Of a stretch of 64,000 nucleotides of DNA, positions 1-64,000 are shown piece after piece. Origin of the DNA: Dryomyza anilis (taxonomy: Eukaryota > Arthropoda > Insecta > Diptera > Dryomyzidae); NCBI GenBank assembly GCA_951804985.1, contig OX638132.1:12567529-12631528 (forward strand). The letters run 5' to 3'. The number at the start of each line of letters is the position of its first letter. The stretch's first letter is position 1. Under the pieces are notes generated by a model. The model did not search any database and had not been told where the DNA came from. It was given only the letters and a program-made list of their open reading frames with translations. Position numbers and translations under genes: made by a program.

Positions 1-2
1 AC

Positions 3-384
3 TACACTCAGAGGAAAAAACACATTTTAAAATCAAGCACAGTCATAGTTGTTTTTAAAATTTTGATCATACAACCATGTTTTAACAATGCAAAATTTTA
101 ATACTAGGTTGAAATACATCGAATCAAAAATTACAACTTTAAATTAAAAATGCATTTCCAATTTTAAGTTGCAGCAATCTTATATCAAGATTGCACCAAC
201 TTTGATTTAAGATTATATCAACTTTAAAAAAAAATTAAAAATGCAACGCGTTCTAATTTCAATCTTAAATCAACGTTGTTCGTTGGTGAATTAAAAAATA
301 TCAACCTTACTCGACTTTCATGACGGCTTTTGCTTGATTTAAGGTTGTTTTTGCTTGATTTTACAATGTTTTTCCCTGAGTGTA
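3..384. mobile_element. Small inverted-repeat element (MITE-like)
   Basis: The ends are inverted copies of each other: TACACTCAGAGGAAAA on the left and, read in reverse complement, TACACTCAGGGAAAAA on the right. The interior is AT-rich with long ATTTTAA runs on both sides and has no coding potential. It lies in the dsx intron upstream of the shared exon. The TIR core TACAC-N-CAG-A-rich recurs in several other elements in this window. The target duplication cannot be judged because the window starts 2 bases upstream. Confidence 0.65.
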
Positions 385-508
385 CATGACATCATGTAGG
401 TGTACAAGTATTCGATTTTTCTAGGGTACCACAGATCCGACCGCGTCCTAAAATCTGACTGCGCTCTAGTTTAGTCTGGGACTAAAACAGAGGGGATAGT
501 TTGAATAA

Positions 509-1035
509 AAACAAGTAAGGAAGGTTAGGTGACATGGGAAATTAAGAAGTAGGGAAATTATTATAGTTAGAGTAATGAAGTTAGTAAGAATTATGACAAT
601 TATAGTCGGCCTAAGACGACTATAAATACTATAATAATGTGTGTGGTTATCGCTTAAAGTGATACAATTACTGAAGAATGTCCATTAATTTGATACCCAT
701 ATGTACAAATGGATAGATGTACCGAATTTCAATTTGTTTTTTTTTTTTTTTGGAAACCTTATTTTCATATATTTGACCCTAAACTCAATATATTTTTGAC
801 CAATACAGTTCACTTAAGCACGTCATCTAAATTAATGTAATCTAAATTATGAGTTGATCATTGATCTAGCTCTTGTTGTTTTATTGTAATCGTGATTTCA
901 ACAGACATACGGGACATCGCTAAATCGGTAATGTTGATCAGAAATGTTCAAGAATTCCTTCTGGGTGTTACAAATGTCGTACCAAACTGAATATACGCTT
1001 TCACTCTTAGTGTAGGGTGTAAAAATGTTGACTTC
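509..1035 (+). repeat. Dispersed repeat family, copy A
   Basis: This shares long stretches with 38515-39150, and more loosely with 14456-15252. The shared order is a GGAAGGTTAG start, a short hairpin around TATAGTCGG, CAACAGACA-ACGGACATCGC, then CTTCTGGGTGTTACAAA and a CACTCTTAGTGTAGG end. It has no coding capacity. The class is not recognised with certainty; tails of this kind are widespread in fly genomes. Confidence 0.6.
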
Positions 1036-1245
1036 ATCCGGTAAAGTAAAGTTAATTAAGTAAATTTTCGAAAAAGTCAAATTAATTTTAAAAGTTGACT
1101 TAAAACTGTGTATGGTAATGCCTATGGTAATGTTTTAATTCGATTTAATATTGATACATTTTGATATAAAAGTGTGTATTCTTCAGAATCTTTGTTGTAG
1201 GCAATTTAAAGTCATCTTTAAAATAAAAGTATATACCCTATTATG

Positions 1246-1562
1246 GACAATTTTAATAATATAATAGTTTGGCACTACAGTTCTATAAGAACTTAGGCCG
1301 AGCTCTCTCACCATTTTGAGTTGTGCGTGTTATATTACTACTCAAAGTGGTGGGACCTACAGTTTACTGCCAAATCCCTATGGCGGCTGAGAGCTTTTCA
1401 TAGGCAATATTTTACTCTCGTAGGTTTGCCATTTACTGCCGAGAGGTAGTGCGGTATAGAAAAATATTTCTATGAAAAGATGTTGTTAGCCCCAGTCTAG
1501 GCTTGAACTGGGGACGTTTCGGCTTACAGTCCAACGCACTAACCACTGAGCCACCGCGGCTA
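1246..1562 (-). mobile_element. tRNA-derived SINE, copy 1
   Basis: Read on the minus strand, the head (1484-1562) resembles a tRNA gene. It has an A-box match TGGCTCAGTGG and a B-box-like AGTTCAAGCC. A body of about 230 bp follows and ends in a TATTATAAT-type tail near 1246. A second, nearly collinear copy lies at 10359-10695, and broken copies are at 21690-23112 and about 38190-38270. This is a SINE and not a functional tRNA gene: the stems are imperfect and the sequence continues into the shared body. Confidence 0.8.
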
Positions 1563-2084
1563 CAATGATTAAAATGTCAAAAAGCTGATTTTATAAGTTG
1601 TAGAATTTAAGTAGTAAAGAAGTAAAGAATTCAAATAAAATATAAGTTATTGGCACCCTTCTGTAAAGGCGCAAATTTTTTTTTTATATTAGGCGCATTA
1701 GCAATTTTATGTTTTTTTACAAATGTTGCGCCTTTCTTTATAGTTTGCGCCCTTTTGTAAAGGCTCAACAATTCTGTAAATTGGGCGCCTTTCCCATTTT
1801 GTTTTTTTTTTTGCATTTTTCGCCTTTTTCTATATTTTTTGGCCTTTTTTTAAAGGCGTTAAAATTATGTTAGTCGAAAAATTCAAAAGTGAGTCTTCAG
1901 GATACAACTCAGATTTTAACTTGGTTAAAATAGCCAGATATTTTTGAAAACAGCCGCTGGTTTATTATTTTTTTGTAACATGATGCCATCAAAATTCCAT
2001 CTTATAATATGGCATGAACATGAACAACAAAAATTAAGGATTTTTTAAAAATTTTAAAAAGGGCTTTTTCTAAGGTCATGAAAT
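1563..2084. other. Intronic, no gene seen
   Basis: AT-rich sequence. Between about 1655 and 1860 the word GCGCC/GGCGC and the phrase CCTTT(T)GTAAAGGC recur in both orientations, suggesting a small degenerate repeat. Nothing coding is supported. Confidence 0.5.
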
Positions 2085-2600
2085 AAAAAGTGACAGGATT
2101 ACGACCATTGGAAATAAAATTCTAAAACTCGAGAAGAATTCGGTTAGAAAGAAAAATAGTAGAATTTGACTAATATCAAATTACTTAGTTATGAAATAAG
2201 TAAACAAACTTTATTCAACTGGATTTTAAGAAGTTAATTTATTGATTATTAAAAACCAAAAAGAACACGCAAAATTGTTGCTGTATTCATCGCAAAAAGA
2301 ACACGTGTTCATGTATTGTTGTTGTTATCATCGATATTGCTCTGTCTGTATGCTTTGTTTTTCGAGGTCGCCATCTGTTTGTTAGTCTGCCTGTCTGTCT
2401 GTTGGAAGTAACTAAGCCAAATTTTTCTAGATATTCAGACATTAAGTTCTTATGTATCAAAAAAGTAACTAAGTACAATTTGTCTGGATTGCAAATTTTT
2501 TTCTTCTTAGTTATCAAAAAACGGCATGATACACAATGTTTGCATTGTGTGTGTTTCACGAATAGAACAATAAAGCACAGCCAGACAAGCAAGCGTCTGT

Positions 2601-2664
2601 GTATGTATGTATGTATGTATGTATGTATGTATGTATGTATGTATGTATGTATGTATGTATGTAT
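2601..2664. repeat. (GTAT)16 microsatellite
   Basis: Sixteen uninterrupted GTAT units. It produces artificial YVCM/HTYI open frames on both strands. Confidence 0.97.
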
Positions 2665-2701
2665 GAATGTTAAAGATATAAATAGAAAAAACGATTTTTC
2701 C

Positions 2702-3632
2702 TACACACAGAAAAATCCTCTTTTGGCATGAGGTTAATTGAACCAACGTTTCAGTGTTGCAACCGAAATACATTTGTTGTAACCTCATGTCATTAAAATG
2801 AACGTACCATTTTTTACTCTAACCGAAATGTTAGTCCGCACAACTGCACGTTTGGTTGTAGTAACATCATGATTACATTTATCATTCTACCAAAATTTGA
2901 CGTTTGTGCATTTGTTACGGCAACTGAATCAACCAAATGAATGACAAACGGCAACCTCATGTCTATGAGCAGTTCGGTTGCCAGTTTCTAGCCAAAAATT
3001 ATGGATACATGCAGAAATAAATAAATGTTAAAAATTTTAACAAGTGGCAAACAATAGGAAATTCATTAATTAAGTAAAAATGCGAAATAAATATATCAAT
3101 ATTAATCAAATAATGAATGAATTCAATACAAATTGCTGTTTAGCTAGTGAAATATAATAAAAATTTAAAAATATGTGAACATATGTGGCATTATAAATAG
3201 TTTTTTATGTTCTTAATTATGATGAAATAATATATTAAATGTAACTTCATACTGTTTTTATTTTTGAGGGAACAGGAATTAATAGATATATTTTTTGAAA
3301 TTCTGTGCGTGACATATTTACGCATCAAAAATACATATAGAAAACTTTACATAAATAAGTTTTCTATATAAAAAAATATTCTCAAAATAAAATTTCAATT
3401 GAAGGTTTCGGCATGCTTGCTGACTTGGAGGTTTAAACAACCTCATGCTTGCTGAATAGGGGGTTGGCAAAACCTCATGCTTGCTAACTAGGAGGTTAGC
3501 ACAATCTCATTCGTGCTGACTACGAGGTTGGTACGAGGTTGGTACAACCTCTTAATCAGCCAGTTTCCGCAACCGAATAATTCGATAGGGCAATTTAGTT
3601 GGTTGCTGCAACAAATCCGTTTTCTGTGTGTA
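2702..3632. mobile_element. MITE-like element nested in the composite element
   Basis: The ends are TACACACAGAAAA and its inverse TTTTCTGTGTGTA. The interior has several GGTTGCAACCGAA- and AACCTCATG-type short repeats (2740-2960 and 3400-3560). About 930 bp, non-coding. A region at about 21245-21540 carries similar AACCGAA/CGGTTG words. Confidence 0.65.
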
Positions 3633-3787
3633 CGAATATTGGTATGGTTTCAGACACACGAACAAACAGATGGGACGGACAAAGTAAAACAAAACATAAT
3701 AGCGACACAGCAAGATCGAAAAAACAACAACTATACGAACACGTGTTCATTAAATGTTGGGACGAAAACAACAACAACAATATTTTT

Positions 3788-3955
3788 GATACCTAAGAAA
3801 TTAATAACTGAATTCTAGACTTATTATACTTAGTTACTTTTTTGATACCTAAGAAATTAATAACTGAATCCAAGAATAATTCTACTTAGTTACTTTTTTG
3901 ATACCCAAGAAATTAATAACTGAATCCAAGAATAATTCTACTTAGTTACTTAGTT
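3788..3955. repeat. 56-bp tandem triplication
   Basis: Three consecutive copies of a 56-bp unit starting GATACCTAAGAAATTAATAA; copies 2 and 3 are nearly identical. It sits in the right arm of the composite element. Confidence 0.85.
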
Positions 3956-3990
3956 TTAGATTTTAGAACTTTTTTCCCTCCGTGCATAAG

Positions 3991-5883
3991 TAGTAATCGC
4001 AAAACAAATTTTCATAACATTCGGCTAAGGCCGAATTTAATTATTTGAAAGAAAGTCACAATAATAGAATAAGATCGATCTCCCAATGCAAGAATGACTA
4101 TGCAAGAATAAGTCTGTCCTTGAAGTTGTATATGCTCATCACGAGTTTTACCTCATGCCAAAAGAAGATTTTTCAACGTAACATTTATTATTACGAAATA
4201 AGTATTATTTTGTTGAATACTGTAATTGAAGAAGGCCTATTTAAAATGCCATCAAACGAAGAAAACAATCATGGCACTGTGTAAATCATGGCACTGTGTA
4301 AATGCAGAAAATACCAATGCAACCAATGGGCGAAGCAGCAACAATCCACTGAAACAAAAAAAAAATGGTGTGTTGAAAGTGGGAGGAAGAGATAGAAAGA
4401 TTAACCAATTACACGATATGTTTCTCTTTATGTCGTATATAATTACAACGAAAGAAAAAAAATCACAAACAACAACAATCATGACAATAATAATAATGAT
4501 GGTGGCCATCAGTTTGGGGTAATGTTTGTAATTAATGATACGGCAACCAACCGAAATGAAATTAAGTTGACAGAAATGAACTGAAATGATTAATGATGAT
4601 TACAACAACAAAACCATCTGATGAAGAAATAAAAAAATTTACAACATACTGCAGCAACAACAATAGCAATATTGATAACGATTGACAACCTGTTGCATTA
4701 AGCAGTTAAACAAATCGACTCTTACATTCTAAAACATGATAAGTCGACATAGAATGTTTTTTTATTGTTATTTCCTTTTTGGATTCTGTATATCTTAAGC
4801 TATATCCACTCAAATTTTGGTGCCGATCGTTACATGTTACCGAAAGTTGTAATCAAACTATTTTAAAAACCTAGAATTCATATTAAACTAAGTATACATG
4901 TTTTTAATTATATATTTGAAAAAAAATTTATTCACGTTTCTAACTTTGAAGACTTATTCTGTAAAAATCAATCTTTAGACTTAGCATATTATGGAATGAC
5001 ATGGTTGGTAAGTTGCCAACACTACACGCTGCAAAAAAAAGGGCACTACCAAACATAATTTTGCAGGCATTACATATAAAGGGTTTTTCAATAAGAGCGC
5101 TACAACGAGTCGAAATTATTAAAATTTACTACCGAAATTCGAATTTGTATATCTTTCCATCATGAAATGGCAAACCTTACTGAAGAGAAATGTCAAAAGC
5201 AAGAAATATGGCGTCGTTTGCTGTCCCTGTCGCTCTACTTTTGTGGCGTCTCTGTTAAAAAAACCCTTTATATTTGGAGCTCTATGGAAACAAAAGTATT
5301 ATTGCATTGCCAAACATTATTATAGTAACAGCCAAACATATTTATTATGTTTGACTGTTATATGAATAACGTTGTCGTAATGGACGTTGGCTGTGTTAAA
5401 TAGCAGAAATTTCAAACATACATTTAATAATATCGGATGAAATATATCTGTTTCTACAGAAACATTAATATAATGAATTCATATAAATCCGCGATTTAAG
5501 CAATGTATGTTTAAATATCGTATAATTATATTTCAATCTGAACAAAACAATAATACAATTCAATTATAATGTAATTAGAGTTTACTCCTAATATTTAGAT
5601 GGTGATTTCGAATTACGTTATAATTACATTGAAGCATATTCATGCAAATCGTTTCTATCCGTGTAGGACAGACTTTCTGACTGACAATCTTTCTGCCCAT
5701 TGACAAAAATTCGCTGCTGTGTCATTTTATGTTAATATTATTTAAGGCTCTTCTTCAAATAACCGTTTAAAAGGTGAGCCAACCAATATAAAAAGCTATA
5801 AAATCATTTATAATATGTTTTACATTTTAATTGTATTTAAGAGTTCATTTGTGACAACGAAATTATTAATGAATTATTTATTG
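3991..5883. other. Intronic, no gene seen
   Basis: AT-rich DNA with scattered CAACAACAA runs (4290-4680) and no supported coding region. A short segment at 5010-5400 has weak inverted similarity between its halves (GCCAAACAT words). I see no clear element boundaries. Confidence 0.5.
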
Positions 5884-6521
5884 CACAGTGCAACAAATGT
5901 GCATCTACCGATTTGATAACGATTTTTGGATAACATGGGGTCGCAGATCTTGAATCTGAAATCCGTTTTGAACTATCAGATTTGATAACGATTTTATAAT
6001 ACGCTGGTCTCAAATCTGAAGTCCGTTTTGATAACTAGGAAAAAAAACTAAATGCGCCATTATTTGTAGAATGTCGAAATCCATAAAATATATAACTTTT
6101 ATTTCAGAATTTGAAAATTTAGTCCAATGTGCATGCAACGTAATTTTTATGAGGAACATATTTGCCGAAAAGAGTATAATAGTTTTCTCAAGCGTACACG
6201 CGGTATGACGAAATGTGTAATTAGTAGGGTTAAAATTCGAAAAAACGAGGGTTATAGAAAAGCGTTGGGACGATGGTGTCACAGTAAAAATATTGCACAT
6301 GTTCTTGATAAACAATATTTCTAAAGAAACTAAACCTTTATATATTGAAATTAAAATATGCTTTGTACTGTCTTTAAACACCCCGATTTTGCATATTTAA
6401 CCCCAAATTGTAACGAACTCAAAGCTGATAGAGCAAAACGTACTTCAGATTTAAAATCATCGACCCCATGTCACCCTAAAATCGTGATCAAATCGGAAGA
6501 TGGTATTTTTGTGGCACTGTG
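5884..6521. mobile_element. TIR element (MITE-like), CACAGTG ends
   Basis: The left end CACAGTGCAACAAA is inverted at the right end as TTTGTGGCACTGTG. Inside each end is a further inverted block (left CGATTTGATAACGAT, right ATCGTGATCAAATCG). The left block is duplicated at about 5907-5975 and 5980-6038. Non-coding. The CA-G-TG end style suggests a hAT-type non-autonomous element, but no clean 8-bp target duplication was found. Confidence 0.6.
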
Positions 6522-6803
6522 TTATTAATTAATATAAACAATTCATAAATTCGTATTATATACTTATTTCATCAAGATGATATTTTTTTTTTTGCAGTAA
6601 GTTATTCGCAATATTCTGCACGATTACCGCATTTAACAGGGTTGGAGAAGGCGTTTTTGCCATATGCAAATTTCACATTTAAAAAACGCGTTGCTTTTAT
6701 AGCCATCGATCGCATGTATTGCCTTTTATATGGCGATCTCAAGTTTAATGTATTTTTTGTAGTATTTAACGAAAAGAAAAACAAAATCATTTATTTTAAT
6801 CAG

Positions 6804-7027
6804 TACACCCAGATAAAAATACTATATAAATAATAGTTTTTTACTATTAAAAATATTCAATAGGATAAATTATTATTTTAATCGGAAAATACCATTAAAT
6901 ACTAGAAAATACCATGACATTGCCATTGAGTTTATATGAGAAGATTTATTTTTTGTATACTATTAAATCAATAATTGTCCTATTGACCAATTTTAATGGG
7001 ATTTGAGGGAATTTTTTTCTGGGTGTA
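6804..7027 (+). mobile_element. 224-bp MITE, copy 1
   Basis: The TIRs are TACACCCAGA-TAAAAA on the left and TTTTTTCTGGGTGTA on the right. The same 224-bp element lies in the opposite orientation at 11948-12171, and a diverged copy is at 27904-28120. Shared internal words include AATTATTATTTTAATC and GACCAATTTTAATGGGAT. The terminal TA could be the target dinucleotide. Confidence 0.85.
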
Positions 7028-7139
7028 CCATCGTGAACAATTTTAAAGAATAGATACCATTTTAATGAAAATATCATTAAGATATTATCTTCTCCAATAA
7101 GTTATAATTTGTAAAAGCAAAAAAAATAATAACGTCATA

Positions 7140-7400
7140 TTGATGAATTTTGTTCTTCATGCCATGATTCATTGAATAGATTCATAATATTATTCATAAT
7201 ATTATAGACTAACGACATCAATGTTATGAATGCGATCATAAATATGATGAATGCTTAGTAACTGTCGAAAAAGTGTTCTTAAATATGAACAACTATATGT
7301 GAAGAATAGGTTTCAGAATATTAATGAACAAATACATAAAATGCAACATAAATGTACATAATATTGAAGACTACTGTTCATAAAATTTCAATCAAATTAT
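7140..7400. repeat. Dispersed TTCATNATATTATGAA-rich repeat
   Basis: Related to 39155-39775, which carries matching stretches in reverse complement. Both have GAATGCGATCATAAATATGATGAA-like palindromic words and a GAACAGTAGTC-type segment. Smaller relatives occur at 34860-35040 and 40115-40340. Non-coding. Confidence 0.55.
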
Positions 7401-7419
7401 ATATTTTCCGTTCATTTTT

Positions 7420-7975
7420 TTCCATACTTCTCATCAACCGATATTAATTGCATTTATTAATCAATCCAGCTATGAAATTCGTTAAATCAGCAATTCCGTT
7501 TGCTAATATGAATATTTGTACGTCAATGCAGCGAATTAATTTGTCGACTGCTGAAACTGCATCGACTAATTAAATTATGTGCTCCATTGACGTACAAATA
7601 TTCACATTAACCAAGAAAAGCAAAAGTTGTTATTAAATTAGTGAATTTCATTGCTGGATTGATTAAAGAATTCAGTTAATATCGATTGCTATATTAACCA
7701 AGAAAAGCAAATGTTTTTATGAAATTAGTGAATTTCATTGCTGGATTGATTAAAGAATTCAGTTAATATCGATTGCTATATTAACCAAGAAAAACAAATG
7801 TTTTTATTAAATTAGTGAATTTCATTGCTGGATTGATTAAAGAATTCAGTTAATATCGATTGCTATATTAACCAAGAAAAGCAAATGTTTTTATTAAATT
7901 AGTGAATTTCATTATTGGATTGATTAAAGAATTCAGTTAATATCGATTGCTATATTAACGTTGATTATTTTTTTC
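7420..7975. repeat. Foldback-type repeat with four 87-bp tandem units
   Basis: From 7607 to about 7960 an 87-bp unit (TTAACCAAGAAAAGCAAA...ATCGATTGCTATA) occurs four times at exact 87-bp spacing. To its left (7420-7600) the same sequence appears once inverted, around a CAGCGAATTAATTTGTCGA centre. The block ends about 180 bp before the dsx shared exon acceptor. Confidence 0.85.
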
Positions 7976-8156
7976 TGTGTAATACAATTTTCGTATTTAT
8001 GCACATGTTTATACGAATTTTTGACAAGATGTATGACAACATTTTGATGGTATTTTATTTTAAACAGAAATCCTTTATATTTTTCATAAAATTTCCCGAA
8101 ATTATTTTTTTTAATTTATGAATTTTTATTAAACTAAATTTTATTTTAATTTTTAG

Positions 8157-8294
8157 GTGAAGACGTATACCTTGAATATTGCCAGAAACTGCTAGAGAAA
8201 TTTCATTATCCATGGGAGATGATGCCACTCATGTTTGTGATACTGAAGGATGCGCGGGCCGACATTGAAGAGGCCTCCCGACGCATCGAAGAAG
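8157..8294 (+). CDS. dsx: doublesex shared exon (dimerisation domain)
   Basis: DSX is a DM-domain transcription factor that drives sexual differentiation; this exon encodes most of its C-terminal dimerisation domain. The 45 complete codons start EDVYLEYCQKLLEKFHYPWE and end EEASRRIEE. From family knowledge this matches the common exon that precedes the sex-specific split in flies. The acceptor is TTTTTAG before GTGAAG (8155-8156) and the donor is GTGAGTAA at 8295. The exon carries in two bases (GT) and carries out one (G), so its first complete codon follows a split, probably glycine, codon. Substitutions relative to my recollection of Drosophila (FHYPWEMMPLMF, KDARAD) are conservative or look lineage-specific. 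The DM-domain exon is not in the window. Confidence 0.95.
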
Positions 8295-8407
8295 GTGAGT
8301 AATGTGCTTTAAGCATTTAGAAACTATTTAAATGTTATATAATATTATTAAAAATAAAAATAAAAATAAAAAACCAAATCATAAAAATATCTGCCTACCT
8401 ATTACAG
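8295..8407 (+). promoter_or_regulatory. Short intron with weak female-specific acceptor
   Basis: A 113-nt intron from GTGAGTAATG to CTATTACAG. The acceptor is preceded by a purine-interrupted tract (ATCTGCCTACCTATTACAG) rather than a good polypyrimidine run. A short intron with a weak acceptor here is what is known for the regulated female splice of fly dsx. The acceptor end resembles that of the next intron (8492-8596), which appears to be its duplicate. Confidence 0.85.
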
Positions 8408-8491
8408 GCCAATACGTTGTAAACGAATATTCGCGGCTACACAATCTGAACATGTACGATGGGGGCGAGCTGCGGGGGCGCATTGAAGAAG
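8408..8491 (+). CDS. dsx: doublesex female-specific exon, first part
   Basis: After the split glycine the codons read QYVVNEYSRLHNLNMYDG, then GELRGRIEE, followed by a G and a strong donor GTGAGTAAAG at 8492. The first 23 residues are the classic DSX-F female tail. Instead of continuing from GELR into the expected S/N-TTRQCG end, it switches to GRIEEG plus a donor, a near copy of the end of the shared exon (CGCATYGAAGAAGGTGAGTAA at 8282 and 8479). The exon is 84 nt, so skipping or including it keeps frame. If the following intron is retained, the reading frame ends three codons later (GGT GAG TAA; stop at 8497-8499). See the separate finding on duplication. Confidence 0.92.
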
Positions 8492-8596
8492 GTGAGTAAA
8501 GTAGAGCTCTTCGTAAGCTAAAGTGCTAAAAATTGTATAAACTTTAAAAAGAAAATAAAAAAATTTAAATATTATCTGCCTGCCTGATACTTCCAG
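8492..8596 (+). other. Second short intron, probable duplicate of 8295-8407
   Basis: A 105-nt segment from GTGAGTAAAG to ATACTTCCAG. Its start (GAAGAAG before GTGAGTAA) and its end (ATCTGCCTGCCT, then an AG before GCCAATACG) mirror those of the upstream intron. The middle is AT-rich in both (AAAATAAAAA). The acceptor tract looks slightly better than the first one (CTGATACTTCCAG). Confidence 0.8.
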
Positions 8597-8637
8597 GCCA
8601 ATACGAGTTGCGTAGCACAACACGACAGTGCGGATGA
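8597..8637 (+). CDS. dsx: doublesex female-specific exon, terminal part
   Basis: After the split glycine it reads QYELRSTTRQCG and a TGA stop at 8635-8637. The TTRQCG end is the known terminus of DSX-F. Relative to the first part it repeats GQY and ELR but lacks the 17 residues VVNEYSRLHNLNMYDGG between them, an in-frame 51-nt loss. Joined to 8491 it gives ELRGRIEEGQYELRSTTRQCG-like continuity. Joined directly to 8294 it gives RIEEGQYELRSTTRQCG. Both keep frame; which is used cannot be decided from DNA alone. Confidence 0.92.
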
Positions 8638-9548
8638 TAATTTTTTATGAATTAATTTTTTATTCATTTAATTCAAAGAAATATTTCAAAGTTTGCAAAA
8701 AAAAGGGTGCACATTTCAAGCATATAAAGTAAACTGTACGCAGTTGCAATTATGAAATTCATATAATTTAAAAATTAAAACTTAAAAATATTTCTCACAG
8801 CTTTAATTCAAATCATGAATGTAATTCATACACGCTACAAATTCACAAAGTATTTTATTTAAAGTGTTCATTAAGTTGATTAAGTGCTAAGGAAGTAAAA
8901 ATCCAAGAACTGTGTTACCTTTAGTAAGAAAATAAAAAAAAAAATGAATACCAAAATCAAAATTCTCAAGCAAATCAAGAAAATTCAAAAATCATTTACA
9001 AAACTATGCATCAATCAACAATATTCAACAATCAACTAACCAATAATCGCCCCGAAGCGCCGGATTTCCACAGTCTTCAATCAACATTTTTTACAATTTG
9101 AAATAATTTGTAAAAGCCGTGCTACAAAACTCTTAATTCATTCAACAATCAACATTTATATACAACAATCAATATTCGATAATGGCAGCAATTCGACAAA
9201 TCACAATAAAATGGATCATCAAGCAACATTATAATTGGTTTGTTAAAAGGTACTTACTGAGCAACCCTGGAGGTCTTGAACACCTAACCAATATTCACAC
9301 TATAAATCAACACAGGAACGAAGTTCAATTTGGTTTTATTTATTTTAAGTTTATCTTTTATAAATAATTATTGTTTTATATATTATAACTAATAATACTT
9401 GTTGCCATCAGTGTAAAATTTATAATTTTATTTTTAACCAAACATTTTATATTAGGCATTGTTTTAGTTAAACATATACTTAATAATAATTTGGTAAGCG
9501 AAGTGTTATTGTAGAGAAAATGCGCAGTAAAGTGGAAAATTAAATAAA
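8638..9548 (+). other. dsx: Probable dsx female 3' UTR
   Basis: AT-rich sequence after the female stop codon. It contains the 13-nt repeat cluster at 9008-9174. AATAAA candidates occur at 8931 (upstream of the enhancer cluster) and at 9543-9548 (downstream of it). The distal one is preferred here because the enhancer must be in the female exon. The ORF at 9182-9364 overlaps this region and shows no family resemblance. The true 3' end is unknown. Confidence 0.6.
9008..9174 (+). promoter_or_regulatory. Tra/Tra2 splicing enhancer: cluster of five 13-nt dsx repeat elements
   Basis: Judged against the consensus TCWWCRATCAACA. Exact matches are 9074-9086 (TCTTCAATCAACA) and 9142-9154 (TCAACAATCAACA). 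One-mismatch copies are 9008-9020 and 9025-9037, and a two-mismatch copy is 9162-9174. A weaker 10/13 candidate ends at 9312. They start about 600 nt from the first female acceptor and about 410 nt from the second. In Drosophila such repeats bind Tra, Tra2 and an SR protein and activate the weak female acceptor. I did not find a clear purine-rich element like the Drosophila PRE. Confidence 0.93.
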
Positions 9549-9712
9549 TAATTTTTAGCATCCAGATACTCCTTTTTAAATCGACGACTTAAATTCAAAA
9601 TTTTGCATTAATGTTCTCTCATATTAAACTAAGAAATTTTGAATTTCTAACTTCTATGGTGCGCAAAATTGGCGGTTTGAGAAGTTAAAAAATAGTTGAA
9701 AAATAGTGATTT

Positions 9713-11015
9713 ACATATCATCACTATCATGCCTAAGAGGCAAATGTGTAATTTTTTTTTTTCATTTTTGAATGTACTTTTTACTCATGTTTAGTGTGCC
9801 AAAATCGTGTATAGTTTTGTTGAATATTTCTAGCCACAAAGGACAAAACCAAAAGTGCGTATTTGAAAAATTGAAAATCTTGTCATGCCAAAAGGGCGAA
9901 TCTTTTCGTTTTTTTGCCATAACTTTTTAATGGTACTAGATAAAATAGTGGTGTAAAAAAATTAATTGTTTGCTTTTAAAGCACCTATCGATTGCCATCA
10001 TTACATTGTTTTAGCAAATAATAAAAGTTCGAAAAATTATTTTTAAAATAATGATAGCAATCGATAGATGCTTGAGAAACCAACAATTAATTACTTTGCA
10101 CAACTATTTTATCTTGTACCAATAAAAAGTTATGGCAAAAAAACGAAAAGATTTGCCCTTTTGGCATGACAAAATTTTGAATTTTTCGATTTTTGCTATT
10201 TGCACGCGATAACTTCTTATTGATATAAGATAAAATAGTTAAGTTAAGGCATTAATTGTTTGTTTTTAAAGCACATATCGATTGGCATCATTTTTCAAAT
10301 ATTTTTTTGTATTTTTGAAAATTTGTTGGAAAATTATATTTAAATAATGATGCCAATCAATAATAATAATAATATAATAATAATATAATAATTTGGCTCT
10401 ACAGTCCTGTTTAGAACTTCGGCCGAGCTCTCTTCTCTCACTATTTTGAGCTGTGCGTGTCATATTTGTACTCAAAGTGGTGGGACCTACAGTTTATTGC
10501 CGAATCCGAACGGCGGATGAGAGCGTTTCATAGTCAATGGTTTTACTCTCGTAGGTTTGCCATTTACTGACGAGAGGTAGCGCGGTATAGAAAAATGTTT
10601 CTATGAAAAAAATGTTGTTAGCCCCAGTCCAGGCTTGAACCGGGGACCTTTCGGCTCGCAGTCCAACGCACTAACCACTGAGCTACAGCGGCTACTATCA
10701 ATAGGTATATATAAAACAAGTAATAAATATATTTACAAATATATTTATAATTTACTATTTTAACTTGGTACAACTTTGTACAAGTTATGGAAAAAAAACA
10801 GAAATATTCGCTTTTGACCAGGATATTTCCACACAAAATCCGTATTTATTATTTAGTACGTTGTCCAAACCAAAAGATATTTTATATACATTATGCTAAT
10901 TGAAGAATAATTCAAAATAACAAAAACAAATAAAAAAACTTTATAATTGGATTTTTTAGCATTTTTAAAAATTCGCCAAGTCAGTGACAAGTGGCAAGTC
11001 AGTGACGATATAAGG
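9713..11015. mobile_element. TATCGTCACT-family TIR element, copy 1 (interrupted by a SINE)
   Basis: The left end TATCATCACTATCATGCC and right end CAGTGACGATATA match the ends of 15433-16411 and 41361-42010. Interior words include AAAAGGGCGAATCTTTTCG, GATAAAATAGTG and repeated AAAGCACCTATCGATTGGCATCAT in both orientations, making internal hairpins. A SINE sits inside it at 10359-10695. Non-coding. Confidence 0.75.
10359..10695 (-). mobile_element. tRNA-derived SINE, copy 2
   Basis: Collinear with 1246-1562. On the minus strand the head has an A-box-like GTAGCTCAGTGG and a B box GGTTCAAGCC. The tail is a TATTATTATTATATT-type run near 10360-10390. It is inserted into the TATCGTCACT-family element, so it is younger than that copy. 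Confidence 0.85.
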
Positions 11016-11947
11016 TCAGTTAAGGTATCGTTTGAGATGTATTAAGATTACCATAAATATGATAGATGAATTGATTTTTGTTTCCAATGGCCATTCTCAC
11101 ATGATCCAGATTGGGGAAAGGCATTTCTCAAAACCACATCTTTTTTTAAATTAAAAAAAAATATCTAAATTGATGATTTGGGCGTTGTCCGAAACATATT
11201 CTTAAAAAAGTTAAGTTCTTCCACGACATTTGTATTAAAAATGTTTTAGGTTATACAAATTGACGAAAACTTTGATGATAGGGAATATTGAAAACAAACA
11301 AAAAATTAAAACCAATGGAAAAATGTTATTAATTTGGATCGTTAGCTTGGACTATTTTCTTTAGAACTACAATCATTTTCTTATTTATCGTTAGAGTGGA
11401 AATGCTAAAAAAATCATCCAAAAATAGTCTAAAAGAATCAATATTTTTGATTTCTTAATTTTTTTCAAATATTTAAATTTTAAACAACTACAGAAATATT
11501 TATATTAATATTTCTTTTCCATATGTTGTATTTACATATTTGTGTTCCAAATGGTGTCGTTGTAGTAATTGCTAGAGATCCATAGGATATGTTGAAACAA
11601 TTTCGAAAATTCGCGAACTATTTTTGCCCGCAACAATAATACACACTTTCTGTATTTCGAAACGAACGATGAAACAAAAATTTGACTTCAAAATTTAGTC
11701 ACACAAATTTTTATTCATGTTACTTGACTTTTAAAACTTGAATTTTTGTTTGAATTACGTCACTTTCGTTTAATAGTCATTCGTTTCGAAAGAGGCAGTA
11801 AATGTCAAAATGATATATATTGTATAAGGATATCAATTCAGAGCTTCGTCCAAAGTTAATGTCGTTTTTTTTTCACAATAAAACGAATCGATGAAGTATT
11901 GGAGTAGGTATATGGATACGATTGAAAAAATTATAATCATCAGCTAA
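11016..11947. other. Intronic, no gene seen
   Basis: AT-rich dsx intron sequence. I found no coding region and no clear element ends. Confidence 0.5.
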
Positions 11948-12171
11948 TACACCCAGAAAAAAATTCCTTCAAATCCCATTAAAATTGGTCAATAGGTCAA
12001 ATATTGATTTAATAGTATACAAAAAATAAATCTTTTCATATAAATTTAATGGCAATGTCATGGTATTTTCTAGTATTTAATAGTATTTTCCGATTAAAAT
12101 AATAATTTATCCTATTAACTATTTTTAATAGTAAAAAACTATTATTTATATAGTATTTTTTTCTGGGTGTA
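11948..12171 (-). mobile_element. 224-bp MITE, copy 2
   Basis: Same length and sequence family as 6804-7027 in the opposite orientation, with TIRs TACACCCAGAAAAAAA and TTTTTTTCTGGGTGTA. It is directly followed by a fragment of the 31468-32471 family. Confidence 0.88.
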
Positions 12172-12224
12172 GCAACATCACAAAAATGCCATGTAGCGAA
12201 CTACTGTAAATTGTAAATTTATAT

Positions 12225-12612
12225 ATTATAATGAGTCAATGATTATTAATATCATGGTATGATTGTTATTTACTATATATTGTTCGTCACAATCTTCACC
12301 GTAAACATAACATAGTTCATTTCAACCATATTATTTGGCTTTTCACTATATTATGATAACTAAATGATTGTTTCAATCATGTTATGAAATATTGCGACAA
12401 TATTTTTCGTAAGCATAACATGTTCCTATCAGCCATATTTTGATTATTCAGAGCGACATTAATTTAATAATAATATATCTACTATAATTTGAATAAAGCG
12501 ATTTTATTATTGTTGAAATAAAATTGAAAATTCTACACTTTAATTGCAACAACAATCTATGATTGTAGAGAGCATAATGTCAATGTCGAAATTTTGTCGC
12601 AACCATATTTTT
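12225..12612. mobile_element. Fragment of the TACACGCAGAG element family
   Basis: Related to about 32200-32460: shared AATATCATGGTATGATTG, TTGTTCGTC, ATTGTTGAAATAAAATTGAA and GTCGCAACCATATT. The ends are degraded. Confidence 0.6.
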
Positions 12613-12738
12613 TATCTAAAACTAAAACATTATTTTGTTTACTTAAACTGCGTATTTTGTCTATGCTTTCCACCGATATGTATAGCTTTTTAATATACCT
12701 TATTAATAAGCTTTAATTTAAGAAATACACATGCACAC

Positions 12739-13266
12739 TAGACTGACAATGACTTTATATGAAAAAAAAGAAATCACCGAGTTTGATTTTGAAGGTCACC
12801 CCCTAGAAAAGCTCTATAGAATGCGAAGATCGATTTGGAGAATTTTCAGCGAAATCCGAATATGGGAAATGGATCCGCCGGGACCTCAAAGTAGGCGTTT
12901 TCGTACCTAAATCAACAATTTCAAAATTGAATTGATATGACGTCCCACAAACGCAATAAACTAAAAAAGTGGGTAAGTCATCTGTTGGAAAATTTTGTGA
13001 GCTTTTCAACAATTTAGATACGAACACGCTTACTTTGAGGTCCCGGCTGGTCCATTTCCCATATTCGGATTTCGCTGAAAATTCTTCATATCGATTTTCT
13101 CATCCAATAGAGCATTTCTAGGGGCTTACTTTGAGGTCCCGGCTGGTCCATTTCCCATATTCGGATTTCGCTGAAAATTCTTCATATCGATTTTCTCATC
13201 CAATAGAGCATTTCTAGGGGGTGACCTCCTCTCGATTCGAAATCATGATTTTCCAATGTCAGTCTA
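12739..13266. mobile_element. Foldback MITE with TAGACTGACA ends
   Basis: The left TAGACTGACAATG and right CAATGTCAGTCTA are inverted. Longer inner arms also pair: GAGGTCCCGG-type, GGAAATGG-type and TTCAGCGAAATCCGAATATG on the left against their inverses on the right. On the right arm a 96-bp unit is tandemly duplicated (13028-13219). Length 528 bp, non-coding. Confidence 0.8.
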
Positions 13267-13539
13267 AGGCACACATTATATTATAATATTTAAGTAATAA
13301 TTAAAACTTAAGCTAAGTTTAATCTAATAAAATATTTTATTTAATTTAAAAAATGTATACATTAAAAAAAACACACAAATTCAAATTATATATAAATAAA
13401 TGTTTTGTTTACACAAAAAAACGAAGATTTAAGTAGTTTTTTATAATTTTAACATTATTTTTTTTTATGTAATCCTAATCATTTTTTTTCAAAGGTTATA
13501 TTTTTATTATAATTTAAATTAGTTGAAAACAACTGCGTG

Positions 13540-13990
13540 CTAAATTTAACAACATTTTGTGCACAAATGTAGTCATTAAATTAAGCAAAATAAAGCAACG
13601 CAATTCTAGCAGCAACATCAGCTGCTTCTGGTGCTTTTCACATTAAAATTGTAACGATCTAAGAGTTTGCAACATAAACTCTAAAAAATATATATTATGT
13701 TTATATATATATATATTTATACATATGTATATGCTTTACATACTTACATCAACTGCACCATTAAACTGCATCGCATGCCGAATTTTACGGGATGCTTTTG
13801 TTGCCTGCCGGTCCCCAAGTCACCATGTGCAACACAATCAGGTTGTCACGTTTTCACGTCGCGGAAACTCATAAAATCCAAGCAAGTGTTTATGACAAAC
13901 ATTTTATTCAATGCAAAAAATTAATGAAAATGATGGCAACAGCAAAAGCGCCGACACAGGAAGGTTCTTAGTTGTCCCAAAACCTTTTTT
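13540..13990. other. Less repetitive intronic segment
   Basis: More balanced composition than its surroundings, notably 13765-13870 (GCATCGCATGCCG, GCCTGCCGGTCCCC). It shows no match to the repeats of this window. There is no splice or coding signature that I can support. It could be regulatory or simply older intron DNA. Confidence 0.35.
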
Positions 13991-14455
13991 ATATTATTGC
14001 TAAATTATTCTTAATAAATCGTCGTTGGTCCAGTAAAACTAATCAATAAATATAATAGAAAAATTAATTAATCATACAGGAAAATCCTCAAAAATATTAT
14101 TTAGAATATAATTTATATAGTTGATATATTTTTTAATTGTATCAGTATATTTTATATAAATAGAAATTGCATAAATGATCTCAGGGAGCATCAATATGGC
14201 AATTTCCAGAAAAATGTCAACCACAAACGAAAAATTCAAAATATTCAAATCTTGGAAATAACGGAGTATTTGGAACACTTAATGTGTGAATCTAAATATC
14301 TCAAAAGAATCTAAATTTCTCAAAAGAAAATTCTATTCCGTTAACGGTAACGTATAAAAAATGTTCATAAAGTTACCTCACTATGCAACATTTACATGGA
14401 GATGATTTATGAATACTGATGATTTATGAATAAGACTCCCATAAAACATAAATAA

Positions 14456-15252
14456 AACGAGTTGGGAAAGTTAGGTCACATGGGTATGTTCGGTCACATG
14501 GGGCGGATTTTTATAGTCGGTCGGGCCCGACTATGGAATACCCTACACCTTTGGTGGGAATGCTTACCCTCAGAAAATTATTCATATATCAGAAATTTAC
14601 GTCTTATATCCCCATAAATTAAAAATTTATATAAAGTATAAAAAACTTAAAAAAAAAATTAAAAATATAATTGGGCGGACCACGCCTATATTTAAAATTT
14701 TGAAAGGCTAATATTTCATAGATTTGATTTTAATAATTTACGGATCAATTTTCGACTATGAAAACCCGGGAAATAATGAAAAAAAAATGTGGGCGGATCA
14801 CGCCCATTTTTGGACCACATATTTGTAGGTGAATTCTAACAATACGTTTTAATTTTATAACTATACCTTGAATAGTTCCGAAAGAGTTATATAAAAGTGA
14901 CTTGTATGGGAGGTGGGCGTGTCCGTTGACCGATTTGGCTCATTTTCAAACGGTAGTGATGCTGATCAAGAATATATATACTTTTCCATACCGGACACGC
15001 CTCCTAAGGGGCGTTACAATATATGCACAAAGTTAATATACCCTGTACCTCATAGGTGTAGGGTATAAAAAAAGTTCATTTAAGCCTGTATAAAGTAAAA
15101 ATCATCTGTACATGTATGTTTAATATGAGGTATCTCTTGTAGTTCGTGATTTCAACAGACATACGGACATCGCTAAATCGACTCAGGAGGTCATGCTGAT
15201 CAAAAATATATGTATATACTGTTCCATACCAGATATGCTTCCTTCTGGGAGT
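14456..15252 (+). repeat. Dispersed repeat family, copy B (composite)
   Basis: The start GTTGGGAAAGTTAGGTCACA and the hairpin around TATAGTCGG match copies A and C. The middle (14680-15060) has a different body with GTGGGCGGATCACGCCC. The end (15140-15252) returns to the shared GACATCGCTAAATCGACTCA and CTTCCTTCTGGG words. Non-coding. Confidence 0.55.
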
Positions 15253-15432
15253 TACAAACTATCCATTTGAACGCATCGGCTATTTGGCACAATGTGTGAC
15301 ATTTTAATCATGAATAATAAATCATAAAATATATTCCTATTTTCATAACTTATGATTATATAATACATAAAGTCATATTTTATTATTACACGCATATTTA
15401 TTTTTCAATTAATCATAATAATTGATTTGTAA

Positions 15433-16411
15433 TATCGTCACTATCATGCCAAAGGGGTGAATGTGCAATTTTTGATATTTGCGTTTTTTACATTTTTGAG
15501 TATGCAAGTATGCAATGCCAAAATCGCGTGTCATTTTGTTGCATATTTCTAGCCACAAAAGACAAAACCAAAAGGGAGAATTTGAAAAATTGAAAATCTT
15601 CTCATGCCAAAAGGGCGAATCTTTTCGTTTTTTCGCCATAACTTTTTATTGGTATAAGATAAAATAGTGACGTAAAGACATTTATTGTTTGTTTTCAAAG
15701 CACCTATCGATTGGCATCATTAATTATATTGTCAAACATTAATTTGCAATTTGTTTTTTGGAGGAAATTTTGTTTGGCAAAATATTTATAATAATTAATG
15801 CAGATCGATAGGTGCTTTGAAAAAAAATAATAAGTGCATTTACATCACTATTTTATCTTGTGCCATTAAAGGGTTATAGCAAAAAAACGAAAAGATTCGC
15901 CCTCTTGGCATGACAAGAATTTTGATTTTTCCAATTACTTCGTTTTTTTGCTATAATTTTTTGGTGCAAGATAAAATAGTGGTGTAAAGGTATTAATTGT
16001 TTGCTTTTAAAGCACCTATCGATTGGCATCATTATTTAAAAATATTTTGATACAAATGTTTTCCTGCAAATACATAACAAATGACAAATTAATGTTTAAC
16101 AAAATATTTTTAATTAATGATGCCAATAGATAGGTGCTTTAAAATCAAACAATTAATGATACGAAATTACTATTTTATCTTGCGCTAATAAAAAGTTATA
16201 GCATAAAAAACAAAAATATTTTTAGATCAGGATATAGCCTCAAAAGATATTTTATATACGTTATAATAATTGACGAATAAACCAAAATAACAGAAAAAAT
16301 TGAAAAAAAAAAAAAATTTTGCTAATTTTTAAAGCACTTCAAACTTTAAAATTTTATTTCCCAACATTTTTAAAAATGCACATTCGCCCCTTTCGCATGA
16401 CAGTGACGATA
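15433..16411. mobile_element. TATCGTCACT-family TIR element, copy 2 (most complete)
   Basis: The ends are inverted over about 35 bp: TATCGTCACTATCATGCCAA at left, and at right CGCATGACAGTGACGATA. Internally AAAGCACCTATCGATTGGCA and its inverse TGCCAATAGATAGGTGCTTT alternate, giving several potential hairpins. About 980 bp, no transposase. Confidence 0.8.
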
Positions 16412-16950
16412 TAATCAAATATTATGAATAAAAAAAAAAATTATTATGATTACTTATTCTTGGCTGGATTCATTTTATTAGAAAAAATTGTAAAAATAAT
16501 GGATATGCGTCTATTGATTAATTCATTAAGTCTTTAGAACTCTGTAATGATTCGTACTTATAAGTTTTACTGTCATAAATGGGCTCTAAAAACCTTCTAA
16601 TACCCCTAAAACATTCATATTTACACAGACTTTTCAGACTCCGCAATCACTCTATTTTCGAATTCAAATTATTTTTTAAAAACAGATAATTGTGTTGAAT
16701 AAGTCCCACATTGTAGGTGGTGGACATGTTTATTTGATTTAGTTATTTTTTTTTTATGTCTTGAAAATATCAATTTCATGCATATTCATTTTTTTTTATA
16801 AATACATTTTTTTTAAGTAAATATTTTTTGGTTGCATGTGGCACATAATCAAGCCACATGTCAAAAATAAATACGTGCTCAGCATATAAACAGCCACTCA
16901 CAAATAATTATCGATTGCAAATTGAAATTGATTAGGCGGGATTGTTGTCG

Positions 16951-16974
16951 CTGTCTGTCTGTCTGTCTGTCTGT
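16951..16974. repeat. (CTGT)6 microsatellite
   Basis: Six uninterrupted CTGT units. Confidence 0.95.
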
Positions 16975-17195
16975 TTTTTAGCCCTTTTTCTGCATGTTTA
17001 AAAATCATTTTTTTTATTATTCTTTTCCATAAATACTTCCTTTTTTATATGCTTCAGACATATTTTCGATATCAATTACAATGCAAAATTATTTTGATTT
17101 TGTGTTTATCTTTTTACAAAAACAAAGCAGAACCTCTTTTGATTATTTTTTTTTATGTTTGCCACTGTTTTCGAAGTTGTCGGCAACATGATGTT

Positions 17196-17415
17196 CAGTG
17201 GCGTATTTATGATATCTAATTAGGGGGTAGGTGGACTTTTGCAGCTCCCACAGGTAATGTGGCAAATACTATAGCAAACAAAATATTATTTTCATCTAAT
17301 TAAACCTTCTATTTCACTTATCGGTAAAGAACAACAAGGTTTATTGAAATCTGATTTTAAAAATTTGTGCCGAAATTGGTATTCCGCTTGAAATCCCCCC
17401 TTAAATACGCCACTG
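17196..17415. mobile_element. hAT-like MITE with near-perfect 8-bp target duplication
   Basis: The TIRs are CAGTGGCGTATTTA and TAAATACGCCACTG. The flanks are ATGATGTT (17188-17195) and ATGATGAT (17416-17423), 7 of 8 identical. 220 bp, non-coding. The TIR style and 8-bp duplication fit the hAT superfamily. Confidence 0.85.
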
Positions 17416-18422
17416 ATGATGATGCAGCCCTGATTATTAGGCATTCGATGATGTTTGCCATGTTTTTTTAACATATTAATGAAAAAAATATACATGAAAA
17501 AAATGGTGTTGATATTTCTGCTGGTAGCACTTATGGACTAATAAGAGGTGGGCCAGTCAAGCATAAAAATGTAGTCTGACAGATGCAAATATTTGAAAGC
17601 ATTAAGGTAGGACCTCCACAAGTAAAGTTTGTATGAAAGACATCAGTTTCGTGTCTTCAAACTTTTGTAGAACATTCAATAATCGTAATACCATTTTCGA
17701 TTATTCATCATTTCTTTTGAAAAAAAATACGAGCTTTCATTTAAAAATACAAAAACAAAAATAAAAAATGACTATTTTCCAAAAACCGCAAAACGTTTTT
17801 TAAATGCAATAATTTTGGTTAAAAAAAAATATTTAATGTAAAATAAATATTTTTATTTTAAAGCTCATTAAAAATACTTTCTAAAACAGTCATAGATGTT
17901 TACAATTGAGTCACTTTGATGGAAGTCATAAATTATTAAATACAATCCTACGCGGTCAAATTTGCCATATGTGGACCCCAATATCTCGACAACCCGTCAT
18001 ACTAGGCCCATTTATAGTACAAGTTCAAAAAATGTCATTCAATCGTTAGCAAAACCTTTTTAAAGCGGGTACGGTTGACAAATGTTCACCCCTTAAAATT
18101 TAGTTTTAAAAAAAATGTTAATTTAAAAAACTTTTTTTGTCAGGTGTTCGATTAAAAATAAGAACTGAACCAAAAACTTAAGTTAAGTACAAAATTCAAA
18201 CATTGAGGTCCGCGGATACTGTTGAAAAAATTTTTCGAGGTCCAGAAAAAAAAACATAATACTTACTAGTTTAATTTTCCGTATTTAAGTAATTATATAC
18301 AACATAATAGGAAAAATTGATGTGAGTAATTACACAGACGCATTTGTGCCGATTTTTATAGTCCAAGGTTCAGAATATTCGACGGTCCGAATCCGGACCG
18401 CGGTCCGTCTCTTCTAAGAAAA
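17416..18422. other. Intronic, no gene seen
   Basis: AT-rich, with no clear element ends or coding region. Confidence 0.45.
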
Positions 18423-18900
18423 CTACACGGAGGTAAATAAACTTTTAAAACTCAAAAAGAATTCGGCTCTAATAAAAAATAGTAGAATTAAATTAATATC
18501 AATAAAATACTAATAAAATTCTAGAATTTATTATCTGAATAGTAAGAAAGCAAATCACTTACATATCAAAGAAGTATTAAAGCTTTATTCTAATGGTTTT
18601 GAGCAATTATTTTATTGATTATTAAAAACCGAAAATAAAACGAGAAATTGTTTTTGTATTCTTCGCAAAAAGAACACGTGTTCATCTATCTATTGTTGTT
18701 TCCATCGAACTTTTTTTGTCTGTAATATTCGCTCGTATGCTTTGTTTGATAGTGTGCCTGTTTAAAGTAACTAAAATATATATCCTAGATACTAAGACAT
18801 TATGTACTTAGGTATCTAAAAAGTAACTAAGTACAATTTGTCTTGATATGCAGAAGTTTTTTTTTTTTTGGTATCAAAAAACTGCAAATACAATAAATAA
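18423..18900 (+). mobile_element. Partial copy of the TACACGGAGG composite element
   Basis: Collinear with 2085-2530: AAAGAATTCGG, ATTTATTGATTATTAAAAACC, CGCAAAAAGAACACGTGTTC and AAGTAACTAAGTACAATTTG occur in the same order. No right half is evident. Confidence 0.7.
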
Positions 18901-19088
18901 ATGATTTACTAATGTTAGTAAAGGAAATTATAAACTAATGCACATTATACACTTGTCCAAGTAACCACGGCTAGACAATTGCCACAAACTTTTGTGGCAA
19001 ATGTGTAGCTTTTAAGTTACCTCTAACACCAGTGTTGCAAACTAGTAATTTTTAGTTGCAAAGCTAGCTACCGCTAGCATGTACCGCG

Positions 19089-19255
19089 AACATGTATGAA
19101 ACATACGCAATAATATTTCACAATGCTCTGATATATAAGTCATACATTCTGATAATAGAACATAAGCGGTGACTAAGAACATGTGTGGTACAATGCAATA
19201 ATATGTCACAATTCTGTGATATATAAGTCATATATTCCGATAATGGAACATATAC
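19089..19255. repeat. 89-bp direct duplication
   Basis: Two diverged copies starting AACATGT at 19089 and 19178, sharing TGATATATAAGTCATA and GATAATGGAACATA-type words. Confidence 0.75.
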
Positions 19256-20389
19256 GATAATAGGAGAAGCTAATTTTTTTTGTTATGGCGTGGCAAAATA
19301 GTGTCAAATTTAAAAATCTGTTATGTTCCATATATATGCATGTATATAATGAAGAACCTAATAGGAACATGTTTATTAATAATATGACTAATTACCTTTA
19401 AAATGTTATAAATGTATATTATTATACACAAAATAATTATTATATCCACTACATATGTCCATGGAACGTCGGGTTGTAAAAAAGGACAGTCGGAATAGTA
19501 TAATTTAAGAAATTAAAAAAAAAAAACACTTTTTTAAAAATATTTCTCACATTGTATTTTTTCAGGTGCGCGTTAAAATTAGAGAAGGTAGAATATAAGC
19601 TTTAACCCGAAAACTTGAACCGCTTGTTAAATTAGAGTTGTAGTTTGCCGAAACATTTACTCTTATGGCTCTGCGTAGGATCTTTATTATTTTTATTTTT
19701 AATCCAGACAAGTTCCACATTTAAAATTACAGCTCAAGTTCCAAATAGGTGAACTGACACTTTATTGGATCGACTAAACCTCACCACGGGGCTTAGTGAC
19801 TGGCAATTGCCAGTCATAACGCCTCGTGGGTGGCAAATATGTATATTTGGCATGATTTGGAACAAACACTTTAATGGCAATTGTGTGGCTACCACTTAGT
19901 TGCCACAAAGTTGGTTGGGCATAAACACGGAAGCGCAACATCATGCTAATACATGGGTAGCATTTAGAAAAAGACGCCACGAACTATATACAAAGTAAAG
20001 CAATGTCAACCATACACGCAAAAAAAACGTTCCTTATAAACGATAAATTAGACAAAAGAACTTCGTTTGTGGATTTCTTTTGACCAAACTAGTCTTTCGT
20101 TGTTTTGTTAATTTTAAGTTAAAAAATGTATTTTTCAGAATAAATATATATATATATTTTTTTTACAGTGACATGTAAACTTTTGCGAACAAAGTTGCAA
20201 AAGAAATGCTTTTGTTGCAAACGTTTTGTTAACCTTTTTTTATATGCGCGTATGGATTGGATAATTGCATTTCCTGTCCCTAAAGATACCCACATCCACA
20301 CAATGTAAATCATTTTAGAATTCAGAAACCCCAATGAGATGTTGAACTTTCAGAATCACCTATCAGATTGGCAATCATTACAATTTATC

Positions 20390-20850
20390 TTTATTTTGTC
20401 GCACAGTGTCGCACATTCAACGCATTTTCATTTTCAAACACTTAGCTGGTAAATTATTTAATTTTCGCACCCAACATTTCGGTCACGTTTTCGTCATGAA
20501 GCCACTTAGATTGCTGTACATTTAAAACTATTTAATTTAATCTCTTTAGAACGTAATGCATTCGGTTGCGAGTAGCTCGTTACCATCATTACGATTAGGA
20601 CTGATACTGCAATTGGGCTGAAAAGCTTTCATACTGCTTTAGGCGAACATCGTCCGAACCAATCATTACATGATATTAACATATTTTACACGTATGACTC
20701 GCAGCAAATCAGCTGATAACTGTGCTTGAACAACTTAATGATGCTTTGCAATCATGTATTTGTTGAGCAAAAACTAATCGTTAATTTGAGCAATCTATTC
20801 TGTGGCTCGTTAGGTCTTGCGCGGTTTTAACACGTCTCTGATTTATGTTA
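20390..20850. other. Unique-looking intronic island
   Basis: Low in A/T runs and without matches to the repeat families here. Words such as GGTTGCGAGTAGCTCGTTAC and CGCAGCAAATCAGCTGATAA contain E-box-like cores (CAGCTG). No coding signature. A candidate for conserved non-coding DNA within the dsx intron, by inference only. Confidence 0.35.
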
Positions 20851-21689
20851 ATTTTTTCGTATTATTTGTTGAGCGAATAAATCAAATGTTTAAATTGAAA
20901 ATACTACTGGCAAAGATTCAAAAATAATATTTTAAAATCGAATTTTATTAAATTTAGGAGTATATCGTCGTTGTAGTAGTAAAAGTCACCAACTATATTT
21001 TCCAATTATTCATTTACAAAAATCTTTATATATCCGTCGATTTCTGCTTGATGAGCTCAATATTTGTACCAAATGGTAAGAAAATATGAATCTATCAATT
21101 GGTATTTCAACTTTAAAAATGTATCACTTTCTTTTTTTAATAATTAGGAACAAAGTTGAAATTTAAGATTTTCATAAAAATGTATTTGGTGACTTTTAGT
21201 TACACAAATTTATTTAGTTCTAAATTTAACCAGCAATCTTTTTAGTGTACACAGAATAGAGATTTGTTGTGCCAACCAACTCTTTGCCCGAACAACTTAT
21301 TCGGTTCTTTGAACCGAGACAAACATCATTCGGTTGTTATTGTTAAAATGAAAAGAGTTGTAGTTTATACTGCAACCAATTTCGAACTGTTTTAGAACAA
21401 TTTATACACAATTTAGAACCATTGGGAGTGTGTATAGACTAATATTTCCAGTGTATAGGCAAATATGGCAGTTGTGCCAGCAAATTTGTAAACCATTCGA
21501 TTTAACCGAATGAAGTTAGTTGGTACAACTATATAACTTAGATCGTATTTGAGACAAACTTCTTTCAAATTTTCGAATGCTTATAACAAATATCAATTAA
21601 CATCTAACAAATATATAGTTAGTTGAGGAATCAGGGATAAGAAAGTTCATTAGAATTCGTGAAGGAACTTTTTTCCTTTTTGATCGCTG

Positions 21690-23112
21690 TGCGGCGCGGT
21701 GAGAGCTTTCCATAGACAACAGTGATGTCAACTCATAAATCCGTTTTCCCCAATATTCTTAGCAAAATTCCCCAATTGACTATAAATTCCCCGCACAAAT
21801 GTAATTTAAATACACTGAGAATAATTAGTGTTTTTACTACATATTTAATAAAAATCGAAATAATCCATAAAACAAATATTACGCAATATGTCATTCATTC
21901 AATATGTTTTTTTTTATTTCTTGATTTCTGTAATTTTCGAATGACATTTATCAGCCATTAAAAATTGACAAAATTTTTTTGTTATTTCCAAGTGGTGCTA
22001 TATTTATTAATTAAGGTCCAGTTTTTCAGTAAAAATTTAAACTTAGCTTTAATAAATATTTCAAAAGTCTATAGTTTCAAATCAAACTGTCCGAATTTCT
22101 TTAAACTCTACAGACATAGACAATTAGTACTCAGTTAATATGAAATATTGACTATAATGGGACTGAATATATGAATATTAAGGAAATCATATTAAACTTG
22201 GTTTAAAAGAGTACTGAAAATGGGCCATTTATGCAGATAAAAATATTTTGAATAGAAGCAAACTATTTCGGAAATTAAAATTAACCATTTACAGAAACGT
22301 ATAAACAAATGTGCAATTGTAAATATATTTTTCAAATTATTTTCGATTTTTTTTTTTTAATTTTGATCATTTTTTACCACATTTTTTTCATTGATATTTT
22401 TAGTTTCGAAATTTTAAATTCCCAATAACCGCAATCTTTAAAATAAAATAAATAACTATATTTTTTCAACTATTAAGGGGCATGTCAAATTTGCAGGTCT
22501 TACATTAAATAAAAATGTATCCTTTATTTAAAAACAGAACATCAGATACATTCAAAAAAGGTTAAAGGAAATTATCTAGATCTAGAAATCGTATTTAATA
22601 AATTGTGTTTATTAGTAACCAAATTATGATCTCTCATATGATTGGAATATAGAGGTATGTTCCAGTTTACGATCGAATCCGATTTTACATGCAAAATTCT
22701 AAATAAATTATTTAAAATTTATTATTTTCCAAACGAATTGAAAGCGTTGAAGACAAAGCATTCTGTTAAAATTATGTATATCGAATCTAAAAGTAAAAAG
22801 GTTTGTTTTAAAATTTCATATGAAATTCGATTAAAATTGGGAATATGCCACTATATTCCAATCCTTAAAAATGTAGAAAATGTAACAGATTCTAATTTGA
22901 AATATTTCGCCAAAAGTGGACCATTCTCCGATTACCCACTAAGACTAAAATTCGTCACATATTGGAGAATTTCCCTCTAGTTGGCATCACTGATAGGCAA
23001 TGTTTTATTATCGTAGGTTTGACATTGACCAACGATGTTGACAGTCGCTTGTATCGAACCTGGAACCTTTCGGCTCGTAGTCCAACGCACTAATTAATAC
23101 AGCCACCGACGT
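21690..23112 (-). mobile_element. Third SINE copy, split by a hAT-like element
   Basis: 21690-21719 (GCGCGGTGAGAGCTTTCCAT) and 22993-23112 (to GGAACCTTTCGGCTCGTAGT and the tRNA-like head near 23110) are the two halves of the same SINE seen at 1246 and 10359. They are separated by 21720-22992. The tail half is truncated before 21690. Confidence 0.8.
21720..22992. mobile_element. hAT-like element nested in a SINE
   Basis: The TIRs are CAGTGATGTCAACT (21720) and, inverted, CAGTGATGCCAACT (ending 22992). The flanks ATAGACAA (21712-21719) and ATAGGCAA (22993-23000) are an 8-bp target duplication with one mismatch. In the intact SINE copies the target reads ATAGGCAA or a close variant once, which supports the call. 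1,273 bp. A 112-codon open frame (22642-22980) reaches the right TIR but resembles no transposase that I recognise. Confidence 0.88.
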
Positions 23113-23989
23113 TTAATTTCATAGCTTCATTAAAAACAGTTAAAAAGTTGTGAAACTTTATATTGTGTTTGAATAACGGATTTCAGAAATTTTTAGGTTA
23201 TGGTTTAGGTTTTTAAAATGATGCGGCTTTCAACGGATATCGGTTACGATTTTAATCTCTGTTCCAAGCATACATAAAAGAAGCTTTTAAGCAACAAATC
23301 CATTTAAGCATGTTTAAGAATCCTGTACAGTCCATGTAACCACCCATGCCGATTTTAGAACGATTTTTTTGTACTTTTTAAACTTCAAGGACGATGCGCG
23401 AGTATAAAATTTTATTCAAAATTGATGAAATTTTAGGAGGACATTAATAGATGCAATCTTCAATTTTTTGAGTATATTACGATCCAAAAAAAAGTTTTTG
23501 TATATGGTAAAAAAATAAAAATATGGATTTAAAGTGTTTTTTTTTAACTTTATCTGCAATGCGCGGACATATGACATTATGTTTTTTTTTTGTGATAACT
23601 CTAGCAGCATAATGTAACTTTTAAGGCCTATTACAACTTTGGGAAAAAATTTCGATCCGCCCTAGTGTGCACGTTCTTTCAACTACTAAGCTCTGCTCCT
23701 ACTAATTCATCAAACATGTTGGCACACGAGCAGAAACACCAAGAAAACAACAATTGCCTGCTACTTCCACATAACCGCTAAGATTAACTTTTGTTCTTAA
23801 ACTCATTGCATTGCGCATTAAGCAAAAACCCTTTAAAATGTCTCCCCGTACATGACGAAACAATACAAAAAGACTTGCGTAATACAAACTTTGGTCGTAA
23901 AAATGTGCATTGTTCTGGCAGCTCGTATTATGTTATAGTATAGCTGTTGTTTGGCGTTGCCACTTATTTTTGTTTTTTTGTTCGATAGG

Positions 23990-24660
23990 TTTTTCTTACT
24001 GCGTATGTTCAGTCTCAAAATGGCAGTAAAAATAGGACTTATTTTAAGCAGAACAAAAACAACAACAACAACATGAAATACGTACGTTTGCAACTTAAAC
24101 ACGGCGGCGCCATTATGATCAACGCGTCTTAACTATGCGCGACCCTTTCTGCGTTGCCCACGCCGCGCCGCGCCGTCTGGTGGCACGCACACCTCCGGCA
24201 GCAACTACTGACTGCGTTTTTGAAATGTTGTTGAAAAACACGTTCATATAGTTTTGTTGGACTGGCTCTTATTAAAAATAAGAGCACTACAACAACAACA
24301 ACAATTACAGTTACAACAACAACAAATGTGTACTTTATATTGAAGAAAATTCCTGCTTTATGACTTCATATTGCGGAAAGTCGTAAAAAAGTAGTAGAAC
24401 TTTGCGCTTTTTACTACTTTATTTTGAACGGACAGATATTTGCAAATATGATGGACGACGACGAAGACGACGATACGACGACAAGCATGAAACTGATGCA
24501 AACGGGACGGAATGAGACTGAGTTTGAGGTGGAGAATATCATTGTTCTGGCGTCATATTAGTTGTGATGACTGAAAATGCGAGAGGCGGATGTGGTACGA
24601 AGACTGCCATGGTCATTTATCAAAATCGTGTGGGTGCATATACAGCGTTGCCACTTTTTT
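23990..24660. other. GC-richer intronic island
   Basis: Contains GCCCACGCCGCGCCGCGCCG (near 24155), GACGACGACGAAGACGACGA (near 24455) and CAACAACAA runs. The GC and CpG content is well above the surrounding intron. No exon with flanking splice signals could be supported. Candidate regulatory island, by inference. Confidence 0.35.
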
Positions 24661-24719
24661 TTTTAATTTTACAATTATTTTTCAATATAATTAAAATGTT
24701 TTTATTTAATATTTGAGAA

Positions 24720-25780
24720 AAAGCTTTAGAAAGATTTTTGTATAAACGTTTTATTTAATAAAGCTTTTTGAATAATTGATTTATTTAGTACAGATTTTTG
24801 AATACAAACATTATTTTAATAAAGCTTTTTGAATACAAACTGTATTTAGAAAAGCTTTTTGAGTAGAAGCTTTAATTCGTAAATGTAAAGCTTTTTTTGT
24901 TTGGAATTAACGCATTATTTAGTACAATTTTTTTTGTAAAAGCTTATTTCAGAAAAAAAAAAACTTTTTGTTGAATATTTGAAAGCTTATATGGATGTTT
25001 CAAAGCTTCTAAATTATAATTTGAATTACAATAAGTTATAACTTATGGCTAGACAATTAGCCCAATTCTAAATAAATACTCCCACAAATATTTGGGAGAA
25101 ATTGTTGGCAGAAAAAAGCTTTGTACGTAAACTCAATAAGCATTTTTTCTCTCAAATATTTTTGGGTGTATTATATATAATTGGGTTGACTGTTTGGGGA
25201 AAAAACAGCATTGTATTGAATTTACATACAAAACTTTTTTAACCAAAAATAAATTGTGGATGTATTTATTTAGAATTGGACATAATATGTTTTTGAAAAA
25301 GCTCATTAAGTAAAATATTTGAACATAAAAACTTTTTTTAAATCTATTTTCATAAAAACGTGCTTGTAAAATTTTTAAAGTTTTTTGCAAAAGCTTTCTT
25401 TTTAAAATATATTTGGAAAAACTGTTTGTAAATGCTTCTTCTCAAAGCTTATGTAATTCTTTTATGTAAAAATGTTGTAAAAGCTTTTTGTTGTTTTTGT
25501 GAAATATTTTGTAGTGAAATCTTTTTAGTAAGTAATGCCTATTAAGAAAAAGATGCTTCAAAAAGTGTTCAAAAAGATTAAAAAAATTGTTAAAGCTTTT
25601 TTGTAATAACTCTTTCAAAGAGCTTTTGTAAAAAGCTTTTCTCTAAAAAGCTTCTCTGTAAAAAGCTTTTCTGTAAAAAGCTTTTTGTAAAAGTTTTTCT
25701 GTAAAAAGCTTTTTGTAAAAAGCTTTTCAGTAAAAATCTTTTTGTGAAAGCTTTTTCTAAAAGTATTTTCTGTGTTTTTG
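24720..25780. repeat. Degenerate AAAGCTTTTT-rich tandem region
   Basis: The palindromic word AAAGCTTTT recurs many times at irregular spacing, tightening to 14-16 bp steps at 25615-25760 (GTAAAAAGCTTTTCT). It generates artificial LQKSFL-type frames on the minus strand. Confidence 0.85.
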
Positions 25781-25974
25781 CGAAACATTTTTTTTTTGTG
25801 AATATTGAAAAAAACATTTGCTTTATCAGCATTTCTATTTTTTCAGAATCTTAATTAAAATACTTTTAAATTTTCTCGCATGAAAAGTTAAGTTAAGTCA
25901 ATTCTGATAATTTTTAAAAACACTTAAATAATTACTTCAAAGAAAATTCACTGAATCTGGCAACACTCTACCCA

Positions 25975-26690
25975 ATGAAGTGTACCATTTGTCTCCTGCA
26001 AAGGCGCTGATATGCTACGCGCCAACCGCACGATGTCGCCTCCTGATGGTCAACTTGTCAATTATGCTGACGGCTGACTTATCGTTTGGCCACTATCCCA
26101 ACACCAGCAGAAAGAAGTAAAGCAAAAGAAGTGCACAGTAGTTAACGGCCGTAAATTGTCTACTTCCGACTAAAATAGATTTAATATCCGGCGCACTAGA
26201 ACCCTCCAAGCAAACAAACAACCCTACGTGATTGATGGAGGGAGGAAGCCTCCGCAATTAGCGTGAAATCATGCGAAAATTTATGATATCATCAGCGTTG
26301 CATTCGAAGTATTTGAGCAACAAGAAAAGAAGACTCTAAAACTGAGAGATGAACAAAAAATAAAATGAAATGGATAAAACTTGTGCATGTGCGCAGCAAG
26401 CAGTGCCTCGTGTGCATTTCAGCTGAATTCAGCTTTTTATGCGTTCTGTTGGATGGAACACATTAAAATTAAGCAAAATTGCAAGTTTTCTTGGATCGTA
26501 AAACGAAATAGAGATGCACAATGCAGAGTCGGATGCACGAACTAACGAACCCAGATAAGGAGCATATGATTAAAATGGGTCCCCGAGTGATGTGGAGTGG
26601 AACACGCGAACAAGAAAATAGCCTGAAATTAATATCATAAAAAGCATTAAGGAACAAGTGTGTCGAAGAGTCGGGTCTAGGTATTTCTCA
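25975..26690. other. Unique-looking intronic island
   Basis: Balanced composition with words such as CTACGCGCCAACCGCACGAT and GGAGGGAGGAAGCCTCCGCA, and no match to other repeats in the window. No coding signature supported. Possibly a conserved regulatory region of dsx; unproven. Confidence 0.35.
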
Positions 26691-27030
26691 ATTATTATCA
26701 AAAACATCTCAAAAGAGATTATAACCAACTAATGGCAGTGGTTATAAAACATATTTAGGTATTTAAATATGTTCGTTGAAATAATGAAAATAGATACGTT
26801 ATAATATTATTATTTATTACTATATGGAAATTTAAAATTTAACACTGTATATTGAAATTTATTACATTAAAATTCAATATTTTCCCATGTTCATGCCTAT
26901 AGAACATAGTTCATATCCATGAATTTGATGACTGCACTCATATAAGCGACAACATTTTTGGATCACTGAGTTTTGGATCTGTCAGAGACTGGTTTAGAGA
27001 CATTTTTTGGAAAGAGTTTAAGCAGACTAG

Positions 27031-27731
27031 TGGCCGGTTTTATAGTGTTAGTTTAAACAATTTTTAACCTTGGTTTAATAAAACATCTCTTATATTTAAA
27101 CAAAGTTTTACTTTGAAAGACTGAAAGCTTACACTGAAAGCTTAAAATAAACTGAGTTTATGTCGGTTTAATATGGCATCACTGGTAAATCTCAACGAAT
27201 TGTCTATTATTTTTCACATTTGAAACAGTTGACAATTTTATGTAAAACTTTTTGTAAATCAATAAACAGAAAATTAATTTAATAAAAATATAATAAATGA
27301 AATATGATATATAAACGAAAGATCGTGCAACTCCAGTATATCGGTCATTCCACGTAAAACCGGCACTTTTGAAATTTACTATTTTTGATTTCATTGAAAC
27401 TTTTCACTTATGTTCTATGTCGAAAAATATTTTACACGTGTTCATGTTTTATAAAAAAAAAATATTGGTAGTTCTTATTTTTTTTTAACAATTTAATCTC
27501 ATTTTAAAGGTAATGAATTTATCTTACAAATGGTTTACTCGTTTTTAAAACGTCTAATACAATCATAACTAGAAATAATGGTCGGAAAGTTATAAAACCG
27601 ATTTTGGTGGTCAGCACATAATTTAAATGAATTTTAAACGACGAATTAAAGTCACCGTAAAACAGAATTCTAAGATTAAACTACGTTTAACCCACTAATC
27701 CAGTTAAACTTCCACTTTAAAACCGGCCCTA
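27031..27731. mobile_element. GGCCGGTTTTA-ended TIR element
   Basis: The left GGCCGGTTTTATAGTG followed by AGTTTAAAC is inverted at the right (GTTAAACTTCCACTTTAAAA then CCGGCCC). Non-coding. A degraded relative is at about 42160-42340 (AGTTTAAAC words, ACTGGCCCTAAG end). Confidence 0.65.
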
Positions 27732-27903
27732 AGGCGGAGAATGTACAAAATCTGCCCTGAACCTTGCCTTTAAATTCCACAAACTTTTATTTCCTACAAA
27801 TTTCTTCATTGAGTTTGCCGGTAATATGCTTGATATAGTCTTGAAAAATACTAGAATTTTATTTCAAAACATATTTTTAATAAAAATAAAAACACAAATA
27901 TGG

Positions 27904-28120
27904 TACACTCAGAAAAAATACTATATAAATAAAAGTTTTTTAATATTAAAAAGAGTCAATTGGATAAATTATTATTTTAATCCGCAAATACCATAAAATC
28001 ATCATACCATGAAATTTTCATTGAGTTTATATAAAAATATTCATTTTTTGTATACTATTAAATCAATAATTGTCCCATTGACCAATTTTAATGGGATATT
28101 AGGGAATTTGGTCAGGGTCT
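27904..28120 (+). mobile_element. 224-bp MITE, copy 3 (diverged)
   Basis: Starts TACACTCAGAAAAAATACTA and is collinear with 6804-7027 to GACCAATTTTAATGGGAT. The right TIR is eroded. Confidence 0.78.
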
Positions 28121-28439
28121 AGATGTCTAGATGTCCATGGTAGAATAAAAACAGATTTCCGGATGTATAATGTCATACTTTAATCAGGCAAATAAGAAAC
28201 TTTTTTTTGTTAAAAAAATAATCTTTGCAGCATATATGTTTTAGATACTATAAGCAATATTTCTACTGAATTAAAACAGATTTTCGACAGATACATGTAT
28301 ATGCTACCGTCAGAATAAAACCGATTTCCCGGCCGATGCACAATTTCTGACATTTTTGCGATTAATGGAAGTTTGTGGGAATTTTTGGTAGATTCAAAGC
28401 AGTTTAGAAACATCTGCAGACAAAATGGCAGGGTCAAGG

Positions 28440-29490
28440 CAGTTTAGATACATTTTTTCGACATATTTCAAGCAGACAAAGGCGGAGTTTGTATCAAAAG
28501 CTGCATATTTTTTTACCGTAGGTGCTCAAAAATATGTCGGGAGTATGCCTTAAAAATTGCACAAAATTTAAGAATATACCTTACACTTCCCGTGATAAAA
28601 TTACTGAAATTTTTTTTATATTTCGGGCATACTTTCAGCAAACACAGAGATAAATTGTATTTTGGGAAGTGTATAGCAGGTTGTAAAATTTTGTGGAATT
28701 GTAATGGCAGATTTTGGATATTGGCAAAAAACCGATAGTTTGTGATGCAAACTTCGACTTTGTCTTTTTTAAATATTTGGAAAATTTATTTTTAAACTGC
28801 CTCGACCCTGCGAAAATTCAATACAGTGTATGGGGATGCCATACACTTCTCAACACTTTTCATTTATCAGTATGTTTGCCGCAAATATAGCCGACATATT
28901 CCTGAAAAATGCCGGAAATTTAGTTTCGGTATTTTTTTGAAATATTACAAGCAGACAAAGGAGGTGTTTGTATCAAATGCTGCACATTTGTCCGTCCGTG
29001 CTCAAAATATGTCGGGAATATTCCTTGAACATTCCACAAAAATTTCAAATACGTTATACACCTCTCAAAATTTTCCATTTATCTGTGTGTTTGCCGGAAA
29101 TATGCCCGACATATTCCTGAAAAATGCTAAAAATTTGATCTCGGGATTTTTTGGAAATATTTCAAGCAGACACAGGCAGAGTTTGTATCAAATGCTACAT
29201 AATTGTCCGTCCGTGCTCCAAATATGTCCGATATATGCCTTGAAAATTCCACTAAAATAGAAAATACGGCGTACACTTCCAAATTTTCCATTTATCTATG
29301 TTTTTGCCTGCAATATGCCCGACATATTACTGAAAAAGCCAACACTTTTGTTTCGAGGTTTTTGAAATATTTCAAGCAGACAAAGACGAAGTTTGTATGA
29401 AAAGTCGCATATTTTCTCATCCGTACTCAAATTTATCGGGAATATGTCTTCAAAATTCTACAAAATTTTTTATTTATCTGAATTTTTGCC
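28440..29490. repeat. ~212-bp tandem repeat just upstream of the male exon
   Basis: The marker TTTCAAGCAGACA occurs around 28468, 28949 (as TACAAGCAGACA), 29163 and 29373, the last three about 210-214 bp apart. Each is followed by GTTTGTATCAAA and CGTGCTC-AAATATGTCGG. An inverted unit lies at about 28610-28680 (TTCGGGCATACTTTCAGCAA). The 144-codon frame at 28826-29260 arises from this repeat. Confidence 0.8.
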
Positions 29491-29702
29491 GGAAATAATC
29501 CAGAAAAATGACAAAAAAATTATCTCGGAAAGGTATAAAATTTTGAAATAAATACTTTTTATTAATGTTATAAAATTTAAATGCTGTGGTAAGACTGAGA
29601 ATAAAAACTTTAAAAAACAAAAAAAAAATCTACGAATTATAAAAAAAAAAACCCTCAATAATAGAAATTTATTTCCTCTTTTATCTCGATGTCGACAAAC
29701 AG

Positions 29703-29953
29703 CTGCCCATATACGCAATCAAGTCTTCCTAATGCAACTGCGCGAATCCTCACAGCGCTACTATGCCCAGTACTATGCGAGGGCAGCCCTGGCGAATGGC
29801 GCCCCCACGTACTTGTCCTACCAGGACCTACCGCTGACCATCGACGACAGAACGCATCTGATTACAACGATACGACCGCCAACGCCGGAAGCGCCACCAC
29901 TAAGTCAGTCGCCACACAGTCCGTCCAAGCCATCACGACCATCCAGCAGGTGA
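29703..29953 (+). CDS. dsx: doublesex male-specific exon
   Basis: The acceptor is a pyrimidine tract (TTATTTCCTCTTTTATCTCG) followed by ACAAACAG ending at 29702. The first two bases complete the split codon from the shared exon (G+CT, Ala), so the phase fits. The protein then reads AHIRNQVFLMQLRESSQRYY, continuing AQYYARAALANGAPTYLSY and later PPTPEAPPLSQSPHSPSKPS. NGAP.YL.Y, PPTPE, LS.SP.SPS and KPSRP.SS are features I recall of male DSX C-termini in flies. The frame ends at TGA 29951-29953, two codons after SS. A perfect donor (CAG before GTGAGT) starts at 29950. So the male protein either stops here or splices on to a further exon that was not identified. An internal ATG at 29732 is not a start. 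Confidence 0.9.
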
Positions 29954-30130
29954 GTCGCCAACGCCAACGCCAATCACAATGACAATGGCAATGGCAGCAA
30001 CACCCACCGTGGCGGTAACTTAGAACTAAAGAAGCAGCAACCGAAGCAGCAGCAACAAGAACAACAACAACTGAGATATCGCAACAGTATGGCAGCACTG
30101 GCTGCAGCAGCCGCAGGACTCTTAGTGTGA
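29954..30130 (+). pseudogene. dsx: Protein-like in-frame extension after the male exon TGA
   Basis: In the same frame as the male exon, 58 sense codons follow the TGA before the next stop at 30128-30130. The composition is protein-like: VANANANHNDNGNG, then GGNLELKKQQPKQQQQQEQ, RYRNSMAALAAAAAGLLV. A second donor (GTGAGTAG) starts at 30127, overlapping the stop. It could be coding sequence cut off by a recent nonsense change, a readthrough extension, part of an intron, or UTR. I list it as broken coding sequence with low certainty. Confidence 0.4.
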
Positions 30131-31467
30131 GTAGCCCTTTTTTCAAATCAGTTAAATTAATTTAATTTAATTTAATTTCGTGCAGCATTCTAAAGCACGA
30201 AACAGTTTCTGAAGTAATTCGCCATTTGCAATTTTACACATTGTGCGTTTCGTTATTTCCATAGCATTATTTCCGTGTGTCCTAGCTGTCTTCATGTCCT
30301 TGCCGTCTTCCGTATTCCGTATTCGTCATTTGTATGCCAGGCGAGCGTTGCACTTTTAATCAAATCAATTTTCTCCATAGTTTTATGATTACAATTTAGT
30401 TTTGCACAGCGCCAGAACGAGGTACAGCAATCAGATACATACCCAGTGCTCCACTCTTGACACGTGCAACTACGTGCCAAGTAACAACGGCGTGAATACA
30501 TCATTCTTCTCTTAGTCCTGTTGTCGATGTTTTCTGGTATTTGACGCATCCGTTTCACCAGTCTCCTATTTGGCACCTCATCGCATTTTTCGCTATCCTA
30601 TCAAATTTCTTCTTCACGAACTTTAGCTTAATCTATACCGAAGAAAATATTTTAAATCCCTGGTGCAAAACACTTTTTAACTAAAAGTGTTCGAAAAGTA
30701 GAAGTTCATTCATAGTAAAAGTTCATTTGAAAACAGTTTAATTCAAATTTTATACATTTCTATATCTCTATAACTCTATAATGATTATTCTTACATGTGC
30801 ATTTCCTGAGGTTTCGGACGGGACACTCGTACGCTTATAACTTTAATATCTCGAAGAAAAATTAAGTAAATTAAATTTAACTAAATACCTGCAAAAAATG
30901 AGAAAATTCTATACAGTAGATCAAAAGATATAAATTAAATAGTTGTCGTTCCGAACGGGACAAAAACGGAAGTAAATGTCGAGTTTCAAAAATCAGCGAA
31001 TTTTGTGTACAAATTATTTTTTTGAATTATTTAAAAAATAGCTGAAATCATTTTATTTATTATTATATTTGCACATTGTTTCCAAAGTATATAGTTTTTT
31101 CGTAATAAATCACAGAACAATTCCGGACGGGACATTCCGGACGTGACAAAAAGTTTCGTATAGAAATGATCACTACGATTATTATTCTAAAAAATACTTT
31201 TGTTGTAAAATATATTTTTTGGAACTATCTCAAAACATAGCTGAGGCAATTTACTATATTTTTGTATATTTACACTTTGTTCTTAAAGTTTATAGTTATT
31301 TCGTAATAAATCACAGAATAATTCCGGACGTTCCGTATGGAAATTTTCACAACGATATTTTGCTAAAATAATTTTGTATCTGTGAATAATAACAATCAAC
31401 GAAATTAAAAGTGATGTACAATTCAAATTTCTATATTTTTTTTATTGTGGTTTTACACTTTTGATAC
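30131..31467. other. Downstream of the male exon; possible UTR or intron, then repeat-like
   Basis: 30131-30620 is less repetitive and pyrimidine-rich (CCTTGCCGTCTTCCGTATTC) and could be 3' UTR or intron. From 30800 to 31350 the phrase CGGACGGGACA/TTCCGGACG recurs four to five times, with a repeated GTTTATAG..TTTCGTAATAAATCACAGAA segment (about 31090 and 31290), i.e. a ~205-bp direct duplication. No coding region is supported. Confidence 0.45.
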
Positions 31468-32471
31468 TACACGCAGAGAAAAAACATGGTTGTGGTGATC
31501 ATATTTGAAGGACAACGTACTATGAATGTGGGTTATGGTTGTAGGCAATCATATAATTTGTATAATATGATCCTCAGTGGCAATAGTACGAGTTACTACA
31601 ACCATATGATGGTCCTCAGTGACCATATAGCCATTTCATATTACCATACTGTCCTTCGTAACCATTGATCACATTATGATTATGATCATATTATATTATG
31701 ATTATCTCTAAATTCCTGAAAAGCGTATTGAAATAAACTATAAATAACACACATATTACATTTTTTATTTACATTTTATTTTTTTATATATTTTTTTAAT
31801 TAAGGATACAATTTTAAGATGCAAACACAGTGAGGCTGTACTGTGCGCGAAGCTCTGCTTGCAATGATCGGACGGTCTATGGGACGGACAGCACAAACAC
31901 TCTTTATGCGTCCGTGTTTTATCGCGCACAATAACTTTCGCGTAAAGTACAGCGTCACCGTCATGAAGTTGAAAACGCGAGCACACGAATATACGATTGA
32001 TAACTGTACACATTTCTATTAAACACGATAATTTAATGTTATTTATTTCTATACATATTTATTTTAAAAAATTATGTTTTAAACATTAGAAAATTCGTCA
32101 CTACAAAAAAAAACCGGCATTGCCAATATCAAATATCAAAGTTAGTAAGAGAGAGTAAACATGACATTAAGCGAGAATTATATGATTGTAAATAATAAAA
32201 AATGACTATATTATGATCAGTCAATATCATGGTATGATTGGTATTGACCATATTTTGTTCGTGGCAGTTTTTATCGTAATCATAACATGGTTCTTATCAA
32301 CCATATGCTGGTTTTTCAGAAATACAATCATATTATAATAAATTGTCTACTATAATATGATTTTAGCGACCTTGTTATTGTTGAAATAAAATTGAACAAC
32401 TATCAATGATTGCAAAGAGCATAGCATGATTGTCGTGATCATGTCGCAACCATATTATTTCTCTGCGTGTA
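31468..32471. mobile_element. TACACGCAGAG-ended TIR element
   Basis: The TIRs are TACACGCAGAGAAA and, inverted, TTTCTCTGCGTGTA, with inner arms ATGGTTGTGGTGATCAT and its diverged inverse. 1,004 bp. The TIR core matches the other TACAC-N-CAG elements. A fragment occurs at 12225-12612. Confidence 0.78.
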
Positions 32472-34390
32472 TACAAATTTCTAACGAATTTTCGTCTCTT
32501 CCCAACCACTCTATTTGTCGGCATCCTATAAAGTTATCACATCCTTATTTCGTATCGTATCATCCTATCCGTATCTTTTCTAAAATTTTTATTCTTTAAT
32601 ACACTTTCTTCCCTTCAACATACTTTCCATCTTCTGCATCGTCTCTTCTTCTATATATTCTCCCCACTTCTCGTTATGCTACTCTTCCGTCTACGCCATT
32701 GTTGCATTGTTTGGTTTTCTTTGTTCAAACGGAAACGGAAGTGTTCAATTTAGACAAATGTTTCCGGCGTTGCCATTTATACGTGCTGTTGTATATGACG
32801 CTATGAATTTGTGTGTGTTTTATTATTTTTCCTGCATTTATTTTGTGAGTTTGTAAATTGAATTTTTCACTCATTTTTCAGTATTCTGTTTATTTAAACA
32901 TTTGGTTTTATGCATTGTGCAATGTTTTTGTTTTTAATTAAAACTCAAGTGGCACTTGTTCGCTTTTCTTTGTCAAAATTAAGATTTTCTGTCAAAATTT
33001 CAGCTGCTCATTTATTTAGTAGTTTCTCTTTTTTTTTTCATTTCACTTTTTAATGTCGCTGTGAAACAGTTTCTTTTAATGAATGTTCGTTGATGTCTCC
33101 AACATCAAACTCTTTGTGTTTTTTTTAGTTGAATCTACTAAAATTCTACTGAAATTCTTCTTCTTCACCTACATCTGGCGTTTGCAGCATCTTCAGTTGA
33201 TGTTTAATTCACAACTGCTAATATCATATTGCATTTCATTTGTATTCAAAGTCTTGTTTAATATTCACATGTAAAACTTCGAAACAGAATATATTTTTCA
33301 TTTTATTTGCTATTTTTACAGCATTTCTTGTTTTGTGATACAGTATTTAATTTCTGCACAGAAATAAAATAAATTTTTAGTTATAAGGTATTCAATAGAA
33401 TAATTTTTCCAATGTTTGGTTTATTTTTTATAGCATTTACAGACTTTTTTATGCAATATCGTTTTATATCATTATAAAAACATATTTTTCAAACATTTCA
33501 TACACCAATTCTATATAATTCGCTGGTTCTGATTTTGACTGCATACTCATTCTTTTCATATTTCGTATTAAGATTAAAAAAAGTACTATTGACAAACAGT
33601 TTTTCAAAAAACTTTCAACAATATTTATGTTTGAATTGTCAAGACTAATTTCAATATACTAATGAATGCTAATACACGCATTTATTTTTAAGATATATGA
33701 ATTTAAACATGGTAAATTTTTAATATTTTAGATTATTTTTAAATTCTATTTATTTTATTTATGATCTAATAGTAAACTATAAAAATGATTTATGGTTATC
33801 CAGGGCATAGTCCAAACTTTGTATCATACTTACTAAATTTTATCTAAAGGTCTGCTCAACTTTTTAAAATACCAAATATCAATTATATAATCAATTTTCA
33901 ATAAAAAAAATAAAAAATTTGGACAGAGCCGGACCTATAGGGTTGTGAGAGGAGTGTGACATCCCCCTTAGCTCCGCCAGCAAAACTTATTCGGAAAATC
34001 ACAAGTAGGAAATATTGTAAAAATTCGAAAATTTGTATATATTCGGCATTATCACAATTTTTTAAGTAGCAATAAATCATAAAATGATAAAAAATCGTAA
34101 TATGTTAAATATTTAACAGGAACATTTTGTCGAATTATTGTATTAAATCCGACTTGGATAAATTTGAAAATATTTAAAATCAGTTGGAAATTTTCGAAAA
34201 ATTAAAAATTTTTATTTATTCCTATATAGCATAAAATTGCCATATTTAAAGACCAAGTTAAATATAAAAAATAAACAAATTAAATCCGATTCGGAAAAAT
34301 TCGAAAAATTGAAATTCCTACTTTTCCCAAAACATTATTATTTTTCCCGTCCACGTTGATATAATCCAAAATCCGGTTGGATATAGTGTG
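32472..34390. other. Intergenic/intronic, no gene seen
   Basis: 32480-32720 is strongly pyrimidine-rich on the + strand (TCTTCTTCTATATATTCTCC). The rest is AT-rich. No coding region, and no clear element ends were found. Confidence 0.45.
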
Positions 34391-35730
34391 ACTACACAGA
34401 AAAATATATATGTATAAATATAGCAAACATTTTGATCAGTACAATTATTTTTTAATTGATTCATCGCCGATACGACCTTTAGATGAATTAATTAAATATT
34501 TAATCATATTAATTAATAAATTTACATCATCAATACAATTAAATATTTGCTGAAACGACTTAACAAATTAACAGAAAAAAACAAAATGTTTCATCAATAC
34601 AATTAAATAATTTGTTGAAATGACTATTGAATTAATTGCATTAACAATCGCCGTTGTTGAGCACACGATGCGAGCTTGCGGCGTTCATTCGCCGTTCATT
34701 CGCTGCAAACAAGCAACCGATGGATTTTTTGTGCTTAATTGGTTTATTTTTGGAAGCAAATCACATTTTTAGCGGATGTGTGTTGCAAAATACATTAGAA
34801 CTCGTTGCTAGACTAGCTAATGGTACTCAATTATTTATGGTTGCTGCACAGAAAAAAAAAGTTCATACTATTTATGAATTTGTTCATCAATTTTATGAAT
34901 TTTTCATTATTACACAACCAATGAATAAATTCATCCAATTTATGAATCGTTCATAAAACCGTAATCGAAAAGTTCATAATATTGATGAACGGTTTCATAA
35001 TATTTATGAAAAAATTCATGGTATTTATGAACTTTAAACTATTTAAAAATAAAAAATAAAACTATTTTTTTATTTTCTTGTATTATTATTTTTTATTTTA
35101 TTATATTACTTTTTAATTTTATTTTATTCTTTTAATTTTTTTTTTTTTTACTACTTACATTGTATATCTACTCTTACTGTTACTGCCTATTGCTGCTGTG
35201 TACGTTTCTTTGGAGTTGTAAACAACAAATGAAACGATTCGGTCTATTTGTACGAAATGAAATACAAATAATAAAAACTAAGAACTGTATATGTTATCAT
35301 CGACTATCGACGCGTCGCGACGAGTTGTCAAAATAATCACTGCGCGTCATGTATATTTTCCGCGGCATGACGCGTCAGTAAAATAAAAATATCTATTTAT
35401 GGAATTGTCAAAAGTTGCATGTCGCACATACGAACATACACACATACTCAAATACCTACCTACCTACTTTGTGTTGTATTTTCTATTCTCCTTTTGGTGG
35501 ACTGGTTTTTTATTTTTCAGTATCGCCTTTATGCTCGGCTGAATTGCACGTGACATGGAGGTTGCTCTGCATTGCCTCAAAAAATTAATATGAATACCTC
35601 AATGAACGCAATTCATAACAATTATGAACGCGTTTATTATATTTATTTCGATCAAATTTTATGTACCAAACCCTCCCGTAAGATTCTTCTTAGCATTGGC
35701 CTTGACTTTATATTTAACATATTGCAAAAT

Positions 35731-36430
35731 ATATGGGCCATTCCACACCAAATCGACCATAAAAAGACAAATTTGAGATTTTACGTTTTCGATCTTAATG
35801 AACTTCTGGCAACTGATAAAGGGTATCGAGACATGCACTAAACAATTTTTTTTTATTTTTTCCGACCACTACTTCCAGAGATACAGTGGCTCAAAGTTGG
35901 AAAAAAGTGCCAAAAATCACTTTTGAACTGTTGTTCATATTTAAATATCTCTTGAACTATAAATGCTAGAAACTCCGTTAATGGCTCGTTTTAAAGCTAA
36001 TATAAAGCTATAGAAAGCTATTTAAAGCTATAGAAAAACTAAGTTGTAATTTCCAAACGGTAACATGTGGCCCGTGGTCATTATCCTTGCACTTCAAAAT
36101 TGATGTCCTTAAAAAGGACCCTGTTTAAAATTCTGAAAAAAATCCTAAGTTTTCGTCAATTTATTATAAATGTTCATACAAAATTTCAAGATTGTATTTT
36201 GATGGCATCGTATTTTAAAAAATTATAAAGTGATTTTTTTATAAAGTGATTTTTGGCACTTTTTTTCCAACTTTGAGCCACTGTATCTCTGGAAGTAGTG
36301 GTCGGAAAAAATAAAAAAAAATTGTTTAGTGCATGTCTCAATACCCTTTATCAGTTGCCATTCGAAAAAATCGAAATCGAAGAAGGTGAGTTCCAACCGC
36401 TGGTCGATTTGGTGTGGAATGGCCCATATA
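35731..36430. mobile_element. Long inverted-repeat element (700 bp)
   Basis: The ends ATATGGGCCATTCCACACCA (left) and its inverse at 36411-36430 match over 29 bp. After a mismatched segment of about 50 bp the arms pair again almost perfectly for about 115 bp (about 35810-35930 against 36235-36360), with GATACAGTGGCTCAAAGTTG in the left arm. The loop is about 300 bp. Non-coding; RNA from it would form a long hairpin. Confidence 0.82.
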
Positions 36431-38189
36431 TCTTGTGCTACTTCTAATCGTATAACGTATTTATTTAAATTTAAAAAGGTTCAATATTTAATACAAATTA
36501 AGTTGGTTATAGAAAAAATACGATGAAACTACTGAAACACGGAAACCAACAAAGAGCACTAAACTCATAAAATCGTCATATATAGATTCTTTTTCATCCT
36601 ACATGCATTTCTACAGCGGAAATATAGTTTTTATTACATTTCTTGTTTATGATTTTTGTGCATTTTATTAAAAAGTTATGCATATGCGAATAAAAATGTG
36701 CAAAAGGAATAATATTCGCAGACAGAATGTTTTACGATCGAAAGATGTCTTGAACTGTCGACAAAATAGTGGTAGCAAAAGAGGAATATAGTTCGGAAAA
36801 TTTGATTGAAAAATCGAAACGCATTAAAAACATATGTTGGGTGTTAATGGTGTAGCATAGGCGTAGGTGTAGATGGTACAGAATAAGTCTATGCCATTTC
36901 AAGCCTAACTCTTTTCTATGAAACTTTTGTATTGCCTTAATACATACATATAGCAGCACCTACCTTAGGCAAGATTAACTTTGACTTTAGCTGCGTCATA
37001 AAATTATGACGCCAATAAACGCGCTCGTTTCTCCGTCCCCTCCCCGAAAACGTTTCTCCATATATACCGCATTGCCATGTTGTGCGCCCCTTTTTACAAA
37101 CGGTTATTTTAATTTCACGTCTTGCTCTACTTTACGACATCGTCTCAACGTAATCCAACAGCTTACGTCGTATTGCTCCCAAAACAGCGTTTCTCGTATG
37201 CCTAGCCCAAGATTCGAACCAGGGAATGAAAGCGAAATAAATCCCATCACGCAGTGTCATAAAACGTGTCAATAAAAACTTAAAAAGAGAGAAATAATGC
37301 TTACAAAAAATTAGAGGTGCAGCAGCTGCTTAAAAACGGACGCGTCACGCCAACGAGTTTTCTTTAGATGGCCACACTGTATTGGCGATGCCACCTCTAT
37401 GCTATAACATCCTTGGATGGACATAAGCACTGCAAACTGTTAACTGAAGCATCGTCAACTGCCAACAATTTGTACATCAATCTAGTTCGGCCATAACCGT
37501 GACAACAAACGACGTTGTCCACCAACGAATGTGTTCTGTCTGTCCGTCCGTCCACGCGTGGCACACATGGTCATTTGTTGCTCAGTAAAATTTATTTTAT
37601 ACTCCAAACTGGTTGCAAACAAAAAAAAATCCTTTACTTATCCTGAGAAGATTTCTGTGGAAAAACTGTCTTGGGGGAGCTGCGTTTTATTTACAGTGGT
37701 TCTTAAATATTAGCCCAAAGTTACTTTATATTATATAAAGGGTATTCATTTAACTTCGTATCGCATGCGTATATGCGTATTTCGTAAAAATTTTACACTA
37801 TAAAGCTTATAAATTTTACGACATAGTGAAATGAATATTTTTGCATACAAAAGCTTTACAATTTTATAAAAAACTTTTATGAATTCGACATTCTCGGGTT
37901 AGTTCTTACCAGATCGTATTTGAAAGTAATTAAAGCAAGAATCACACATTTTTTGCTAGTCTGCGAAACATTGTTCATGAGTTTTTACTCTATAGGACAC
38001 GTTTTATATATTTGCTTCAAAGACGAATTAAAGCAGCCTAAAAGGAGCATAAAATATTCCGTGTATTAATACTAAAATTCCTCAATACTTAAAAATTATG
38101 TTTTATCGAAAGTCTACTCAAAATATTCGAGAAAAATTACAAAAATTTTCACTCCATATGAAATATGTTCCTTTGATTTCTTTACATTT

Positions 38190-38270
38190 TCATAGGTACT
38201 GTATAGAAAAATGTTTTCTATGAAAATGATGGAACCGAAACCGGACTCGAAGTCCAACGCTCAAGTGGCA
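38190..38270 (-). mobile_element. Degraded SINE fragment
   Basis: TATAGAAAAATGTTTTCTATGAAAA followed by ACCGAAACCGG and AGTCCAACGC corresponds to the head-proximal body of the SINE at 10580-10670, with deletions. Confidence 0.6.
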
Positions 38271-38514
38271 TTATCTGCATTTTCTGAATTCAACCAGATA
38301 TTTGGTGAATGCAAATAATTATAATTAAGTTTTACAGATCAACCAACGCTCAGGGAATGGTCTCTATTCAATATATAGTGTTGATCATAGAAGAGAGATG
38401 TTGTTTAAGGAGAGTGTGGAAAGGTGTAGTAGTGTGTTGAATTTGACAATACCAAAAATTTTGAGAAAAACAGTCGCAGGGCTGTTGTTCCACAAACGTA
38501 TCATTTGAGACAAA

Positions 38515-39150
38515 AACCAGTTGGGAAGGTTAGATCAGATGGGAAATTTTAAAGTAGGTTTTATTATGATAGTTAGGATTATCAAAATTATAGTCGGTCT
38601 AAACCGACTATACATACCCTACACATATTTGTGGTTACCATTCAAAGTGGTATATATGTCACCAGGGAATACGAATCCTGAAAATAACTACAAACTTTCA
38701 ATCGCTGAAGAATTGCCATTCATTTGATACCCATATTTACAAATGGGTAGATGTACCGGATTGCAATTTTTTGTTGGGAACCACAGGTCGTTTCGCGGGA
38801 AAACATTATCTTCATGTATTTGTGCATGAAGTCAATATATATTTGACCAAAAATGTTTACCTAAGCACGTAAACAGTAAAATTGAGCTGTAGATGTAAAT
38901 TTTATATGAGGTATTCGCACATACAGCGTAGGTATATAAGTAATCTAAGTTATCAGTTTCATTCATCTAACTCTTCAATTTTTTAAGTAGTAGGGATTTC
39001 AACAGACAGACGGACATCGCTAAATCGACTCAGGAGGTCATGCTGATCAAGAATATATATACTTTTCCTTACCGGAGATGCTTCCTTCTGGGTGTTACAA
39101 ACGGCGTACCAAATTGAATATACCCTTTCACTCTTAGTGTAGGATATAAA
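38515..39150 (+). repeat. Dispersed repeat family, copy C
   Basis: Best preserved copy: CAGTTGGGAAGGTTAGATCA start, hairpin TATAGTCGG-TCTAAA-CCGACTATA, GACGGACATCGCTAAATCGA, CTTCCTTCTGGGTGTTACAA, end CACTCTTAGTGTAGGATATA. Collinear with 509-1035. Confidence 0.65.
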
Positions 39151-39154
39151 AAAT

Positions 39155-39775
39155 TCATCAATATGATGAATTTATTCATAAATGTTATGAGTTTTTCTAC
39201 CAACTAATAGCTTCGTCATATTCATTAAATGAAATATTGATGTATGCATTCATTATATATACATATATGAACTTAACTGTATTATCGAACACTATAGTGA
39301 AAAATGTAATAAACAATACCATAACTTTGAATCGACACATTGATGAATATAATCATAATATTTATGAATAATTCAATTTATTTTTTGTAAATTGCTCATA
39401 ATATTTATGAATTATAACCATTATATAAGAATTAACATACAAGAAATACTTGAGAACTTAGATGGCAAAAAATGAACGAAAAATAAATGTTTTGATTGAA
39501 ATTTTATTTGATGAACAGTAGTCTTTAATATGATGTACATATATGTTGTATTTTATGTATTTATTCATTAATATGCTAAAACCTCTTCTTCACATACAGT
39601 TCATAATATTGAAGAACACTTTTTGACAGTTACCAAGCGTTCATCATATTTATAATCGCATTCATAATATTGATGTCGTTAATGATTAATATTATGAATG
39701 CGTCTTCAATACAATGAATCATGGTTTGAAGAACAGAATTCATCAATATGATGTACATTTTTTTTTCACTGGACT
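39155..39775. repeat. Dispersed TTCATNATATTATGAA-rich repeat, larger copy
   Basis: Begins TTCATCAATATGATGAATT and ends GAATTCATCAATATGATGTA, so the ends are inverted. The interior is full of short TTCATAATATT/AATATTATGAA palindromes. The right half (about 39490-39770) is the reverse complement of about 7140-7390. Further palindromic relatives lie at 34860-35040 and 40115-40345. Confidence 0.6.
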
Positions 39776-41360
39776 GAAAAAAGAAAATATCTCTGTAATT
39801 CTGTAGTTCTGTTTAGAGTCAAGCGAATGACGATGAGGTAGATATTGATGGAAGGTTAAGTAGAACGACAGATAACAGGACCTGGTATTTCTCTCGGACA
39901 TTTTTCAACAATAATACCTATTAAACTGGATTACCCACCCAATGGTTCTTTGGTGCTCAAGAGGGAATGAAGTATATAATATTTTCGTCCCCTATTAGAT
40001 ATATCGCACGATGTTGTATTCGGGCAAGGAAATACAAAGAGGATTTTGAAGTCCCTGCCCCAATATTTGGAATGAATTCCATTTATATTTTATCTGAATA
40101 TAAGTACAAAAAAACAACAAACAGTATTCATCATATTGATGAACTCATTCATTGAATTAAAATCGTATTTTCTAAATATTTTTCATTTTCAATATATTTT
40201 TTAACATCAAATTTCAAACTAAAATTTGTCTCTATTTACACATTAATGTATTTATAATGTTTATAAGTTTTATAATAATTAATTTCTAATTATGTCAAGA
40301 CTCCATTTATATTAATGAACAAGTGTACATCATATTGATGAATTTTGTTCATCAAACCATATTTATTTAAATATAATAAATCTTATCAGAATTATAAATA
40401 GATACATTTGTAAATAGAGACAAGTTTTAGTTTTAAATTTGATGTTACAAAAATTATTGAAAATACAAAACGATTTAATTCAATGAATGAAAACATCAAT
40501 ATTATAAATACTGGTAGAATTTTTGTGTGTGTGTAGTAAACTTGTTCAAAATTTCTATATTTTATATTTTCCTCTGAAGTTTGAGTCATCCTGATTTTAT
40601 ACAAGCAGCTGTAGTTCATCCTTTTCCAGTTCTCATTGTTTTTTGTATCTGGTTTTTATTGTAATGGATTTTATTATTCGATTTTTATTATTCTATGGAA
40701 TCGTTCAACAAATGTTGCGTGGGGATTATCTTCCTAATAAAAGATTTTTAATTTTGTTAAATAGAAAAAAAAACTAAGTTTTACCTTTTACCATGGCGAA
40801 TGGCAAACATGTTATGGTGATTTCTATTTTGTAATAATGTCGATTTTATTACACAATTTTTGTGCTCAAATGCGCATTAGTTTAATTAAAGTTTTCTTAT
40901 AAAGTAATGCAATAATTTAAGAGTTTGATGAAGTTTGAAACAATTCACAGAAATAAAAAATTTAAATGAGAGTACTAATTCTGGTTTTATATAATGATTT
41001 CAATTCCGGTTCAACAAACAAAACTAAGAATGCATTTAATTATGAATAAATTTTTTGAATTTTTTATATGAGGTGCATATAACGTTGTCATTTTTGTTTT
41101 ATGACATTCACAATTACGAGTCTAGTTTAAATTATAATTAGAGATGTTTCCCATCCGCATTTTTTTTGTTGTTTTTGACATCCGCATCCGCGTTTTGTTT
41201 TATAAGAAAAATTATTAAACAAAACTATTTTGAATACTCTCTTTTATTTATTGCATTACAAATCAATTAAATATGTTAGGTACAATTTCCATATAATATT
41301 CTAAATCTACGAATTATGTCAAATATATTTTAACGATAAACTAAGAATTGAAAACATTAT

Positions 41361-42010
41361 TTCGACTCTATCATGCCAAAGGGGCGAATGTGTAATTTTT
41401 GACACTTGCATTTTTTTTTACATTTTTGAATTTAGTTTTTCTTCAAGTATACTGTGCCAAAATCGTGTGTGGTTTGTTGTTAATGCTAGCCACAAAAGAC
41501 AGAACCAAAATGGCAAATTCGTAAAATTGAAAAATCCTGTCATTCCAAAAGGGCGAATATGTTCGTTTTTTCGCCATATCTTTTTATAGGTACAAGATAA
41601 AATAGTGGTGTGAAGGCATTAAATGTTTGTTTTTAATACACCTATAGTTTGGCATCATTATTTTAAAATAATTTACCAAACATTTTTCTTTCAAATAACA
41701 AAAATTCGATAAATTATTTTTAAATTATGATGAAAATCTATAGGTGCTTTAAAATAGAACAATAAATGCCTAAATATCACTAATTAATCTTGTTTCCATG
41801 AAAAGTTATGTCAAAAAAACTCAAAATCCGTATTTATAATTTAGTTAGTTGTCCAAATCAAAAGACATATTTAATACGTAATGCTAATTGATGAATAAAC
41901 CAAACTATTAAAAAATAAATGACAAAACTAAAATAATTTTTTATTATAATTTTATCTCCCATCATTTTTAAAAATGCACATTCGCACCTTTAACATGTCA
42001 GTGACGATAT
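41361..42010. mobile_element. TATCGTCACT-family TIR element, copy 3 (shortened)
   Basis: The left CTATCATGCCAAAGGGGCGA and right CATGTCAGTGACGATAT match 15433-16411. It lacks the second internal hairpin set of copy 2. Confidence 0.75.
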
Positions 42011-42691
42011 GTTTTACAAAAAATAAGTACACCTTAAAATTTATAATTTTCATTTCACAAGAAATCGAGCAACTGAAGTACATAGTGTGCAAAAATACAA
42101 AAAATAATAATAATTTGTGAAACAGCGCAGCTACAGAAAATAGTGAAAAGTGTTGTGAAAAAAATTCATGTCAAAAAGTTTGAAAGTTTAAACGTAGTTT
42201 AAACCATCAGCATCGGTCGTTTAAACTAAGTTTAAACGAGGGTTGAAATTCACTGAATAAATCGATTTTGATTTTAAACGAAGTTTAAACCACAAACAAA
42301 GTTCAACTACCACTGAAAAACTGGCCCTAAGCTGAATTATTCTCGATGAAATAAAAATTAAATCAGACAAAAAAAAGTCATATCATGCTATGAAATCAAA
42401 GTCGAAAATGTATAAAAAAAAAACACGAGAATTTACGTAGTAGTATCAAAAAATGAGGGGTTGATACGAATTATTAAATCCATCTGAATATCATACGAAG
42501 ATAGTAACTAAATAATTCTTTTTCTTGTACAGTGTTATTTTATAGTTTTTTTAGAACAAAATGGACACAATACCAAGTGATGTAAAGTAAAATAACTAAA
42601 TTAGAAGGAACAAAATTGCACATTTTGTCGAAAGTAAATTTTTTAATATGTGGTATCTATTTTTATTTTATTATTAACATTTTATGTATTT

Positions 42692-42934
42692 AGGGTGTGT
42701 GCGAGTTTGACTAAATAACTGACTAAACTAAATTGTGTCGGTAATGCAACGTTTACTTTTCAATTTAGCAAATTTTCGAGCAAACTAAATTGAACTAAAT
42801 TGGAAGACAGCAAACATACATATGATAATCAGTTTATTAGGGACTTTAACAATTACCGGTTACCGAATGGCGATCGAATGAAAACCCGTACAATTTAGTT
42901 TAGTCAGCAATTTAGTCGAACTCGCACACACCCT
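42692..42934. mobile_element. 243-bp MITE with AGGGTGTGTGCGAGTT ends
   Basis: The left AGGGTGTGTGCGAGTTTGAC and right GTCGAACTCGCACACACCCT are inverted with one or two mismatches. The inner arms (ACTAAACTAAATTG against CAATTTAGTTTAGT) also pair. Non-coding. Confidence 0.85.
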
Positions 42935-43317
42935 TAATAAATTTTCTGTATTACTGATTATAAAAGTGGTTCAGTGCTTAAATATATCTATAAACCTATT
43001 TTAATGTTTTTTTTTTATAATTCTATATAATTTTTGATTTTTAAATAAATACATATTTAATTTGTAACGAAAGAAACGCATTCGGATCTTTCATTTTTTT
43101 TGAAGATCCGCCTGCGCAAAACTGCCATCCACTACATTCCTAGTTATAATAATCTGTGAATGTGTCTGAAAAATCTGTTTTAGTGCTAGTTCTAAAGTTA
43201 CAAATAGTTTTGTTTTCAGTTCCGGATAAAAAAAAAAATTCGGATCCAGTTACCTGCGAAACATATTTTGACTACGTACCAATGATGTATGTAAATAAAA
43301 ATTGAATTTATTTTAAT

Positions 43318-44053
43318 ACTAGCTGGACCCGTGCACGACTCGTGCCAAAATTTTGTGAATTAAAAGATATGGAGCGACTTTATTAATATAAAAAACATTT
43401 TTATTCTCCGCCAAAACAACTTTTCTTAAAGACAATTTTTTCTCAGACTGCCCCGTAAAATTCTTCCCCATAGAACGCTTTCCCGTAGAATTCTTCCCGG
43501 TAGAAATCTTCCCGTAGAACTCATCCCGGTAGAATTCTTCCCGGAAGAAATCTTCCCGTAGAACTCATCCCGGTAGAATTGTTCCCGGTAGAATTCTTTC
43601 CTGTAGAATTCTTCCCCGTTGAGTTAATGTGGTGAGTTTCGGTGTGGTGAGTTAAGGTGAGGTGATTTTTGGTGTGGTGAGTTTTAGTGTGGGGAGTTTT
43701 AGTGTGGTGAATTTTAGTGTGGTGAATTTTAGTGAGGTGAGTTTCATTATGGTGAGTTTTAATGTGGTGTGGTTGCTTTTGTATATTTTTTTTTTGTATT
43801 TGAGTTTTTTGTTTCATCTTTTTAGATGGTTTATGTGCCGAATTATGTCGTTTTGAAAGTTTAGGTTGTATGGGAGGTGCCACGCCCCTATGTACAATCC
43901 CGCCCATATAAAGCCTATGACACCCTCCGGACTCCATAGTATCCTGGTGCAAAATTTCAGTTAAATCGGTTCAGCGGTTTAGACGTGATGCTGGAACAAA
44001 CAGACAGACAGACCGACAGACTGACAGACGGACCAAGAGTTTTACATATATAG
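43318..44053 (+). mobile_element. Retroelement-like tail with two minisatellites
   Basis: Begins ACTAGCTGGACCCGTGCACG. It ends AATCGGTTCAGCGGTTTAGA, then AACAAACAGACAGACAGACC and TTTACATATATAGAT, a structure I associate with insect non-LTR/RTE-like insertions (inference). Inside are a TTCCCGGTAGAA-type 15-bp minisatellite (about 43445-43620) and a GTGGTGAGTTT-type one (about 43621-43775). The minus-strand frame across it (HHTKTHHTK) is a minisatellite artefact. It directly abuts the satellite array. Confidence 0.6.
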
Positions 44054-47000
44054 ATATTTCAGCAGAAATCACTGCAAATTTCATATAATTCGATTGAGCG
44101 GTTCCTCAGAAATCGGGTTTTGCATTTCGATTTTTATAAAAATTTCTTTAAATAGCTATAACTACTAAACGGAGCGTCCTAGAGGGTCGAAAGTAGGCGA
44201 ATTTTACAGAAATATATTTCAGCAGAAATCACTGCAAATTTCATATAATTCGATTGAGCGGTTCCTCAGAAATCGGGTTTTGAATTTCGATTTTTACAAA
44301 ATTTCTTTAAATGGCTATAACTCCTAAACGGAGCGTCCTAGAGGGTCGAAAGTAGGCGCATTTTATAGAAATATATTTCAGCAGAAATCACTGCAAATTT
44401 CATATAATTCGATTGAGCGGTTCCTCAGGAATTGGGTTTTGAATTTCGATTTATAAAAAATTTCTTTAAATGCCTATAACTCGTAAACGGAGCGTCCTGG
44501 AGGGTCGAAAGTAGGCGCATTTTATAGAAATATATTTCAGCAGAAATCACTGCAAATTTCATATAATTCAATTGAGCGGTTCCTCAGGAATTGGGGTTTG
44601 AATTTCGATTTTTAAAAAAATTCTTTAAATGGCTATAACTCCTAAACGGAGCGTCCTAGAGGGTCGAAAGAGCGGATTAAGCGGTTCCTCATAAATCGGG
44701 TTTTGAATTTCGTTTTTTTTTTAAATTTCTTTAAATGCCTATAACTCGTAAACGGAGCGTCCTGGAGGGTCGAAAGTAGGCGCATTTTATAGAAATATAT
44801 TTCAGCAGAAATCACTGCAAATTTCATATAATTCGATTGAGCGGTTCCTCAGGAATTGGGTTTTGAATTTCGATTTTTAAAAAATTTCTTTAAATGCCTA
44901 TAACTCGTTAACGGAGCGTCCTAGAGGGTCGAAAGTAGGCGCATTTTATAGAAATATATTTCAGCAGAAATCACTGCAAATTTCATATAATTCGATTGAA
45001 CGGTTCCTCAGAAATCGGGTTTTGAATTTCGATTTTTACAAAATTTCTTTAAATGGCTTTAACTCCTAAACGGAGCGTCATAGAGGGTCGAAAGTAGGCG
45101 CATTTTATAGAAATATATTTCAGCAGAAATCACTGCAAATTTCATATAATTCGATTGAGCGGTTCCTCAGATATCGGGTTTTGAATTTCGATTTTTACAA
45201 AATTTCTTTAAATGGCTATAACTCGTTAACGGAGCGTCCTAGAGGGTCGAAAGTAGGCGCATTTTATAGAAATATATTTCAGCAGAAATCACTGCAAATT
45301 TCATATAATTCGATTGAGCGGTTCCTCAGGAATTGGGTTTTGAATTTCGATTTTTAAAAAATTTCTTTAAATGCCTATAACTCGTAAATGGAGCATCCTA
45401 GATGGTCGAAAGTAGGCGCATTTTATAGAAATATATTTCAGCAGAAATCACTGCAAATTTCATATAATTCAATTGAGCGGTTCCTCAGGAATTGGGGTTT
45501 GAATTTCGATTTTTAAAAAAATTCTTTAAATGGCTATAACTCCTAAACGGAGCGTCCTAGAGGGTCGAAAGAGCGGATTAAGCGGTTCCTCATAAATCGG
45601 GTTTTGAATTTCGTTTTTTTTTTAAATTTCTTTAAATGCCTATAACTCGTAAACGGAGCGTCCTGGAGGGTCGAAAGTAGGCGCATTTTATAGAAATATA
45701 TTTCAGCAGAAATCACTGCAAATTTCATATAATTCGATTGAGCGGTTCCTCAGGAATTGGGTTTTGAATTTCGATTTTTAAAAAATTTCTTTAAATGCCT
45801 ATAACTCGTTAACGGAGCGTCCTAGAGGGTCGAAAGTAGGCGCATTTTATAGAAATATATTTCAGCAGAAATCACTGCAAATTTCATATAATTCGATTGA
45901 ACGGTTCCTCAGAAATCGGGTTTTGAATTTCGATTTTTACAAAATATCTTTAAATGGCTTTAACTCCTAAACGGAGCGTCATAGAGGGTCGAAAGTAGGC
46001 GCATTTTATAGAAATATATTTCAGCAGAAATCACTGCAAATTTCATATAATTCGATTGAGCGGTTCCTCAGGAATTGGGTTTTGAATTTCGATTTTTAAA
46101 AAATTTCTTTAAATGCCTATAACTCGTAAATGGAGCATCCTAGATGGTCGAAAGTAGGCGCATTTTATAGAAATATATTTCAGCAGAAATCACTGCAAAT
46201 TTCATATAATTCGATTGAACGGTTCCTCAGAAATCGGGTTTTGAATTTCGATTTTTACAAAATTTCTTTAAATGGCTTTAACTCCTAAACGGAGCGTCAT
46301 AGAGGGTCGAAAGTAGGCGCATTTTATAGAAATATATTTCAGCAGAAATCACTGCAAATTTCATATAATTCGATTGAGCGGTTCCTCAGATATCGGGTTT
46401 TGAATTTCGATTTTTACAAAATTTCTTTAAATGGCTATAACTCGTTAACGGAGCGTCCTAGAGGGTCGAAAGTAGGCGCATTTTATAGAAATATATTTCA
46501 GCAGAAATCACTGCAAATTTCATATAATTCGATTGAGCGGTTCCTCAGATATCGGGTTTTGAATTTCGATTTTTACAAAATTTCTTTAAATGGCTATAAC
46601 TCGTTAACGGTGCGTCCTAGAGGGTCGAAAGTAGGCGCATTTTATAGAAATATATTTCAGCAGAAATCACTGCAAATTTCATATAATTCGATTGAGCGGT
46701 TCCTCAGGAATTGGGTTTTGAATTTCGATTTTTAAAAAATTTCTTTAAATGCCTATAACTCGTAAATGGAGCATCCTAGATGGTCGAAAGTAGGCGCATT
46801 TTATAGAAATGTATTTCAGCAGAAATCACTGCAATTTTCATATAATTCGATTGAGCGGTTCCTCAGAAATCGGGTTTTGAATTTCGATTTTTAAAAAAGT
46901 CTTTAAATGGGTATAACTCCTAAACGGAGCGTACTAGAGGGTCGAAAGTAGGCGCATTTTATAGAAATATATTTCAGCAGAAATCACTGCAAATTTCATA

Positions 47001-50000
47001 TAATTCGATTGAGCGGTTCCTCAGGAATTGGGTTTTGAATTTCGATTTTTAAAAAATTTCTTTAAATGCCTATAACTCGTAAATGGAGCATCCTAGATGG
47101 TCGAAAGTAGGCGCATTTTATAGAAATATATTTCAGCAGAAATCACTGCAAATTTCATATAATTCGATTGAACGGTTCCTCAGAAATCGGGTTTTGAATT
47201 TCGATTTTTACAAAATTTCTTTAAATGGCTTTAACTCCTAAACGGAGCGTCATAGAGGGTCGAAAGTAGGCGCATTTTATAGAAATATATTTCAGCAGAA
47301 ATCACTGCAAATTTCATATAATTCGATTGAGCGGTTCCTCAGATATCGGGTTTTGAATTTCGATTTTTACAAAATTTCTTTAAATGGCTATAACTCGTTA
47401 ACGGAGCGTCCTAGAGGGTCGAAAGTAGGCGCATTTTATAGAAATATATTTCAGCAGAAATCACTGCAAATTTCATATAATTCGATTGAGCGGTTCCTCA
47501 GAAATCGGGTTTTGAATTTCGATTTTTACAAAATTTCTTTAAATGGCTTTAACTCCTAAACGGAGCGTCATAGAGGGTCGAAAGTAGGCGCATTTTATAG
47601 AAATATATTTCAGCAGAAATCACTGCAAATTTCATATAATTCGATTGAGCGGTTCCTCAGGAATTGGGTTTTGAATTTCGATTTTTAAAAAATTTCTTTA
47701 AATGCCTATAACTCGTAAATGGAGCATCCTAGATGGTCGAAAGTAGGCGCATTTTATAGAAATATATTTCAGCAGAAATCACTGCAAATTTCATATAATT
47801 CGATTGAACGGTTCCTCAGAAATCGGGTTTTGAATTTCGATTTTTACAAAATTTCTTTAAATGGCTTTAACTCCTAAACGGAGCGTCATAGAGGGTCGAA
47901 AGTAGGCGCATTTTATAGAAATATATTTCAGCAGAAATCACTGCAAATTTCATATAATTCGATTGAGCGGTTCCTCAGATATCGGGTTTTGAATTTCGAT
48001 TTTTACAAAATTTCTTTAAATGGCTATAACTCGTTAACGGAGCGTCCTAGAGGGTCGAAAGTAGGCGCATTTTATAGAAATATATTTCAGCAGAAATCAC
48101 TGCAAATTTCATATAATTCGATTGAGCGGTTCCTCAGATATCGGGTTTTGAATTTCGATTTTTACAAAATTTCTTTAAATGGCTATAACTCGTTAACGGT
48201 GCGTCCTAGAGGGTCGAAAGTAGGCGCATTTTATAGAAATATATTTCAGCAGAAATCACTGCAAATTTCATATAATTCGATTGAGCGGTTCCTCAGAAAT
48301 CGGGTTTTGAATTTCGATTTTTACAAAATTTCTTTAAATGGCTTTAACTCGTAAACGGAGCGTCCTAGAGGGTCGAAAGTAGGCGCATTTTATAGAAATG
48401 TATTTCAGCAGAAATCACTGCAATTTTCATATAATTCGATTGAGCGGTTCCTCAGAAATCGGGTTTTGAATTTCGATTTTTAAAAAAGTCTTTAAATGGG
48501 TATAACTCCTAAACGGAGCGTACTAGAGGGTCGAAAGTAGGCGCATTTTATAGAAATATATTTCAGCAGAAATCACTGCAAATTTCATATAATTCGATTG
48601 AGCGGTTCCTCAGGAATTGGGTTTTGAATTTCGATTTATAAAAAATTTCTTTAAATGCCTATAACTCGTAAACGGAGCGTCCTGGAGGGTCGAAAGTAGG
48701 CGCATTTTATAGAAATATATTTCAGCAGAAATCACTGCAAATTTCATATAATTCAATTGAGCGGTTCCTCAGGAATTGGGGTTTGAATTTCGATTTTTAA
48801 AAAAATTCTTTAAATGGCTATAACTCCTAAACGGAGCGTCCTAGAGGGTCGAAAGAGCGGATTAAGCGGTTCCTCATAAATCGGGTTTTGAATTTCGTTT
48901 TTTTTTTAAATTTCTTTAAATGCCTATAACTCGTAAACGGAGCGTCCTGGAGGGTCGAAAGTAGGCGCATTTTATAGAAATATATTTCAGCAGAAATCAC
49001 TGCAAATTTCATATAATTCGATTGAGTGGTTCCTCAGATATCGGGTTTTGAATTTCGATTTTTACAAAATTTCTTTAAATGGCTATAACTCGTTAACGGA
49101 GCGTCCTAGAGGGTCGAAAGTAGGCGCATTTTATAGAAATATATTTCAGCAGAAATCACTGCAAATTTCATATAATTCGATTGAGCGGTTCACTGCAGAA
49201 ATCGGGTTTTGAATTTCGATTTTTACAAAATATCTTTAAATGGCTTTAACTCCTAAACGGAGCGTCATAGAGGGTCGAAAGTAGGCGCATTTTATAGAAA
49301 TATATTTCAGCAGAAATCACTGCAAATTTCATATAATTCGATTGAGCGGTTCCTCAGGAATTGGGTTTTGAATTTCGATTTTTAAAAAATTTCTTTAAAT
49401 GCCTATAACTCGTAAATGGAGCATCCTAGATGGTCGAAAGTAGGCGCATTTTATAGAAATATATTTCAGCAGAAATCACTGCAAATTTCATATAATTCGA
49501 TTGAACGGTTCCTGAGAAATCGGGTTTTGAATTTCGATTTTTACAAAATTTCTTTAAATGGCTTTAACTCCTAAACGGAGCGTCATAGAGGGTCGAAAGT
49601 AGGCGCATTTTATAGAAATATATTTCAGCAGAAATCACTGCAAATTTCATATAATTCGATTGAGTGGTTCCTCAGATATCGGGTTTTGAATTTCGATTTT
49701 TACAAAATTTCTTTAAATGGCTATAACTCGTTAACGGAGCGTCCTAGAGGGTCGAAAGTAGGCGCATTTTATAGAAATATATTTCAGCAGAAATCACTGC
49801 AAATTTCATATAATTCGATTGAACGGTTCCTGAGAAATCGGGTTTTGAATTTCGATTTTTACAAAATTTCTTTAAATGGCTATAACTCCTAAACGGAGCG
49901 TCATAGAGGGTCGAAAGTAGGCGCATTTTATAGAAATATATTTCAGCAGAAATCACTGCAAATTTCATATAATTCGATTGAGTGGTTCCTCAGATATCGG

Positions 50001-53000
50001 GTTTTGAATTTCGATTTTTACAAAATTTCTTTAAATGGCTATAACTCGTTAACGGAGCGTCCTAGAGGGTCGAAAGTAGGCGCATTTTATAGAAATATAT
50101 TTCAGCAGAAATCACTGCAAATTTCATATAATTCGATTGAGCGGTTCCTCAGATATCGGGTTTTGAATTTCGATTTTTACAAAATTTCTTTAAATGGCTA
50201 TAACTCGTTAACGGAGCGTCCTAGAGGGTCGAAAGTAGGCGCATTTTATAGAAATATATTTCAGCAGAAATCACTGCAAATTTCATATAATTCGATTGAG
50301 CGGTTCCTCAGAAATCGGGTTTTGAATTTCGATTTTTACAAAATTTCTTTAAATGGCTTTAACTCGTAAACGGAGCGTCCTAGAGGGTCGAAAGTAGGCG
50401 CATTTTATAGAAATGTATTTCAGCAGAAATCACTGCAATTTTCATATAATTCGATTGAGCGGTTCCTCAGAAATCGGGTTTTGAATTTCGATTTTTAAAA
50501 AAGTCTTTAAATGGGTATAACTCCTAAACGGAGCGTACTAGAGGGTCGAAAGTAGGCGCATTTTATATAAATATATTTCAGCAGAAATCACTGCAAATTT
50601 CATATAATTCGAATGAGCTGTTCCTCAGAAATCTGGTTTTGAATTTCGATTTTTAAAAAATTTCTTTAAATGCCTATAACTCGTAAACAGAGCGTCCTTG
50701 AGGGTCGAAAGTAGGCGCATTTTATAGAAATATATTTCAGCAGAAATCACTGCCAATTTCATATAATTCGATTGAGCGGTTCCTCAGAAATCGGGTTTTG
50801 AATTTCGATTTTTACAAAATTTCTTTAAATGCCTATAACTCGTAAACAGAGCGTCCTTGAGGGTCGAAAGTAGGCGCATTTTATAGAAATATATTTCAGC
50901 AGAAATCACTGCAAATTTCATATAATTCGATTGAACGGTTCCTCAGAAATCGGGTTTTGATTTTCGATTTTTACAAAATTTCTTTAAATGGCTTTAACTC
51001 CTAAACGGAGCGTCATAGAGGGTCGAAAGTAGGCGCATTTTATAGAAATATATTTCAGCAGAAATCACTGCAAATTTCATATAATTCGATTGAGCGGTTC
51101 CTCAGGAATTGGGTTTTGAATTTCGATTTTTAAAAAATTTCTTTAAATGCCTATAACTCGTAAATGGAGCATCCTAGATGGTCGAAAGTAGGCGCATTTT
51201 ATAGAAATATATTTCAGCAGAAATCACTGCAAATTTCATATAATTCGATTGAACGGTTCCTCAGAAATCGGGTTTTGAATTTCGATTTTTACAAAATTTC
51301 TTTAAATGGCTTTAACTCCTAAACGGAGCGTCATAGAGGGTCGAAAGTAGGCGCATTTTATAGAAATATATTTCAGCAGAAATCACTGCAAATTTCATAT
51401 AATTCGATTGAGTGGTTCCTCAGATATCGGGTTTTGAATTTCGATTTTTACAAAATTTCTTTAAATGGCTATAACTCGTTAACGGAGCGTCCTAGAGGGT
51501 CGAAAGTAGGCGCATTTTATAGAAATATATTTCAGCAGAAATCACTGCAAATTTCATATAATTCGATTGAACGGTTCCTGAGAAATCGGGTTTTGAATTT
51601 CGATTTTTACAAAATTTCTTTAAATGGCTATAACTCCTAAACGGAGCGTCATAGAGGGTCGAAAGTAGGCGCATTTTATAGAAATATATTTCAGCAGAAA
51701 TCACTGCAAATTTCATATAATTCGATTGAGTGGTTCCTCAGATATCGGGTTTTGAATTTCGATTTTTACAAAATTTCTTTAAATGGCTATAACTCGTTAA
51801 CGGAGCGTCCTAGAGGGTCGAAAGTAGGCGCATTTTATAGAAATATATTTCAGCAGAAATCACTGCAAATTTCATATAATTCGATTGAGCGGTTCCTCAG
51901 ATATCGGGTTTTGAATTTCGATTTTTACAAAATTTCTTTAAATGGCTATAACTCGTTAACGGAGCGTCCTAGAGGGTCGAAAGTAGGCGCATTTTATAGA
52001 AATATATTTCAGCAGAAATCACTGCAAATTTCATATAATTCGATTGAGCGGTTCCTCAGAAATCGGGTTTTGAATTTCGATTTTTACAAAATTTCTTTAA
52101 ATGGCTTTAACTCGTAAACGGAGCGTCCTAGAGGGTCGAAAGTAGGCGCATTTTATAGAAATGTATTTCAGCAGAAATCACTGCAATTTTCATATAATTC
52201 GATTGAGCGGTTCCTCAGAAATCGGGTTTTGAATTTCGATTTTTAAAAAAGTCTTTAAATGGGTATAACTCCTAAACGGAGCGTACTAGAGGGTCGAAAG
52301 TAGGCGCATTTTATAGAAATATATTTCAGCAGAAATCACTGCAAATTTCATATAATTCGAATGAGCTGTTCCTCAGAAATCTGGTTTTGAATTTCGATTT
52401 TTAAAAAATTTCTTTAAATGCCTATAACTCGTAAACAGAGCGTCCTTGAGGGTCGAAAGTAGGCGCATTTTATAGAAATATATTTCAGCAGAAATCACTG
52501 CCAATTTCATATAATTCGATTGAGCGGTTCCTCAGAAATCGGGTTTTGAATTTCGATTTTTACAAAATTTCTTTAAATGCCTATAACTCGTAAACAGAGC
52601 GTCCTTGAGGGTCGAAAGTAGGCGCATTTTATAGAAATATATTTCAGCAGAAATCACTGCAAATTTCATATAATTCGATTGAACGGTTCCTCAGAAATCG
52701 GGTTTTGATTTTCGATTTTTACAAAATTTCTTTAAACGGCTTTAACTCCTAAACGGAGCGTCCTGGAGGGTCGAAAGTAGGCGCATTTTATAGAAATATA
52801 TTTCAGCAGAAATCACTGCAAATTTCATATAATTCGATTGAGCGGTTCCTCAGGAATTGGGTTTTGAATTTCGATTTTTAAAAAATTTCTTTAAATGCCT
52901 ATAACTCGTAAACGGAGCGTCCTGGAGGGTCGAAAGTAGGCGCATTTTATAGAAATATATTTCAGCAGAAATCACTGCAAATTTCATATAATTCGATTGA

Positions 53001-56000
53001 ACGGTTCCTCAGAAATCGGGTTTTGAATTTCGATTTTTACAAAATTTCTTTAAATGGCTTTAACTCCTAAACGGAGCGTCATAGAGGGTCGAAAGTAGGC
53101 GCATTTTATAGAAATATATTTCAGCAGAAATCACTGCAAATTTCATATAATTCGATTGAGTGGTTCCTCAGATATCGGGTTTTGAATTTCGATTTTTACA
53201 AAATTTCTTTAAATGGCTATAACTCGTTAACGGAGCGTCCTAGAGGGTCGAAAGTAGGCGCATTTTATAGAAATATATTTCAGCAGAAATCACTGCAAAT
53301 TTCATATAATTCGATTGAGCGGTTCCTCAGATATCGGGTTTTGAATTTCGATTTTTACAAAATTTCTTTAAATGGCTATAACTCGTTAACGGAGCGTCCT
53401 AGAGGGTCGAAAGTAGGCGCATTTTATAGAAATATATTTCAGCAGAAATCACTGCAAATTTCATATAATTCGATTGAGCGGTTCCTCAGAAATCGGGTTT
53501 TGAATTTCGATTTTTACAAAATTTCTTTAAATGGCTTTAACTCGTAAACGGAGCGTCCTAGAGGGTCGAAAGTAGGCGCATTTTATAGAAATGTATTTCA
53601 GCAGAAATCACTGCAATTTTCATATAATTCGATTGAGCGGTTCCTCAGAAATCGGGTTTTGAATTTCGATTTTTAAAAAGTCTTTAAATGGGTATAACTC
53701 CTAAACGGAGCGTACTAGAGGGTCGAAAGTAGGCGCATTTTATAGAAATATATTTCAGCAGAAATCACTGCAAATTTCATATAATTCGATTGAACGGTTC
53801 CTCAGAAATCGGGTTTTGAATTTCGATTTTTAAAAAATTTCTTTAAATGCCTATAACTCGTAAACGGAGCGTCCTGGAGGGTCGAAAGTAGGCGAATTTT
53901 ACAGAAATATATTTCAGCAGAAATCACTGCAAATTTCATATAATTCGATTGAGCTGTTCCTCAGAAATCGGGTTTTGCATTTCGATTTTTAAAAAATTTC
54001 TTTAAATGGTTATAACTCGTAAACGGAGCGTCCTAGAGGGTCGAAAGTAGGCGCATTTTATAGAAATATATTTCAGCAGAAATCACTGCCAATTTCATAT
54101 AATTCGATTGAGCGGTTCCTCAGAAATCGGGTTTTGAATTTCGATTTTTACAAAATTTCTTTAAATGCCTATAACTCGTAAACAGAGCGTCCTTGAGGGT
54201 CGAAAGTAGGCGCATTTTATAGAAATATATTTCAGCAGAAATCACTGCAAATTTCATATAATTCGATTGAACGGTTCCTCAGAAATCGGGTTTTGAATTT
54301 CGATTTTTACAAAATTTCTTTAAACGGCTTTAACTCCTAAACGGAGCGTCCTGGAGGGTCGAAAGTAGGCGCATTTTATAGAAATATATTTCAGCAGAAA
54401 TCACTGCAAATTTCATATAATTCGATTGAGCGGTTCCTCAGGAATTGGGTTTTGAATTTCGATTTTTAAAAAATTTCTTTAAATGCCTATAACTCGTAAA
54501 CGGAGCGTCCTGGAGGGTCGAAAGTAGGCGAATTTTACAGAAATATATTTCAGCAGAAATCACTGCAAATTTCATATAATTCGATTGAGCTGTTCCTCAG
54601 AAATCGGGTTTTGCATTTCGATTTTTAAAAAATTTCTTTAAATGGTTATAACTCGTAAACGGAGCGTCCTAGAGGGTCGAAAGTAGGCGCATTTTATAGA
54701 AATATATTTCAGCAGAAATCACTGCAAATTTCATATAATTCGATTGAGCGGTTCCTCAGAAATCGGGTTTTGAATTTCGATTTTTACAAAATTTCTTTAA
54801 ATGGCTTTAACTCCTAAACGGAGCGTCCTAGAGGGTCGAAAGTAGGCGCATTTTATAGAAATATATTTCAGCAGAAATCACTGCAAATTTCATATAATTC
54901 GATTGAGCGGTTCCTCAGGAATTGGGTTTTGAATTTCGATTTTTAAAAAATTTCTTTAAATGCCTATAACTCGTAAATGGAGCATCCTAGACGGTCGAAA
55001 GTAGGCGCATTTTATAGAAATATATTTCAGCAGAAATCACTGCAAATTTCATATAATTCGATTGAGCGGTTCCTCAGAAATCACTGCAAATTTCATATAA
55101 TTCGATTGAGCGGTTCCTCAGAAATCGGGTTTTGAATTTCGATTTTTACAAAATTTCTTTAAATGGCTTTAACTCCTAAACGGAGCGTCCTAGAGGGTCG
55201 AAAGTAGGCGCATTTTATAGAAATATATTTCAGCAGAAATCACTGCAAATTTCATATAATTCGATTGAACGGTTCCTCAGAAATCGGGTTTTGAATTTCG
55301 ATTTTTACAAAATTTCTTTAAATGGCTTTAACTCCTAAACGGAGCGTCATAGAGGGTCGAAAGTAGGCGCATTTTATAGAAATATATTTCAGCAGAAATC
55401 ACTGCAAATTTCATATAATTCGATTGAGCGGTTCCTCAGATATCGGGTTTTGAATTTCGATTTTTACAAAATTTCTTTAAATGGCTTTAACTCCTAAACG
55501 GAGCGTCATAGAGGGTCGAAAGTAGGCGCATTTTATAGAAATATATTTCAGCAGAAATCACTGCAAATTTCATATAATTCGATTGAGCGGTTCCTCAGAT
55601 ATCGGGTTTTGAATTTCGATTTTTACAAAATTTCTTTAAATGGCTATAACTCGTTAACGGAGCGTCCTAGAGGGTCGAAAGTAGGCGCATTTTATAGAAA
55701 TATATTTCAGCAGAAATCACTGCAAATTTCATATAATTCGATTGAGCGGTTCCTCAGGAATTGGGTTTTGAATTTCGATTTTTAAAAAATTTCTTTAAAT
55801 GCCTATAACTCGTAAATGGAGCATCCTAGACGGTCGAAAGTAGGCGCATTTTATAGAAATATATTTCAGCAGAAATCACTGCAAATTTCATATAATTCGA
55901 TTGAGCGGTTCCTCAGAAATCACTGCAAATTTCATATAATTCGATTGAGCGGTTCCTCAGAAATCGGGTTTTGAATTTCGATTTTTACAAAATTTCTTTA

Positions 56001-59000
56001 AATGGCTTTAACTCCTAAACGGAGCGTCCTAGAGGGTCGAAAGTAGGCGCATTTTATAGAAATATATTTCAGCAGAAATCACTGCAAATTTCATATAATT
56101 CGATTGAGCGGTTCCTCAGAAATCGGGTTTTGCATTTCGATTTTTAAAAAATTTCTTTAAATGGTTATAACTCGTAAACGGAGCGCCCTAGAGGGTCGAA
56201 AGTAGGCGCATTTTATAGAAATATATTTCAGCAGAAATCACTGCAAATTTCATATAATTCGATTGAACGGTTCCTCAGAAATCGGGTTTTGAATTTCGAT
56301 TTTTACAAAATTTCTTTAAATGGCTTTAACTCCTAAACGGAGCGTCATAGAGGGTCGAAAGTAGGCGCATTTTATAGAAATATATTTCAGCAGAAATCAC
56401 TGCAAATTTCATATAATTCGATTGAGCGGTTCCTCAGATATCGGGTTTTGAATTTCGATTTTTACAAAATTTCTTTAAATGGCTTTAACTCCTAAACGGA
56501 GCGTCATAGAGGGTCGAAAGTAGGCGCATTTTATAGAAATATATTTCAGCAGAAATCACTGCAAATTTCATATAATTCGATTGAGCGGTTCCTCAGATAT
56601 CGGGTTTTGAATTTCGATTTTTACAAAATTTCTTTAAATGGCTATAACTCGTTAACGGAGCGTCCTAGAGGGTCGAAAGTAGGCGCATTTTATAGAAATA
56701 TATTTCAGCAGAAATCACTGCAAATTTCATATAATTCGATTGAGCGGTTCCTCAGAAATCGGGTTTTGAATTTCGATTTTTACAAAATTTCTTTAAATGG
56801 CTTTAACTCCTAAACGGAGCGTCCTAGAGGGTCGAAAGTAGGCGCATTTTATAGAAATATATTTCAGCAGAAATCACTGCAAATTTCATATAATTCGATT
56901 GAGCGGTTCCTCAGGAATTGGGTTTTGAATTTCGATTTTTAAAAAATTTCTTTAAATGCCTATAACTCGTAAATGGAGCATCCTAGACGGTCGAAAGTAG
57001 GCGCATTTTATAGAAATATATTTCAGCAGAAATCACTGCAAATTTCATATAATTCGATTGAGCGGTTCCTCAGAAATCACTGCAAATTTCATATAATTCG
57101 ATTGAGCGGTTCCTCAGAAATCGGGTTTTGAATTTCGATTTTTACAAAATTTCTTTAAATGGCTTTAACTCCTAAACGGAGCGTCCTAGAGGGTCGAAAG
57201 TAGGCGCATTTTATAGAAATATATTTCAGCAGAAATCACTGCAAATTTCATATAATTCGATTGAGCGGTTCCTCAGAAATCGGGTTTTGCATTTCGATTT
57301 TTAAAAAATTTCTTTAAATGGTTATAACTCGTAAACGGAGCGCCCTAGAGGGTCGAAAGTAGGCGCATTTTATAGAAATATATTTCAGCAGAAATCACTG
57401 CAAATTTCATATAATTCGATTGAGCGGTTCCTCAGAAATCGGGTTTTGAATTTCGATTTTTACAAAATTTCTTTAAATGGCTTTAACTCCTAAACGGAGC
57501 GTCCTAGAGGGTCGAAAGTAGGCGCATTTTATAGAAATATATTTCAGCAGAAATCACTGCAAATTTCATATAATTCGATTGAGCGGTTCCTCAGAAATCG
57601 GGTTTTGCATTTCGATTTTTAAAAAATTTCTTTAAATGGTTATAACTCGTAAACGGAGCGCCCTAGAGGGTCGAAAGTAGGCGCATTTTATAGAAATATA
57701 TTTCAGCAGAAATCACTGCAAATTTCATATAATTCGATTGAGCGGTTCCTCAGATATCGGGTTTTGAATTTCGATTTTTACAAAATTTCTTTAAATGGCT
57801 ATAACTCGTTAACGGAGCGTCCTAGAGGGTCGAAAGTAGGCGCATTTTATAGAAATATATTTCAGCAGAAATCACTGCAAATTTCATATAATTCGATTGA
57901 GCGGTTCCTCAGAAATCGGGTTTTGAATTTCGATTTTTACAAAATTTCTTTAAATGGCTTTAACTCCTAAACGGAGCGTCATAGAGGGTCGGAAGTAGGC
58001 GCATTTTATAGAAATATATTTCAGCAGAAATCACTGCAAATTTCATATAATTCGATTGAGCGGTTCTTCAGAAATCTGGTTTTGAATTTCGATTTTTATA
58101 AAATTTCTTTAAATGCCTATAACTCGTAAACGGAGCGTCCTGGAGGGTCGAAAGTAGGCGCATTTTATAGAAATATATTTCAGCAGAAATCACTGCAAAT
58201 TTCATATAATTCGATTGAGCGGTTCCTCAGGAATTGGGTTTTGAATTTCGATTTTTAAAAAATTTCTTTAAATGCCTATAACTCGTAAACGGAGCGTCCT
58301 GGAGGGTCGAAAGTAGGCGAATTTTACAGAAATATATTTCAGAAGAAATCACTGCAAATTTCATATAATTCGATTGAGCGGTTCCTCAGAAATCGGGTTT
58401 TGCATTTCGATTTTTAAAAAATTTCTTTAAATGGTTATAACTCGTAAACGGAGCGTCCTAGAGGGTCGAAAGTAGGCGCATTTTATAGAAATATATTTCA
58501 GCAGAAATCACTGCAAATTTCATATAATTCGATTGAACGGTTCCTCAGAAATCGGGTTTTGAATTTCGATTTTTACAAAATTTCTTTAAACGGCTTTAAC
58601 TCCTAAACGGAGCGTCCTAGAGGGTCGAAAGTAGGCGCATTTTATAGAAATATATTTCAGCAGAAATCACTGCAAATTTCATACTATTCGATTGAGCGGT
58701 TCCTCAGGAATTGGGTTTTGAATTTCGATTTTTAAAAAATTTCTTTAAATGCCTATAACTCGTAAATGGAGCATCCTAGACGGTCGAAAGTAGGCGCATT
58801 TTATAGAAATATATTTCAGCAGAAATCACTGCAAATTTCATATAATTCGATTGAACGGTTCCTCAGAAATCGGGTTTTGAATTTCGATTTTTACAAAATT
58901 TCTTTAAACGGCTTTAACTCCTAAACGGAGCGTCCTAGAGGGTCGAAAGTAGGCGCATTTTATAGAAATATATTTCAGCAGAAATCACTGCAAATTTCAT

Positions 59001-62000
59001 ACTATTCGATTGAGCGGTTCCTCAGGAATTGGGTTTTGAATTTCGATTTTTAAAAAATTTCTTTAAATGGTTATAACTCGTAAACGGAGCGTCCTAGAGG
59101 GTCGAAAGTAGGCGCATTTTATAGAAATATATTTCAGCAGAAATCACTGCAAATTTTATATAATTCGATTGAGCGGTTCCTCAGAAATCGGGTTTTGAAT
59201 TTCGATTTTTACAAAATTTCTTTAAATGGCTTTAACTCCTAAACGGAGCGTCCTAGAGGGTCGAAAGTAGGCGCATTTTATAGAAATATATTTCAGCAGA
59301 AATCACTGCAAATTTCATATAATTCGATTGAGCGGTTCCTCAGGAATTGGGTTTTGAATTTCGATTTTTAAAAAATTTCTTTAAATGCCTATAACTCGTA
59401 AATGGAGCATCCTAGACGGTCGAAAGTAGGCGCATTTTATAGAAATATATTTCAGCAGAAATCACTGCAAATTTCATATAATTCGATTGAGCGGTTCCTC
59501 AGAAATCACTGCAAATTTCATATAATTCGATTGAGCGGTTCCTCAGAAATCGGGTTTTGAATTTCGATTTTTACAAAATTTCTTTAAATGGCTTTAACTC
59601 CTAAACGGAGCGTCCTAGAGGGTCGAAAGTAGGCGCATTTTATAGAAATATATTTCAGCAGAAATCACTGCAAATTTCATATAATTCGATTGAGCGGTTC
59701 CTCAGAAATCGGGTTTTGCATTTCGATTTTTAAAAAATTTCTTTAAATGGTTATAACTCCTAAATGGAGCATCCTAGACGGTCGAAAGTAGGCGCATTTT
59801 ATAGAAATATATTTCAGCAGAAATCACTGCAAATTTCATATAATTCGATTGAGCGGTTCCTCAGAAATCACTGCAAATTTCATATAATTCGATTGAGCGG
59901 TTCCTCAGAAATCGGGTTTTGAATTTCGATTTTTACAAAATTTCTTTAAATGGCTTTAACTCGTAAACGGAGCGCCCTAGAGGGTCGAAAGTAGGCGCAT
60001 TTTATAGAAATATATTTCAGCAGAAATCACTGCAAATTTCATATAATTCGATTGAGCGGTTCCTCAGATATCGGGTTTTGAATTTCGATTTTTACAAAAT
60101 TTCTTTAAATGGCTATAACTCGTTAACGGAGCGTCCTAGAGGGTCGAAAGTAGGCGCATTTTATAGAAATATATTTCAGCAGAAATCACTGCAAATTTCA
60201 TATAATTCGATTGAGCGGTTCCTCAGAAATCGGGTTTTGAATTTCGATTTTTACAAAATTTCTTTAAATGGCTTTAACTCCTAAACGGAGCGTCCTAGAG
60301 GGTCGAAAGTAGGCGCATTTTATAGAAATATATTTCAGCAGAAATCACTGCAAATTTCATATAATTCGATTGAGCGGATCCTCAGGAATTGGGTTTTGAA
60401 TTTCGATTTTTAAAAAATTTCTTTAAATGCCTATAACTCGTAAATGGAGCATCCTAGACGGTCGAAAGTAGGCGCATTTTATAGAAATATATTTCAGCAG
60501 AAATCACTGCAAATTTCATATAATTCGATTGAGCGGTTCCTCAGAAATCGGGTTTTGCATTCCGATTTTTAAAAAATTTCTTTAAATGGTTATAACTCGT
60601 AAACGGAGCGCCCTAGAGGGTCGAAAGTAGGCGCATTTTATAGAAATATATTTCAGCAGAAATCACTGCAAATTTCATATAATTCGATTGAGCGGTTCCT
60701 CAGAAATCGGGTTTTGCATTCCGATTTTTAAAAAATTTCTTTAAATGGTTATAACTCGTAAACGGAGCGCTCTAGAGGGTCGAAAGTAGGCGCATTTTAT
60801 AGAAATATATTTCAGCAGAAATCTGAATTTCGATTTTTACAAAATTTCTTTAAATGGCTTTAACTCCTAAACGGAGCGTCCTAGAGGGTCGAAAGTAGGC
60901 GCATTTTATAGAAATATATTTCAGCAGAAATCACTGCAAATTTCATATAATTCGATTGAGCGGTTCCTCAGAAATCGGGTTTTGCATTTCGATTTTTAAA
61001 AAATTTCTTTAAATGGTTATAACTCCTAAATGGAGCATCCTAGACGGTCGAAAGTAGGCGCATTTTATAGAAATATATTTCAGCAGAAATCACTGCAAAT
61101 TTCATATAATTCGATTGAGCGGTTCCTCAGAAATCACTGCAAATTTCATATAATTCGATTGAGCGGTTCCTCAGAAATCGGGTTTTGAATTTCGATTTTT
61201 ACAAAATTTCTTTAAATGGCTTTAACTCCTAAACGGAGCGTCCTAGAGGGTCGAAAGTAGGCGCATTTTATAGAAATATATTTCAGCAGAAATCACTGCA
61301 AATTTCATATAATTCGATTGAGCGGTTCCTCAGAAATCGGGTTTTGCATTTCGATTTTTAAAAAATTTCTTTAAATGGTTATAACTCGTAAACGGAGCGC
61401 CCTAGAGGGTCGAAAGTAGGCGCATTTTATAGAAATATATTTCAGCAGAAATCACTGCAAATTTCATATAATTCGATTGAGCGGTTCCTCAGATATCGGG
61501 TTTTGAATTTCGATTTTTACAAAATTTCTTTAAATGGCTATAACTAGTTAACGGAGCGTCCTAGAGGGTCGAAAGTAGGCGCATTTTATAGAAATATATT
61601 TCAGCAGAAATCACTGCAAATTTCATATAATTCGATTGAGCGGTTCCTCAGAAATCGGGTTTTGAATTTCGATTTTTACAAAATTTCTTTAAATGGCTTT
61701 AACTCCTAAACGGAGCGTCCTAGAGGGTCGAAAGTAGGCGCATTTTATAGAAATATATTTCAGCAGAAATCACTGCAAATTTCATATAATTCGATTGAGC
61801 GGTTCCTCAGGAATTGGGTTTTGAATTTCGATTTTTAAAAAATTTCTTTAAATGCCTATAACTCGTAAATGGAGCATCCTAGACGGTCGAAAGTAGGCGC
61901 ATTTTATAGAAATATATTTCAGCAGAAATCACTGCAAATTTCATATAATTCGATTGAGCGGTTCCTCAGAAATCACTGCAAATTTCATATAATTCGATTG

Positions 62001-64000
62001 AGCGGTTCCTCAGAAATCGGGTTTTGAATTTCGATTTTTACAAAATTTCTTTAAATGGCTTTAACTCCGTCCTAGAGGGTCGGAGCGTCCTAGAGGGTCG
62101 AAAGTAGGCGCATTTTATAGAAATATATTTCAGCAGAAATCACTGCAAATTTCATATAATTCGATTGAGCGGTTCCTCAGAAATCGGGTTTTGCATTTCG
62201 ATTTTTAAAAAATTTCTTTAAATGGTTATAACTCGTAAACGGAGCGCCCTAGAGGGTCGAAAGTAGGCGCATTTTATAGAAATATATTTCAGCAGAAATC
62301 ACTGCAAATTTCATATAATTCGATTGAGCGGTTCCTCAGGAATTGGGTTTTGAATTTCGATTTTTAAAAAATTTCTTTAAATGCCTATAACTCGTAAATG
62401 GAGCATCCTAGACGGTCGAAAGTAGGCGCATTTTATAGAAATATATTTCAGCAGAAATCACTGCAAATTTCATATAATTCGATTGAGCGGTTCCTCAGAA
62501 ATCACTGCAAATTTCATATAATTCGATTGAGCGGTTCCTCAGAAATCGGGTTTTGAATTTTGATTTTTACAAAATTTCTTTAAATGGCTTTAACTCCTAA
62601 ACGGAGCGTCCTAGAGGGTCGAAAGTAGGCGCATTTTATAGAAATATATTTCAGCAGAAATCACTGCAAATTTCATATAATTCGATTGAGCGGTTCCTCA
62701 GAAATCGGGTTTTGCATTCCGATTTTTAAAAAATTTCTTTAAATGGATATAACTCGTAAACGGAGCGCCCTAGAGGGTCGAAAGTAGGCGCATTTTATAG
62801 AAATATATTTCAGCAGAAATCACTGCAAATTTCATATAATTCGATTGAGCGGTTCCTCAGATATCGGGTTTTGAATTTCGATTTTTACAAAATTTCTTTA
62901 AATGGCTATAACTCGTTAACGGAGCGTCCTAGAGGGTCGAAAGTAGGCGCATTTTATAGAAATATATTTCAGCAGAAATCACTGCAAATTATATATATAA
63001 TTCGATTGAGCGGTTCCTCAGATATCGGGTTTTGAATTTCGATTTTTACAAAATTTCTTTAAATGGCTATAACTCGTTAACGGAGTGTCCTAGAGGGTCG
63101 AAAGTAGGCGCATTTTATAGAAATATATTTCAGCAGAAATCACTGCAAATTTCATATAATTCGATTGAGCGGTTCCTCAGAAATCACTGCAAATTTCATA
63201 TAATTCGATTGAGCGGTTCCTCAGAAATCGGGTTTTGCATTCCGATTTTTAAAAAATTTCTTTAAATGGTTATAACTCGTAAACGGAGCGCCCTAGAGGG
63301 TCGAAAGTAGGCGCATTTTATAGAAATATATTTCAGCAGAAATCACTGCAAATTTCATATAATTCGATTGAGCGGTTCCTCAGAAATCGGGTTTTGCATT
63401 CCGATTTTTAAAAAATTTCTTTAAATGGTTATAACTCGTAAACGGAGCGCTCTAGAGGGTCGAAAGTAGGCGCATTTTATAGAAATATATTTCAGCAGAA
63501 ATCACTGCAAATTTCATATAATTCGATTGAGCGGTTCCTCAGATATCGGGTTTTGAATTTCGATTTTTACAAAATTTCTTTAAATGGCTATAACTCGTTA
63601 ACGGAGCGTCCTTGAGGGTCGAAAGTAGGCGCATTTTATAGAAATATATTTCAGCAGAAATCACTGCAAATTTCATATAATTCGATTGAACGGTTCCTCA
63701 GAAATCGGGTTTTGAATTTCGATTTTTACAAAATTTCTTTAAACGGCTTTAACTCCTAAACAGAGCGTCATAGAGGGTCGAAAGTAGGCGCATTTTATAG
63801 AAATATATTTCAGCAGAAATCACTGCAAATTTCATATAATTCGATTGAGCGGTTCCTCAGAAATCTGGTTTTGAATTTCGATTTTTAAAAAATTTCTTTA
63901 AATGCCTATAACTCGTAAACGGAGCGTCCTGGAGGGTCGAAAGTAGGCGCATTTTATAGAAATATATTTCAGCAGAAATCACTGCAAATTTCATATAATT
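44054..64000. repeat. 159-bp satellite array (about 125 copies, continues past the window)
   Basis: The unit is about 159 bp, with landmarks TTTCAGCAGAAATCACTGCA, AATTCGATTGAGCGGTTCCT, TTGAATTTCGATTTTTA, then GGAGCGTCCTAGAGGGTCGA and AAGTAGGCGCATTTTATAGA. Several monomer classes alternate: CAGATATCGGG with CTCGTTAACGG; CAGGAATTGGG with CTCGTAAATGGAGC; and CAGAAATCGGG with CTCCTAAACGG. Higher-order units include an 11-mer of 1,748 bp (49686 to 51434) and a 1,157-bp unit in the distal part. Because 159 is 3 x 53, short open frames recur (for example 50004, 51752, 53182) but have no other sign of coding. Nothing else was seen inside it. Confidence 0.97.

What the first reader, a model, noticed from the sequence alone, without database searches (positions are those of the whole stretch)
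8282..8637. The dsx female exon is split by an internal tandem duplication that carries its own intron
Seen directly: CGCATCGAAGAAGGTGAGTA at 8282 (end of the shared exon) recurs as CGCATTGAAGAAGGTGAGTA at 8479, inside the female coding sequence. GCCAATACG at 8408 (female exon start) recurs at 8597. GAGCTGCG at 8467 recurs as GAGTTGCG at 8605. The simplest history is a tandem duplication of the junction (shared-exon end, intron, female exon to ELR), followed by in-frame loss of 51 nt (VVNEYSRLHNLNMYDGG) in the second copy. The known fly DSX-F tail is one uninterrupted exon ending GELR-x-TTRQCG. The result here is a new donor, a 105-nt intron and a second acceptor in a highly conserved sex-determining switch.
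Basis: partly seen in the sequence, partly recalled or inferred. Interest (0 to 1): 0.93.

Follow-up and report, generated by a model that had tools for sequence, protein, structure and literature searches.

The report
Doublesex female exon split by duplication
In this fly the sex-switch gene doublesex appears to have copied part of itself so that its usually single female exon is cut in two by a copied intron, a real and unusual but not unprecedented rearrangement of a highly conserved switch.

Summary
The end of the dsx shared exon with its donor (8282-8302) recurs at 8479-8499 with one mismatch, and the female acceptor with GGCCAATACG (8405-8416) recurs at 8594-8605; 0 of 100 shuffles gave either pair. 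Joined, shared exon (8157-8294), F1 (8408-8491) and F2 (8597-8637) read in one frame as a DSX-F tail with an 11-residue insert: NMYDGGELR-GRIEEGQYELR-STTRQCG*. The copied codons differ at 3 of 30 bases, all synonymous, while intron interiors keep only weak similarity, so both copies look selected as coding; an assembly artefact is unlikely. Six Tra/Tra2-type 13-mers follow F2; a male exon starts at 29703. Breakpoints differ and this fly resembles tephritids and Drosophila more, so its event looks independent. One templated insertion explains the letters as well as duplication plus a 51-nt loss. No RNA and no fly genome beyond the window could be examined. New variant of a known kind.

The parts
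8157..8294 (+). dsx shared exon (dimerisation domain, EDVYLEYC...EASRRIEE), ends phase 1
8295..8407 (+). intron 1, 113 nt, GTGAGT...CAG
8408..8491 (+). female exon F1, 84 nt, phase 1/1: QYVVNEYSRLHNLNMYDGGELR then GRIEE(G), with copied donor
   Evidence: tblastn 91% over 23 aa
8479..8499 (+). copy of the shared-exon end and donor (first copy 8282-8302)
8492..8596 (+). intron 2, 105 nt, copy of intron 1
   Evidence: 0 of 1000 dinucleotide shuffles reach the intron1/intron2 alignment score
8597..8637 (+). female exon F2 coding part: QYELRSTTRQCG and stop TGA
   Evidence: ELRSTTRQCG end as in Bactrocera P0009
8594..8605 (+). copy of the female acceptor and exon start (first copy 8405-8416)
9008..9228 (+). 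six dsxRE-like 13-mers (starts 9008, 9025, 9074, 9142, 9162, 9216) in the presumed F2 3' UTR
   Evidence: 0-2 mismatches to TC(A/T)(A/T)C(A/G)ATCAACA (consensus recalled); the + strand holds 8 such matches in 64 kb, six of them here; the - strand has 6, scattered
29703..29949 (+). male-specific exon, AAHIRNQV...SPSKPSRPSS, ending at a GTGAGT at 29950-29955 if spliced there; unspliced, the frame stops at TGA 29951-29953
   Evidence: tblastn lead, sequence, 41 of 89 alignment columns identical to Anastrepha male DSX

Best explanation
An intron-bearing stretch of dsx (shared-exon end, intron, start of the female exon) was copied in place into the female coding sequence just after ELR. Because donor and acceptor were both copied in the same phase, the new intron can be removed in frame, and females make shared-F1-F2 mRNA whose DSX-F tail is normal except for an 11-residue insert, GRIEEGQYELR, between GELR and STTRQCG. 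The Tra/Tra2-type repeats downstream of F2 are inferred to activate the two copied acceptors in females; males skip both and join the shared exon to the exon at 29703. Shown: the copies, the frame, the repeats, the conservation. Inferred: splice-site use, sex specificity, order of splicing.
For: The conserved female helix VVNEYSRLHNLNMYDG is reachable only through acceptor 1 and the conserved STTRQCG-stop only through acceptor 2, so a whole DSX-F tail needs both. Copied codons RIEEGQYELR are 27 of 30 nt identical, all 3 changes synonymous; with equal chances for every base change, all three synonymous has a chance of about 0.013. Donor AAG|GTGAGT identical in both copies. Six dsxRE-like 13-mers start 411-619 nt from acceptor 2, near the 300-600 nt given for the Drosophila dsx repeats (passage of PMC5861446). 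Intron-to-intron similarity points to DNA-level copying rather than retroposition. Over the last 40 nt acceptor 1 has the fewest pyrimidines of the four acceptors compared (18 of 38, against 21 for F2, 23 male, 24 shared), as expected of a regulated site.
Against: No RNA evidence. With a crude recalled 15-nt matrix acceptors F1 and F2 (9.4 and 8.9 bits) score above the male one (3.2) and the shared-exon one (6.2), unlike the weak-female-acceptor model. No YTNAY branch point at a usable distance in either intron; the only match lies 9 nt from acceptor 2. Acceptor 1 lies 600-808 nt from the 13-mers in unspliced RNA, beyond the Drosophila span. A strong donor just after F1 should favour exon definition of F1 in males too (general knowledge). 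Interior intron similarity alone is weak: 12 of 1000 shuffles and 35 of 2952 random pieces of the window's first 43 kb score as well.
Confidence: 0.74

Rival explanations
1. Two female isoforms instead of one: some mRNAs join the shared exon straight to F2 (tail RIEEGQYELRSTTRQCG, without the female helix), others include F1 or end in retained intron 2 (GGELRGRIEEGE*). This is like Aedes, where exon 5a is included or skipped.
For: All these outcomes are in frame; acceptor 2 is the one at Drosophila-like distance from the 13-mers; Aedes precedent (passages of PMC3045327).
Against: The F2-only tail loses the female helix, whose motifs (NEYSR-like or NLN-YD-like) 48 of the 89 retrieved DSX proteins carry by a loose pattern; acceptor 2 is nearer to the F1 donor (105 nt) than to the shared donor.
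Confidence: 0.13
2. F1 has become a cassette exon used in both sexes, so that the sexes differ only after it (F2 or the male exon).
For: F1 is 84 nt with equal phases; shared+F1+male reads through in frame. [quoted passage not shown]
Against: F1 here keeps the female helix almost unchanged, whereas the calyptrate copies have diverged; a female helix in males should be harmful (inference).
Confidence: 0.07
3. History: one templated insertion, not tandem duplication plus loss. A staggered break at GAGCTGCG was repaired with a copied RIEEG-intron-QY piece, leaving GAG(C/T)TGCG on both sides. (A rival to the history only; it can be true together with the best explanation.)
For: One event; 8-nt near-repeats flank the insert; repeats of 4-12 bp shared by intron and exon are reported for new Daphnia introns formed by staggered breaks (passages of PMC4202315).
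Against: Tandem duplication then a 51-nt deletion at a 2-nt CG microhomology gives the same letters; a few extra G at the left joint are explained by neither.
Confidence: 0.45
4. Assembly artefact or merged haplotypes.
For: Raw reads could not be seen.
Against: Copies differ by 3 synonymous changes, a 51-nt difference and diverged introns, while frame and splice sites are kept.
Confidence: 0.03

Closest known systems
Drosophila/tephritid dsx female exon
   Same: shared exon, short intron, VVNEYSR-HNLN-YDGGELR...TTRQCG tail, downstream 13-nt Tra/Tra2 repeats, distal male exon
   Different: here the coding part is cut by a second intron and carries GRIEEGQYELR
Calyptrate extra segment: Cochliomyia P0015, Sarcophaga P0016, Glossina P0018, Calliphora P0082 (protein records only; no calyptrate DNA was seen)
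   Same: a second female-exon-like copy lies between the shared exon and the next tail; in Cochliomyia and Calliphora, and less clearly Sarcophaga, it ends in a match to the shared-exon end (TTKRIRLEG, compare EASKRIEEG)
   Different: there the upstream copy has diverged and the downstream one is whole; breakpoints differ; in Calliphora it is joined to the male tail. Here the upstream copy is whole and the downstream one lacks 17 codons
Aedes aegypti dsx exons 5a/5b
   Same: female-specific part split by an intron not seen in Anopheles
   Different: exons of 461 and 465 bp, and 5a carries its own stop; the paper's main text holds the stem 'duplicat' 0 times
[quoted passage not shown] potato RdRp, PMC4974935; abstracts seen)
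   Same: new intron position made by local copying with splice signals inherited
   Different: those copy exonic sequence or one exon/intron boundary; here a whole intron with both flanks was copied

Membership tests
dsx gene | Doublesex dimerisation domain | tested here: met
   PF08828 E 3.4e-30, residues 2-48
dsx gene | DM DNA-binding domain | tested here: inconclusive
   No DM match in the window (best E 0.63); it would lie 5' of the window
dsx gene | alternative female and male 3' exons | tested here: met
   Female tail at 8408-8637 and male exon at 29703 by homology; use in each sex not testable here
Drosophila-type regulated female exon | cluster of Tra/Tra2 13-mers in the female 3' UTR | tested here: met
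   six at 9008-9228, 0-2 mismatches
Drosophila-type regulated female exon | single terminal female coding exon | tested here: not met
   in-frame second intron predicted; splicing itself not shown
Drosophila-type regulated female exon | female acceptor weaker than male acceptor | tested here: inconclusive
   a crude recalled matrix gives the reverse; pyrimidine counts over 38 nt agree with it (18 and 21 against 23)
[quoted passage not shown]
[quoted passage not shown]
   no RNA; only frame and site conservation
Calyptrate extra dsx segment | same breakpoints | tested here: not met
   here the joint is GELR-G-RIEEG; Cochliomyia has 20 further residues between EWR and TTKRIRLEG; compared at protein level only

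The most novel reading that the evidence does not exclude
Local copying of the shared-exon/female-exon junction is a recurrent, independent event in fly dsx. It turns the female terminal exon into a phase-matched internal exon that can splice to either the female or the male tail. This fly is an early stage in which F1 still encodes the whole female helix, and calyptrates (Calliphora, Cochliomyia) are a late stage in which the copy has decayed into an exon used in both sexes.
Probability: 0.2. Interest if true: 0.85.

Novelty: new variant of a known kind. Interest (0 to 1): 0.6.

Why it matters
The dsx female exon is highly conserved in insects. A natural in-frame insert plus a second intron in it would show that the tail and the enhancer spacing tolerate change, and it gives a direct test of how Tra/Tra2 activates two successive copied acceptors. 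The calyptrate comparison suggests a route by which a female exon becomes a shared exon.

Tried and rejected
Assembly duplicate: rejected on the divergence pattern. Dating the event from intron identity: abandoned, because 78 of 97 aligned bases (80%) is little above the 75.5% mean that 100 shuffled AT-rich sequences give under the same global alignment. Shared origin with the calyptrate copy: not favoured, since breakpoints differ and the male exon is nearer to Anastrepha (41 of 89 columns) and D. simulans (40 of 83) than to Calliphora (27 of 83); no tree was built. A Drosophila-like PRE: one AAAGGACAAAA at 9838, but 18 of 100 shuffles have at least one. Second male exon: no convincing hit. 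The male donor score printed was taken one base off and is not used. Rfam at gathering thresholds and ARAGORN: nothing. Species: not identified; 0 of 89 retrieved proteins has this joint.

Literature on a duplicated dsx female exon: I saw the listings (1 of 1 paper; 11 of 11; 6 of 6; 25 of 35; 2 of 2; 12 of 16; 15 of 18; 10 of 10), with titles and abstract openings; none of these names a duplicated female exon. The butterfly paper PMC8557438 reports a partial tandem dsx duplication involving exon 1 (passages). Papers cited in these passages but not looked up, such as Hediger 2004 and Concha 2010, may hold more. Passages of PMC6721801, PMC3632534, PMC10380613, PMC4255793 and PMC10380434 were seen and added little.

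Calls without an answer: the genome search 'own' (not completed). Errors of mine: region one residue beyond the query; a term the tool cannot use; a report with fields in the wrong form.

Full report
What is there. The window holds the 3' part of a fly doublesex gene on the + strand: a shared exon at 8157-8294, female exons at 8408-8491 (F1) and 8597 onward (F2), and a male exon from 29703. The joined female product matches the Doublesex dimerisation domain of Pfam (E 3.4e-30) and the solved DSX structures 2jz1 and 1zv1. The DM domain was not found in the window and would lie upstream. The last 20 kb of the window are satellite DNA.

The copies. The 21-mer at 8282 has exactly two matches in the window within 3 mismatches, and the 12-mer CAGGCCAATACG exactly two within 1 mismatch; 0 of 100 shuffles gave two of either. 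The two introns, 113 and 105 nt, align better than 1000 of 1000 dinucleotide shuffles over their whole length. Without the first 8 and last 30 nt the excess is weaker: 12 of 1000 shuffles reach it, and so do 35 of 2952 random pieces of like length from the first 43 kb of the window; a cruder single-base shuffle of a slightly different interior gave 7 of 500. So the interiors are largely worn out. In contrast the 30 coding bases shared by the copies (RIEEGQYELR) differ at three places, all synonymous; 21 of 90 possible single changes there are synonymous, so three of three has a chance near 0.013 if all changes are equally likely. Coding letters kept, intron letters lost: both copies appear to have been read as protein.

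What it makes. Shared+F1+F2 gives ...EASRRIEEGQYVVNEYSRLHNLNMYDGGELRGRIEEGQYELRSTTRQCG*. With intron 2 retained the tail would stop at GGELRGRIEEGE; without F1 it would lose the female helix. Since the conserved helix is in F1 and the conserved end in F2, joint use is the most economical reading. The insert starts at residue 70 of the 87-residue query, right at the end of the stretch matched in 2jz1 (1-71), probably in a flexible tail (inference; no structure was predicted).

Regulation. Six 13-mers with 0-2 mismatches to the recalled dsxRE consensus lie at 9008-9228; of 8 such matches on the + strand of 64 kb, these are 6, and the - strand has 6, scattered. They start 411-619 nt from acceptor 2 and 600-808 nt from acceptor 1, or 495-703 nt from it once intron 2 is out. 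Drosophila dsx repeats are said to lie 300-600 nt from the acceptor, and the effect of tethered RS domains to decline with distance (passages of PMC5861446). I infer that acceptor 2 is the main target and acceptor 1 follows. Evidence on acceptor strength is mixed: by a crude recalled 15-nt matrix both female acceptors score above the male and shared-exon ones (9.4 and 8.9 against 3.2 and 6.2 bits), while by pyrimidines in the last 40 nt F1 is the poorest (18 of 38; F2 21, male 23, shared 24). F1 also has a strong donor that should favour its inclusion in males. This is the least certain part.

Relatives. Three protein searches returned 89 distinct proteins. By a loose pattern 48 of 89 have a female-type tail, and 0 of 89 have this fly's joint. 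Cochliomyia P0015 and Sarcophaga P0016 have an extra segment before VVNEYSR, and Glossina P0018 a longer one (seen). The head of that segment resembles the female exon: against three female tails (Cochliomyia, this window, Glossina), shuffles reaching the score were 28, 0, 2 of 2000 for Cochliomyia; 2, 0, 0 for Sarcophaga; 0, 0, 0 for Glossina; and 912, 173, 217 for Calliphora, which is not significant. Its end resembles the shared-exon end in Cochliomyia (0 of 2000), Calliphora (1) and Sarcophaga (17), not in Glossina (1322). Calliphora P0082 matches the Cochliomyia query at 81% over 78% of it and continues into the male tail; its link to the female exon therefore rests on Cochliomyia and Sarcophaga. 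All this is from protein records; exon borders were not seen. [quoted passage not shown] that identification is mine. Stomoxys P0023 lacks it in the retrieved isoform. [quoted passage not shown] whether m is this exon is open.

Independence. The breakpoints differ (here the copy joins directly after GELR-G; in Cochliomyia 20 residues intervene), the altered copy is the opposite one, and this fly's male exon is nearer to tephritids and Drosophila than to Calliphora. I take the events as separate, without a tree.

History. Tandem duplication followed by a 51-nt in-frame deletion is possible. One insertion of a copied RIEEG-intron-QY piece at GAGCTGCG, leaving an 8-nt near-repeat, needs one event and resembles the staggered-break footprint reported for Daphnia introns (passages of PMC4202315). 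The sequence alone does not decide. Intron gain by local duplication is known in Drosophila and potato (abstracts of PMC2891723 and PMC4974935).

Novelty. A split female exon is known in Aedes, and a later paper calls it likely an intron gain there (passages of PMC3045327, and PMC4461909). A female exon cut by a copy of its own regulated intron was not named in the titles or abstract openings listed, three of which (26, 39, 45) showed only part of their hits. I file it as a new variant of a known kind.

Noticed in passing
window 44054-64000: About 20 kb of satellite with a 159-bp unit and 44, 106, 203 and 362-bp related periods, running to the window end, 3' of the dsx male exon.
   Followed up: no
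window 7606-7959: About four copies of an 87-bp unit, 97% matching, in the intron about 200 nt before the dsx shared exon.
   Followed up: no
window 13028-13220: Perfect two-copy tandem repeat of a 96-bp unit.
   Followed up: no
window 10600-10700: Sequence that looks to the eye like a tRNA-derived element on the - strand; Rfam and ARAGORN report nothing.
   Followed up: partly
P0082, P0015, P0016, P0018: A diverged female-exon-like copy in calyptrate DSX proteins, followed by the male tail in Calliphora: possibly the origin of an extra calyptrate dsx exon.
   Followed up: partly
P0018, residues after about 110: The Glossina austeni DSX record has a long charged insert with repeated EHEDP-KR-R-HNE-D units before the female tail.
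   Followed up: no
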